NCBI GenBank assembly: GCA_020437805.1
Contig: JAGQVV010000040.1
Coordinates: 380 to 39,525 of the forward strand
Direction of reading: 5' to 3'
Length of the DNA stretch: 39,146 nucleotides
Source: Flavobacteriales bacterium
GTDB taxonomy: Bacteria; Bacteroidota; Bacteroidia; Flavobacteriales_F; PHOS-HE28
In this document: in pieces, positions 1-39,146 of the stretch
Layout of the letters: each line of letters starts with the position of its first letter
Numbering within the stretch: the stretch's first letter is position 1
Notes under the pieces: model-generated
The model's input: the letters and a program-made list of their open reading frames with translations, nothing else
Told to the model about the DNA's origin: nothing
The model's database searches: none
Program-made: the position numbers and the translations under genes

Positions 1-443
1 ACAACCCGCACGGCTTCGAGGCCCTCGGCAAGTTCATCAGCAAGATCCCGGACAGCCCGAAAGTGGGTGTCATCGCTGGCGTTGGCGATCGGCGCGACGA
101 GGATACCGTGAACCTTGGTCGCCTGAGCGCACAGATGTTCGATGAGATCATCATCCGCCAGGACCGCAACCTGCGTGGCCGGAGCGACGATGACATCATC
201 GCCTTGATGGTGAAAGGCATCACGGAGGTTGACCCGAACAAACCCTACAAGATCATCAAGAAGGAAGAGGAGGCCATCCGTTACGCCATCAGCACGGCCA
301 AGCCCGGCAGTTTCTTGACCCTATGCAGCGATGTGGTGCCGGATGCTTTGGCGCTGGTCCTGAAGCTCAAGGAGGAGGACGAGAAGGTGAGCTTCGACAA
401 GGCCGATATCCCGAACAGGAACAAGGAGTTGGTAGGGGAGTGA
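1..443 (+). CDS. cphA: Cyanophycin synthetase, C-terminal fragment (5' end outside window)
   Basis: The open frame enters the window from the left (first whole codon at position 3) and stops with TGA at 441-443, giving about 146 residues. They match the end of the Mur-ligase-like C-terminal half of cyanophycin synthetase: a KVGVIAGVGDRRDED stretch, then IIIRQDRNLRGRSDDDI, then a KPGSFLTLCSDVVPDAL stretch typical of the end of the ligase fold. The enzyme is cytoplasmic and adds Asp and Arg with ATP to build the storage polymer multi-L-arginyl-poly-L-aspartate. The ATP-grasp and main ligase motifs lie upstream and cannot be inspected. A hairpin follows the stop at 478-506. The identification rests on family recognition of the tail only. 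Confidence 0.85.
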   Translation, partial: NPHGFEALGKFISKIPDSPKVGVIAGVGDRRDEDTVNLGRLSAQMFDEIIIRQDRNLRGRSDDDIIALMVKGITEVDPNKPYKIIKKEEEAIRYAISTAKPGSFLTLCSDVVPDALALVLKLKEEDEKVSFDKADIPNRNKELVGE

Positions 444-477
444 TGCTTGTCTATCCCGACGGCTCCTTGATCTCTTT

Positions 478-506
478 GAACCTGGCAATTGCGTATTGCC
501 AAGTTC
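478..506 (+). terminator. Hairpin after cphA, possible terminator without U-tract
   Basis: GAAC-C-TGGCAAT (478-489) pairs with ATTGCCA-A-GTTC (495-506) around the loop TGCGT, an 11-bp stem with one C/A mismatch. It lies 35 nt after the cphA stop. No run of T follows, so it may be a 3'-end-stabilising or factor-dependent structure rather than a classical terminator. Confidence 0.4.
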
Positions 507-516
507 CATTCGCGCA

Positions 517-693
517 ATGTTGAAGTTCAAGGGTATTGCGATCGTTGTGGTACTACTGGCCTTCTTGATCATTTCGATCCGGGAGCAAGTCAAGGATTCG
601 CGACCTATTCTCGGTCGAGCTTTCGGTTCCGCTGACCATGTTGAATTGAGACTACTGAACTACGGCCAAGGGCTCTTTGCGATGCCGAACTGA
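517..693 (+). CDS. Possible small single-TM protein (58 aa), doubtful
   Basis: ATG at 517 opens a 58-residue frame. Residues 7-22 are strongly hydrophobic (IAIVVVLLAFLIIS), followed by basic residues, so it would be a one-pass membrane peptide. It ends in GQGLFAMPN. The following frame at 705-968 contains the similar string EGLFGMPG, which suggests that both descend from a duplicated piece of coding sequence. The region is more AT-rich than its neighbours and no -7 box is obvious near the start. I do not recognise a family. It could equally be a decayed remnant. Confidence 0.3.
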   Translation: MLKFKGIAIVVVLLAFLIISIREQVKDSRPILGRAFGSADHVELRLLNYGQGLFAMPN

Positions 694-704
694 AGAGTAG
701 GTTA

Positions 705-968
705 ATGACAGTGCTTCGCAGTTTAGAACCCACGGACTATCCGCCAAGACGGACCTGCTCAACGGTCCACTTTGTTGCTCGATCCTCAACCGGTCAAGAG
801 ACCTACGTTCTGGATCTACTGACCACTAAGTATGATGAAGGGCTCTTTGGTATGCCTGGTGAACAGAACTACAATTCTGTTCATCTCTCGGATCTTCTCG
901 GTCTGATACGCAAGAAACACCCAGAACTGGGGCTGCGATTTTTTAGCGCGGAAGGACGTTGCGAATAA
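705..968 (+). CDS. Possible hypothetical protein (87 aa), doubtful
   Basis: An 87-residue frame starts with ATG at 705, 12 nt after the previous frame ends. It has no signal peptide or TM segment. The middle reads like a folded domain (YVLDLLTTKYDEGLFGMPG, then HLSDLLGLIRKKHPELGLRFF). The GLFGMP string echoes GLFAMP at the end of the 517-693 frame at both protein and DNA level (GGGCTCTTTG at 670-679 and 840-849). Base composition is more AT-rich than the surrounding genes, in line with acquired or decaying DNA. No known family was recognised. Confidence 0.35.
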   Translation: MTVLRSLEPTDYPPRRTCSTVHFVARSSTGQETYVLDLLTTKYDEGLFGMPGEQNYNSVHLSDLLGLIRKKHPELGLRFFSAEGRCE

Positions 969-1157
969 TGCAGTCATCACCGGGCTGCCAGTGATGTTCC
1001 TCGCCCGCTCGGGGTGTCCGGGATCGCGATCGCCTCTCCGGAACCGACCTGCCTAGCAGCCTTCATACGTGATACCGTGGTTGTGATGCCAGCGCAAGGG
1101 TGAACCACGTCCAAGGCAACTGGAGCGCAGTGGAACAAAGGGGGCGGATTGCTGCTG
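969..1157. other. Intergenic stretch with no supported gene
   Basis: Between the 705-968 frame and the hairpin after the GlsB-like gene I see no convincing coding sequence. The only frame on the minus strand (977-1171) has the composition of a chance ORF, with Pro/Ser/Arg-rich sequence and no domain. Confidence 0.4.
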
Positions 1158-1182
1158 CCGATCAGGGCCAATTGCTGATCGG
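1158..1182 (-). terminator. Hairpin downstream of the GlsB-like gene
   Basis: CCGATCAG (1158-1165) pairs perfectly with CTGATCGG (1175-1182) around a 9-nt loop, 9 nt beyond the minus-strand stop at 1191. An 8-bp perfect stem at this place suggests a transcription end, although no U-tract follows. Confidence 0.45.
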
Positions 1183-1190
1183 ACCGTGGG

Positions 1191-1430
1191 TCACCTCCTG
1201 ATCGCCCTGGCCACCACGATGATCAGCACGGCACCTGCCGTTGCGCAGATGATCCGGCCAATGGTGTTGGTGGCATCCAAGCCGAGCAACCCGAACACCC
1301 AACCACCTACAAAGCCTCCTACGAGGCCGAGCAGGATGTTGACCACGAAGCCGTAGCCGCTACCCTTCATGAACTGGCCAGCGAGCCAGCCGGCCACACC
1401 TCCGACGATCAAGCTCCACAGGATGCCCAT
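1191..1430 (-). CDS. GlsB/YeaQ/YmgE-family small membrane protein
   Basis: This 79-residue protein starts MGILWSLIVGGVAGWLAGQ and consists of three Gly-rich hydrophobic segments (about residues 3-19, 27-50 and 57-75) ending in an Arg-rich tail. That is the pattern of the transglycosylase-associated (GlsB/YeaQ/YmgE) family of inner-membrane proteins often induced by envelope or general stress; the molecular function is unknown. The frame is open upstream to 1502, but ATG at 1430 was chosen for two reasons: the family begins with this MGxLW-type N-terminus, and a TACATTCG promoter box ends 4 nt upstream, which also implies a leaderless message. It is transcribed separately from rplS, which ends with a terminator at 1466-1493. 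Confidence 0.85.
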   Translation of the reverse strand: MGILWSLIVGGVAGWLAGQFMKGSGYGFVVNILLGLVGGFVGGWVFGLLGLDATNTIGRIICATAGAVLIIVVARAIRR

Positions 1431-1434
1431 GTCA

Positions 1435-1442
1435 CGAATGTA
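1435..1442 (-). promoter_or_regulatory. -7 box TACATTCG of the GlsB-like gene
   Basis: The minus strand reads TACATTCG, matching the Bacteroidota -7 consensus TAnnTTTG in all but one position. Only 4 nt separate it from the ATG at 1430, so the transcript would start at or next to the start codon. Confidence 0.5.
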
Positions 1443-1465
1443 GTGCTCGTTCCCATTGCAAATAG

Positions 1466-1493
1466 CGAAAGGCCCCGGGGTCGGGGCCTTTCG
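1466..1493 (-). terminator. rplS terminator
   Basis: An 11-bp perfect stem, CGAAAGGCCCC / GGGGCCTTTCG, with a 6-nt loop lies 27 nt beyond the rplS stop. It is AT-rich at the base and GC-rich at the top, as in intrinsic terminators. On the minus strand it is followed by CTATTTG rather than a clean U-run. Confidence 0.75.
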
Positions 1494-1519
1494 AGCGTTC
1501 ATTCTTCGCGTGTTCGAGC

Positions 1520-1885
1520 CTATTTGGTCTCGCTCACCACTTGACGCTTCTCCGTGATCCGGGCGCTCTTGCCGCGAAGACCGCGCAGGTAGAAGATGCG
1601 CGCGCGGCGCACCTGACCGCGTTTGTTCACGTCCACCTTGTCGATGAAGGGGGATGCCACAGGGAAGATCCGCTCCACGCCAACGTTGTTGCTGATCTTC
1701 CTTACGGTGAAGGTGGCTGTGCTTCCGGTGCCTTTGCGCTGGATCACCACACCTTGGAACTGTTGGATCCGCTCCTTCGTGCCTTCCACGATCTTGTAGT
1801 GGACGGTGATGGTGTCACCTGCTTTGAAAGCCTCCATGGGCTTCGTGGGAGCGTATTCCTTCTCGAGTTGCTTGATCCGGTCCAT
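1520..1885 (-). CDS. rplS: 50S ribosomal protein L19
   Basis: The 121-residue protein [11 protein letters not shown]... carries the L19 signatures: [16 protein letters not shown] near residues 20-35, [14 protein letters not shown] at about 39-52, and a basic [19 protein letters not shown] tail. L19 sits at the 30S-50S interface. The frame stays open to 1990, but the 35 extra residues resemble no L19, so ATG at 1885 is taken as the start. It follows trmD on the same strand, a widely conserved gene pair. The 104-nt spacer may be an L19 leader with its own promoter (box near 1961-1968), or the genes may be co-transcribed. Confidence 0.96.
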
Positions 1886-1960
1886 GGCCTTGATTGTTGT
1901 GGGCTGACCCAGCGCCCCCGACACGGTCGAGGGATACGGTACCCGTTGGATTTGGGGCCG

Positions 1961-1968
1961 CAATATTA
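1961..1968 (-). promoter_or_regulatory. rplS: Possible rplS promoter (TAATATTG)
   Basis: The minus strand reads TAATATTG in the trmD-rplS spacer, one mismatch from TAnnTTTG. It would give rplS an untranslated leader of about 70-75 nt, where autoregulation by the ribosomal protein could act. No conserved leader fold was recognised. Confidence 0.3.
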
Positions 1969-1989
1969 AGCAACTTTCATGGATCCCCA

Positions 1990-2685
1990 TTAAGCCCCTG
2001 TCTCATCGCTCCTTCCCAGAAGTCCGGGGCGGCGTTGGCGGGTGCGTTCCTGGGCCTGTTCCGCGCGCCATGCTTCGATCCTGGCCTGATGGCCGCTCAA
2101 CAGCACCTCCGGTACGGTCCACCCTTGGTAGTCCGCAGGCCGGGTGTAGTCCGGCGGGGCCAGGAGGCCGTCCTGGAAGCTATCGCTCAAGGCGCTGGTC
2201 TCGTCGCCAAGCACGCCGGGCAGCAATCGGATGACGGCATCGCTCAGTACCGCAGCGGCCAGTTCACCGCCGCTTAGCACATAGTCGCCAATGGATACCT
2301 CGCGCGTGATCAGATGCTCTCGAACGCGTTCGTCAACCCCCTTGTAATGGCCGCAGAGGATGATGAGGTTTCCCTTGAGGCTCAGGGAATTGGCCAATCC
2401 TTGGGAAAGTAGTTCACCATCGGGGCTCATGTAGATCACCTCATCCACGGTCCTTTTCGCACGGAGCTCCGTAATGGCCCGATGGATCGGTACCACCGAC
2501 ATGACCATGCCGGCACCACCGCCGAAGGGATAATCATCCAGTCGTTTGTGCTTGTCCGTGCTCCAGATCCGAAGGTCGTGCACCTCGATCTCCACCAAGC
2601 CCTTGCTCTGCGCACGTTTCAGTATGCTCTCTTCGAACCAGCTGTCGAGCAGGCGCGGAACGGCACTAAGGATGTCGATGTGCAT
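1990..2685 (-). CDS. trmD: tRNA (guanosine(37)-N1)-methyltransferase
   Basis: TrmD transfers a methyl group from SAM to N1 of G37, 3' of the anticodon in tRNAs reading CNN codons, and so prevents +1 frameshifting. The 231 residues are the usual length. The trefoil-knot SAM site is visible as [11 protein letters not shown] (111-121) and [11 protein letters not shown] (131-141), with [11 protein letters not shown] at 52-62. The C-terminal domain ends in an Arg-rich tail. The start [10 protein letters not shown] is typical for the family. A CATCTTCG box ends 10 nt upstream of the ATG. The gene lies upstream of rplS. Confidence 0.97.
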
Positions 2686-2695
2686 GGCGAGGGTG

Positions 2696-2703
2696 CGAAG
2701 ATG
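2696..2703 (-). promoter_or_regulatory. trmD: Possible trmD -7 box (CATCTTCG)
   Basis: The minus strand reads CATCTTCG 10 nt upstream of the trmD ATG, two changes from TAnnTTTG. It fits the short-leader arrangement seen at many genes here. Confidence 0.35.
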
Positions 2704-2836
2704 AGGAAATGTGGGACCATCAGCATGGTGGAAAGGTTCCGCTCAACGCCCCGGGTGTCCATGGGTGAATGCTGATCCCACGCTCGAATATGGACATCTT
2801 CACAAGGGCCAAAGCAGCACTATTCGGGTCGCTCTC

Positions 2837-2844
2837 CTACCTTC
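2837..2844 (+). promoter_or_regulatory. -7 box TACCTTCG upstream of the TPR protein gene
   Basis: TACCTTCG matches TAnnTTTG in all but one position and lies 33 nt before the ATG at 2878. It makes the upstream in-frame ATG at 2848 unlikely, because the transcript would begin at about that base. Confidence 0.45.
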
Positions 2845-2877
2845 GGCATGTTCCTTGCCCGAGAAGATCCACAACCA

Positions 2878-3603
2878 ATGAACATGAAGACCATTCTGCT
2901 TACCCTAGGAATGACGGCGGTGCTGGCCGTCCAAGCCCAGAAGCACGTTTACGAGGACCTGTTGGTGCTTTACGTGGATGAGAAGTACGAAAAGTGCATG
3001 GACAAAGCGATCGGCTACACCGAGCACGACGACACGAAGCGCGATGCCTTGCCTTTCCTTTACATGAGCATGTGCAACTTCGAAATGTCCAAGCAGGAGA
3101 AGTACGCGGTGGATTATCCGAAAGCCTCACGCGATGCCATCAAATGGGCGGAGAAGTATCGCAAGAAGGACAAGGAGTTGGAGTTCTTCCACAACTACGA
3201 AGACTACTGGGCCTCGTTGAACACCATGGCCATGGAGGAGGGTGAGAACCTGTTGGACGACCCCAAGGGCCTGAGCAAGGCGAAGTACATGTTCGATGGG
3301 ATGACCAGCTACTACCCGGAGAATCCCGGCGCCTGGCTGATGCTTGCGCTCGCCCACTACAAGAAGAACATGGCGAAGGAAGGCGACATGGCCATCGCGG
3401 AGTACGACAAGGCCATCGCCGCAGCCGGGGACATCACCACATTGCCGCCGGATCAGCGTAAACTGCTCAAGAACGGCTTGATCCGTTATGCGGATTACCT
3501 GGTCTCGAAAGGACAGCGCGACAAGGCCAAGCGATACGCGACGGTCGGGAAGGATGCCTACATGGAGGATGCCGACTTCAAGGGCATGTGGGATTCACTC
3601 TAA
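2878..3603 (+). CDS. Secreted TPR-repeat protein of unknown role
   Basis: A 241-residue protein with an N-terminal signal peptide (MNMKTILLTLGMTAVLAVQAQ, cut near QAQ), so probably periplasmic or surface-associated. The rest is helical and rich in Tyr, Lys and Glu, with TPR-like helix pairs (for example PFLYMSMCNFEMSK, PGAWLMLALAHYKKN and GLIRYADYLVSKGQRDKAKRYA). Such repeats bind partner proteins; no catalytic motif is seen. The start was set at 2878 (2884 is also possible) because the signal peptide begins there; the ATG at 2848 would add a non-hydrophobic extension. It is divergent from trmD and convergent with the RND transporter, with a shared hairpin terminator between the stops. Confidence 0.8.
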   Translation: MNMKTILLTLGMTAVLAVQAQKHVYEDLLVLYVDEKYEKCMDKAIGYTEHDDTKRDALPFLYMSMCNFEMSKQEKYAVDYPKASRDAIKWAEKYRKKDKELEFFHNYEDYWASLNTMAMEEGENLLDDPKGLSKAKYMFDGMTSYYPENPGAWLMLALAHYKKNMAKEGDMAIAEYDKAIAAAGDITTLPPDQRKLLKNGLIRYADYLVSKGQRDKAKRYATVGKDAYMEDADFKGMWDSL

Positions 3604-3625
3604 GCCTTCGCAGGGTCCGAATGGA

Positions 3626-3643
3626 ACGGGCCGCGAGGCCCGT
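3626..3643. terminator. Bidirectional terminator hairpin with GCGA tetraloop
   Basis: ACGGGCC (3626-3632) pairs with GGCCCGT (3637-3643) across a GCGA loop, a stable GNRA tetraloop. It sits in the 43-nt gap between the convergent stops at 3603 and 3647 and can serve both genes. Confidence 0.65.
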
Positions 3644-3646
3644 ACT

Positions 3647-5950
3647 TCATTTCAGGGATCCCTTCGGAATGGCCTTCTTGGGCGGTAGAAGCAGCAGGAC
3701 CAGGACCGGCAGTAGGAACAGATCGGCCACCACGGCGAATGCAAGGGTGATGCTCACCAGGAAGCCCATGTTGTGCACGCTGGCGAAGTCCGAAGCGATG
3801 AGCGCGACGAACCCGGAGCAAAGCATGATCGTGGTGACCAGAACGGCTTTTCCGGCCGAAAGGAAGGCACGCTTCATGGCGTAGGGCAGGCTCTTTCCCT
3901 TGTTCAATTCGATCCGGAGCTTTCCGAACAGATGGATGGTGTCGTCCACCGCGATGCCGAAGGCGATCGTGAAGATGATCGCCGTGCTCACCTTGAGGTC
4001 TATCGCGAAGAGGCCCATGGTTCCAGCGACGAACAACAGTGGAAAGATGTTCGGGACCAAGGAGATCACCGTCATTCGCAGGTCCCGGAACACCCAGGCC
4101 ATGATGCTGCCGATCAGCAGAAAGGCGATCGAAAGCCCGCCGATGAGCTGGGCACTCAGCTTCTCATTGTTGCGGTCGATCAAATAGGCCATTCCTGTTT
4201 GCCTGTACTCCAAGATGCCATCGTGCTCCGAGATCCAAGCATCCATCTCGGTGTTCCGTTGCTTGTGGATGTAGCCACCTTCATCACGCATCCTACCTGT
4301 CAAGCGGGCCCTTCGACCGTCCGCGCTGACCAGCGCATCCATTGCGACCCTTCCGCTCACCGCCTTTGTGTTCTTCACCAATCGAAAGGTCTCCTCCTGG
4401 GTGTCAGGAAGGCGGTAGTAGGCGGCACCACCTCCGTTGAAGGCCTTGTTCAGGGTCTTCACCACGGTCACCGGGCTCAGGATGGACCGGACCTTGTATT
4501 CGCGCTCGATCCAGTCCTGCACCGCTTCCATCTCGCGCAATGCATCGAGGTCCCACACGTTCGCGTCCGCCGAGCGTACGGAGATCTCCATTTCGAAGCC
4601 CCGCACCCCGCCGAATTGATCCTCGAACCAGTAGTAGTCCTGCTTCTGCGGGTCGTCCTCCGGCCAATCCTCCAAGAGGTAGTTGTTCACCTTCAGGTTG
4701 GACATGGCGATCACGCAGAGCACGGCCAATGCACCGAAGTACCACGGGATGCGACGCCGGTTGCGCAGCACCCATTGGAAGAGGGCATGGAGCATGGGGT
4801 ACCACGTGGCTTTGAGCTCCGATGTCTTCGCTTGTACCGGGGTGCGAACCAGCAGAAGCACGGCAGGGAGCAATGAGAATGCCAGCAGAAAAGCCAGGAT
4901 CACCCCGATGCCGGTGTAGACACCGAACTCACGGATCGGCTGGATCCCACTGGTAAGCAATGTGGCGAAACCGATCGCTGTGGTGATCGAGGTCAAGGTC
5001 GTTGCCAAGCCGACCTCCTTGTACGTGATCGCCAGCGCACGTTCCTTACCATGGCCAAGGCGCAGCGCCTCGATGTATCGCTCGAGGATGTGGACCACAT
5101 CGCTCATGCCCACCACGAACAGGATCGTGGGGAGCAGCATGGTAAGGATCGATAATGGTTTCCCCATCAGTGTCAGCATGCCCACCTGCCACAGTACCGA
5201 GAGGCCCACCACCCCGATCGGGACCACCACACCCCACGCCGTTCTGAAGCCGATGAATAGGAAGATGCTCAGCAGCACCACGGAGACGCTGAAGAACAAG
5301 AGCAGTTCCCGAAGCATTTTCTGGATGTACCAGTATTGGCCGTGGATGCGTCCGGCGATGCGGATATCGCCCAGGGTCGACCCTTCGGTCACCGCGTTCA
5401 CGGCCGACATCAGGTCATCGCTCCGTTCCTTGCTGATACCATGGACCGTGTTCACCACCAGAAGGATGCTTCTTCCATCCACGGAAAAGAAGGCGGAGCG
5501 CACGCGTTCGTCCTGCCAAATCCGCGCGGAATCAGCCATGATGGTGGAGTCCGATGCCGTTCGCAGCCAAGGCACTTGGAACACGCCAACGGGGGTGACA
5601 TGTGGTTCGCTCATGCGGGTGATGCTGATCACCTCGGTCACATCCTTGATCCGTTCCAAGCGACCCGCAAGGCTGTCGAATGCGACCAAGAACCCACGTT
5701 CGAAGGCTGATCCGTCGTTCGTGGCGGTCACCAACAGGAAGTCATTGTCATGACCGAAGCGTTCCCTGAATGCCAGGTAATGATCCAATTCGGGGTCGTC
5801 CGTCGGGAAGAATCTCTCGAAATCATGGTCCAGTCTGACGTTCCGTAATGCCATGCCGAACACCACGGTCAGCACCGCAAGGATTGACAATACGGCCCAC
5901 GCATTGCGTCGGGTCATCAGTCGTTCGATCCGGTCAAGGCTCAGGTCCAT
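3647..5950 (-). CDS. RND-superfamily (MMPL/patched-type) transporter
   Basis: A 767-residue inner-membrane protein with the doubled RND layout. Each half has a single TM, a large periplasmic loop and a cluster of five TMs. TM1 is at about residues 14-34, the first cluster at about 220-385 and the second at about 610-765. Proton-relay motifs are visible as VVGMSDVVH near residue 280 and FGIAVDDTIHLFG near 665. The single-gene layout without a membrane-fusion partner, and the MMPL/SSD-like sequence, point to export of a lipid or other hydrophobic molecule; the substrate is unknown. ATG at 5950 was preferred to the open extension to 6022, which has no membrane or family character. A CACCTTTG box lies upstream. 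Confidence 0.88.
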   Translation of the reverse strand: MDLSLDRIERLMTRRNAWAVLSILAVLTVVFGMALRNVRLDHDFERFFPTDDPELDHYLAFRERFGHDNDFLLVTATNDGSAFERGFLVAFDSLAGRLERIKDVTEVISITRMSEPHVTPVGVFQVPWLRTASDSTIMADSARIWQDERVRSAFFSVDGRSILLVVNTVHGISKERSDDLMSAVNAVTEGSTLGDIRIAGRIHGQYWYIQKMLRELLLFFSVSVVLLSIFLFIGFRTAWGVVVPIGVVGLSVLWQVGMLTLMGKPLSILTMLLPTILFVVGMSDVVHILERYIEALRLGHGKERALAITYKEVGLATTLTSITTAIGFATLLTSGIQPIREFGVYTGIGVILAFLLAFSLLPAVLLLVRTPVQAKTSELKATWYPMLHALFQWVLRNRRRIPWYFGALAVLCVIAMSNLKVNNYLLEDWPEDDPQKQDYYWFEDQFGGVRGFEMEISVRSADANVWDLDALREMEAVQDWIEREYKVRSILSPVTVVKTLNKAFNGGGAAYYRLPDTQEETFRLVKNTKAVSGRVAMDALVSADGRRARLTGRMRDEGGYIHKQRNTEMDAWISEHDGILEYRQTGMAYLIDRNNEKLSAQLIGGLSIAFLLIGSIMAWVFRDLRMTVISLVPNIFPLLFVAGTMGLFAIDLKVSTAIIFTIAFGIAVDDTIHLFGKLRIELNKGKSLPYAMKRAFLSAGKAVLVTTIMLCSGFVALIASDFASVHNMGFLVSITLAFAVVADLFLLPVLVLLLLPPKKAIPKGSLK

Positions 5951-5977
5951 CAACAAGTGGTGGTCGATCGCGGGTGG

Positions 5978-5985
5978 CAAAGGTG
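5978..5985 (-). promoter_or_regulatory. Possible -7 box (CACCTTTG) for the RND transporter gene
   Basis: The minus strand reads CACCTTTG, one change from TAnnTTTG, 27 nt upstream of the ATG at 5950. It lies in the divergent gap shared with the WG-repeat gene and supports the 5950 start over 6022. Confidence 0.4.
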
Positions 5986-6009
5986 GGCATGAGCGGTGTA
6001 TGACCCGGC

Positions 6010-6017
6010 TAACTTTG
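6010..6017 (+). promoter_or_regulatory. -7 box TAACTTTG of the WG-repeat gene
   Basis: An exact TAnnTTTG match ends 7 nt before the ATG at 6025, so the transcript would begin only a few bases ahead of, or at, the start codon. Confidence 0.6.
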
Positions 6018-6024
6018 TGCACCG

Positions 6025-8172
6025 ATGTCCCAATTGTTCAAGCGTGCCGGTCTCTCGGCCATCCTCGTTCTCCTGCTGCTTCCGCTTCAAGCGGGTAAAC
6101 TGGAAAAGGCCTTCAAAGCCTTGGAGATCCACGACTACTTCAAGGCGCGTGAGATCTTCCGGAAGGAGGTGAAGAAGCATCCGGCAGCGGCATGGTACGG
6201 GCTCAGCGTGATCAGCGGGAGGGCCGATAACCCGTTCTTCGATATCGATTCGGCCTACCAGTTCATCCTCAAAGCGGACCTTGCGTTCTCCGAAGCCCCT
6301 GATAAGGAGCGTGGATACATCGGGACGATGGGTGTTTCCTATACGAGCATCCAGGCGCAGCGCTCGCACGTCTATGATCTGGCATGGGAAGTGGCCAAGG
6401 GTCAGAACACGGTAGCATCCTATCGCAGCTACCTGGAGCGGTATCCGGGGGGCACGCGAGGAGATGAAGCGCGCACGGTAATGCATCATCTCGCATTCCA
6501 AGAAGCGAAGGCCACGAATACGGCCAAGGCCTATCAGGTCTTCTTGGACGCCTTTCCGGAGGCGAAACAGGTGTACGAGGCCAGAACGCGACAGCAGGAA
6601 GCGGTGTACGAGGAAGCCACGTCCGCAAAGGACCTGCCGAGCTATTTGGCCTTCATCAAGGAACATCCGGAGAACCCCAATGTGCGACAGGCCGAGGATG
6701 AGGTCTATCGCTTGTGCACGCCTTCCAGAACGATCCAGGAGTACCGGGAGTTCATTTTCGATCATCCGGAGAACCATCGGGTGCCCGATGCTTGGCGGAG
6801 CATCTACGAGACCTACAGCAAGGACCTCAGTGTCGGAACGATAACGAGCTTCATTGCCGAGTATCCGGACTATCCTTTCATGGAAGAGCTGGTGGATGAC
6901 TACAAGACCGCGAGCTTGGTGCTGCTGCCGTTCAGGCGGGAGGACAAGTGGGGCTTCATCGATCGGGAGGGAACCGAGCGGATCAAGGCCGAATACGAGT
7001 GGGTGGAGCCTTTCAAGGGTGGGCAAGCCATGGTGAGCCGTGATGGTCGCGTGGGAACGATCAACAGAAGCGGGAAAAGCGTGGTGTCCATCGAATATGA
7101 TGATGTGAACGAGCCGGTCGAAGGGACCAGCGTGGTGGAACGTGCAGGGCGTGTAGGCGCGGTGGATCGCAGTGGCGAACTCGTGGTACCGATGATCTAC
7201 ACGGATCTGGGCGACCTGCACGAAGGCTTGGCCTTTGCGCAGGACCATGCGGCTTACGGCTACGTGAATGCGCGTGGGGAATCCCGGATCGATTTCCGTT
7301 TCGGGTCGGCGGGTAATTTCCACCATGGGTTGGCGGTCGTGGGCATGGATGGCCGGAGCGGGGTGATCGATCGACAAGGAGCGTGGGTGGTTCCGCCGGA
7401 ATACGAATGGGTGGAAGGCTTTCGGGACCGTGTCTCACGTGTACGGCTGAATGGTCGAACCGGCTTGGTCAGCATGTATGGGGACATGTTGTTGGCCCCG
7501 GAACATGATCATATCGGCACCTTCAATGATGGCCTTGCGCTGGTGGTGACCGGAGATAGGTGCGGTTACGTGGATACCACAGGGCACTTCGTGATCCCAC
7601 AGGAATACGAGGCCGTGACCAATGTGGCCAATTGGGGCGACTTCAACAACGGGCTGGCCGAGGTGCAACACGGTGGCAAACGTTGCTTGATCGATACGGG
7701 AAACAACAAGATACTACCCTGTCAGTACATCGACATCGGAAGGACCACTGGTGGACTGATACCGGTTCGAAAGAAGACGAAATGGGGATTCGTGGATCGC
7801 GCAGGAAAGAGCGTGGTGGAAGCCAAATACGATCAAGCTTGGGAGATGGTGGAGGGCCTGGCGCGGGTGAAGCAGGGTGAGTTCTTCGGCGCGATCGACA
7901 GCACGGGAAAGGAAGTGATCCCGGTGCGGCACACGAGTTTGTTGGATGTCCAGGACGGTCATCTCGTGGCAGGTGAGGCTACCGGGCTGGGACTGTTGGA
8001 CCCGAACGGGAAAATGGTGGTCGCCTCGCTCTATGATGAGGTCGGGATGGTAGCTGACGGGGTCGTGCGCGTCCAACGGAACGACCGGTTCGCCTACCTG
8101 CTATTGACGGATGGCAGGTTCATCTGGAAGGAGGAGGGCTTCACTCGCGCCGACCCCGCATCAGCGGAGTAG
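6025..8172 (+). CDS. Secreted TPR plus WG-repeat protein
   Basis: A 715-residue protein. Residues 1-23 form a signal peptide (basic start, then LSAILVLLLLPLQAG). Residues 25-300 are helical and TPR/BamD-like, with repeated xxYLERYPGG, FLDAFPEA, FIKEHPENP and FIFDHPENH units about 35 residues apart. Residues 305-700 are about nine WG repeats (KWGFIDREG at 308-316, VGTINRSGK, VGAVDRSGE, YGYVNARGE, SGVIDRQGA, TGLVSMYGD, CGYVDTTGH, KWGFVDRAG, FGAIDSTGK), each followed by xxPxxYxxVxxFxxGLAxV. WG repeats form a beta structure thought to bind other proteins; the function is unknown. It converges on the T9SS adhesin gene, and the two coding ends overlap by 12 nt. Confidence 0.88.
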   Translation: MSQLFKRAGLSAILVLLLLPLQAGKLEKAFKALEIHDYFKAREIFRKEVKKHPAAAWYGLSVISGRADNPFFDIDSAYQFILKADLAFSEAPDKERGYIGTMGVSYTSIQAQRSHVYDLAWEVAKGQNTVASYRSYLERYPGGTRGDEARTVMHHLAFQEAKATNTAKAYQVFLDAFPEAKQVYEARTRQQEAVYEEATSAKDLPSYLAFIKEHPENPNVRQAEDEVYRLCTPSRTIQEYREFIFDHPENHRVPDAWRSIYETYSKDLSVGTITSFIAEYPDYPFMEELVDDYKTASLVLLPFRREDKWGFIDREGTERIKAEYEWVEPFKGGQAMVSRDGRVGTINRSGKSVVSIEYDDVNEPVEGTSVVERAGRVGAVDRSGELVVPMIYTDLGDLHEGLAFAQDHAAYGYVNARGESRIDFRFGSAGNFHHGLAVVGMDGRSGVIDRQGAWVVPPEYEWVEGFRDRVSRVRLNGRTGLVSMYGDMLLAPEHDHIGTFNDGLALVVTGDRCGYVDTTGHFVIPQEYEAVTNVANWGDFNNGLAEVQHGGKRCLIDTGNNKILPCQYIDIGRTTGGLIPVRKKTKWGFVDRAGKSVVEAKYDQAWEMVEGLARVKQGEFFGAIDSTGKEVIPVRHTSLLDVQDGHLVAGEATGLGLLDPNGKMVVASLYDEVGMVADGVVRVQRNDRFAYLLLTDGRFIWKEEGFTRADPASAE

Positions 8173-11100
8173 GTTCACGTGGCCAGTGAGGGTTTCCGCC
8201 TTCACGCCGTCCGCGGCGAGTACCCTGTAGCCGATCCTCCAGACATAGACGCCATCTTGGGACAAGGTGCCGTTGAACATCCCGTCCCAGCCGGCATTGC
8301 GATCATCGGTGCTGTGGATCAACTCGCCCCAACGATCGAAGATCTCCATCTGGAATTCATCAACGGGTCCTGCGAAGGAAGGCAGGAACAGCTCATTGAT
8401 CCCATCGCCGTTCGGGGTGAAAGTGTTCGGAATGAACACGAACGTGGCGCAATCCCCTGGGTTGATCACGACGGTCCCGCTGGCGTCGATGCAATCACCT
8501 GAAACAGCCACTTCATAGGTGCCAGGTTCCATGATCGACAGCATGTTACCCACAGCACCCGTGTTCCACAGGTAGTTCGCCCCAGGAATAGGAGTGGCTT
8601 CGACGACTTCGATGGCACCCGGGCATAGTTCGCGGTCCGGTCCCAGGTCGATCTCGTCAATGAACGCCAGGATATCCACCACAATGGCATCACTGCTCGT
8701 GCAGCCCAAGCTATCCAAGGTGACCGTGTAGGTACCTGAGGTGCCCACCAGGATCGAATTACCTGAAGCCCCCGTTGACCAGAGGATCGATGTGGCTGAT
8801 TGGTCCACGCTCAATTCCACCACCTCGCCATCACAAATCCGCAGGTCGGGTCCGAGGTCGGGCACTTCCATGGACAGGACCTCCACATGGACCTGGTCCT
8901 CGGCCGTGCAGCCGGAAACGGTGATCATCACCGAATACGATGCTGCAGTGCCGGTCACGATGGAAGCGCTGGTCGCACCGGTATTCCAGAGGTAGGTGGC
9001 CCCGGGCGTAGTGGCGTCGAATTCGGTGGTGGTACCGGAGCAGATGATACGGTCCTCGCCCAGATCGAAGCTGCTGGGGGAGAATACGGATACCGCTATG
9101 CTATCCCGTTGTACGCATCCGTTGCGCGTCACTTCCACCCAACGGGTCGCCTCGCTCGTGACCGTGATGAGCGCCGATGTGGAGCCATCATCCCACAGGT
9201 AGGTAGCGCCCGGCTCATTGACGTCCAGTGCAAGTTCAGCACCCTCGCAGATCGTGGTGTCATTCCCCAAGTCCAAGGTCGGGCCGACCAACAGCGAAAC
9301 GGACGCTTCGTCGGATGCACTGCACCCATCCACGGTGACAGTGACGGATACCACACCGGCCTGCCCGGTCTCGAACGCCGATCCGATGGAGCCCTCGTGC
9401 CAGAGATAACTTGCGTTGGTGGTGGTCACATCGAAAAGTGTTGTGGCGCCGGGGCACAAGGCCACATCACCACCGAGGTCCACTACGGGGTTCGGGTTGA
9501 AGGTCACCGCGATGGCATCGGTCAGGATACACTCACCCACGGTGGCCTCCACGGTATAGGTCCCGGTGGTCGAAACGGTCCGGATCGGGCTCGTGGAGCC
9601 ATCTTCCCATTCCACGGAGGAACCCGGTACCGTTGCGTTCAATTCGATCGAATTTCCTTCGCACAGGAATTGGTCCGCTCCGAGGTCCAACGATCCCGGA
9701 TCCGCGTAGTCCACCACGATGGTATCACTTGCTGTGCAACCCGACAATGCCTGGAAGACCAACCAATAGGTTCCTGCTGCATCCACAGTGAAGCTCGAAG
9801 CCTCCAGCACATCGTTCCATGTGGTCACGCCGATGATCGTTGGTCCGGTGAGGGTCAGTGTATGTCCAGGGCACAAGGACGTATCGGGTCCAAGGTCCAC
9901 GGTCAACGAACCGAAGTTCACGTCGATCGCGTCACTCGCCATGCAGCCGTTCAATTCCACATCCACGGTGTAGGTGCCCGAGGTGTTGACGGACAGTGTT
10001 GCCGATGTCGCTCCTGTGTTCCACAGGTAGGAAGCGCCGGGCCATGTGGCATCCAGTACAATGCTCGATTCCCCATCGCAAAGTGTCAGGTCAGGTCCAA
10101 GGGCTACCGTCGGTATGGGGTTCAATTGAACGTTCACGGTATCCCTCGCGCTGCATCCGCTCTGTGAAACCTCCACCCAATAGCTCCCCGTGACCTGCAC
10201 TTCAACCGTGGCGGTTGTGGCGCCCGTGCTCCAGAGGTAGGTCCCGCCCGGTGTCGTTGCATCCAACACGACGGGTGTGCCTTCACAGGCTAGGATATCC
10301 GCGCCCAGGTCCAACGCATCGGGAGATAGTACCGTGATGACCACGTCATCCGTACCGACACATCCACCAGCGGAAACCTCCACGCTGAACGTACCCGTGC
10401 TCGTGGCCATGAGCGTAGGGGCCATGGAACCATCATTCCAGAGATATGTGGCCCCGGGCCAGGTGGCGTCCAAGAGCGCATGCTCACCAGCGCAGATAGT
10501 TCGATCCGGTCCGAGATCCACCACGGGGACGGGGGCCACCATCACCAGAATGGTATCGCTTGTGCTGCATTGACCAACGGTGACCTGCGCCCAATAGGTC
10601 CCACTTTCAGTTACCGTGATCGTGGGGGTCGTGGCAGCGTTGCTCCAGAGGTATAAGGCACCGGCCGTGGTGGCATCCAGGATCGCCTGTTCGCCTTCGC
10701 ATAGGACAAGATCGGGTCCAAGGTCGAGCGAGGTGGAGGAGAGTAAGGTCACCTCCACGTTGTCAGAGGCCACGCAGCCGTTCAGGTCCACATCAACGGA
10801 GTACGTTCCGGTCGCACTGGCCGTGATGGTCCCGCTGGTGGCTCCTGTGTTCCAGAGGTAGGTCGCGCCGGGCCAAGTGGCATCGAGCACCACGTCCTCG
10901 TTCGCGCAGAGCGTGACATCCGGTCCAAGATCCGCCATGGGCAAGGGGTTCACGGTGATCAAGACGGTGTCGCTGACACTGCATGTACCTTGGGTCACTT
11001 CCACCCATACCTGTCCCGCCGCGTCGATCGACAGGGAAGGGGTGATGGCCCCGGTGCTCCAGAGGTAGGAGGCGCCTGGAAGTGTCGCATCCAGGACCAC

Positions 11101-13773
11101 ATTCTCCCCTTGGCAAAGTGCAATATTCGAACCGAGCTCCACAGAGGACGGCGACGCATAGGCCACATCGATGGCATCCGTCGCAGTGCAATTCGCCGCA
11201 TTCGTCACGGTCACATCGTAGGTGCCCGCACTGGTAACGGTCAGCGTCGGGGTCACGGCCCCTGAGCTCCACAAGTAGGAGAGTCCTGCCCCGGTGGCAT
11301 CCAAGACCACTTGTTCACCGGGGCACAGGGTAGTGTCACTGCCGAGCGCAACGAGCGGCAACGAAGCCACAAGGACATCCACAGCGTCGGACACGCTGCA
11401 ACTCCCCTGGGTCACCGTAACACTGTAATTTCCGGGTAGCCCGGTTTGTATGGTTGGGCTCACGGCACCGGTGCTCCATAGATAGGAGGCGCCCGGTAGG
11501 GTGGCATCCAAGGTGATCATGCTGCCTTGGCAGATCGTGGAGTCCGGACCGAGATCGATGGCGCTCGGCGCAGCATAGCTCACATTGATCGCATCGGAAG
11601 CGATACAACCATTCCCATCGGTCAAGATGACGTTGTAAGTGCCGGCGGCGCTCACATTGAACGAAGATGCCACTGAACCGTTCTGCCAGAGATAGCTTGC
11701 TCCTGCTTGGGTAGCATCGAGCATCAACTGTTCTCCGGGGCATAGGGTCGTGTCATTGCCCAGGTCGACCTGAGCGGCAGGCCATTCGTTCACGAGCACG
11801 GCATCCGAACTGCTGCAACCAGCAACGGTCACGGTAACATCGTAATTGCCGGGTCCGGCAGCGATCGTGGCACCCACGGCACCCGTGTTCCACAGGTAGG
11901 TGGCCGATGGCGTGGTAGCATCGAGCAGGACGTCGACACCGGGGCAGGTCCAGCGGTCGGCCCCAAGGTCAACAGTGGGCAACGGGTTCACGAACACTTC
12001 GATGGAGTCGCGCACGGTACAGCCGTTCAAGGTCACATCCTGCCAAAGAATCCCAGCCGTGCCGATATTGATCGTGGCCGAGGATTCGCCAGTGCTCCAC
12101 GTGTAGGTGGCCCCTGGCACGGTTGAGCCGATCGCGGCGTTCTGGCCTGCACAGAAGGTCAGGTCCGGTCCCAGGTCAACTACAGGCAAGGGATGGTGGG
12201 AAAGGGTGAAGGAATCCGAGGTGGAACACCCGTTGGCCGTAACGGTGACGGAGTACACACCCGGTGCACTCGCATCGTACGTGGCATCCGTGGAGCCGTC
12301 CTGCCAGAGGTAGCTACCGCCGGTGATCGAGGCATCCAACTGGACCGATGAACCGGGGCAAATGGTCAGGTCCGGTCCCAGATCCACCACCGGCAAGGGG
12401 GTGATCGACACATTCACCACATCGCTTGCTGTGCATCCGTTCACGGTAACGATCACTCCATAAGCACCACTGGCCACGGGTGTGTACGTGGCATTCATCG
12501 AACCATCCTGCCACAGATAGGTGGCACCGGGCGTGGTGGCATCCAACAGGACTGGTGTTCCTGCGCACACCACACGGTCCGGGCCGAGGTCGACGATCGG
12601 GTTCGGGTTGTAGAGCACATCGATCGCATCACTGGTGGAGCATCCGTTCGCCGTGACGTTAACACTGTATGTCCCAGGCCCGGTCACGTTGAGCGTCGGG
12701 CTGCTTGAGCCGTCCTGCCAACCGTAGGTCGCCCCCGGAACGGTTGCATCCAGGGTCATGCTTTGCCCATCGCAGAGTGTAATGTCAGGCCCAAGGTCCA
12801 CCAGGGGCAGGGCATTGTAGTTCACATCGATGGCATCACTGGTCGAGCAACCGTTGGCTGTGACCGTTACGCTATAATTACCAGGACCGCTGACCACATA
12901 AGAGCTTGCGACACTTCCGTCCTGCCACAGGTAGCTTCCGCCGAGGACGGCAGCATCCAGCACCAGGTTCTGCCCGACACAAAGGGTTGCATCCGGCCCG
13001 AGGTCAACAACGGGAAGGGGCGTCACAGCAAGGTCCATCTGATCAAGAAGAACGATCGTACTGCTGATACTGATGTCATCCAGACCGAGATCGTTCCCGA
13101 TACCGTGTCCACTCGCGATCTTCACGCAAAAGGTGGCGCTCGTTTGCCCGGGGGCACTTGTCCAAGTGTTCGTGAAAGTGGTCCATGAGCCTTGCGAACC
13201 GGTCTGCATCCAAAGTCCTTGTTGGACCCCATCGACGGCCCAGTCCAGCAGGGGAGGTCCTTGCGAGGCCAAGGACATGGCCCGAATGCTCAGGGTGTAG
13301 GTTTGCTCGGGACAAACACTTATCGTGTTGCACCATGCATCCCAGCCGGAATGCATCCAACCGGCATTGATCATCAAAAAGGCCCCATTCCCTGTTCCGA
13401 GGAATTGAGGGTGGTATGTTGCCGCGTTCGTACCGATGAAATAGTTGCCATCGGTGGTTAGCGTGCTACTGTAGTTGAACTGTGAGGTGAAGCCCGTGTT
13501 CCCGCCGCTGAAATTCCCGTTCGTGGCCAATTCTCCGGTCGGGTAGCTCACTTGCCCCCAGTAGGTCCCCGCGGTGCTCACGGTGATCGAGGTCGCGTTC
13601 GAACCGGTGCTCCAGAGGTAGTTGGGGAAGCCGGCAGGTGCGAAGAGGGTGATATCCTGCCCTTCACAGATCGTAGCATCCGGACCGATATCAATGGCGC
13701 AGGGCTGAGCGAACAGACTCCCTGCGAACAGGAAGCAGCTGAGGCTCATTAGGTATGTGTGACGTTCTGTCAA
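8161..13773 (-). CDS. Giant T9SS-exported adhesin with about 23 Ig/PKD-like repeats
   Basis: An 1870-residue surface protein. A signal peptide (residues 1-23, SCFLFAGSLFAQ) is followed by repeat 1 (about 27-85), a non-repeat beta-rich domain (about 85-250, possibly carbohydrate binding, judged only from its aromatic-rich GWDAW/LDWAVDG character), then 22 repeats of about 70 residues. Each has the form VDLGPDxTLCxGxxxxLDAT, PGATYLWxTG, GTYSVxVTxxGCxxSD; two Cys per repeat could form a disulfide. Residues about 1776-1870 are the gliding-motility-associated type B T9SS sorting domain (IPNTFTPNGDGINE, IFDRWGELI, GVYVWRIGY). TTG at 13773 gives the signal peptide an Arg/His n-region; ATG at 13749 (MSLSCFLFAG) is the alternative but lacks any positive charge. 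A GAACTTTG box lies upstream. Confidence 0.93.
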   Translation of the reverse strand: MTERHTYLMSLSCFLFAGSLFAQPCAIDIGPDATICEGQDITLFAPAGFPNYLWSTGSNATSITVSTAGTYWGQVSYPTGELATNGNFSGGNTGFTSQFNYSSTLTTDGNYFIGTNAATYHPQFLGTGNGAFLMINAGWMHSGWDAWCNTISVCPEQTYTLSIRAMSLASQGPPLLDWAVDGVQQGLWMQTGSQGSWTTFTNTWTSAPGQTSATFCVKIASGHGIGNDLGLDDISISSTIVLLDQMDLAVTPLPVVDLGPDATLCVGQNLVLDAAVLGGSYLWQDGSVASSYVVSGPGNYSVTVTANGCSTSDAIDVNYNALPLVDLGPDITLCDGQSMTLDATVPGATYGWQDGSSSPTLNVTGPGTYSVNVTANGCSTSDAIDVLYNPNPIVDLGPDRVVCAGTPVLLDATTPGATYLWQDGSMNATYTPVASGAYGVIVTVNGCTASDVVNVSITPLPVVDLGPDLTICPGSSVQLDASITGGSYLWQDGSTDATYDASAPGVYSVTVTANGCSTSDSFTLSHHPLPVVDLGPDLTFCAGQNAAIGSTVPGATYTWSTGESSATINIGTAGILWQDVTLNGCTVRDSIEVFVNPLPTVDLGADRWTCPGVDVLLDATTPSATYLWNTGAVGATIAAGPGNYDVTVTVAGCSSSDAVLVNEWPAAQVDLGNDTTLCPGEQLMLDATQAGASYLWQNGSVASSFNVSAAGTYNVILTDGNGCIASDAINVSYAAPSAIDLGPDSTICQGSMITLDATLPGASYLWSTGAVSPTIQTGLPGNYSVTVTQGSCSVSDAVDVLVASLPLVALGSDTTLCPGEQVVLDATGAGLSYLWSSGAVTPTLTVTSAGTYDVTVTNAANCTATDAIDVAYASPSSVELGSNIALCQGENVVLDATLPGASYLWSTGAITPSLSIDAAGQVWVEVTQGTCSVSDTVLITVNPLPMADLGPDVTLCANEDVVLDATWPGATYLWNTGATSGTITASATGTYSVDVDLNGCVASDNVEVTLLSSTSLDLGPDLVLCEGEQAILDATTAGALYLWSNAATTPTITVTESGTYWAQVTVGQCSTSDTILVMVAPVPVVDLGPDRTICAGEHALLDATWPGATYLWNDGSMAPTLMATSTGTFSVEVSAGGCVGTDDVVITVLSPDALDLGADILACEGTPVVLDATTPGGTYLWSTGATTATVEVQVTGSYWVEVSQSGCSARDTVNVQLNPIPTVALGPDLTLCDGESSIVLDATWPGASYLWNTGATSATLSVNTSGTYTVDVELNGCMASDAIDVNFGSLTVDLGPDTSLCPGHTLTLTGPTIIGVTTWNDVLEASSFTVDAAGTYWLVFQALSGCTASDTIVVDYADPGSLDLGADQFLCEGNSIELNATVPGSSVEWEDGSTSPIRTVSTTGTYTVEATVGECILTDAIAVTFNPNPVVDLGGDVALCPGATTLFDVTTTNASYLWHEGSIGSAFETGQAGVVSVTVTVDGCSASDEASVSLLVGPTLDLGNDTTICEGAELALDVNEPGATYLWDDGSTSALITVTSEATRWVEVTRNGCVQRDSIAVSVFSPSSFDLGEDRIICSGTTTEFDATTPGATYLWNTGATSASIVTGTAASYSVMITVSGCTAEDQVHVEVLSMEVPDLGPDLRICDGEVVELSVDQSATSILWSTGASGNSILVGTSGTYTVTLDSLGCTSSDAIVVDILAFIDEIDLGPDRELCPGAIEVVEATPIPGANYLWNTGAVGNMLSIMEPGTYEVAVSGDCIDASGTVVINPGDCATFVFIPNTFTPNGDGINELFLPSFAGPVDEFQMEIFDRWGELIHSTDDRNAGWDGMFNGTLSQDGVYVWRIGYRVLAADGVKAETLTGHVNLLR
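8450..13010 (-). repeat. Tandem ~208-bp coding repeats (22 units) with a ~417-bp super-period
   Basis: Within the adhesin gene the codons for the LGPD and YLW motifs recur about every 205-215 bp (for example near 8655, 8863, 9070 and 9280). In the middle, neighbouring units differ but every second unit is alike: CPGEQ-type units near 11311 and 11732, and CQG-type units near 11107 and 11523, lie about 416-421 bp apart. This indicates expansion by two-unit blocks. The units are diverged protein repeats, not identical DNA copies. Confidence 0.85.
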
Positions 13774-13801
13774 ATCGCTCCGGGCATGGATATCCAGTGC
13801 C

Positions 13802-13809
13802 CAAAGTTC
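13802..13809 (-). promoter_or_regulatory. Possible adhesin -7 box (GAACTTTG)
   Basis: The minus strand reads GAACTTTG 28 nt upstream of the TTG at 13773, one mismatch from TAnnTTTG. It would allow either the TTG or the ATG at 13749 to be used. Confidence 0.35.
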
Positions 13810-13852
13810 GGGCCGATCGCCGAAATGACGCGTCCATGGCGTCGAACGTTGC

Positions 13853-14500
13853 TCACCAAGCTATGAACATTCGATTCACCCCTTCCAAGCGCAGTTCTTG
13901 CACGTGGTGAAAGGTGCGGCGCGCATGAAGAAGGACCCTTTCGCAGCGCTCGACGGAATGCGGGTCATGACCTACCGTATTGATGCAGACCGTGCCGTTC
14001 TCCGCACATCGATCGCGCAGTCCTTGGATGAAGGCCCTTGAATCAACGCCACGTGCGAGATCGAGATCGTCGAACAGGTCCACCAACACCAGTTCATAGC
14101 GCTCGCGAAGTGCATGCACTTGGATCATCGCATCACCAAGCACCAGGGTCAAGTCCCTGAATCGTCCCAGGTCGAACTGGTCACGTGCGATCTCCACCAT
14201 GGTAGGGTCCAATTCCACAGCGGTGATGGGTGCTCCTGACCGGAGATCATCACGGAGGATCTCGAGCAAGCTTCCCCCACCCAAGCCCAGGATCAAGACC
14301 GAGGCGGGTGCCAAGGCGCGACTTTCGATGTGCGCGAAGGTCCGTTGCCAAACCCTGTGCAAGGACCCGAAGGATTGATTGCCGTACCTCGAGTTGAGCA
14401 CTTTCCGACCGTTCTCCCAACGCACCTCGAGCGGTCCGAATAGCCCTTCTGTGCGGCTGTGTGTCACAGGCCAGAGCCAACTCAAGGTTCTTTGGAACAT
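13853..14500 (-). CDS. Spermidine-synthase-like SAM-dependent methyltransferase fold protein
   Basis: A 215-residue cytoplasmic protein with a Rossmann fold of the spermidine synthase/SpeE-like group. The nucleotide loop is ASVLILGLGGGSLLEIL (about residues 66-82), followed by ITAVELDPTMVEIAR with the acidic ribose-binding Glu, and a YELVLVDLFDD strand near 135. It lacks the N-terminal beta-barrel of a full polyamine synthase and is short, so its activity could be methyl transfer rather than aminopropyl transfer. The open frame runs up to 14878, but that extension is shadow sequence of the opposite cyclase gene; the family start is MFQRTLSW at 14500. It is divergent from cyclase 1. Confidence 0.82.
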   Translation of the reverse strand: MFQRTLSWLWPVTHSRTEGLFGPLEVRWENGRKVLNSRYGNQSFGSLHRVWQRTFAHIESRALAPASVLILGLGGGSLLEILRDDLRSGAPITAVELDPTMVEIARDQFDLGRFRDLTLVLGDAMIQVHALRERYELVLVDLFDDLDLARGVDSRAFIQGLRDRCAENGTVCINTVGHDPHSVERCERVLLHARRTFHHVQELRLEGVNRMFIAW

Positions 14501-14518
14501 GCCGGGTACGATGGTATG

Positions 14519-14526
14519 CAAAGGTG
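14519..14526 (-). promoter_or_regulatory. Possible -7 box (CACCTTTG) of the methyltransferase gene
   Basis: The minus strand reads CACCTTTG 18 nt upstream of the ATG at 14500, the same sequence as at the RND transporter gene. It supports the start at 14500. Confidence 0.4.
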
Positions 14527-14591
14527 GGGAGGTTGTGCCGATAGGACCGTGGTACTCGATCTTCGACACGGATCGGCAGGTGCCACCGCCG

Positions 14592-14599
14592 TACTTTCG
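14592..14599 (+). promoter_or_regulatory. -7 box TACTTTCG of cyclase 1
   Basis: TACTTTCG (one mismatch from TAnnTTTG) ends 7 nt before an in-frame TTG at 14607, the best-placed start of the cyclase. Confidence 0.45.
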
Positions 14600-14606
14600 C
14601 GCCCTC

Positions 14607-15647
14607 TTGACCGCGATCACCCGATACAAGCTGAGGAAGCTGGCGAAGTACACGCTGGTCACCATGGCGGTAGCCGCGGCCTTCCTGCTTTTCAGCGGCG
14701 AGCGTATGGACCTGCAGATCGGTGCCTGGGCCCTCCTCGGATTGTGGACGGGCATCCTGGAGGAGTATCTGTTCGGGCGTCGGTTCAGGGGCTTGGCCAT
14801 CCCCTTGCAGTTCCTGGGAAAGGTGTTTCTGGTGAACCTGCTCACCATCGGTCTCATCGTACTGGGTTTCGCGCTCAATTCGGAACGCTTCGATTGGTAC
14901 AGGGCGGCCCAACCCGAACGCTTGCCGCAGATATTCTTGATGAAGCAATTCTACACCCTGATGCTCCGGGTCATCATCGTAACATCATTCGCTATCCTCG
15001 TGGTGCAGGTGGAGGAGCTGATGGGACGCCGTATGTTCTTGGGGTTCCTGTTGGGCCGATATGAACGTCCCCAGGCCGAGGAGCGCGTGGTGCTCACCAT
15101 GGATCTGGTACGGAGCACCACCCTAGCAGAGCAAATGGGGGATGTCCGCTACTTCCGCTTCCTGAACACGACCTATTCCTTGATGACGGATGCCGTGTTG
15201 AGGAATGAGGCGGATATCCACAAATACGTGGGAGATGAGGTGATATTCACCTGGCCGATGCGCGTAGGCGTTCGATACGAGAACTGCCTGGATCTTTATT
15301 TCGATATCGTCGAACGCATCGAGGAGCACGCTGAGGAGATACGCTCGGAATTCGGTACTGTGCCGCAGTATCGCGCAGCCTTGCACGGCGGTCGTGTGAT
15401 CTCCGCACAGGTCGGGCATACCAAGCGTTCCTTGGAATTGAGCGGCGATGTCATGAACAGTGTTTCCCGCATGTTGGGCCTCGCGAAGGAGATGAAGGTG
15501 GACCTGCTCGCTTCCGCCGAACTTCTCGGCCGGGTACCTTCCGCGAGTGAGCGTTTCAAGGTGGGTCCCCAGCACACCGTACCAGTGAAAGGACGCAAAC
15601 GCGAGGTGCGGGTCCATGGCGTGGAACGCGAACATCGTACGGTATGA
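14607..15647 (+). CDS. Membrane-anchored class III adenylate/guanylate cyclase (cyclase 1)
   Basis: A 346-residue protein with four TM helices (about residues 14-31, 38-57, 69-90 and 115-136) and a cytoplasmic class III cyclase domain from about 155. Metal-binding Asp residues are D166 (MDLVRST) and D210 (HKYVGDEV). The base-reading Lys (K206) is present, the partner position is Glu (E277), and the transition-state pair N284/R288 is intact (SGDVMNSVSR), so it should be active and probably makes cAMP. The frame is open back to 14379, but that part overlaps the divergent gene. TTG at 14607 was chosen because a TACTTTCG box precedes it and it gives a short basic N-terminus; ATG at 14664 would cut TM1. 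Its stop overlaps the next start (ATGA). Confidence 0.88.
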   Translation: MTAITRYKLRKLAKYTLVTMAVAAAFLLFSGERMDLQIGAWALLGLWTGILEEYLFGRRFRGLAIPLQFLGKVFLVNLLTIGLIVLGFALNSERFDWYRAAQPERLPQIFLMKQFYTLMLRVIIVTSFAILVVQVEELMGRRMFLGFLLGRYERPQAEERVVLTMDLVRSTTLAEQMGDVRYFRFLNTTYSLMTDAVLRNEADIHKYVGDEVIFTWPMRVGVRYENCLDLYFDIVERIEEHAEEIRSEFGTVPQYRAALHGGRVISAQVGHTKRSLELSGDVMNSVSRMLGLAKEMKVDLLASAELLGRVPSASERFKVGPQHTVPVKGRKREVRVHGVEREHRTV

Positions 15648-16753
15648 ACCCGATATTCCGTTGCTTGTTCTTGTTGACCTTGTGGTGGCCAGGGAGCGCC
15701 TGCCTCGCGCAGGTGATGGTGCCGTTCGTGAGTGATGCCGATCGCTTCATGGTGTTCGCTGAGAAGCGATTCCTCGAGATCGATGATCTTCCACCGTCAC
15801 GGTATTGGTCGCTGAACGGTGCCGTCCTCTACCAAGGGGCTGATGGTGGCTTGGCTTATTTCGAGTTGGAAGGACGACGTACCCGGGTCGTTGAGCGAGG
15901 CCGCGCGAATGAGGTCCGGGTCTCTGGAGATCGAGCGGCATGGATGGTCCACGACACCCTGAAAGTGCTTCGCTCCGGAGCCGGTGTCGTGGTTGCCACG
16001 GGTGTGGAGCGATTCGCTGTATCGGATAGCTTGGTGGCATTCATCGATGGAGCCGGAACCGCTCTGAACGTCCTCTGGCGTGGTCAACGTATTCCCATGG
16101 CGGACATACATGAAAAGTCGGATGATGTGCTTTGGGCACAAGGCGCGAACACCGTCACGTATCATGACCGGTCCCGATCCACCATCCTGGCGTTCCAGCA
16201 TGGGGAGGTCCATATGCTCATGGATAGCGCGGATATTGGGGTCTCATACTGCGGCCGGGATATCATCGCATACTGGGATGATATCCGCGATGAATTCATC
16301 GTGGGGTGGAAGGAAGGTCGGAAGCGTCTTTCCGGATTGCGCCCTATCAACGCGAAAGCGGGTGACGGTGTTTTGGCATTCGTGGATGGGACATTGAAAT
16401 TGAAATACTGGGATGGAACGGAGGTCGTGACCCTCACGGATTCCATGCCATCGGATTATTGGGTGGAGGATCGTGTTGTCCTTTATCTTGAGGCGGGCCG
16501 CTTGAAGATGATGGCACCGGGAGGTCCGATCGATGTGGACGAGGTGGTGCCGGAACAGTGGCACGTGCAAGGGGATGGTCTCGTGTACCTCAATGCCAAC
16601 CGCGAACTATGGGGGATCTTTTCCGGCGAACGTATGCGCTTCGGGAAGGAAGCCGCGATAGATGGTTTCGAGGTGTTCGGTGATGCTGTTCTGTATCGCA
16701 GCCCCAAAGGACCCGTGACCGTGATCAAGGACGGTCGGTCTTTCGTTTTCTGA
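15644..16753 (+). CDS. Secreted beta-propeller-like protein coupled to cyclase 1
   Basis: A 369-residue protein with a signal peptide (MNPIFRCLFLLTLWWPGSACLAQ). The body is made of short beta-rich repeats of about 40-45 residues, with patterns such as YWSLNGAVLYQ, DRAAWMVHDTLKVL, DSLVAFIDG, GDGVLAFVDGTLKLKYWDG, EDRVVLYLEAG and GDGLVYLNANRELWG. These look like blades of a TolB/WD-like propeller without a clear family match. It is probably periplasmic. It starts at the ATGA that ends cyclase 1, so the two are translationally coupled; a sensor or regulator role for the cyclase is an inference. It converges on cyclase 2 with only 15 nt between stops. Confidence 0.75.
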   Translation: MNPIFRCLFLLTLWWPGSACLAQVMVPFVSDADRFMVFAEKRFLEIDDLPPSRYWSLNGAVLYQGADGGLAYFELEGRRTRVVERGRANEVRVSGDRAAWMVHDTLKVLRSGAGVVVATGVERFAVSDSLVAFIDGAGTALNVLWRGQRIPMADIHEKSDDVLWAQGANTVTYHDRSRSTILAFQHGEVHMLMDSADIGVSYCGRDIIAYWDDIRDEFIVGWKEGRKRLSGLRPINAKAGDGVLAFVDGTLKLKYWDGTEVVTLTDSMPSDYWVEDRVVLYLEAGRLKMMAPGGPIDVDEVVPEQWHVQGDGLVYLNANRELWGIFSGERMRFGKEAAIDGFEVFGDAVLYRSPKGPVTVIKDGRSFVF

Positions 16754-16768
16754 ACAAGGGACAAGGGT

Positions 16769-17839
16769 TCACTCCTCATCGGAGGTACCCAATAATGTCC
16801 ACAGCTTTATCGCATTGGTCTTCCCTTTGAGGTCCGTGCTACCGATCCCACGTACCTGATAAGCATTCGGAAGGCGGAGTACGTCCATCAATTCCTGCGA
16901 TATCAGGTTGTCCACGCCATGGGCGTTGCACTGACCTTGGATGTGAGCGGCGGTGTTCACTACATCGCCGGTATAGATGCGTTCCTTCTTCACCAGACCC
17001 ACCTCACCAACGGTGACCGGTCCGTAATGGAAACCGGCCTTGAACAGTGGGGCATGACCGTATCGGGATTCATAATGCGTTGCGCGGCGTTTCAGTTTTC
17101 TCCTGATGTCCAGGAAGCAACGGATGCAGCGTTGCCTCCCGACGCCGTTGCGGAGCGACCAACTGACGCTGACCTCGTCGCCGACATACTGGTAGATCTC
17201 CCCCCGTGAATAGACGATGGAATCCGTGATATCGGCGTACAGTTCGTTCAAGAGCTTGAAGTATTCCACATGCCCGATGCGTTCCGCCACTGCGGTGGAG
17301 CTGCGCATGTCCAGGAACATGAAGATCCGCATTTCCTGCTTGGGACGGTGGTATCGACCGGTGAGGTAGTTGATACCACCACTTCCATACTGGTCGTTCA
17401 GGCGGACCATCAACATGGTGCCGGCCATGAGCAGGGTCCAGTACAGGTAATGCCCGAGAAAGGACAGGGTCAGGATATCGGAAGCCACCTCGTGGGACCC
17501 TTCGGGTATCGGGTGTGACAACCTTGGCACGAAAGCGATCACGCTGGTCATCACCACCGCCATCAGTATGGCCATGATGGAAACGGCCTTCGCGTAGGAA
17601 TACCTGCGCCATCTGTCCCGAAGCACGAAAATGTACAGGCCGCCACCCAGAAGACCGGCGAACAGCGAGATCAGGATGCGTTCCTGTATCCGTTCCTGTA
17701 GTGTCCCGAGCAGCCCATGTTGGACCATCACATTGTGCTCGAAAAGGGCGGCGATACTGCCGACAATGACCCATGAGATCGCGATACGCAACGCACGGTG
17801 CAGCCGCAATCGCGTACGGGATAGTACTTGGGTGGACAC
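16769..17839 (-). CDS. Membrane-anchored class III cyclase with altered active site (cyclase 2)
   Basis: A 356-residue paralogue of cyclase 1: four TM helices in residues 18-148, then the linker TGRYHRPKQEMRIF (cyclase 1: LGRYERPQAEERVV) and the cyclase domain. Metal-binding Asp residues D177 (FLDMRSST) and D221 (QYVGDEV) are kept. However, the base-reading Lys is Gln (Q217), its partner is Ile (I288), and the catalytic Arg after N295 is His (H299, in VVNTAAH). Substrate and activity are therefore uncertain. The start was set at GTG 17839, 5 nt downstream of a TAACTTCG box; the upstream ATG at 17872 would place the box inside the coding region. It is divergent from the 18000 gene. Confidence 0.85.
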   Translation of the reverse strand: MSTQVLSRTRLRLHRALRIAISWVIVGSIAALFEHNVMVQHGLLGTLQERIQERILISLFAGLLGGGLYIFVLRDRWRRYSYAKAVSIMAILMAVVMTSVIAFVPRLSHPIPEGSHEVASDILTLSFLGHYLYWTLLMAGTMLMVRLNDQYGSGGINYLTGRYHRPKQEMRIFMFLDMRSSTAVAERIGHVEYFKLLNELYADITDSIVYSRGEIYQYVGDEVSVSWSLRNGVGRQRCIRCFLDIRRKLKRRATHYESRYGHAPLFKAGFHYGPVTVGEVGLVKKERIYTGDVVNTAAHIQGQCNAHGVDNLISQELMDVLRLPNAYQVRGIGSTDLKGKTNAIKLWTLLGTSDEE

Positions 17840-17844
17840 GGGTG

Positions 17845-17852
17845 CGAAGTTA
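17845..17852 (-). promoter_or_regulatory. -7 box TAACTTCG of cyclase 2
   Basis: The minus strand reads TAACTTCG, ending 5 nt before the GTG at 17839. It is one mismatch from TAnnTTTG and would give a leaderless message. Confidence 0.5.
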
Positions 17853-17888
17853 GCCGTGGCCCTGCTCCGCATGTTGCGCCGGTTTCAC

Positions 17889-17923
17889 CGGATCATTATC
17901 GGATCATTACCGGACCCGGGTCC
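17889..17923. promoter_or_regulatory. Direct repeats and palindrome in a divergent promoter region
   Basis: CGGATCATTA occurs at 17889-17898 and 17900-17909 (11-bp spacing, about one helical turn), followed at once by the perfect 12-bp palindrome GGACCCGGGTCC (17912-17923). It lies between the divergent promoters of cyclase 2 and the 18000 gene, where an operator would be expected. No regulator is assigned. Confidence 0.4.
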
Positions 17924-17982
17924 AACAGCACCCCTTGGACAACCGTTACCGCACCATTGCCGTACAAGGGTCCGACTTCCGA

Positions 17983-17990
17983 TACCTTTG
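17983..17990 (+). promoter_or_regulatory. -7 box TACCTTTG of the 18000 gene
   Basis: An exact TAnnTTTG match ends 9 nt before the ATG at 18000. A TTG at 17957-17959 lies 23 nt upstream and may be the -33 element. Confidence 0.6.
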
Positions 17991-17999
17991 ACACTTGCC

Positions 18000-18578
18000 A
18001 TGGAACGCCTCGGATCACGCCTGTCCATCCTTGGGATGCTGCTTGTGCTGGCCCCGCTGTCCGGCCATGCGTTCTACATCCACCTGCACGGGGTCGTCAC
18101 GGAGTATTTCACCGGCGATGCGATGAAAGGCGTGCAGATCAGAATGGTGAAGGATAGTGTGGAGCGTGAGACCATCATTACCAGCGGCAATGGGAAGTAC
18201 GAGTTGTACCTGGAGCGTGGATACGATTACCAGATCTGGTTCCACCGGGCGGACCTGGTGACGAAGCACGTGCGGATCGACGCGCGCGAGGTGCCACTTT
18301 TCCCCGATGTGCCGTTCTATGACATGGATCTTCAGATGACCTTGTTCACCTGGTTGGATGGATATGACTTCACACTCTTCAACTCGCCGGTGGGCAGATC
18401 GGAATACAAGCATAGCGTCCGTAACCTGAACTGGGACGTGGAGTACACGAATAATATCCGCCGTCTTGTGGACAGGTTCATGGTGCACTATGAACGTGAG
18501 GTTGCGGATCGGGCCAAGAAGGAATCGATCAAAGGGACCACCGCCAAGCGCCGTCGTCGGAAGACCGTGGACTTCTAG
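18000..18578 (+). CDS. Small secreted carboxypeptidase-regulatory-like protein, paralogue A
   Basis: A 192-residue protein with a signal peptide (MERLGSRLSILGMLLVLAPLSGHA). Residues 25-120 form a carboxypeptidase-regulatory/Cna-B-like beta-sandwich: HLHGVVTEYFTGDAMKGVQI, then a TSGNGKYELYLERGYDYQIWF core, then a DMDLQMTLF strand. The C-terminal part has the signature SPVGRSEYKHSVRNLNWDVEY shared with three other genes nearby, and a basic tail (AKRRRRK). Exported and probably at the envelope; function unknown. The start is supported by a TACCTTTG box 9 nt upstream. Paralogue B follows after 18 nt. Confidence 0.78.
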   Translation: MERLGSRLSILGMLLVLAPLSGHAFYIHLHGVVTEYFTGDAMKGVQIRMVKDSVERETIITSGNGKYELYLERGYDYQIWFHRADLVTKHVRIDAREVPLFPDVPFYDMDLQMTLFTWLDGYDFTLFNSPVGRSEYKHSVRNLNWDVEYTNNIRRLVDRFMVHYEREVADRAKKESIKGTTAKRRRRKTVDF

Positions 18579-18585
18579 TCCATCG

Positions 18586-18593
18586 TAACTTCA
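18586..18593 (+). promoter_or_regulatory. Possible -7 box (TAACTTCA) of paralogue B
   Basis: TAACTTCA ends 3 nt before the ATG at 18597. It has two changes from TAnnTTTG, but the placement matches the other short-leader genes. Confidence 0.35.
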
Positions 18594-18596
18594 GCC

Positions 18597-19112
18597 ATGC
18601 GTTTTCCTGTTCTATTGCTCATCATGAGCGGGGGCACATGCCAAGCACAGGACCTGCTTCTATACGGTCGGGTCCGACAATACGAGGCCAACGGACCGCT
18701 TGCATCGGCCACCACCCTTGTCCTCCGGAACGGGGATCCGATCGTGACGATCCAATGCGACAGTGCGGGTGGGTACAAGGTCCTGTTGGATGTGGGTCAT
18801 TCGTACGTGCTTGAGTACCGGTCACCGGGTCGTGTTTCCAAAAGCATCCTGTTGGACCTTCGCACCGCTCCCGACGACGATGGGGGATACGGCATGAACG
18901 TGGATGTTCGGCTCTTCCGACCGATCGATGGAGTCGATGTTTCATTCTTGGAAGAACCGATCGGAAAAGCGGCATACGACAGTACAACGAACGATATTCG
19001 ATGGGACATGGAGTACACTGCTCCCCGCATCGCACGGGTCGACCAAGCCTATCCCATTCGCTACACGGTGGAGCCCGACCCTGAGGATAGCATCGGCGGA
19101 GGACCGGAATAG
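18597..19112 (+). CDS. Small secreted carboxypeptidase-regulatory-like protein, paralogue B
   Basis: A 171-residue protein. Its signal peptide is MRFPVLLLIMSGGTCQAQ, possibly with a Cys near the cleavage site. The beta-sandwich reads LLLYGRVRQYEANGPLASA, then SAGGYKVLLDVGHSYVLEY, then YGMNVDVRLFRPIDGVDVSF. The C-terminal signature is EEPIGKAAYDSTTNDIRWDMEY. The last 52 nt overlap the 3' end of folP on the opposite strand, and the tail it encodes there is Pro/Gly/acid-rich (PDPEDSIGGGPE). Function unknown; the same family as the genes at 18000, 20685 and 22730. Confidence 0.78.
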   Translation: MRFPVLLLIMSGGTCQAQDLLLYGRVRQYEANGPLASATTLVLRNGDPIVTIQCDSAGGYKVLLDVGHSYVLEYRSPGRVSKSILLDLRTAPDDDGGYGMNVDVRLFRPIDGVDVSFLEEPIGKAAYDSTTNDIRWDMEYTAPRIARVDQAYPIRYTVEPDPEDSIGGGPE

Positions 19113-19936
19113 TTCACCAACTTGGTCGCTTCCACGGCCGCTTTCACATCGTGCACGCGAAGAACGGATGCTCCGTTCATCAAGGCCATCGTGTTGGCCA
19201 CGGTGGTGCCGTTCAGGGCATCCTTCGTTGTTGTGCCAAGCACCTCGTTGATCATCCGTTTGCGCGAGAGCCCTACCAAGACCGGGGCCCCGAGCACCTT
19301 GATGCGTTCTAGTTCCCGGAGCAATGTGAAATTGTGGTCGGTCGTTTTCCCGAACCCGAATCCCGGGTCCAACAGGACATCCGGGATCCCGGCGTTGCGT
19401 GCGGCCAACAAGCGCTCGCTGAGGAACAAGGTGACCTCTGTGGCCACGTCCTTGTATTGCGGTGCTCGTTGCATGGTCCGCGGTGTGCCTTGCATGTGCA
19501 TCATGATGTACGGGACATTGTTCTTTGCTACGACCTCCAGCATGGCTTCGTCCAGAAGTCCGGCGCCGATGTCGTTCACCATTCCCGCACCGGCCTCCAC
19601 GGCCTCTTTGGCGATCGAGGCACGGTATGAGTCAATGCTCAACAAGGTATTCGGGAAACGCTTCCGCAACGCTGTGATCACTGGGACCACACGCGAAAGC
19701 TCCACCTCCAATGCAACCTCCTCCGCTCCCGGCCTGCTGCTCGCCCCTCCTATATCGATGATGGCGGCACCATCCTCAAGCATCCGCTCCGTCGTGCGCA
19801 AAGCCTGTTCCAGGTCCACGCGGCTTTCCACGTGGAAAGAGTCCGGAGTGACGTTGAGTATCCCCATAACCAGCGGGAAGCGTACATCGACCAAGCGGTC
19901 CTTGATCCTCCATGTAGTCGGTTCCCACATCATCAT
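19061..19936 (-). CDS. folP: Dihydropteroate synthase
   Basis: FolP condenses p-aminobenzoate with 6-hydroxymethyl-dihydropterin diphosphate in folate synthesis. All TIM-barrel motifs are present: GILNVTPDSF (25-34), DIGGASSRPG (61-70), SIDSYR, VNDIGAG, MMHMQGTP, LDPGFGFGK, LVGLSRKR and the closing RVHDVKAAVEA. At 291 residues it is of normal length apart from a Pro/Ser/Gly tail (PPPMLSSGSGSTV) whose codons overlap paralogue B. The frame is open to TTG 19969, but ATG at 19936 (first of three consecutive ATGs) lies 6 nt after a GACCTTCG box and was preferred. It is divergent from the DUF1599 gene, a pairing I know from other Bacteroidota. Confidence 0.95.
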   Translation of the reverse strand: MMMWEPTTWRIKDRLVDVRFPLVMGILNVTPDSFHVESRVDLEQALRTTERMLEDGAAIIDIGGASSRPGAEEVALEVELSRVVPVITALRKRFPNTLLSIDSYRASIAKEAVEAGAGMVNDIGAGLLDEAMLEVVAKNNVPYIMMHMQGTPRTMQRAPQYKDVATEVTLFLSERLLAARNAGIPDVLLDPGFGFGKTTDHNFTLLRELERIKVLGAPVLVGLSRKRMINEVLGTTTKDALNGTTVANTMALMNGASVLRVHDVKAAVEATKLVNYSGPPPMLSSGSGSTV

Positions 19937-19942
19937 TGCACG

Positions 19943-19950
19943 CGAAGGTC
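19943..19950 (-). promoter_or_regulatory. folP: -7 box GACCTTCG of folP
   Basis: The minus strand reads GACCTTCG, two changes from TAnnTTTG, ending 6 nt before the ATG at 19936. Confidence 0.4.
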
Positions 19951-19997
19951 CGGAGGAAAGATCGAACAACCCTTCTTAGGGCTCTGATGGGACCAAT

Positions 19998-20005
19998 TAT
20001 CTTCG
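19998..20005 (+). promoter_or_regulatory. -7 box TATCTTCG of the DUF1599 gene
   Basis: TATCTTCG, one change from TAnnTTTG, ends 6 nt before the ATG at 20012, so the message would be nearly leaderless. Confidence 0.5.
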
Positions 20006-20011
20006 CCGTCG

Positions 20012-20557
20012 ATGGAGCGCACCCAGAGCGAGTACAGGACCGTAGTGGATGAGTGCATGGGGCTTTTCGCCAAGAAGGCGAAGGATTATGGCACGGCCTG
20101 GAGGATCCTTCGGGTCCCTTCGTTGACCGACCAGATCTTCATCAAGGCACAACGGATCCGGACCTTGCAACAGGTTGGAGAGAGCAAGGTGGAAGAGGGG
20201 ATCCGCCCGGAATTGATCGGTATCATCAACTACGCGGCCATGGCTCTGGTACAATTGGAGCGTGGGGTGGTGGATGTGCCTGACATGGACGCTGCGACGG
20301 CAACCAAGGAGGTCGAGGCGCGGATCGAGCACGCTCGTGAGTTGATGACCCGTAAGAACCATGACTATGGCGAAGCGTGGCGTAGTATGCGGGTCAGTTC
20401 GTTGGTGGACCTCATCCTGATGAAGCTGCTGCGGATCAAGCAGATCGAGGACAACAAGGGTGCTACGCTCGTAAGTGAAGGCATAGACGCAAACTTCCTG
20501 GACATCGTGAACTATGCCGTGTTCGCAATGATCCAATTGGACGAGGAAGAGGATTGA
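20012..20557 (+). CDS. DUF1599 protein
   Basis: A 181-residue helical cytoplasmic protein made of two similar halves. Residues 8-80 carry KKAKDYGTAWRILRVPSLTD...RIRTL...IINYAAMALVQL, and residues 92-175 carry RKNHDYGEAWRSMRVSSLVD...RIKQI...IVNYAVFAMIQL. This is the DUF1599 (nucleotide-modification-associated) family, common in Bacteroidota next to folP; its biochemical role is not established. No signal peptide. The start MERTQSEYRT is supported by a TATCTTCG box 6 nt upstream. The internal duplication is clear in the sequence. Confidence 0.88.
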   Translation: MERTQSEYRTVVDECMGLFAKKAKDYGTAWRILRVPSLTDQIFIKAQRIRTLQQVGESKVEEGIRPELIGIINYAAMALVQLERGVVDVPDMDAATATKEVEARIEHARELMTRKNHDYGEAWRSMRVSSLVDLILMKLLRIKQIEDNKGATLVSEGIDANFLDIVNYAVFAMIQLDEEED

Positions 20558-20641
20558 TCATCCTTCGTTATTCACATTCCTCTGTTCGGAAGTGGGGTCA
20601 TTGAGCGGCCCCTGATGCTTGGCCCTGCTGGGTCGTGGACC

Positions 20642-20649
20642 TAGTTTCG
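20642..20649 (+). promoter_or_regulatory. Possible -7 box (TAGTTTCG) of paralogue C
   Basis: TAGTTTCG is one change from TAnnTTTG and lies 35 nt before the ATG at 20685, so this gene would have a leader of about 30 nt. Confidence 0.35.
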
Positions 20650-20684
20650 CAATCCTTGTGAATTCGGCTTACCCCGAACGTGCC

Positions 20685-21227
20685 ATGCGATACATTCTAT
20701 TGACCATCCTCATTGGCTTTGCCATGTCCGTTGCTGCCGTTGACCTGCGGCTCCATGGCGAGGTCACCACCTTCGGTTCGCGCGAAGTGCTTGGCGATGT
20801 TCTTGTAAGGGTTTACCGCAACGGGTTGAAGGAGCAAGCCTTCATGACCGGGGCGGGAGGTCGCTATTCGGTGGACCTGAGGGAGGGTGGTCATTACATT
20901 ATCCGTTTCAGTCGTCCTGGGCATGTCACGAAGTGCTTCGCGGTGGATACGCACGGTGCTGCATGGGAAGGGGATGCTCGTTCGGTGAATGTCGCCGTGG
21001 AGATGACCCTGTTCGAAAAGGTGGACGGATTGGACCTTTCGTTCTTCGATCTGCCGATGGGTTTGGCGAATTTCAGCCCGACCACTGGCTACTTGAGTTG
21101 GGACAAGGAATACGAGGAACGTATAAGGCCCGAGGTGGATCGATTGATGGCGGAGGTGGCTACACACAGGCTGCGGAATGCTCCAACGGTTTCCCACATT
21201 GGGCCGTCGAACGAGGAACGACAGTGA
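20685..21227 (+). CDS. Small secreted carboxypeptidase-regulatory-like protein, paralogue C
   Basis: A 180-residue protein with a signal peptide (MRYILLTILIGFAMSVAAV). The beta-sandwich reads LRLHGEVTTFGSREVLGDVL, then GAGGRYSVDLREGGHYIIRF, then SVNVAVEMTLFEKVDGLDLSF. The C-terminal signature is DLPMGLANFSPTTGYLSWDKEY followed by IRPEVDRL, close to paralogue A (IRRLVDRF). The upstream in-frame ATG at 20619 would add 22 residues ahead of the signal peptide and was rejected. It lies between the DUF1599 and DoxX genes. Function unknown. Confidence 0.78.
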   Translation: MRYILLTILIGFAMSVAAVDLRLHGEVTTFGSREVLGDVLVRVYRNGLKEQAFMTGAGGRYSVDLREGGHYIIRFSRPGHVTKCFAVDTHGAAWEGDARSVNVAVEMTLFEKVDGLDLSFFDLPMGLANFSPTTGYLSWDKEYEERIRPEVDRLMAEVATHRLRNAPTVSHIGPSNEERQ

Positions 21228-21327
21228 GCGGGCCAGCGACTTGCAGTAATGACATGCGAATGGTCGCTGCTATGGCGCACTTGGAACATCGGCGGTCATT
21301 CACATGCAAAAGACATGTTAACGTGAA

Positions 21328-21343
21328 GGCCTTGCAAAAGGCT
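21328..21343 (+). terminator. Small hairpin with GCAA tetraloop after paralogue C
   Basis: GCCTT (21329-21333) pairs with AAGGC (21338-21342) across a GCAA tetraloop, extended by a G-T pair. It lies about 100 nt after the stop at 21227 and just before the DoxX promoter box. No U-tract, so its role as a terminator is uncertain. Confidence 0.3.
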
Positions 21344-21348
21344 GAGGC

Positions 21349-21356
21349 TACCTTCG
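21349..21356 (+). promoter_or_regulatory. -7 box TACCTTCG of the DoxX gene
   Basis: TACCTTCG, one change from TAnnTTTG, lies 42 nt before the ATG at 21399. This gene would have a leader of about 35-40 nt. Confidence 0.45.
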
Positions 21357-21398
21357 TCGCTCACGTTCCTGTGGTTCCAACCTGATCCGAGATCACAC

Positions 21399-22733
21399 AT
21401 GCGTATTCTACTGTACATCTCTCGACTCATCGTAGGCCCTTTGTTCATCGTCAGTGGACTGATCAAGGCGAACGACCCATTGGGCTTCTCATACAAATTG
21501 GAAGAGTACTTCGTGGAGTCCGCCTTGGATCTTCCGTTCCTGGTCCCATTCGCCTTGACCTTGGCCGTACTGGCCTGCCTTGCGGAAGTGGTACTCGGTT
21601 TTGCGGTGCTTTTCGGAGGGCGCATGAAGTTGGCCACATGGGCGCTGCTTCTGCTCACCCTGTTCTTCGGTTGGCTCACGGCCTACACGGCTACCTGTGA
21701 TCCGAACGGGACATACACCGTTATCGTGGACGGCGTTGCAACGGAACGCGGCGTGACCTGCGTGAATGATTGTGGTTGCTTCGGTGATGCCATGAAAGGG
21801 TCCGTAGGGCGTAGCCTGACCCCTTGGGAGAGTTTCGCGAAGGACATGTTCCTCTTGTTGTTCATTCTACCGCTCTTCTTCATGCGTAGGAAGATCGGAT
21901 GGAACACCTCCGTCAACGATATGGTACTGCTGCCGTCCGGCTTGGCTCTGGTGGCGGTATGGAGCGGCATCTTCACATGGTGGGGCCCGGTTTGGTTCAC
22001 CTTGGTCGTTTTCACTGGCTATATCCTCATCAAGCGGACCCTGCAAGCGCCCAGAGCGGAGTGGGTGGCCGCTTTGTGGGTAAGCGTGCTTACGCTGGCG
22101 TTCTCCTGGTACTGCTTCGCGCACCTGCCGGTCCGGGATTATCGCCCGTACGCCGTAGGGAACAGTATCAGTGCGCAGAAGGAAATGGGTGTGCCTCCGG
22201 TCACACAGGCGTTCGTGCAGTATCGCAACATCACCACCGGCGAAGTGAAGGAGTACGATAGCAATGGTGCGTATCCTTGGGATGATGACAACTACGAGTA
22301 TGTGGATCGGCGCATCGTGGAGGTGGAACCGGGCATCGAATCCAATGTGCAGGACTTCCTCTTGACCGATGTTGAAGGCAACGATATGACCTGGGGCGTT
22401 CTCAACGAACCGGAACCGGTCCTTCTCGTGATGCTCTATGACATGTCCAAGGCGGATACCCATTGTCTGCCCGGGATCCGAGAGCTGGTGAAGGCTGGTA
22501 CGAACAAGGGTTGGTACGTGTACGGTGTCACCGCAAGCCCCTTCGCGACCGCCGAGGAGTTCCGTCATCAACATCAGATGCCGTTCGAGATCATGCAATG
22601 CGATGAGAAGACCATCAAGACCGCCATTCGCAGCAATCCCGGTGTGGTGCTCTTACAGGAAGGAACCGTACGTGGGTTATGGCATTGCAATGATGCACCG
22701 AACATCGATGAGGCTGCGGCCATGTTGAAATGA
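21399..22733 (+). CDS. DoxX-type membrane protein with C-terminal thioredoxin-like domain (BT_3928-like)
   Basis: A 444-residue protein. The N-terminal DoxX/MauE-like membrane domain begins YISRLIVGPLFIVSGLIKANDP (about 6-27) and has about four TM helices to about 165, with a Cys-rich CDPNG...CVNDCGCFGD loop near 108-130 as in methylamine-utilisation MauE relatives. More TMs follow near 175-245. The C-terminal part (about 325-440) resembles a thioredoxin fold (EPVLLVMLYDMSKADTHCLPGI, then GWYVYGVTAS, then NPGVVLLQEGTV) but lacks a CxxC. It is likely a redox or quinone-linked envelope protein; the activity is unknown. It belongs to the conserved folP-DUF1599-DoxX-tpiA neighbourhood. Its stop overlaps the next start (ATGA). 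Confidence 0.82.
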   Translation: MRILLYISRLIVGPLFIVSGLIKANDPLGFSYKLEEYFVESALDLPFLVPFALTLAVLACLAEVVLGFAVLFGGRMKLATWALLLLTLFFGWLTAYTATCDPNGTYTVIVDGVATERGVTCVNDCGCFGDAMKGSVGRSLTPWESFAKDMFLLLFILPLFFMRRKIGWNTSVNDMVLLPSGLALVAVWSGIFTWWGPVWFTLVVFTGYILIKRTLQAPRAEWVAALWVSVLTLAFSWYCFAHLPVRDYRPYAVGNSISAQKEMGVPPVTQAFVQYRNITTGEVKEYDSNGAYPWDDDNYEYVDRRIVEVEPGIESNVQDFLLTDVEGNDMTWGVLNEPEPVLLVMLYDMSKADTHCLPGIRELVKAGTNKGWYVYGVTASPFATAEEFRHQHQMPFEIMQCDEKTIKTAIRSNPGVVLLQEGTVRGLWHCNDAPNIDEAAAMLK

Positions 22734-23266
22734 CTTGGAGATCGACATTCCGGTCGTTCGGGGCCTGGGTACGAAGAGGACTATCGACTGCGACCCTCGT
22801 GATGCTCGTTTCCGGGGTTGCGGGACAAGGGAATTTGATGCTTTTCGGCATTGTCAAGGAGGCGAAGTCCGGAAAGGCCGTTCACAACGCGACCTTGCGG
22901 GTCGTCACGGATTCCGTTCCGGGTGATTCAGTGTTCACCGATCCCCAAGGGAGCTATCAGATCTTCGTTCCGCTGGGAGGTTTGCATCGTCTGGTGTATG
23001 ATGCCGATGGCCATGATCGGAAGGTGGTGGAGGTGGATACAAGGGCTGAGATGGATCCGGCGGATCGTAACAAGGAATGGAACATCCGCATCGATATAGC
23101 GTTGGTCCGAACGGATCTTGTTCTTTCCGATGAACTGCTAGATACGCCGGTGGGTCGCTCCAAGTGGATCCAGGAGCGGCATGCCTTCGAATGGGATACG
23201 CCCTACAGTGAGCGTTATCAGATCCGTTACAAGGCGGACGTGAAGGCCGCCAGGCAGAAGAAGTAG
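22730..23266 (+). CDS. Small secreted carboxypeptidase-regulatory-like protein, paralogue D
   Basis: A 178-residue protein starting at the ATGA that ends the DoxX gene, so it is translationally coupled to it. Signal peptide residues 1-32 (basic, then LSTATLVMLVSGVAGQ). The beta-sandwich reads LMLFGIVKEAKSGKAVHNAT, then DPQGSYQIFVPLGGLHRLVY, then WNIRIDIALVRTDLVLSDEL. The C-terminal signature is DTPVGRSKWIQERHAFEWDTPY. It is the most diverged of the four paralogues and ends in a basic tail (VKAARQKK). It converges with the 23270 gene, with 3 nt between stops and no hairpin seen. Confidence 0.78.
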   Translation: MTWRSTFRSFGAWVRRGLSTATLVMLVSGVAGQGNLMLFGIVKEAKSGKAVHNATLRVVTDSVPGDSVFTDPQGSYQIFVPLGGLHRLVYDADGHDRKVVEVDTRAEMDPADRNKEWNIRIDIALVRTDLVLSDELLDTPVGRSKWIQERHAFEWDTPYSERYQIRYKADVKAARQKK

Positions 23267-23269
23267 TGG

Positions 23270-23683
23270 TCAGGGTTCATTCCTGGCTTCGGATCGTATC
23301 CGTTCGTTCGGGGCGAAGTAGCCGTCGTGGTTGGCAACTCGGTACGTAAGCGCACTATCCACGGTGAAGTGGATGAATTCCTCGTAGTATCCATCCTGAC
23401 CGAGGTCTTCGTATTTCGAGATCAGCAAGCCTGTATTGGAATGGACGTATTGCACTTCCATAGGACCGTTGAAGTCCTCGTCAACCCATATCGCTGCCAT
23501 GAGTTCGTTCGACCCGAAGATCATCACGGAATCATCGGATCCGTCCCCGTTGCGGTCAAAACCCGGATCAAAAAGGTCACCTGATCGTTTCCATCGGGCG
23601 ATGACCAGGTCCCGTCGGATATCGTGGCTCCGTTCGAAGAAGGCGTCACTGGTTCGCTCCTTCCTCCGTCTTTCCGCCAGCAC
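23270..23683 (-). CDS. Small hypothetical protein, N-terminus apparently cut off by an in-frame TGA
   Basis: The intact part encodes 137 residues from a GTG at 23683. After a basic segment (ERRRKERTSDAFFERSHDIRR) come Asp-rich EF-hand-like strings (DPGFDRNGDGSDD, DEDFNGP, DLGQDGYYEE) and a beta-rich C-terminus; no family was recognised. The same frame continues upstream: MNMSHKIPVA (23749-23720), TGA (23719-23717), then LSCITIAASIWVLAERRRK. If the TGA were a Trp codon this would be a normal one-TM anchor. A TACATTCA box 6 nt before the ATG at 23749 supports that as the original start. The gene may be a fresh pseudogene, an assembly error, or still translated from the GTG. Confidence 0.55.
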   Translation of the reverse strand: MLAERRRKERTSDAFFERSHDIRRDLVIARWKRSGDLFDPGFDRNGDGSDDSVMIFGSNELMAAIWVDEDFNGPMEVQYVHSNTGLLISKYEDLGQDGYYEEFIHFTVDSALTYRVANHDGYFAPNERIRSEARNEP

Positions 23684-23755
23684 CCATATGCTGGCGGCGA
23701 TCGTAATGCACGACAGTCAAGCAACGGGGATCTTGTGCGACATGTTCATGGGAAG

Positions 23756-23763
23756 TGAATGTA
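23756..23763 (-). promoter_or_regulatory. -7 box TACATTCA upstream of the interrupted 23270 gene
   Basis: The minus strand reads TACATTCA (two changes from TAnnTTTG), ending 6 nt before the ATG at 23749, the same spacing as at folP and the DUF1599 gene. It faces away from the tpiA box in the same 87-nt gap. Confidence 0.4.
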
Positions 23764-23824
23764 ATTCCGAAGGGGGGTGTTGATATTGACCCGATCCCAA
23801 CCCTCGGGGTCCGGATGGCGCTGC

Positions 23825-23832
23825 GATCTTTG
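23825..23832 (+). promoter_or_regulatory. tpiA: -7 box GATCTTTG of tpiA
   Basis: GATCTTTG (one change from TAnnTTTG) ends 4 nt before the tpiA ATG at 23837. It would start a leaderless message for the tpiA-prmA-plsY operon. Confidence 0.45.
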
Positions 23833-23836
23833 TATC

Positions 23837-24595
23837 ATGCGAAAGGTCGTAGCCGGGAATTGGAAAATGCACAAGGATCGGTCCGGAGCCACGGACCTGA
23901 TAGCGACCTTGGTCGCTGCAAAGTCGGGCCTTCCGAGTGGTGTGGAGGTCATCATCGCGCCACCATTTCCTTTCTTGGCGCTGGCTGTAGAAGGGGTGAA
24001 AGGAAGCGCTATCGCTGTGGCGGCGCAGAACTGTCATCAAGCTGCGCAAGGTGCATACACGGGTGAGGTCAGCGCTCCGATGTTGGCAAGCATGGGCGTT
24101 TCGGCCTGTCTGGTCGGTCACAGTGAGAGGCGTGAGTACTTCGGGGAAACGGACCTGCTCGTGGCACAAAAGGTCAAGGCCTTGCTCGAAGCCGGGATCA
24201 CACCCATATACTGCTGCGGGGAAAAGCAAGAGGAGCGAACTGCCGGAAGGCACTTCGAAGTGGTCTCCGCACAGATGAAGGATGCCTTGGGTGCATTGGA
24301 TCCCGAGCAATTGATGAAGGTCGTGGTCGCCTATGAGCCCGTGTGGGCGATCGGGACCGGCCTCACCGCGACCGCAGCGGAAGCCCAGGAGATGCATGCA
24401 TTCATCCGAGGTTTGCTGCGCAGCCATGGTAACGATGTGGCGAACGCGGTGCCTGTGCTTTACGGCGGAAGTTGCAAGCCGGACAACGCTGCTGAACTTT
24501 TCGCTGGCCCTGATGTGAACGGTGGCCTCATCGGCGGAGCCGCTCTGGATGCAGACCAATTCCTTTCCATCATCCGCGCAGCAGGAGACTCCTGA
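23837..24595 (+). CDS. tpiA: Triose-phosphate isomerase
   Basis: TpiA interconverts dihydroxyacetone phosphate and glyceraldehyde 3-phosphate in the cytoplasm. The 252 residues are full length. Catalytic residues are visible: N8 and K10 (VAGNWKM), H95 (VGHSERREYF) and E167 (VVAYEPVWAIGTG), plus the phosphate loop VLYGGSCKPDN and the closing GGLIGGAAL. The frame stays open upstream to 23777, but MRKVVAGNWKM is the family start, and a GATCTTTG box ends 4 nt before it. It is the first gene of a tight operon with prmA, a large secreted protein gene and plsY. Confidence 0.97.
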   Translation: MRKVVAGNWKMHKDRSGATDLIATLVAAKSGLPSGVEVIIAPPFPFLALAVEGVKGSAIAVAAQNCHQAAQGAYTGEVSAPMLASMGVSACLVGHSERREYFGETDLLVAQKVKALLEAGITPIYCCGEKQEERTAGRHFEVVSAQMKDALGALDPEQLMKVVVAYEPVWAIGTGLTATAAEAQEMHAFIRGLLRSHGNDVANAVPVLYGGSCKPDNAAELFAGPDVNGGLIGGAALDADQFLSIIRAAGDS

Positions 24596-24617
24596 ACGTG
24601 GTTCAACCTCCAGGACA

Positions 24618-25469
24618 TTGTCACATACGCGCGTTTCCTTCCTCATCGCACCCATCCATCCTTGGCGCGACATCCTACTGGTGGAACTCGGTGCCCTTGG
24701 CTACGATAGCTTCGAGGAGACCACCGGAGGGTTGGAGGCCTACGTGCCAACAGCCGATTTCGACGCATTGGCGGTCTCCAGGCTGATGACCTTACGTGAC
24801 CCGCATGTCAGCGTATCCTGGTCCCATGCGGAGATGCCCGATCGCAATTGGAATGCGGAATGGGAGCGGAGTTTCGTGCCGGTGGAGGTGGATGGGCTTG
24901 TCCGCGTTCGCGCCGAGCACCACGAGCCGGATCCGTCCTTCAAGTATGAATTGGTCATTACACCGCGCATGGCATTCGGGACCGGGCATCACGCCACCAC
25001 GCGTATGATGGCACGTGCTATGCTGGGCCTCGATCTTGCCGGGAAGGCGGTATGCGATCTCGGGTGTGGTACAGCGGTCCTTGCCATGCTGGCCGAGCGA
25101 ATGGGAGCCGGGCACATAGTAGGGGTCGATATCGATGAAGTGGCTGTGTCCAACGCCAAGGAGAACGTGCTGCGGAACGGTTGTCCCATGATCACTGTGG
25201 AAAAGGGTGACGCCAATACCCTGGTGGGCCGCCGACACGACGCTATTTTGGCGAACATCGAACGGAATACATTGATCGATGCGATGCCGGTCATGGCCGA
25301 TGCGCTGAAGCCCGGTGGTGCGTTGCTGCTCAGTGGTTTCGTGGTGAAGGACCGCAAATACCTGGAGGCCGCCGCTGGCGATCAAGGCCTGATCATGGCG
25401 GAGCGGTTGGAGGAAGGGGAATGGTCCTTGCTTGGTTGTCGGAAACAGATCGAAAAGGATCCCGGATGA
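24618..25469 (+). CDS. prmA: Ribosomal protein L11 methyltransferase
   Basis: PrmA methylates amino groups of ribosomal protein L11 using SAM. With a TTG start at 24618 it has 283 residues. SAM-fold motifs are clear: AFGTGHHATTR (119-129), VCDLGCGTAVLAM (about 146-158), GVDIDEVAVSNAKEN (169-183) and ANIERNTL in the catalytic loop. The frame is open back to 24522 inside tpiA, but those residues are out-of-frame tpiA sequence. No ATG lies between tpiA and the first conserved strand (VSFLIAPIHPWRDILL), so TTG at 24618, 22 nt after the tpiA stop, is the best choice. The stop overlaps the next start (ATGA). Confidence 0.93.
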   Translation: MSHTRVSFLIAPIHPWRDILLVELGALGYDSFEETTGGLEAYVPTADFDALAVSRLMTLRDPHVSVSWSHAEMPDRNWNAEWERSFVPVEVDGLVRVRAEHHEPDPSFKYELVITPRMAFGTGHHATTRMMARAMLGLDLAGKAVCDLGCGTAVLAMLAERMGAGHIVGVDIDEVAVSNAKENVLRNGCPMITVEKGDANTLVGRRHDAILANIERNTLIDAMPVMADALKPGGALLLSGFVVKDRKYLEAAAGDQGLIMAERLEEGEWSLLGCRKQIEKDPG

Positions 25470-28400
25470 AAACCATGAAGAGGTTTAAGGAGCGTGCCTT
25501 GTCCATGTTCCTCGTCCTGGTCGTTGCTGGTGCAACGAATGCACAGTCAGTTTCGTTTTCCTCGGAACAGGCCCTCTTCCTTCAGGAAATGACGGACTTC
25601 GTGGTCGGGGCGGACAAGAAGGAAGGGAAACCGTTCATGGAGGAGGTCTTCGCACCGGCGTGGAACGGACCCTATTTCACGGAGGCACAACGCGTAAGGA
25701 TCGCCGAAGTGGCGAATCTCATGGCCAAGAAACGCTTTGATGCCTTCCCGCATTATCGGGATCTCCTCGGTATCCTTGTCGCCTTTTCGACAGGTGGTCG
25801 AAGCCCAGGGGAATTCGATGCATGGATGACCGGCATGGCCGGGCTCGCCGAGAGAGAGCGCAAGCAGAATGTGGTGGCCTTCCTTTCCACCTGTGCAAAC
25901 CTGTTCGACAGCAGCACCATGTTCAATAGTGCCAGTACACAGTGGCGCAGCAGTAGCAGGAAGTTCACGTTCGCTTTCGACAGCATACCCAAGGTCGTAT
26001 TCCCTTCGATGGATCTGATCTGCACGGCAAAAGGCGATAGTGCTGTGATCAAGGCCACCTCGGGTACCTATCTGCCGACCTTGGAGGTATGGCAGGGTAA
26101 AGGTGGTATCGTGACCTGGGAGCGGGCCGGCCTGAAGCCCGCGGCCACCTTCGCGGAATGGTCCCACGCGTATGAGATCAAGATGAAGAGCGCCACCTTC
26201 GAGGTGGATTCGGTCCAATTCAATGATCCCTATTTCGAGCGAACGCTGCTCGGCAAGGTCACGGACAAAGTGTTGGCGAATGTGGAGGAGGGCACCGCGA
26301 GCTATCCGCGTTTCGAGAGCTACGATAAGCGGATGAAGATCCGGGACATCGTGGAGGGGATCGATTTTGAAGGGGGATTTGGCATGCAAGGCGCCAAGCT
26401 GCAAGGCTTCGGCACCAAAGAGGAGCCGGCGTTCATGACCTTTTACAGGGACAAGCGCCCGTTCATCATCACCAGAGGGACCTTCTTCAGCATCGAACCC
26501 GAGCGGATCACCAGCGATGATGTGAGCGTTCGTATCGTTCTCGACAAGGATTCCATCCATCATCCCAGCGTGAGCATGCGATTCCTGAAAGGGAAGAAAT
26601 TGCTGTCCCTGATCAAGAAGGATGTCGGATTGGGCAAGGCGCCGTTCTATGACACTTATCATATGCTGGACATGTACTTCGAGACGATCTCTTGGAAGCA
26701 AGGCGATCCGTTGGTGCAATTCGGCAACCTGCAGGGAAGCACCCAGACCCGAGCCAGCTTCGAAAGCTTCAATTACTTCAAGGAGAAACGGTACGTGGGC
26801 ATGCTCGGCATCGATGCGATACATCCGCTGGTGCGGTTGAACGATTTCAGCAAACAGAACGATGGGAAGTTCTATGCGCAGGAGTTCGCCGTGTTCAGCC
26901 GTATGCAGAAGGATGCCGTGGTGCCATTGATCATCGACATGGCCAACAAGGGCTACCTCTCCTACGACCCCGAAACGGAATGGGTGGAGACCACGCCAAG
27001 GCTGCGGCAACACATCCTTAACAGCGCGGGCAAGCAGGATTATGACGTGCTCCAGTTCAACAGCAACAGCGATAGTCTCAATGCCACGGTGAACCTGCTG
27101 AACTATGACCTGGCCATCATGGGTGTGGCGCGTATCGTAATGAGCGACTCCCAGGACGTGAAGATCTATCCGAGCGATAAGATCGTGACCGTGAAGAAAG
27201 GCCGCGATTTCTCCTTCGGTGGAAGTGTTCAGGCGGGTAAGCTGCAGTACTACGGCAAGGAATACTATTTCCACTACGAACCTTTCGTGATCGACCTGCT
27301 CAACGTCGACTCGGTCAGCTTCATGGCCGATAGCTTCGGAAAGAACGACGAGGGTCTCACCACGCTGGTACGAGTGAAGAACGTCCTGGAACAGGTGACC
27401 GGGACATTGGAACTGGATGCTCCGAGCAACAAGAGCGGACTGCAGCAGAAGAAGTACCCGGAATACCCCAAGTTCAACAGCGCCAAGGAAAGCTATGTGT
27501 TCTACGATAAGAGCAGCATTCAGCGCGGAGTCTATACCAGGGACAAGTTCTATTACCGTAGCGATCCCTTCCAATTGGATAGTTTGGACAACTTCACCAA
27601 TGCCGGTCTGAATTTCACGGGGACCCTGGTCTCTGGTGGGATCTTCCCGGATATCAAACAACCGCTCGGGCTACAGCCGGACTATGCCTTGGGCTTCGTG
27701 CGCGGTACCGGCGATGCGGGTATGCCGTTGTATGGACGAAAGGCCACCTTCACGAACGAGATCAGCCTCAACAGCCGTGGCCTTCAGGGCAAGGGGGAAC
27801 TCGCCTATCTCACCACCACGCTCAGTTCGCGTTCCTTGATCTTCTGCCCGGACAGTACCCTCGGTCGCGCCGATACCTTGACGAATCGTTCATCCACTGC
27901 ACCGGCCAAGGTGCCGAAAGTGGTGGGTAGCGACCTGTTCGTCCGTTTGGAGCCACTGAAGGATAATCTGCGGGTCGAAAAGTTGCGCAAGGCCATGACC
28001 ATGTATGATGGTCAAGCGTACTTGTACGGGCTCACGGACCTCACGCCACAAGGCATGACCGGCGCGGGTCTGGTCGATTTCACCAACGCTACATTGAAGT
28101 CTGACCTGTACAGCTTCGAGACGATGCAACTGCATGCGGATACGTCGGATTTCCGCCTGACGGAAGGGGATACCTCGAGCATCGCCTTCAAAACGGACAA
28201 TGTGAACGCCACGGTCAAGCTCGATGAACGTGTGGGTGAGTTCGTGAGCAATGGCACGGAGACGAAGGTCGAATTCCCGGTGAACCAGTACATGTGTTAC
28301 ATGGACCGGTTCAAGTGGTTCATGGACCAAGGGGACATCGAACTTGAGAGTGATCGTACGGCCGCCGTTGGTAACGAGGACCTCCAGCTCTCCGGGTCCA

Positions 28401-29920
28401 ACTTCATCAGTACGCGGGAGGACCAGGACTCGCTCAGCTTCATGGCGCCCAAGGCGCGGTATGACCTTAAGAAGCACCTGATCACCGCCAACGATGTACA
28501 GTACATCCAAGTGGCCGATGCTCTTGTGACCCCGGACAGCATGCGCGTTCGGATCCGGAAGAACGCCGTAATGGACCCGCTCACCAACGCTGTGATCACC
28601 GCGAACTACGTGACCAAGCACCATCGCATCTACAACGCCACGGTCAATATCAAAGCCAAGCGGAAATACAGCGCCACCGGCGATCTGGACTATGTCGACG
28701 TGAACAAGAAACCATACAGGATCACTTTGCACAACATCGACGTCGATACCGCTTACCAGACCTATGCGAACGGTCGGATCCCCAAGGAGGCCGACTTCCA
28801 GTTGAGCCCCGCATTCGATTTCTTCGGTGAGGTGCGCTTGACCTCGAGCATCAAGGAACTCACCTTTTCCGGAAGCACCCGGATCCAGCATGGCTGCGAC
28901 GGCCTTTCCAAGAACTGGATGACGTTCACGGGCGAGATCGATCCCTTGGAGGTCTTCATTCCAGTTGCGGATACGCTCTTTGATGATACCGGTGCGCTCA
29001 TTGGTGCTGGGGTATATCTCACGAACGAGGACCCCTTCAAGACCTATGGGACCTTCCTCAGTCGAACGCAGGATCGAAAGGACCACCCCATCATCAATGC
29101 GAAAGGCCTTTTGTTCTATGATGAAGGCCGCAAGGAGTACATGATCTCCAACAAGGACAAGATCCGCAAGCGTGATCTTCCCGGTGATCTTGTGAGCTTG
29201 GCGGTGGAGAATTGCGTGATCCTTGGCGATGGTCGTATCGACCACGGCGTGGACCTTGGGCGCGTGGCGCTGACCAATGTGGGCTCCTTGCGCTTCGAGG
29301 CCGATGGTGCGAAAGCAAGCACCGAGGAGGTGATGATCGCCGATTTCCACTTCTTGGACAACGCGTTGGAGCGCATGGCCGAGGAGATCCTCGCTTACCC
29401 CGACCAAAAACAAGTGGATATCACCAAGACCTACTATGAGAAGATGTTGCGCGAAGTGCTTGGTCGGGAGCGTTCGGACAAATTGATCAGCGAATTGAGC
29501 ATCAAAGGAGAGATCAAGAAGCTTCCGGACGAGATCATGAAGCCATTGGTGTTGGCCGATGTGAAGATGCGTTGGGATGGCCCTGAGCAAAGCTGGTTGA
29601 GCGATGGCCCGATCGGGATCGCGAGCATCCTGAAGAAGCCGGTGTACCGCTACGTTAAAGGAAAGGTCCACCTGGAACGCAAGCGCAGTGGGGATATCCT
29701 TACCATCCTGCTCATGCTCGACGATCAGTCGTACTACTTCTTCCAATACACGCGGAACTACCTTTACGCTTACAGCAGTGACAATACCTTCAATACCATG
29801 TTGAGCGAGGTGAAGGACGACAAGCGACAATTGGATGGCGGCAAGGACCAAGCGCCTTACCAGTACATCCTGACCAACAGGAAAAAGGCGGATGACTTCC
29901 GCGAACGATTCGGCCTCTGA
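25466..29920 (+). CDS. Very large secreted protein of unknown function (1484 aa)
   Basis: It begins at the ATGA that ends prmA. A signal peptide (MKTMKRFKERALSMFLVLVVAGATNAQ) is followed by a helical domain (about 28-130: SSEQALFLQEMTDFVVGADK, PYFTEAQRVRIAEVANLMAKKR) and then about 1250 residues of beta-strand-rich sequence with no TM segment. Recurring themes are VRIVLDKDSIHHP, YDLKKHLITANDVQYIQVAD and VKLDERVGEF, reminiscent of stacked beta layers such as OstA/LptA-like or AsmA/TamB-like folds, but no family can be assigned by eye. It lies between prmA and the lipid gene plsY and ends 3 nt before plsY. An envelope role, perhaps lipid-related, is only an inference from position and fold impression. 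The long frames on the opposite strand are shadows. Confidence 0.85.
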   Translation: MKTMKRFKERALSMFLVLVVAGATNAQSVSFSSEQALFLQEMTDFVVGADKKEGKPFMEEVFAPAWNGPYFTEAQRVRIAEVANLMAKKRFDAFPHYRDLLGILVAFSTGGRSPGEFDAWMTGMAGLAERERKQNVVAFLSTCANLFDSSTMFNSASTQWRSSSRKFTFAFDSIPKVVFPSMDLICTAKGDSAVIKATSGTYLPTLEVWQGKGGIVTWERAGLKPAATFAEWSHAYEIKMKSATFEVDSVQFNDPYFERTLLGKVTDKVLANVEEGTASYPRFESYDKRMKIRDIVEGIDFEGGFGMQGAKLQGFGTKEEPAFMTFYRDKRPFIITRGTFFSIEPERITSDDVSVRIVLDKDSIHHPSVSMRFLKGKKLLSLIKKDVGLGKAPFYDTYHMLDMYFETISWKQGDPLVQFGNLQGSTQTRASFESFNYFKEKRYVGMLGIDAIHPLVRLNDFSKQNDGKFYAQEFAVFSRMQKDAVVPLIIDMANKGYLSYDPETEWVETTPRLRQHILNSAGKQDYDVLQFNSNSDSLNATVNLLNYDLAIMGVARIVMSDSQDVKIYPSDKIVTVKKGRDFSFGGSVQAGKLQYYGKEYYFHYEPFVIDLLNVDSVSFMADSFGKNDEGLTTLVRVKNVLEQVTGTLELDAPSNKSGLQQKKYPEYPKFNSAKESYVFYDKSSIQRGVYTRDKFYYRSDPFQLDSLDNFTNAGLNFTGTLVSGGIFPDIKQPLGLQPDYALGFVRGTGDAGMPLYGRKATFTNEISLNSRGLQGKGELAYLTTTLSSRSLIFCPDSTLGRADTLTNRSSTAPAKVPKVVGSDLFVRLEPLKDNLRVEKLRKAMTMYDGQAYLYGLTDLTPQGMTGAGLVDFTNATLKSDLYSFETMQLHADTSDFRLTEGDTSSIAFKTDNVNATVKLDERVGEFVSNGTETKVEFPVNQYMCYMDRFKWFMDQGDIELESDRTAAVGNEDLQLSGSNFISTREDQDSLSFMAPKARYDLKKHLITANDVQYIQVADALVTPDSMRVRIRKNAVMDPLTNAVITANYVTKHHRIYNATVNIKAKRKYSATGDLDYVDVNKKPYRITLHNIDVDTAYQTYANGRIPKEADFQLSPAFDFFGEVRLTSSIKELTFSGSTRIQHGCDGLSKNWMTFTGEIDPLEVFIPVADTLFDDTGALIGAGVYLTNEDPFKTYGTFLSRTQDRKDHPIINAKGLLFYDEGRKEYMISNKDKIRKRDLPGDLVSLAVENCVILGDGRIDHGVDLGRVALTNVGSLRFEADGAKASTEEVMIADFHFLDNALERMAEEILAYPDQKQVDITKTYYEKMLREVLGRERSDKLISELSIKGEIKKLPDEIMKPLVLADVKMRWDGPEQSWLSDGPIGIASILKKPVYRYVKGKVHLERKRSGDILTILLMLDDQSYYFFQYTRNYLYAYSSDNTFNTMLSEVKDDKRQLDGGKDQAPYQYILTNRKKADDFRERFGL

Positions 29921-29923
29921 ACC

Positions 29924-30574
29924 ATGGAGTTCCCTTGGGTGTACGGAACGGCATCAATGGTGGCAGCTTACCTAGTGGGGAGCATCCCCACCAGCGTGTG
30001 GTGGGGAAGAACCTTCCACGGGCTGGACGTGCGCGAACACGGCAGTCGCAATGCGGGCGCCACCAACACCTTCCGGGTGCTCGGGAAAAGGGCCGGAATT
30101 CCAGTGCTGATGATCGATATCCTGAAGGGATTCTTACCGGTACGTATCCTCCCGAACTTCACTTCATTGGATCCCGATTCGGCGCCTTGGATGTGGTTCC
30201 GATTGGCCCTGGTCATCGCAACGGTGCTCGGGCATCTGTATCCGGTGTTCGCGGGCTTCAGGGGCGGGAAGGGGGTCGCCACCTCCTTCGGCGGCATCCT
30301 CGCCATTCATCCCGGAGCGGCCGGTGCCTGCGTAGTGGTATTCACGTTGGTCTTTTTCACAACGCGCTATGTCTCACTCGGGTCGCTTTCCGCAGCGATC
30401 ACCTTTCCCTTGGCCGTGTTGCTGGTCTTTCACGAAACAAGTCCGGTCAAGATCGGCTTCGCGGTGATATTGTGCCTGCTGGTCTTCTACACGCATCGGC
30501 AGAACATCGGACGATTGCTCCGTGGCGAGGAACGTCGCATGTCCTTGGCTGGGGCAAAGGACAGCGAAGAATGA
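29924..30574 (+). CDS. plsY: Acyl-phosphate:glycerol-3-phosphate acyltransferase
   Basis: PlsY makes lysophosphatidic acid from acyl-phosphate and glycerol 3-phosphate, the first acylation in phospholipid synthesis. It is a 216-residue polytopic inner-membrane protein. The family motifs are all present: GSIPTSVWWGRTFHGLDVREHGSRNAG (19-45, with the SIPT and GSRNAGATN active-site loop), GHLYPVFAGFRGGKGVATSFG near 103-123, and a third loop RYVSLGSLSAA. It starts 3 nt after the preceding stop, so it is co-transcribed with tpiA, prmA and the 1484-residue gene. The tail after the last TM is basic. Confidence 0.96.
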   Translation: MEFPWVYGTASMVAAYLVGSIPTSVWWGRTFHGLDVREHGSRNAGATNTFRVLGKRAGIPVLMIDILKGFLPVRILPNFTSLDPDSAPWMWFRLALVIATVLGHLYPVFAGFRGGKGVATSFGGILAIHPGAAGACVVVFTLVFFTTRYVSLGSLSAAITFPLAVLLVFHETSPVKIGFAVILCLLVFYTHRQNIGRLLRGEERRMSLAGAKDSEE

Positions 30575-30618
30575 AACCAAACACCCGATTTCGGGGTACA
30601 AACGGCCCCTCTTAGACG

Positions 30619-33600
30619 ATGACCCGCATTTCGGGCATACTTATCGGCGCTCTCTTCACCATACTGGCACATGCCCAGGGTGGTGACCAACAGCTGCGCG
30701 CCAAGGCCGATGGGCTCTTTGAACAGAAGAATTACATCGAGGCGCTTCCCCTGTACAGTCAACTCGTCAGCCTCAACCCGAGCGATAGGGTTCTCAATTA
30801 CCGTTTCGGGACATGCCTGCTCTTCGGTGGTGAGGAGAAGGACAAAGCCATTGGCCACCTCAAATTCGCCGTGGAGGATCCCGGGATACCGGCCGATGCC
30901 TGGTTCTGGCTGGGGCGCGCCTACCATTTGAGCTATATGTTCAAGGAGGCCCAAGCGGCGTATCAGCGATACCAGGGCACCGCGAGCAAGAAAGAGTTGG
31001 AGGGGTTCTCCGTTGCCGCATTGGACAAACAGTGCAGGAACGGTCAGCGCCTTCTGAACAACTTGAAGGAGATCACAGTGCGGAACAAGGTGGAGGTGGA
31101 TGACAATGAGTTCTTCCGATTCTATGACCTCAGTGACATCGGAGGAAAGATCGTGGTCTTACCCGAGGAACTGATGTCCGGTCTGGACAAGAAGAGCAAC
31201 GAACGTACGCTCGTGTACCTCCCGAACAATGGTGCACCGATCTATTTCAGCAGCTACGGGAAGGACGGAAAGACGGGTCGCGATATCTACCGCACGGAAC
31301 TGATGCCCGAAGGTCGGTTCGCACCGCCCGTGAAGCTCGCAGGTTACATCAACACCGACCAGGATGAGGATTACCCGTTCCTGCACCCGGATGGTAAGAG
31401 CTTCTACTTCAGTAGCAAGGGCCACAACAGTATGGGTGGCTACGATGTCTTCCGGTCCGCCTATGACAAAGGGCTCGATGTTTTCGGCCCGCCGGAGAAC
31501 ATGGACTTCGCGGTGAATACCCCGGACGACGACTTGTTCTATCTGGTCGATCCCGAGAACAAAGAGGCATGTTTCGCCAGTGGGCGTGATAGTGAGCAAG
31601 GAAAGCTGCACGTGTACCGGGTATCCACCGCCCAAATGCCGGTGGTGCTCACGGTCCTGAAGGGGACCTATGCCAGCGCGTTCGATCCGGATGATCGCAA
31701 GGCACACATCATGGTGGAAGATGCCACCACACGTGAGAAGGTAGCTGATGTACGGACCGATATGAACGGCTCCTACATCCTATCGTTACCCCGCAGTGGG
31801 CAATTCCGGTTCGCTGTGGAATGTGGCCCGAGTGGTCGAACACACACCGGGCTCGTGGATATTCCAAGATCTTCTTCACCACGTGCCTATCGGCAGGAAT
31901 TGGAACTGACCAGGCAGGGGGATCTCGAGAAGCTCGTGATCCACAATTATTTCGACAGCCCCTTGGATGAGGATATGATCGCTTTGATGATGGATGAGAT
32001 CAAGCGGCGCGCTCGTCTTGACCTCTCAGGGGAGCGACCCGAGATCGTCGAGGCCCAGGAAACGGATGTGCCGGTGGGTGATGTCATGACCCAAGCCGGG
32101 TTCACCGGCGACATCACCTTGGATCAAGCCGTGGCCTTGGCGAAGGATGATGCCGCCGACTTGGAGCGAAAGTCATACGACTTGGAAATGCTGGGGCAAG
32201 AGGCCTATGCCATAGCCATGGAAGCAGCCTCGGAATCGGATCGCACGGCCAGAGCAGCAGAAGATCTGGTCAAGGCTGCCGAGGTCGCACCGACCGAAGA
32301 GGAGAAGAACGCAACGATGGTCGAGGCGGCACGGATCAGGCAGCGTTCCAAAGAGGCCAACATGCGTGCCCGGGCCGCATTGTATACCGGCCAGGACCTT
32401 GGATCCGAAGCCTTGGCCACCCGGCAACGTGCCCTGGCCGCGGGGAAACTCGCCACCGACCTTTCCAACACAGTGGCCGCCAAGAACGACAAGGCCACGC
32501 TCCCGCTGTTGACAACCCTCAAGGAACGCTTGGATACCAAGGCCGGTCCCAACGGAGACTTGGACCCGGCCGAGCGCGCGCGACGCTCACTTTCGGAACA
32601 GGAGCAGGAAGCCGCGAAACAGCTTCGCGTCGCCAATGCGAAACGGGCCGAGGAGAATGAGTTCATGGACCGCATAGCGCGCACTGAGCGTGAGCGCGAT
32701 GAAACACGGAACAAGGGCAAGCAGGAAGAGCTTGACCGTCAAATAGCGGAACAAAAGCAACAGTTGTCCTATCTGCACAAAGAGGTGGAGGAGTCCTTCA
32801 CCAAGGCCAAGGAGCAGGAGCAACGTACGGCGGTGCTGCGTGGGCAAGCATCGCTCACCGCTCATTTGACGAGTACTTCTGAACGTGGCGCGGCCACAGA
32901 TCTTTCTGCTCAGCAGGTCTCAGGTCTTGGACAACGCATCGCAGGCAATGAAACCCGGATCGGCTCGTTGGCGATCGATGAACGCTATGATGCTCAGATA
33001 TCCTCCTCCACGGCCGAAGTGGAAGCGCGCAGCTTCGATTGGGACCTCGCCTCGGCGGGTGCGGAGACCGGCGAGGCCCGCCGATCGACCACTGCACGCG
33101 ACGGGACGGACGATGCAACGAACACAACAGGACGTACCTCCACGGTCATCTCCGATGTGTCGCCAGGACAGGTGAAGGAAGCGGAGGTTACCGAGGTCAT
33201 ATTGGGTTCAACGGCAGAGGAACTCGCGGATACAGGACGGGATGAAGCATCAGGAGCTGTGGCCATTGGTGATCCTGATCTCGATCCCGAAGTGACGGCT
33301 GCGGGGCTCGAGGACACCAGGACCGAACGCACCGATGCAGGAACGAACGCGATCGACGAGAGGACCGTTTCCCCCGTTGCGGACATTGCCTCGGATACCG
33401 GCACCGAACAGGCCACCGCCGATACGGAAGGGCCGGAAAGGAATGGCGCCGAAATGGACAATACCGGATCCGCCTTGGAGGGTTCCGGCGCATCCGATCC
33501 ACTCGCCTCGGATGAGGTGGATGCCTTTATCCTGGAGAATCGGAAAGCCGAGTTGGAACAAGCCCTGGCGGCGGAACGCAACAAGGCTCGTAAGGACAGT

Positions 33601-36600
33601 CTTCAGGCATCCCTGGATGTGGTGGAGGAGCGCATCAGAACCAACGCGGATGATGGGGCCATCGTGGAACGAACACCGGTCAATGAAGGGACGGACACCT
33701 ATGGCGTGGATATGACCCGTACCCCGATCACCTTCTACCCGGACTCGAAGGACGAGGATATCATCGCCATGCTCCATGCCGACTATGCTGCGGACAAGGA
33801 GCGTTTGGAAGCCATCGGGGATACGACTCTTCGCGCGGAAGCACTGAGCGGACTGGAGCTGATGCTGGCGGATAGTCTACGAGGTGAAATGGTACGTCAA
33901 GCCACCATTCTAGAGCTTTCCCCGGAGCAAAGTGATGTCGTGCTACCGAAAATGGAACGCCTACGCGTGATGCGTCAGACCCATTTGAAGACCGCTGACC
34001 AATATGAACGGATGAGCAAAGCACCGCTTGCGGAGCGTACCGAGCCCTTGGATGCCGATCGCGCACGACCTGCACCACGGGCGGCCGTTCGTTACTTGGA
34101 CGGACAGGACCCCATAGCCGATCGTTTCGTTGCCGTACAACCTGATGCGCAGAACGTCTACGCCAGCAAGTTGGAGCATCGGTCGACCAAGGTGGATGAC
34201 GCGGTGGCCTTCAAGGATGCCGATCTGGAGCGATTGGATCGCCTGACGGCGGAGATCGATTCCATCGAAATGGGAATGAACGGCTTGCCCCGCAAGGAGT
34301 ATGATAAGCAGCGTCGGGAAGCGGACAAGCTGATCGATGAGCGTATGATCATCCGCTCCGACCTCGGTCAACGCAGCGCCTTCCTTTCGAAGGAGGAATG
34401 GCGCACTGCGACCGATAGTATGAAGGTACTTGACAAGCAGCTCTCCACGTTGGGTTTGGCGCCGGATGAGAACCTTCTGCTCATGGCCAAGGGTATGGGC
34501 GCCGAGGCGGGCACGCTCTTCGATCGTGCTGCCGGCTTGCGCAAACGTGCCGATCGCAGCGAGGACATCCTTGAACGGGACAGCTTGTACCGAACCGCAT
34601 ATGCCATGGAGTTGAGCGCTCTTAAGGAGATCGATCGTGCGCTTACCGTGAAGAACTACTTGATCGGTAAGGACTTCCGGAGAGGAGAGACGCTTGCGTA
34701 CGAACAGGTCGCCAGCAAAGTGCTGGGTATCGATGCTCCCCTGTACGCCGAGGAACAGGATGCGGAAAGGGCCCCGACGGATCCATCCATCGCACGTACC
34801 GGTCACATTTCGGATGGAACGTTGACCTCCCAAAGTGGAACGGAGGAAGGCGGTTCGCGCACGATCGCTGTGAGTTCTGGTGTTCCATCGGGGCCGGTCA
34901 GCGTGGCATTGACGGCTGATGGTCCTGAAAGCGAGGCCGCGATCGACCGTACGGATAAAGGTGCGGAAACCGACGGCCCAGCGACGACAGGAGGTACCAC
35001 GTTGGTTGGACCGACGGCGGTCGAGGCCGCCAATGCTACCGAGCGTGCACGTTCCGAAGCGATCGATGAAGTGGAGCGTGCGAGTGCACAAGTTCCTGCT
35101 GAAGCGCTCGATCCCGCTGTGCGCTATGAACGGTTCATGACCAGCGAGAGTGTGGTACTCGCACCGGAGGCCATGGATCCAGCCTATGACCCTGAACTTC
35201 TTTCCATCCAGGCCAAGGCAGCAGTAAGGAACTCTGCCGAATTGGAGCAACGTTCACTTGAGCTCGCGGATCGTGCCACGGTCCTGGAGGACAGCGCCGT
35301 CACGGCACGAAAGCGGGATCGCGAGGAGTTGACCATTTTGGCGGTCCGTACCCGGTCCACGTCAGATTCCTTGCATACCGCATCGGTGTTGAAGTCCGAA
35401 GAGGCACGTTCCTTGGAGCTGCAACGCCGTGACGCGGAGCAGGCCAAGGTGCTGCGTGACCGGCTCGTGAAGTACTACTACCTCTCACCGGAGGAACAAG
35501 CCATGGTCGTGGAGAATGCCGATCAAAGCCGGTATTTCCAGGCGAAGGCCCGTGCTTTGGAGCAGTATGATATGGCACGGGAGGCGGAAGAGGCGGCCGG
35601 TATCAATCGGAACCTTGCCGGCACCTTGCGTGCACAGGTGGAAAGCACGCGTAAGGATGTGGCGGAAGGACGGATCACACCGGCCGAAGGCGATGCACGC
35701 AACGAGGTACTGGTCACGCGATCCGGGCTCTTCGAGGCACGGGCGGATTCGCTCAGCAACGTGGCCGCTCGCTTGCGTGGAGCGGCTGGTATCAACGAAG
35801 GTCAGGCCACCGTGATGCTGCAGTCCGTACCCGAGGACCGTTCCACGGAGTGGATGGCATTGGAGATGCGGGCGCGTCGTACCGAGGCTCTATTGGCCGA
35901 GGCACGGGACCAAGCCGGACGCCAGCGTAACGCGGCGATCACGCCCGTTGATGGAACCGTCGATCCGACGTTATCCATTGCGGGGACCAGGACCGGCAAC
36001 TCGATCCCAGCTTCATCTGAACGTCAGGCAGGGGCGACCACACGACCGGTCGGCACTGAGAACAACAGGCCCATCACCGAAAGTGCTCCTTCAGGCGCAG
36101 TGCTGGCGGTCGGTTTCCCGGACGAGCTCGTGACCGACATTTTCGAACTGAAGGATGCCGGCGTTCGCAGTGCCGAACCGATCCCGATCGATGTGCGCTT
36201 GCCCCAAGGCTTGGTGTTCAAGGTCCAGATCGGTGCCTTCCGCAATGCCATCCCGGAAGAGACCTTCAGTGATATGACACCGGTGACGGGCGAGCGGCTC
36301 GACAATGGTATAGTGCGCTACACCGCCGGTCTGTTCACCGGATTCGAACAGGCTTCCGAAGCGAAGGACCTTGTGCGTGATCGTGGCTATCGCGATGCCT
36401 TCGTAGTCGCTTATCGGGACGGGGAGCGCATTCCTTTGGGCGTCGCCATGCGTGAAGCACGTGCGGAACGTGATCTGGCCGTGGCAACAACTCCGGTACC
36501 CACCACACCTTCGAACGGTACCATTCGGACCGATGGATCGGATGCGGACCCGAACGGCACACGGCCCGCTGCGCGAAGGGCGGAAGGAAATACCGTACTG

Positions 36601-37113
36601 GAACCAAGGACGGGCCAAGTGCCTGCGCAGCCCACGCAACCCGCCGTCATCAGTGCGCCCATCGTGATCCCGATACCGGAGGTATCAAGCACTGCTGATG
36701 ATCCCACGGCGAAGTACGCATCAACGGCGGACGCCATCCTTTCGGAATTCAACGCTGCACCCGGGTCTGCCGGCTATTACAACGGAGCGGATGCTGCTCC
36801 AGCACGTCAGGTGGAGACCATCGCAGGCCTCTTCTTCACGGTCCAGGTAGGAGTATACAGCAAGCCGGTCCCATTGGGCAGGATCTTCAACATCACTCCG
36901 CTGAACACCGAACGCACCAGCACCGACAAGATCCGCTATACCACCGGGATGTACTTCGATCCCGAAGCGGCTCGGGTGCGGAAGGACGAGACCGTCGCAT
37001 CGGGCGTGAAGGACGCCTTCGTGACGGCCTACCTCAATGGCAAGCGCATCCCCATGCAGGAGGCTTCCGCGCTCTTGGACAAGTTCGGACCGGCCATTCT
37101 GGCGAAGCCTTGA
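30619..37113 (+). CDS. Giant envelope protein: TPR, PD40 propeller, CRD, coiled coils, two SPOR-like domains
   Basis: A 2164-residue protein. A signal peptide (residues 1-20) precedes TPRs (about 22-150), a PD40/WD40 propeller (about 195-330: APIYFSSYGKDGKTGRDIY, HPDGKSFYFSSKGHNSMGGY, CFASGRDSEQGKLHVY) and a carboxypeptidase-regulatory-like domain (about 345-425). This opening order matches the T9SS outer-membrane anchor PorE. Where PorE has an OmpA domain, this protein has coiled coils (about 490-770), an acidic Thr/Glu-rich linker (about 800-960), more coiled coil to about 1360, a second linker to about 1470, coiled coil again, and two SPOR-like domains (about 1860-1945, FKVQIGAFRNAIP...YTAGLFTGF; about 2068-2150, FTVQVGVYSKPVP...YTTGMYFDP). 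SPOR domains bind denuded peptidoglycan. It probably links the outer membrane or T9SS to the cell wall; that is inference. Confidence 0.85.
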   Translation: MTRISGILIGALFTILAHAQGGDQQLRAKADGLFEQKNYIEALPLYSQLVSLNPSDRVLNYRFGTCLLFGGEEKDKAIGHLKFAVEDPGIPADAWFWLGRAYHLSYMFKEAQAAYQRYQGTASKKELEGFSVAALDKQCRNGQRLLNNLKEITVRNKVEVDDNEFFRFYDLSDIGGKIVVLPEELMSGLDKKSNERTLVYLPNNGAPIYFSSYGKDGKTGRDIYRTELMPEGRFAPPVKLAGYINTDQDEDYPFLHPDGKSFYFSSKGHNSMGGYDVFRSAYDKGLDVFGPPENMDFAVNTPDDDLFYLVDPENKEACFASGRDSEQGKLHVYRVSTAQMPVVLTVLKGTYASAFDPDDRKAHIMVEDATTREKVADVRTDMNGSYILSLPRSGQFRFAVECGPSGRTHTGLVDIPRSSSPRAYRQELELTRQGDLEKLVIHNYFDSPLDEDMIALMMDEIKRRARLDLSGERPEIVEAQETDVPVGDVMTQAGFTGDITLDQAVALAKDDAADLERKSYDLEMLGQEAYAIAMEAASESDRTARAAEDLVKAAEVAPTEEEKNATMVEAARIRQRSKEANMRARAALYTGQDLGSEALATRQRALAAGKLATDLSNTVAAKNDKATLPLLTTLKERLDTKAGPNGDLDPAERARRSLSEQEQEAAKQLRVANAKRAEENEFMDRIARTERERDETRNKGKQEELDRQIAEQKQQLSYLHKEVEESFTKAKEQEQRTAVLRGQASLTAHLTSTSERGAATDLSAQQVSGLGQRIAGNETRIGSLAIDERYDAQISSSTAEVEARSFDWDLASAGAETGEARRSTTARDGTDDATNTTGRTSTVISDVSPGQVKEAEVTEVILGSTAEELADTGRDEASGAVAIGDPDLDPEVTAAGLEDTRTERTDAGTNAIDERTVSPVADIASDTGTEQATADTEGPERNGAEMDNTGSALEGSGASDPLASDEVDAFILENRKAELEQALAAERNKARKDSLQASLDVVEERIRTNADDGAIVERTPVNEGTDTYGVDMTRTPITFYPDSKDEDIIAMLHADYAADKERLEAIGDTTLRAEALSGLELMLADSLRGEMVRQATILELSPEQSDVVLPKMERLRVMRQTHLKTADQYERMSKAPLAERTEPLDADRARPAPRAAVRYLDGQDPIADRFVAVQPDAQNVYASKLEHRSTKVDDAVAFKDADLERLDRLTAEIDSIEMGMNGLPRKEYDKQRREADKLIDERMIIRSDLGQRSAFLSKEEWRTATDSMKVLDKQLSTLGLAPDENLLLMAKGMGAEAGTLFDRAAGLRKRADRSEDILERDSLYRTAYAMELSALKEIDRALTVKNYLIGKDFRRGETLAYEQVASKVLGIDAPLYAEEQDAERAPTDPSIARTGHISDGTLTSQSGTEEGGSRTIAVSSGVPSGPVSVALTADGPESEAAIDRTDKGAETDGPATTGGTTLVGPTAVEAANATERARSEAIDEVERASAQVPAEALDPAVRYERFMTSESVVLAPEAMDPAYDPELLSIQAKAAVRNSAELEQRSLELADRATVLEDSAVTARKRDREELTILAVRTRSTSDSLHTASVLKSEEARSLELQRRDAEQAKVLRDRLVKYYYLSPEEQAMVVENADQSRYFQAKARALEQYDMAREAEEAAGINRNLAGTLRAQVESTRKDVAEGRITPAEGDARNEVLVTRSGLFEARADSLSNVAARLRGAAGINEGQATVMLQSVPEDRSTEWMALEMRARRTEALLAEARDQAGRQRNAAITPVDGTVDPTLSIAGTRTGNSIPASSERQAGATTRPVGTENNRPITESAPSGAVLAVGFPDELVTDIFELKDAGVRSAEPIPIDVRLPQGLVFKVQIGAFRNAIPEETFSDMTPVTGERLDNGIVRYTAGLFTGFEQASEAKDLVRDRGYRDAFVVAYRDGERIPLGVAMREARAERDLAVATTPVPTTPSNGTIRTDGSDADPNGTRPAARRAEGNTVLEPRTGQVPAQPTQPAVISAPIVIPIPEVSSTADDPTAKYASTADAILSEFNAAPGSAGYYNGADAAPARQVETIAGLFFTVQVGVYSKPVPLGRIFNITPLNTERTSTDKIRYTTGMYFDPEAARVRKDETVASGVKDAFVTAYLNGKRIPMQEASALLDKFGPAILAKP

Positions 37114-37169
37114 CCGTGCTTTCCCACCGACGGAAGGTGGACCTTGACACATCCATGGATGGTGCGTCG

Positions 37170-37177
37170 TAAATTCG
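37170..37177 (+). promoter_or_regulatory. clpS: -7 box TAAATTCG of clpS, with TTGACA upstream
   Basis: TAAATTCG (one change from TAnnTTTG) ends 4 nt before the clpS ATG at 37182. TTGACA at 37144-37149 lies upstream with 23 nt between its TTG and the box, the same spacing as at the 18000 gene. Confidence 0.55.
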
Positions 37178-37181
37178 CACC

Positions 37182-37469
37182 ATGGCAACACGCTTCGAAT
37201 TCGCACCGGACGAACTCGTCATGGAGGAGGTCCGGAAAGGAACCGCTTCCTACCGGGAGATCGTTCTGCACAATGATGATGTGAACACCTTCGATCACGT
37301 GATCCGGTCATTGGTGGAAGTATGTGAGCATGATCCGATACAAGCCGAGCAGTGTGCTTGGATCGTGCACAACAACGGTAAGTGCAGTGTGAAGCGCGGA
37401 TCCTACGAGCAATTGGAAGCACGCTGTGATGCCTTGCAGCTTCGTGGTCTTGCCGCCGAGATCCAATGA
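37182..37469 (+). CDS. clpS: ATP-dependent Clp protease adaptor ClpS
   Basis: ClpS delivers N-degron substrates to the Clp protease. The 95-residue protein has the family core: EIVLHNDDVNTFDHVIRSL (26-44, with the N-degron-pocket DDxNT region), the CEHDPIQAEQCAWIVHNNGK helix-turn (48-67) and a YEQLEARCDALQLRGL helix with the usual C-terminal beta-strand. The 25-residue N-terminal extension is normal for the family. The start lies 4 nt after a TAAATTCG box, so its message is probably leaderless. The stop overlaps the next gene's start (ATGA). Confidence 0.95.
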   Translation: MATRFEFAPDELVMEEVRKGTASYREIVLHNDDVNTFDHVIRSLVEVCEHDPIQAEQCAWIVHNNGKCSVKRGSYEQLEARCDALQLRGLAAEIQ

Positions 37470-38266
37470 GCATGAGGTCAAAGGCCATCTTGTTGCTCGT
37501 CTTCTTGGCGGTGTTCGAGTCGTGCGCACGCGTGCCCATCACCGGTCGTCGCCAGCTTAACCTGGTGAGCGAAGGGGAGATGATGTCGATGGCATCGACC
37601 CAGTATCAGGAGTTCCTGGGTGAGAACCAACCTTTGCCACCATCCAATGCCGATGTGGTCCGCGTGAGGGACATCGGGAACAAATTGGCGTTGGCCGCCA
37701 CCACTTATTTGACCGACAACAATGCTTCGGATCGCGTGGCCGATTTCCAATGGGAGTTCAATGTGGTGAACGACCCGACCGTGAATGCCTGGTGTATGCC
37801 AGGGGGCAAGGTGGTGGTATACACCGGGATCCTGCCGATCACCCAGAACGATGCCGGGTTGGCGGTGGTCATGGGTCACGAGATCGCACATGCCATCGCA
37901 CGGCACGGCAATGAACGCATGAGCCAGGGGATCGCGGTGCAAGGGGCCGGCATGACCTTGGAGGTGCTGAACCAGCAGAAGCCGACCTACGCAGGGGATC
38001 TCTTCCTTCAAAGCTTCGGCATCGGTTCACAACTGGGGATGCTGGCGTACAGCCGCACGCATGAGACCGAGGCGGACAAAATGGGCCTGATCTTCATGGC
38101 CATGGCCGGTTATGACCCGCGCGAGGCGCCGTTATTCTGGCAACGCATGAGTGCCGGAGGCGGTGCAGCACCCCCTGAGCTCCTCAGCACCCACCCGAGC
38201 GATGAGACCCGGGTCCGGGATCTGGAGGCCTATATGCCAGAGGCTCTGAAGTATTATAAGCCATAG
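37466..38266 (+). CDS. M48-family metalloprotease, lipoprotein
   Basis: A 266-residue zinc protease. A lipoprotein signal (MSMRSKAILLLVFLAVFESC, lipid Cys at 20) places it in the periplasm or on a membrane. The catalytic helix is GHEIAHAIARHG (HEIAH at 138-142) and the third zinc ligand is in ETEADKMGL (about 201-208). It resembles the M48 BepA/LoiP group, which degrade or fold outer-membrane proteins; the conserved NPxVNAWCMPGGKVVVYTGIL strand is present as DPTVNAWCMPGGKVVVYTG. It starts at the clpS stop codon overlap, so the two protein quality-control genes are coupled. ATG at 37472 is an alternative start. Confidence 0.92.
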   Translation: MSMRSKAILLLVFLAVFESCARVPITGRRQLNLVSEGEMMSMASTQYQEFLGENQPLPPSNADVVRVRDIGNKLALAATTYLTDNNASDRVADFQWEFNVVNDPTVNAWCMPGGKVVVYTGILPITQNDAGLAVVMGHEIAHAIARHGNERMSQGIAVQGAGMTLEVLNQQKPTYAGDLFLQSFGIGSQLGMLAYSRTHETEADKMGLIFMAMAGYDPREAPLFWQRMSAGGGAAPPELLSTHPSDETRVRDLEAYMPEALKYYKP

Positions 38267-38293
38267 GCTGGGGGAGGTTCGTTGCGGCAGCCC

Positions 38294-38301
38294 TACCTTC
38301 C
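38294..38301 (+). promoter_or_regulatory. Possible -7 box (TACCTTCC) of the YdcF-like gene
   Basis: TACCTTCC ends 4 nt before the ATG at 38306. It differs from TAnnTTTG at the last two positions, but has the same placement as the other short-leader boxes. Confidence 0.35.
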
Positions 38302-38305
38302 CGGC

Positions 38306-39052
38306 ATGACCCGTTGGTCCGATCTGTTTCCTACGTTGGGGATGGTCCTGAGACCCGCCCTCGTTCCCTTGTTGTGGCTTGGGCGAGGGGCGGTCATCGT
38401 GATCGGGTCCAGTGCCCTGATCCTGATCGTTCTGGCCTTCACCTCCATACCCTTTCAGGCCCATCGCTGGTTGGGTATGGGTGGCGGGGTTTGTACCGGT
38501 CCGGTGGACGCTATCGTGGTCCTTGGCGGAAGTGGTATGCCCTCAGGGCCCGAGCTGCTGCGTCTTCACTATGGATCGGAGTTGGCGCGAGACCTTCCAC
38601 AGGCCAAGGTGTTCCTTGTCCATGCCGAGGACACCGTGACCGCGGCCTTGATGGTTGATGAACTGGTCATGCGCGGTGTTGATCGGGAGCGCATCGAACT
38701 TCAACTCCAAGGCAGCAACACACGAGAGCAGGCGATGGCAATGGCTATGGACCACTCAGCCTGGGGCGGAAGGACCATGGCCTTGGTGACCGCACCGGAG
38801 AACATGTACAGGACCTTGGGAGCCTTCCGGAAGGTGGGATTCTCAGGCGCATGCGGCGTGCCGGCTTTCGATCAAGCCTTGTTCGTGGACCTGGAGTACA
38901 GTTTCAAGAAGATCGGCGGGAGTAGGCTGGTGCCGGACGTTTCCGATGATCTGGACCTGCGCTACACCTTTTGGAATTACCTCAAGTTGGAGGTAACGTG
39001 CTTGAGGGAATACGCGGCGATCGCGTATTATCGCTTGAACGGATGGATGTAA
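38306..39052 (+). CDS. YdcF/SanA/ElyC-like (DUF218) membrane protein
   Basis: A 248-residue protein with one N-terminal TM (about 28-48, GAVIVIGSSALILIVLAF) and a DUF218 domain that would lie outside the membrane. The core shows DAIVVLGGSGMPSGPELLRL (about 68-87), AKVFLVHAED, LQGSNTREQAMAM and TMALVTAPENMYRT, matching the YdcF/SanA fold; members act in envelope processes such as cell-wall precursor or surface-polymer control, but the reaction is not known. The frame is open to TTG 38282, yet ATG 38306 is preferred because it gives the usual basic N-terminus and follows a -7-like box by 4 nt. Confidence 0.85.
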   Translation: MTRWSDLFPTLGMVLRPALVPLLWLGRGAVIVIGSSALILIVLAFTSIPFQAHRWLGMGGGVCTGPVDAIVVLGGSGMPSGPELLRLHYGSELARDLPQAKVFLVHAEDTVTAALMVDELVMRGVDRERIELQLQGSNTREQAMAMAMDHSAWGGRTMALVTAPENMYRTLGAFRKVGFSGACGVPAFDQALFVDLEYSFKKIGGSRLVPDVSDDLDLRYTFWNYLKLEVTCLREYAAIAYYRLNGWM

Positions 39053-39072
39053 TGGCGAAAGACATTTCCACG

Positions 39073-39080
39073 TATATTTG
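39073..39080 (+). promoter_or_regulatory. -7 box TATATTTG of the tRNA-Arg gene
   Basis: An exact TAnnTTTG match lies 14 nt before the mature tRNA 5' end, a normal distance for a tRNA promoter. It serves as an in-window control for the promoter consensus. Confidence 0.65.
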
Positions 39081-39094
39081 CAGCCGTTTTACGG

Positions 39095-39146
39095 GCACCC
39101 GTAGCTCAATTGGATAGAGCACCTGACTACGGATCAGGAGGTTAGG
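39095..39146 (+). tRNA. tRNA-Arg (ACG), 3' end outside window
   Basis: Acceptor 5' strand GCACCCG, then T8-A9, D-arm GCTC/GAGC, anticodon stem CCTGA/TCAGG with loop CTACGGA (anticodon ACG at 39129-39131) and the variable loop AGGTT. The window ends at the start of the T stem, so the T-arm, acceptor 3' strand and CCA cannot be checked. Anticodon ACG, wobble-edited to ICG, reads CGN arginine codons. Confidence 0.92.

Follow-up and report, generated by a model that had tools for sequence, protein, structure and literature searches.

A giant protein encoded between prmA and plsY in a Flavobacteriales bacterium, with a predicted LptA-type segment and a possible role in envelope lipid transport

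A gene located between prmA and plsY in the window (the whole stretch of DNA analysed, 39,146 nucleotides from a Flavobacteriales bacterium) encodes a 1484-residue protein with a probable signal peptide, long predicted beta regions and a segment predicted to adopt the jellyroll fold of LptA, LptC and the N-terminal domain of LptD. We put at just short of even the chance that it represents a hitherto undescribed family of very large, soluble proteins of the periplasm which carry an LptA-type segment and act as an extra conduit for envelope lipids. Among the matches listed from the open-access literature, no title concerned this family or the operon. The features of the gene and its neighbours are as follows.

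23837..24595, forward strand: tpiA, triosephosphate isomerase (PF00121, E 5e-92; synteny)
24588..25469 (start approximate), forward strand: prmA, ribosomal protein L11 methyltransferase (PF06325, E 6e-44; synteny)
25466..29920, forward strand: the whole giant gene, 1484 aa, matching no Pfam or NCBIfam model (open reading frame, alignment, dN/dS, family searches)
25466..25543, forward strand: probable signal peptide, residues 1-26, ending in ATNA before Q (sequence, by eye; predicted cleavage)
25568..25912, forward strand: six-helix N-terminal domain, residues 35-149 (AlphaFold, block pLDDT 79-89)
25916..26767, forward strand: first beta region, residues 151-434 (AlphaFold model)
26789..27019, forward strand: inserted winged-helix domain, residues 442-518 (structure comparison and profile searches)
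27053..29344, forward strand: second beta region, residues 530-1293 (AlphaFold models)
27902..28564, forward strand: predicted beta-jellyroll of LptA/LptC/LptD-N type, residues ~813-1033 (structure comparison, both models)
29357..29908, forward strand: C-terminal alpha/beta part with helices and a final beta part, residues 1298-1481 (AlphaFold model)
29924..30574, forward strand: plsY, glycerol-3-phosphate acyltransferase (PF02660, E 4e-56; synteny)

As read from the sequence, the open frame at 25466-29920 begins with the N-terminus MKTMKRFKERALSMFLVLVVAGATNAQ. Its ATG overlaps the prmA stop codon by 4 nt (ATGA; prmA ends at 25469), and 3 nt separate its own stop codon from the start of plsY at 29924. 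Starting instead at the in-frame ATG at 25421 would lengthen the protein by 15 residues; the start at 25466 gives a signal peptide of normal look, as judged by eye. In a first set of 20 loci, 16 aligned with the protein, almost all of them along its full length, with 29-83% aa identity to the window protein. Compared with five relatives, dN/dS for the gene was 0.09-0.24 (approximate figures, at dS of 1.2-1.4), and changes fell mostly in third positions, which indicates that the gene is real and constrained; it is under purifying selection. The placement of this frame in the initial annotation, on the prmA stop and 3 nt before plsY, was thus confirmed, and its coding status is supported by the alignments and dN/dS. 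Long antisense frames also run across the gene, and we regard these as by-products.

Gene neighbourhood was compared across 39 loci, comprising 19 of the 20 first-set loci (a fragment followed by plsY, L020, was left out) and 20 loci chosen for diversity. Neighbours were called by blastp against the window proteins at E ≤ 1e-10, with plsY required within 250 bp downstream; where the gene was broken (L018) or its start over-extended, it was counted as a whole. In 26 of the 39 loci the gene immediately upstream, on the same strand, was prmA, and in 22 plsY followed directly downstream; both genes flanked the giant gene in 18 loci, and at least one did so in 30. The link persists in relatives with 22-44% identity, and among the 28 loci at ≤44% identity, prmA was upstream in 16. 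Neither gene was seen alongside at nine loci, two of which (L019 and L113) are cut upstream by a contig end; at loci lacking both, the neighbours examined vary from one locus to another. At four loci without plsY, no lpt gene was found among the neighbours named. The association with prmA and plsY is old but has exceptions, and prmA accompanies the gene at least as often as plsY does. Conservation of the neighbourhood, which had been proposed as a check, is stronger (30 of 39 loci, down to 22-44% identity) than could be known from the window. PlsY makes lysophosphatidate, and TpiA acts on dihydroxyacetone phosphate, the source of glycerol-3-phosphate; to our knowledge, PrmA has no lipid role.

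Matches to the family were found in 54 of 58 genomes chosen as relatives (44 of the 46 of good quality). Within the genus, 33 of 35 genomes carry the gene, and the two that do not are 66% and 73% complete. Most genomes yielded one match; where there were two or three, these were pieces of the same gene. Family members are ~1460-1860 aa long, a length kept in most relatives. Among evenly drawn Bacteroidota genomes, the first profile scored 11 of 296 and a broader profile 14 of 395; these draws overlap, the source genome is counted in both, and candidates from a first look alone were scored. We considered whether divergence hides further members; genomes already searched yielded no further member with the broader profile, and its three extra matches came from other genomes. 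The giant gene is near-universal in a single Flavobacteriales-like lineage and the groups next to it, it is scattered in a few other families, and it was not detected in the greater part of the Bacteroidota genomes sampled.

Two AlphaFold models were used to describe the domain layout, one covering residues 28-1120 (model 1; pLDDT 80.5, pTM 0.46) and one covering residues 560-1484 (model 2; pLDDT 84.9, pTM 0.59); because both were built from the same 17 sequences, they are not independent. The 26-residue signal peptide, as judged by eye, lacks a lipobox cysteine, and AQ at the predicted cleavage place is the family consensus. We infer that the protein resides in the periplasm. The six-helix N-terminal domain belongs to the more variable stretches of the family, and the beta regions are modelled as long and antiparallel. 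For residues 151-434, comparison with PDB structures, which barely covered this region, identified no fold. An export signal, a helical N-terminal domain and a beta-rich remainder had been described before any modelling, and the latter two appear in the models; a winged-helix insert and the C-terminal helices had been overlooked. Across 32 members, 33 alignment columns are invariant (16 Gly, 4 Pro, 4 Asp, 5 aromatic, 2 Ser, 1 Asn and 1 His), a set that does not look catalytic. The gene contains no tandem DNA repeats that we could find, and in a profile self-comparison of the family, off-diagonal matches were weak (best E 0.007, probability 5.5%), so that repeat units are not demonstrated by sequence.

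Structural alignment of the insert (residues 442-518) in model 1 with VIA-align gave Z scores of 7.1-10.4 to many winged-helix chains, including MarR and IclR proteins. A profile of the insert from 32 members, searched against PDB sequences, matched 28 sequences at E ≤ 1, mostly winged-helix regulators, with transcription factor E (E 0.0026) and a MarR protein (E 0.0028) as the best matches. Individual winged-helix Pfam models matched the insert in up to four of the 32 members each (best, Fe_dep_repress, E 1e-4); the window's own copy had no winged-helix Pfam match. The insert therefore has sequence support that is independent of the model, whereas the jellyroll segment does not. DNA binding is unlikely given that the insert sits in an exported protein, and it probably serves as a protein contact.

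Structure comparison of the second beta region returned Lpt chains at the head of the VIA-align lists for both models, with best Z scores of 10-12.6 and rmsd of 2.2-3.8. These included LptD (9rps; Z 12.6, rmsd 3.4 over 151 residues), LptC (6mjp; Z 11.9, rmsd 2.2 over 126 residues, model 2) and LptA (2r1a; Z 10.7-11.1, rmsd 2.8-2.9, with 118-120 of 131-135 residues aligned). In model 1, LptD, LptA, LptC and LptH aligned at Z 9.8-12.6 on residues ~817-1038, and two other Lpt entries were weaker (Z 8.9 and 7.6); in model 2, the same four proteins aligned at Z 9.9-11.7 on residues ~803-1018, and six other Lpt entries reached only Z 6.2-9.0. The best Foldseek match was LptD for both models (E ~1e-3 for model 1 and 2.5e-4 for model 2). 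All five model 2 matches at E ≤ 0.001 are LptD; for model 1, no match was counted within this threshold, and the human apoptosome ranked second. The LptD matches have Foldseek probabilities of 0.03-0.69 and whole-chain TM scores below 0.2, low because the N-terminal domain alone fits, and single LptA and LptC chains had probabilities mostly ≥0.9 and up to 1.00, at E 0.07-0.4. Among the matches listed for model 2, TCP10, MORN, junctophilin, OspA and other beta chains had Z ≤ 9.0 and rmsd of ~5-14, values as for generic beta meanders. A relation to ApoB or MTTP, which appear in the Foldseek lists, was set aside given TM scores below 0.2 and rmsd ≥ 20. Separate globular or Ig-type domains, the arrangement that the initial annotation had named as speaking against a lipid role, were not seen among the structural matches listed.

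As a prediction, one LptA-type jellyroll at residues ~813-1033 is well supported. It accounts for ~220 of the ~1050 residues in the beta regions, the remainder being barely covered by the comparison, and it is plausible that neighbouring beta stretches continue the jellyroll. Alternation of hydrophobicity along 51 strands averaged 0.68, versus 0.45 in shuffled strands, with z > 1 in 43%; within the jellyroll segment, alternation was near the shuffled level (mean z 0.44 over 9 strands). Such modest alternation argues against a simple greasy channel, and it is too weak and unspecific to decide whether there is a groove.

Sequence searches for family membership gave a different picture from the structures. 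The window protein had no Pfam or NCBIfam match at E ≤ 1, and none of the 32 members matched an OstA, LptC, TamB or AsmA Pfam model at E ≤ 10 (HMMER filters discard most matches above E 0.1). NCBIfam matches of single members (best E 0.002, to a valine-tRNA ligase) were judged to be noise. PDB sequences, searched with the protein and with profiles, gave no useful match and no Lpt chain, and phage records gave no useful match to the protein. Searched by itself, the jellyroll segment of 32 members matched neither a PDB Lpt chain at E ≤ 10 nor any OstA or LptC Pfam model. With hhalign, the best match to 24 OstA_2 proteins had E 0.03 over 17 columns (best probability 1.5%), and the best match to 26 TamB proteins, which are cut by locus ends, had E 0.017 (probability 2.7%). 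The OstA_2 and TamB profiles also fail to find each other, which indicates that profile comparison is blunt for such folds; the OstA_2 model does detect its own members in the source genome. No TamB or AsmA (beta-taco) chain was among the best 50 matches listed for each structure search. The comparison with OstA- and AsmA-type families that had been suggested at the outset thus produced no family link in the profiles of 32 members, and for this reason we do not assign the protein to the OstA/LptA family. Membership in AsmA/TamB is not supported by any test run. Of the two fold classes originally put forward, the LptA/OstA-like one stands for residues ~813-1033, in two models and with two aligners, and finds no echo in sequence; the TamB/YhdP class is unsupported.

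A lipid role for the protein is suggested by the predicted fold together with the operon context. The signal peptide would direct export to the periplasm, and no lipid anchor is predicted. The helical N-terminal domain and the winged-helix insert may dock on envelope partners, and the beta part may provide a groove to accommodate acyl chains. This groove could help move lipid between the inner and outer membranes, beside the Lpt, TamB and MCE systems, and co-expression with plsY and tpiA would tie the protein to the supply of glycerolipid. Points that weigh against this reading include the lack of the gene in most Bacteroidota sampled, the nine loci with neither prmA nor plsY alongside, and the missing sequence link to Lpt or TamB proteins. 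By a rough estimate from the familiar dimensions of LptA, the whole beta region, if stacked in an LptA-like manner, might reach all the way across the periplasm. A more specific version is doubtful, if still worth considering: a one-piece conduit in which the LptA-type jellyroll runs through most of the chain, with an inserted winged helix for docking, produced jointly with the first phospholipid acyltransferase and giving some Bacteroidota a route for glycerolipid or another envelope lipid to the outer membrane. The family offers a candidate gene for the delivery of phospholipids, ornithine lipids and sulfonolipids to the outer membrane of Bacteroidota. In passages of PMC12045153, TamL of F. 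johnsoniae is judged most likely not to be a carrier of the main outer-membrane lipids, which would leave such a lipid route open.

Known lipid-transport systems were surveyed in 25 relatives: LptF/G was detected in all 25, MlaD-type MCE in all 25, OstA_2 in 24 and TamB in 24, and the giant protein was present in 23. The two genomes without it (G296 and G298) are incomplete, and they also lack a TamB match and an OstA_2 match, respectively. Since Lpt, TamB and MCE components occur alongside the giant protein in the relatives surveyed, the idea that it replaces any of them is unsupported, and the protein is an addition and not a substitute. The presence of LptF/G and OstA_2, together with the fact that the clear matches to the beta region are LptA, LptC, LptH and LptD N-domains, would also suit a lineage-specific component of the Lpt bridge for LPS/LOS export that works with an OstA_2-type LptA and the inner-membrane complex. 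We consider such a component unlikely, as these genomes already encode an OstA_2 protein of 427-742 aa, to which the giant protein has no detected sequence relation, and the neighbours named at four plsY-lacking loci include no lpt gene.

A role as periplasmic scaffold or chaperone in the biogenesis of outer-membrane proteins or in surface assembly, TAM-like and with binding of proteins instead of lipids, is rather unlikely in our view. The winged-helix insert, which most likely contacts proteins, would fit such a scaffold, as would the helical N-terminal domain, the modest alternation of hydrophobicity and the similar size of the TamB frames of these bacteria (mostly ~1470-1750 aa); however, TamB profiles did not match, and the jellyroll fits Lpt chains better than the other folds listed. 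The large size, beta-rich composition and patchy distribution across the phylum might instead point to a surface or secreted structural protein, such as an adhesin or a gliding-related protein, with the housekeeping operon being incidental. This is very improbable, given that models for type IX sorting domains (CHU_C, Por_Secre_tail type), PKD domains and adhesins had no match in the 32 members, and given that most relatives conserve the length, that each genome has a single copy so far as could be observed, and that dN/dS is low. Elsewhere in the window, CHU_C was detected in another protein, of 1870 aa.

Among known systems, TamB, YhdP and YdbH share with the giant protein a size class, a long beta structure and a probable periplasmic site. 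AsmA-like proteins are anchored in the inner membrane, according to passages of PMC12045153, whereas the giant protein has a probable cleavable signal peptide and no TamB or AsmA profile match. MarR and IclR winged-helix domains share the fold of residues 442-518, and the insert differs from them in lying within an exported protein. LptA is an exported soluble protein, as the giant protein is predicted to be; unlike LptA, the giant protein is ~8 times longer (taking the generally known length of LptA), has helical and winged-helix domains and shows no detected sequence relation. Its residues ~813-1033 share the predicted jellyroll fold with LptA, LptC and the N-domain of LptD, and on the basis of the models, it is predicted to be built in part as the Lpt bridge proteins are and may act in a similar way. 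If so, the LptA fold would reach beyond small subunits into one very long chain that carries an inserted domain.

In the window's lineage, members of the family of the 1484-aa exported protein have a length of ~1480-1500 aa, shorter than the distant homologues at four loci (L104-L107), which are 1675-1857 aa long with mechanically assigned starts. Two homologues of the gene are interrupted, one by a frame break (locus L018, 6956-11483) and the other by a single in-frame stop (G311:C18:109494-113897, on a contig of one relative's genome); both interruptions are perhaps assembly errors.

Other genes in the window encode the following:
3650-6022, minus strand: MMPL/RND-type transporter with sterol-sensing similarity
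8164-13773, minus strand: 1870-aa protein with matches to CHU_C, PKD and Ig_7
14379-15644, plus strand: protein with a class III adenylate/guanylate cyclase domain
16772-17872, minus strand: protein with a class III adenylate/guanylate cyclase domain
30619-37113, plus strand: 2164-aa protein immediately 3' of plsY, with similarity to TPR and PD40
37466-38263, plus strand: M48 metalloprotease with a lipoprotein-like N-terminus

MMPL proteins frequently function in lipid movement. The two cyclase-domain proteins flank a 10-bladed propeller protein, and the 1870-aa protein is likely a type IX secretion cargo. The 2164-aa protein has a counterpart 3' of plsY at many relatives' loci; its resemblance to CHU_0125/PorE-type OmpA proteins is partial, with scores far below curated cut-offs.

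Follow-up and report, generated by a model that had tools for sequence, protein, structure and literature searches.

The window, by which we mean the whole 39,146-nucleotide stretch of Flavobacteriales DNA analyzed here, encodes a giant protein of 2164 amino acids (30619..37113, + strand, ATG start) with a PorE-type head, a long helical and acidic spacer, no OmpA domain, and a tail that is most likely of the SPOR type. Orthologues were found, and genome searches indicate that the full-length ORF is kept in many relatives. Computation established the homology, architecture, conservation, and genome neighborhood of the giant, and bore out the layout set out in a preliminary description of this DNA, namely TPR, PD40 propeller, a carboxypeptidase-regulatory-like (CRD) fold, a helical and acidic spacer, and two SPOR-like units. 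Neither Pfam nor NCBIfam holds a model of its own for the family, and a literature search, whose reach excluded most subscription journals, returned no published description of this layout. We propose, at about even chances, that the giant is a secreted periplasmic tether that positions a PorE-type head at sites of amidase-processed glycan.

Residues 1-20 (30619..30678, +) form a probable type I signal peptide, ending in AHA ahead of QGG and devoid of a lipobox, as judged by eye rather than with a signal-peptide program. The four cysteines of the giant are found at positions 66, 139, 318, and 402, none of them close to the N-terminus, and therefore no lipoprotein anchor is predicted; with a type I signal peptide that lacks a lipobox, an outer-membrane anchor is likewise not visible. 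The protein had been interpreted as a link between outer membrane and wall, and of this interpretation the PorE-type head, the missing OmpA domain, and the SPOR-type tail stand. The outer-membrane connection, for which neither lipobox nor barrel was seen, is putative, as are placement at division or growth zones and a part in T9SS or gliding.

The head opens with a TPR domain at residues 21-150 (30679..31068, +). The Pfam TPR match is weak in the giant itself but present in 18 of 21 relatives, and Foldseek aligned the region to the TPR domain of CHIP (8e-4). A PD40 propeller follows at residues 154-336 (31078..31626, +), recognized by PF07676 (residues 244-278, 7.8e-7), by strands in the AlphaFold (AF2) model, and by hhalign to PorE-like proteins. 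The propeller is therefore present as originally described, but in shortened form, with three recognizable blades compared to five in PorE, and approximately 120 residues of the PorE-like propeller are absent according to both hhalign and the AF2 model. The third element, a CRD beta sandwich at residues 345-432 (31651..31914, +), has no PF13620 match in the giant itself but is matched in 10 of 21 relatives, and the model places strands at 345-444. Pfam matches of the relatives, the AF2 model, and hhalign thus agree on the TPR-propeller-CRD order of PorE. Comparison of giant heads with PorE-like proteins by hhalign gave a probability of 100% and an E value of 6.4e-48 over residues 173 to 448, with a PorE-like template comprising two sequences only (L093 and L103). 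With a giant-head profile, E values ranged from 1e-62 to 1e-69 for the PorE-like proteins L103, L100, and L093 and from 1e-31 to 1e-40 for PorE-type proteins. The best NCBIfam match was CHU_0125 (NF053607; 86 bits, cut-off 620), and PorE (NF052230) reached 77.6 bits, far under its cut-off of 600; both matches are centered on the propeller and CRD part.

No Pfam match to an OmpA domain was detected in the full giant, in 21 head members, or in 21 tail members, in keeping with the absence of this domain noted previously. The hhalign alignment of the head does, however, run through the CRD into the motif EKLVIHNYFD, which faces the first OmpA strand, KSIVLNFLYFEYD, of PorE-like proteins. This conserved motif and the helix that follows it (residues 433-465, 31915..32013, +; in register up to 448) may be a decayed remnant of OmpA, a reading that is suggestive rather than proven and that derives from the alignment extending up to this first strand, past which a forced alignment of the giant head to PorE-like proteins carries no meaning.

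Separate PorE-type genes (C284 and C238) occur in the genome of the window, and neither has the architecture of the giant, so that no true PorE sharing the full layout emerged. In a tree of heads, the giants fall outside the PorE-like group, with a 100/100 branch around 13 PorE-like heads; the placement of one distant giant and of L092, whose branch is very long, is loose. The presence of separate PorE-type genes and the position of the giants apart from PorE-like heads rule out the giant as the PorE of this genome. L098, a PorE-type protein of the same genome, also appears by eye to lack a lipoprotein signal. Several other arrangements of related domains were encountered: an 860-aa protein (L093:4867-7449) carries TPR, PD40, CRD, OmpA, and a SPOR unit, and hence both wall-binding domains, in one chain; an 894-aa protein (L102:3233-5917) adds several CRD-like repeats and a single SPOR unit to TPR-PD40 and has no OmpA; and a 529-aa PorE-like protein without OmpA (L100:2849-4438), from the window's own genome, adjoins a large CHU_C-related protein.

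Helical segments and acidic linkers make up the approximately 1400 residues that separate the head from the SPOR tail. The first is a long helical region at residues 501-793 (32119..32997, +), modeled at a pLDDT of about 90, whose two halves are related: segments 500-640 and 640-790 aligned by hhalign at 8e-7, versus 0.39-0.59 in column-shuffled controls. Other segment pairs of the middle reached at best 4.5e-4, a level at which we do not claim relatedness. An acidic low-complexity linker follows at residues 801-960 (33019..33498, +; net charge -26 by composition), with model pLDDT below 50 from residue 810, then a helix-rich region at residues 1021-1375 (33679..34743, +), delimited by the conservation profile and probably helical judging from its sequence, and a bundle of long helices at residues 1529-1771 (35203..35931, +; AF2 pLDDT 95-98). 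The spacer of helical and acidic character that had been described is therefore real, but it consists of separate helical segments rather than one long coiled coil. According to the conservation profile, residues 446-1850 are variable across families, in contrast to the conserved head (TPR and propeller) and the equally conserved SPOR tail.

The tail comprises SPOR-like unit 1 (residues 1862-1949, 36202..36465, +), a disordered linker (residues 1950-2067, 36466..36819, +; pLDDT mostly below 50), and SPOR-like unit 2 (residues 2068-2155, 36820..37083, +). As the preliminary description had recognized, the two units are related, being 88 aa each, 118 aa apart, and 35% identical. PF05036 scored 11.1 bits on the giant itself (E 0.55), under the curated cut-off of 21 bits, but exceeded it in several intact orthologues (29.3 bits in L036; also in genomes G038 and G004), and was listed at E values up to 1 in 20 of 21 tail members (best 6.8e-7). 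Alignment by hhalign to ordinary SPOR domains encoded by these genomes gave P values of 6.5e-6 for unit 1, 1.1e-3 for unit 2, and 2.6e-7 for a third unit present in relatives. AlphaFold predicted for each unit a strand, one helical turn, two strands, a helix, strands, and a helix (pLDDT about 75-94), an order matching the beta-alpha-beta-beta-alpha-beta arrangement of SPOR, except that the first helix is a single turn in both units. This predicted order, together with the passing of the PF05036 cut-off in orthologues, upholds the assignment of a SPOR-type tail. Q1870 and R1900 of unit 1 and Q2076 and R2106 of unit 2 were invariant in 21 tails and correspond to Q270/R309 of RlpA and Q251/R285 of FtsN, for which contact with denuded glycan or an effect on septal localization has been demonstrated (PMC6895207). 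Of the three contact arginines of RlpA, the equivalent of R309 alone could be matched, and the arginine is usually missing in the third unit of relatives. An iterated profile of the two window units found two units per giant in all complete members of the genus and three per giant in nine genomes belonging to other families, with domain E values of 1e-17 to 1e-38; since the profile was built partly from matched sequences, these values indicate family membership, not SPOR identity. Foldseek and VIA-align searches with the tail model returned helical bundles only (MsbA, F-BAR, and ESCRT-III), all matched via the helical part, and phmmer and profile searches of the PDB returned TPR and coiled-coil proteins along with a two-fragment, non-significant match to the CwlC SPOR domain. 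Taken together, we consider SPOR the most likely identity of the tail.

SPOR units of this type also occur elsewhere in the genome of the window. An Amidase_3 enzyme (2.1e-52) ends in one such unit (1.4e-13); its locus (L136/L142, G000:C259) adjoins MlaD-like and LptD-like genes, named by eye. Two adjoining genes (L139 and L141, G000:C165) encode 505-aa and 710-aa proteins that both end in giant-type SPOR, the latter with a calcium-binding-like repeat region ahead of its SPOR units, and similar pairs are found in L094 and L104. Separately, a protein of 1108 aa (L097:2165-5491, - strand) carries up to eight SPOR-like units C-terminally (PF05036, 66.7 bits overall).

Searches of 58 related genomes produced matches in 57, a figure that includes other PD40 proteins, and true giants were told apart by their length and tail. 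At E <1e-45, the tail profile matched about 112 of the 296 Bacteroidia genomes sampled, spanning about 26 families (both hand counts), so that the layout, which the preliminary description had proposed looking for in other Flavobacteriales, is widespread in the class. Most of these frames are 1500-2600 aa long, and three SPOR units are usual outside the genus, as opposed to two within it.

The giant is embedded in a conserved neighborhood. Upstream lie plsY, encoding glycerol-3-phosphate acyltransferase (29924..30574, +; PF02660, 3.6e-56), and a gene for a conserved secreted protein of 1499 aa that falls in no recognized family (25421..29920, +), while an M48 peptidase gene lies downstream (37466..38266, +; PF01435, 9.5e-33). 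Synteny showed that these genes and a PrmA-like gene are grouped with the giant both within the genus and in several families beyond it, and no T9SS or division gene was found among the conserved neighbors. The 1499-aa protein has no relative in Pfam, NCBIfam, or the PDB, is 61-84% identical within the genus, often adjoins plsY, and may act in the envelope or in lipid transport. It is present in 240 of the 296 genomes and is therefore commoner than the giant, so that co-occurrence of the two says little and adjacency alone is informative; by coordinate comparison, at least 11 of the approximately 26 families have them side by side. Elsewhere in the window are an Ig/PKD protein of 1870 aa that bears a CHU_C type IX secretion signal (8161-13773, - strand), an ordinary T9SS cargo, as well as a WG-repeat protein (6025-8172) and a ten-bladed-propeller protein (15644-16753).

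In the tether that we propose, the giant shares ancestry with PorE/CHU_0125-type proteins, and its head (TPR, shortened propeller, and CRD) would dock onto a partner in the envelope. OmpA, the domain that holds the peptide stems of peptidoglycan in PorE, would have decayed to about one strand, the flexible run of helical segments and acidic linkers would provide reach, and the two (elsewhere three) SPOR units would bind glycan strands stripped of their stems by amidases. Because the units would sit on amidase-stripped glycan, the partner of the head would be placed where the wall opens, at the septum or growth zone. Glycan binding, localization, and the identity of the partner are what we infer here. 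In favor of this reading are the homology of the head, whose alignment crosses the CRD and enters the first OmpA strand (100%, 6e-48), the SPOR scores over cut-off in orthologues, the hhalign matches, and the SPOR-like order in the model, the invariant Gln and Arg likely to contact glycan by analogy with RlpA and FtsN, an amidase in the same genome with the same SPOR type, and the conservation of the ends while the middle is free to vary. Against it are the non-significant Pfam SPOR score of the giant itself, the one-turn first helix, the single matched arginine of RlpA's three, the arginine usually absent from the third unit, and a head with no lipid anchor and an incomplete propeller.

It is also conceivable, albeit unlikely, that the giant is a T9SS or gliding accessory, in which the head meets the partners of PorE and the tail adds an extra hold on the wall. 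The PorE-type head would fit such a role, and SprA is found in nearly all giant carriers, the single exception being G089, a draft assembly. Among 45 genomes, one per family, full GldJ was present in 20 of 20 carriers versus 17 of 25 non-carriers (hypergeometric about 0.005, by hand, kinship not corrected), a weak hint of a tie to the gliding lineage. However, SprA occurs in 288 of the 296 genomes compared to about 112 for the giant, which is thus missing from most sampled T9SS genomes and not a core T9SS part; moreover, PorE-type genes exist separately in the same genome, and the conserved neighborhood is devoid of T9SS genes.

Two further explanations appear improbable to us. The SPOR proteins known so far have roles in division or morphogenesis (PMC6895207), and, given the amidase with giant-type SPOR in this genome, the giant could be a divisome or morphogenesis scaffold akin to FtsN or DamX, its head a protein-binding platform unrelated to secretion. 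Yet no division gene adjoins it, it has no transmembrane anchor as in FtsN, and its absence from most sampled Bacteroidia excludes it from the core division proteins. MreB is almost universal and therefore uninformative. Alternatively, the SPOR-like units might no longer bind glycan and instead serve protein contact or self-assembly, making the giant an envelope spacer, perhaps linked to lipid supply via plsY and the 1499-aa neighbor. The divergence of the units, their shortened first helix, and the long-standing adjacency to these genes are consistent with this, but units 1 and 2 show no variation at the two best-known positions of glycan contact, and plain gene neighborhood is no proof of shared function.

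Returning to the tether, a broader and more tentative possibility, which we regard as rather doubtful, is that the Bacteroidia possess an undescribed, class-wide set of giant tethers in which an OmpA domain binding stem peptides was exchanged for SPOR units binding stem-free glycan, hooking a PorE-type head, together with whichever machine of the outer membrane or of gliding it holds, to amidase-processed zones of the wall. If so, a wall-anchoring protein would have switched ligand from peptide-bearing wall to stripped glycan, and an envelope machine could thereby be placed at sites of wall remodeling. With the family in roughly a third of sampled genomes, the giant is a testable candidate for how Bacteroidia coordinate their envelope layers.

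Among known systems, PorE (PG1058 of Porphyromonas gingivalis) shares with the giant a homologous head and the periplasmic TPR-propeller-CRD order. PorE, however, is a lipoprotein whose propeller has five blades and whose OmpA domain binds the stem peptide (PMC7192894). In the giant, the lipobox and OmpA are both missing, the propeller is shortened, and a spacer of 1400 residues leads to the SPOR units. The CHU_0125 family of Cytophaga hutchinsonii likewise has a TPR and PD40 head but ends in OmpA, and deletion of CHU_0125 in that organism impaired outer-membrane integrity (PMC5891637). FtsN, DamX, RlpA, and CwlC resemble the giant in their C-terminal SPOR-type domain with the key Gln and Arg, but in these proteins SPOR is joined to an enzyme or held by a membrane or lipid anchor, with no TPR/PD40 head or helical spacer. 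Finally, the PorE-like proteins with SPOR (L093, L102, and the 547-aa L092) combine a related head with a SPOR unit, but differ from the giant in being short, in having one SPOR unit and no giant helical spacer, and, in the case of L093, in retaining OmpA.
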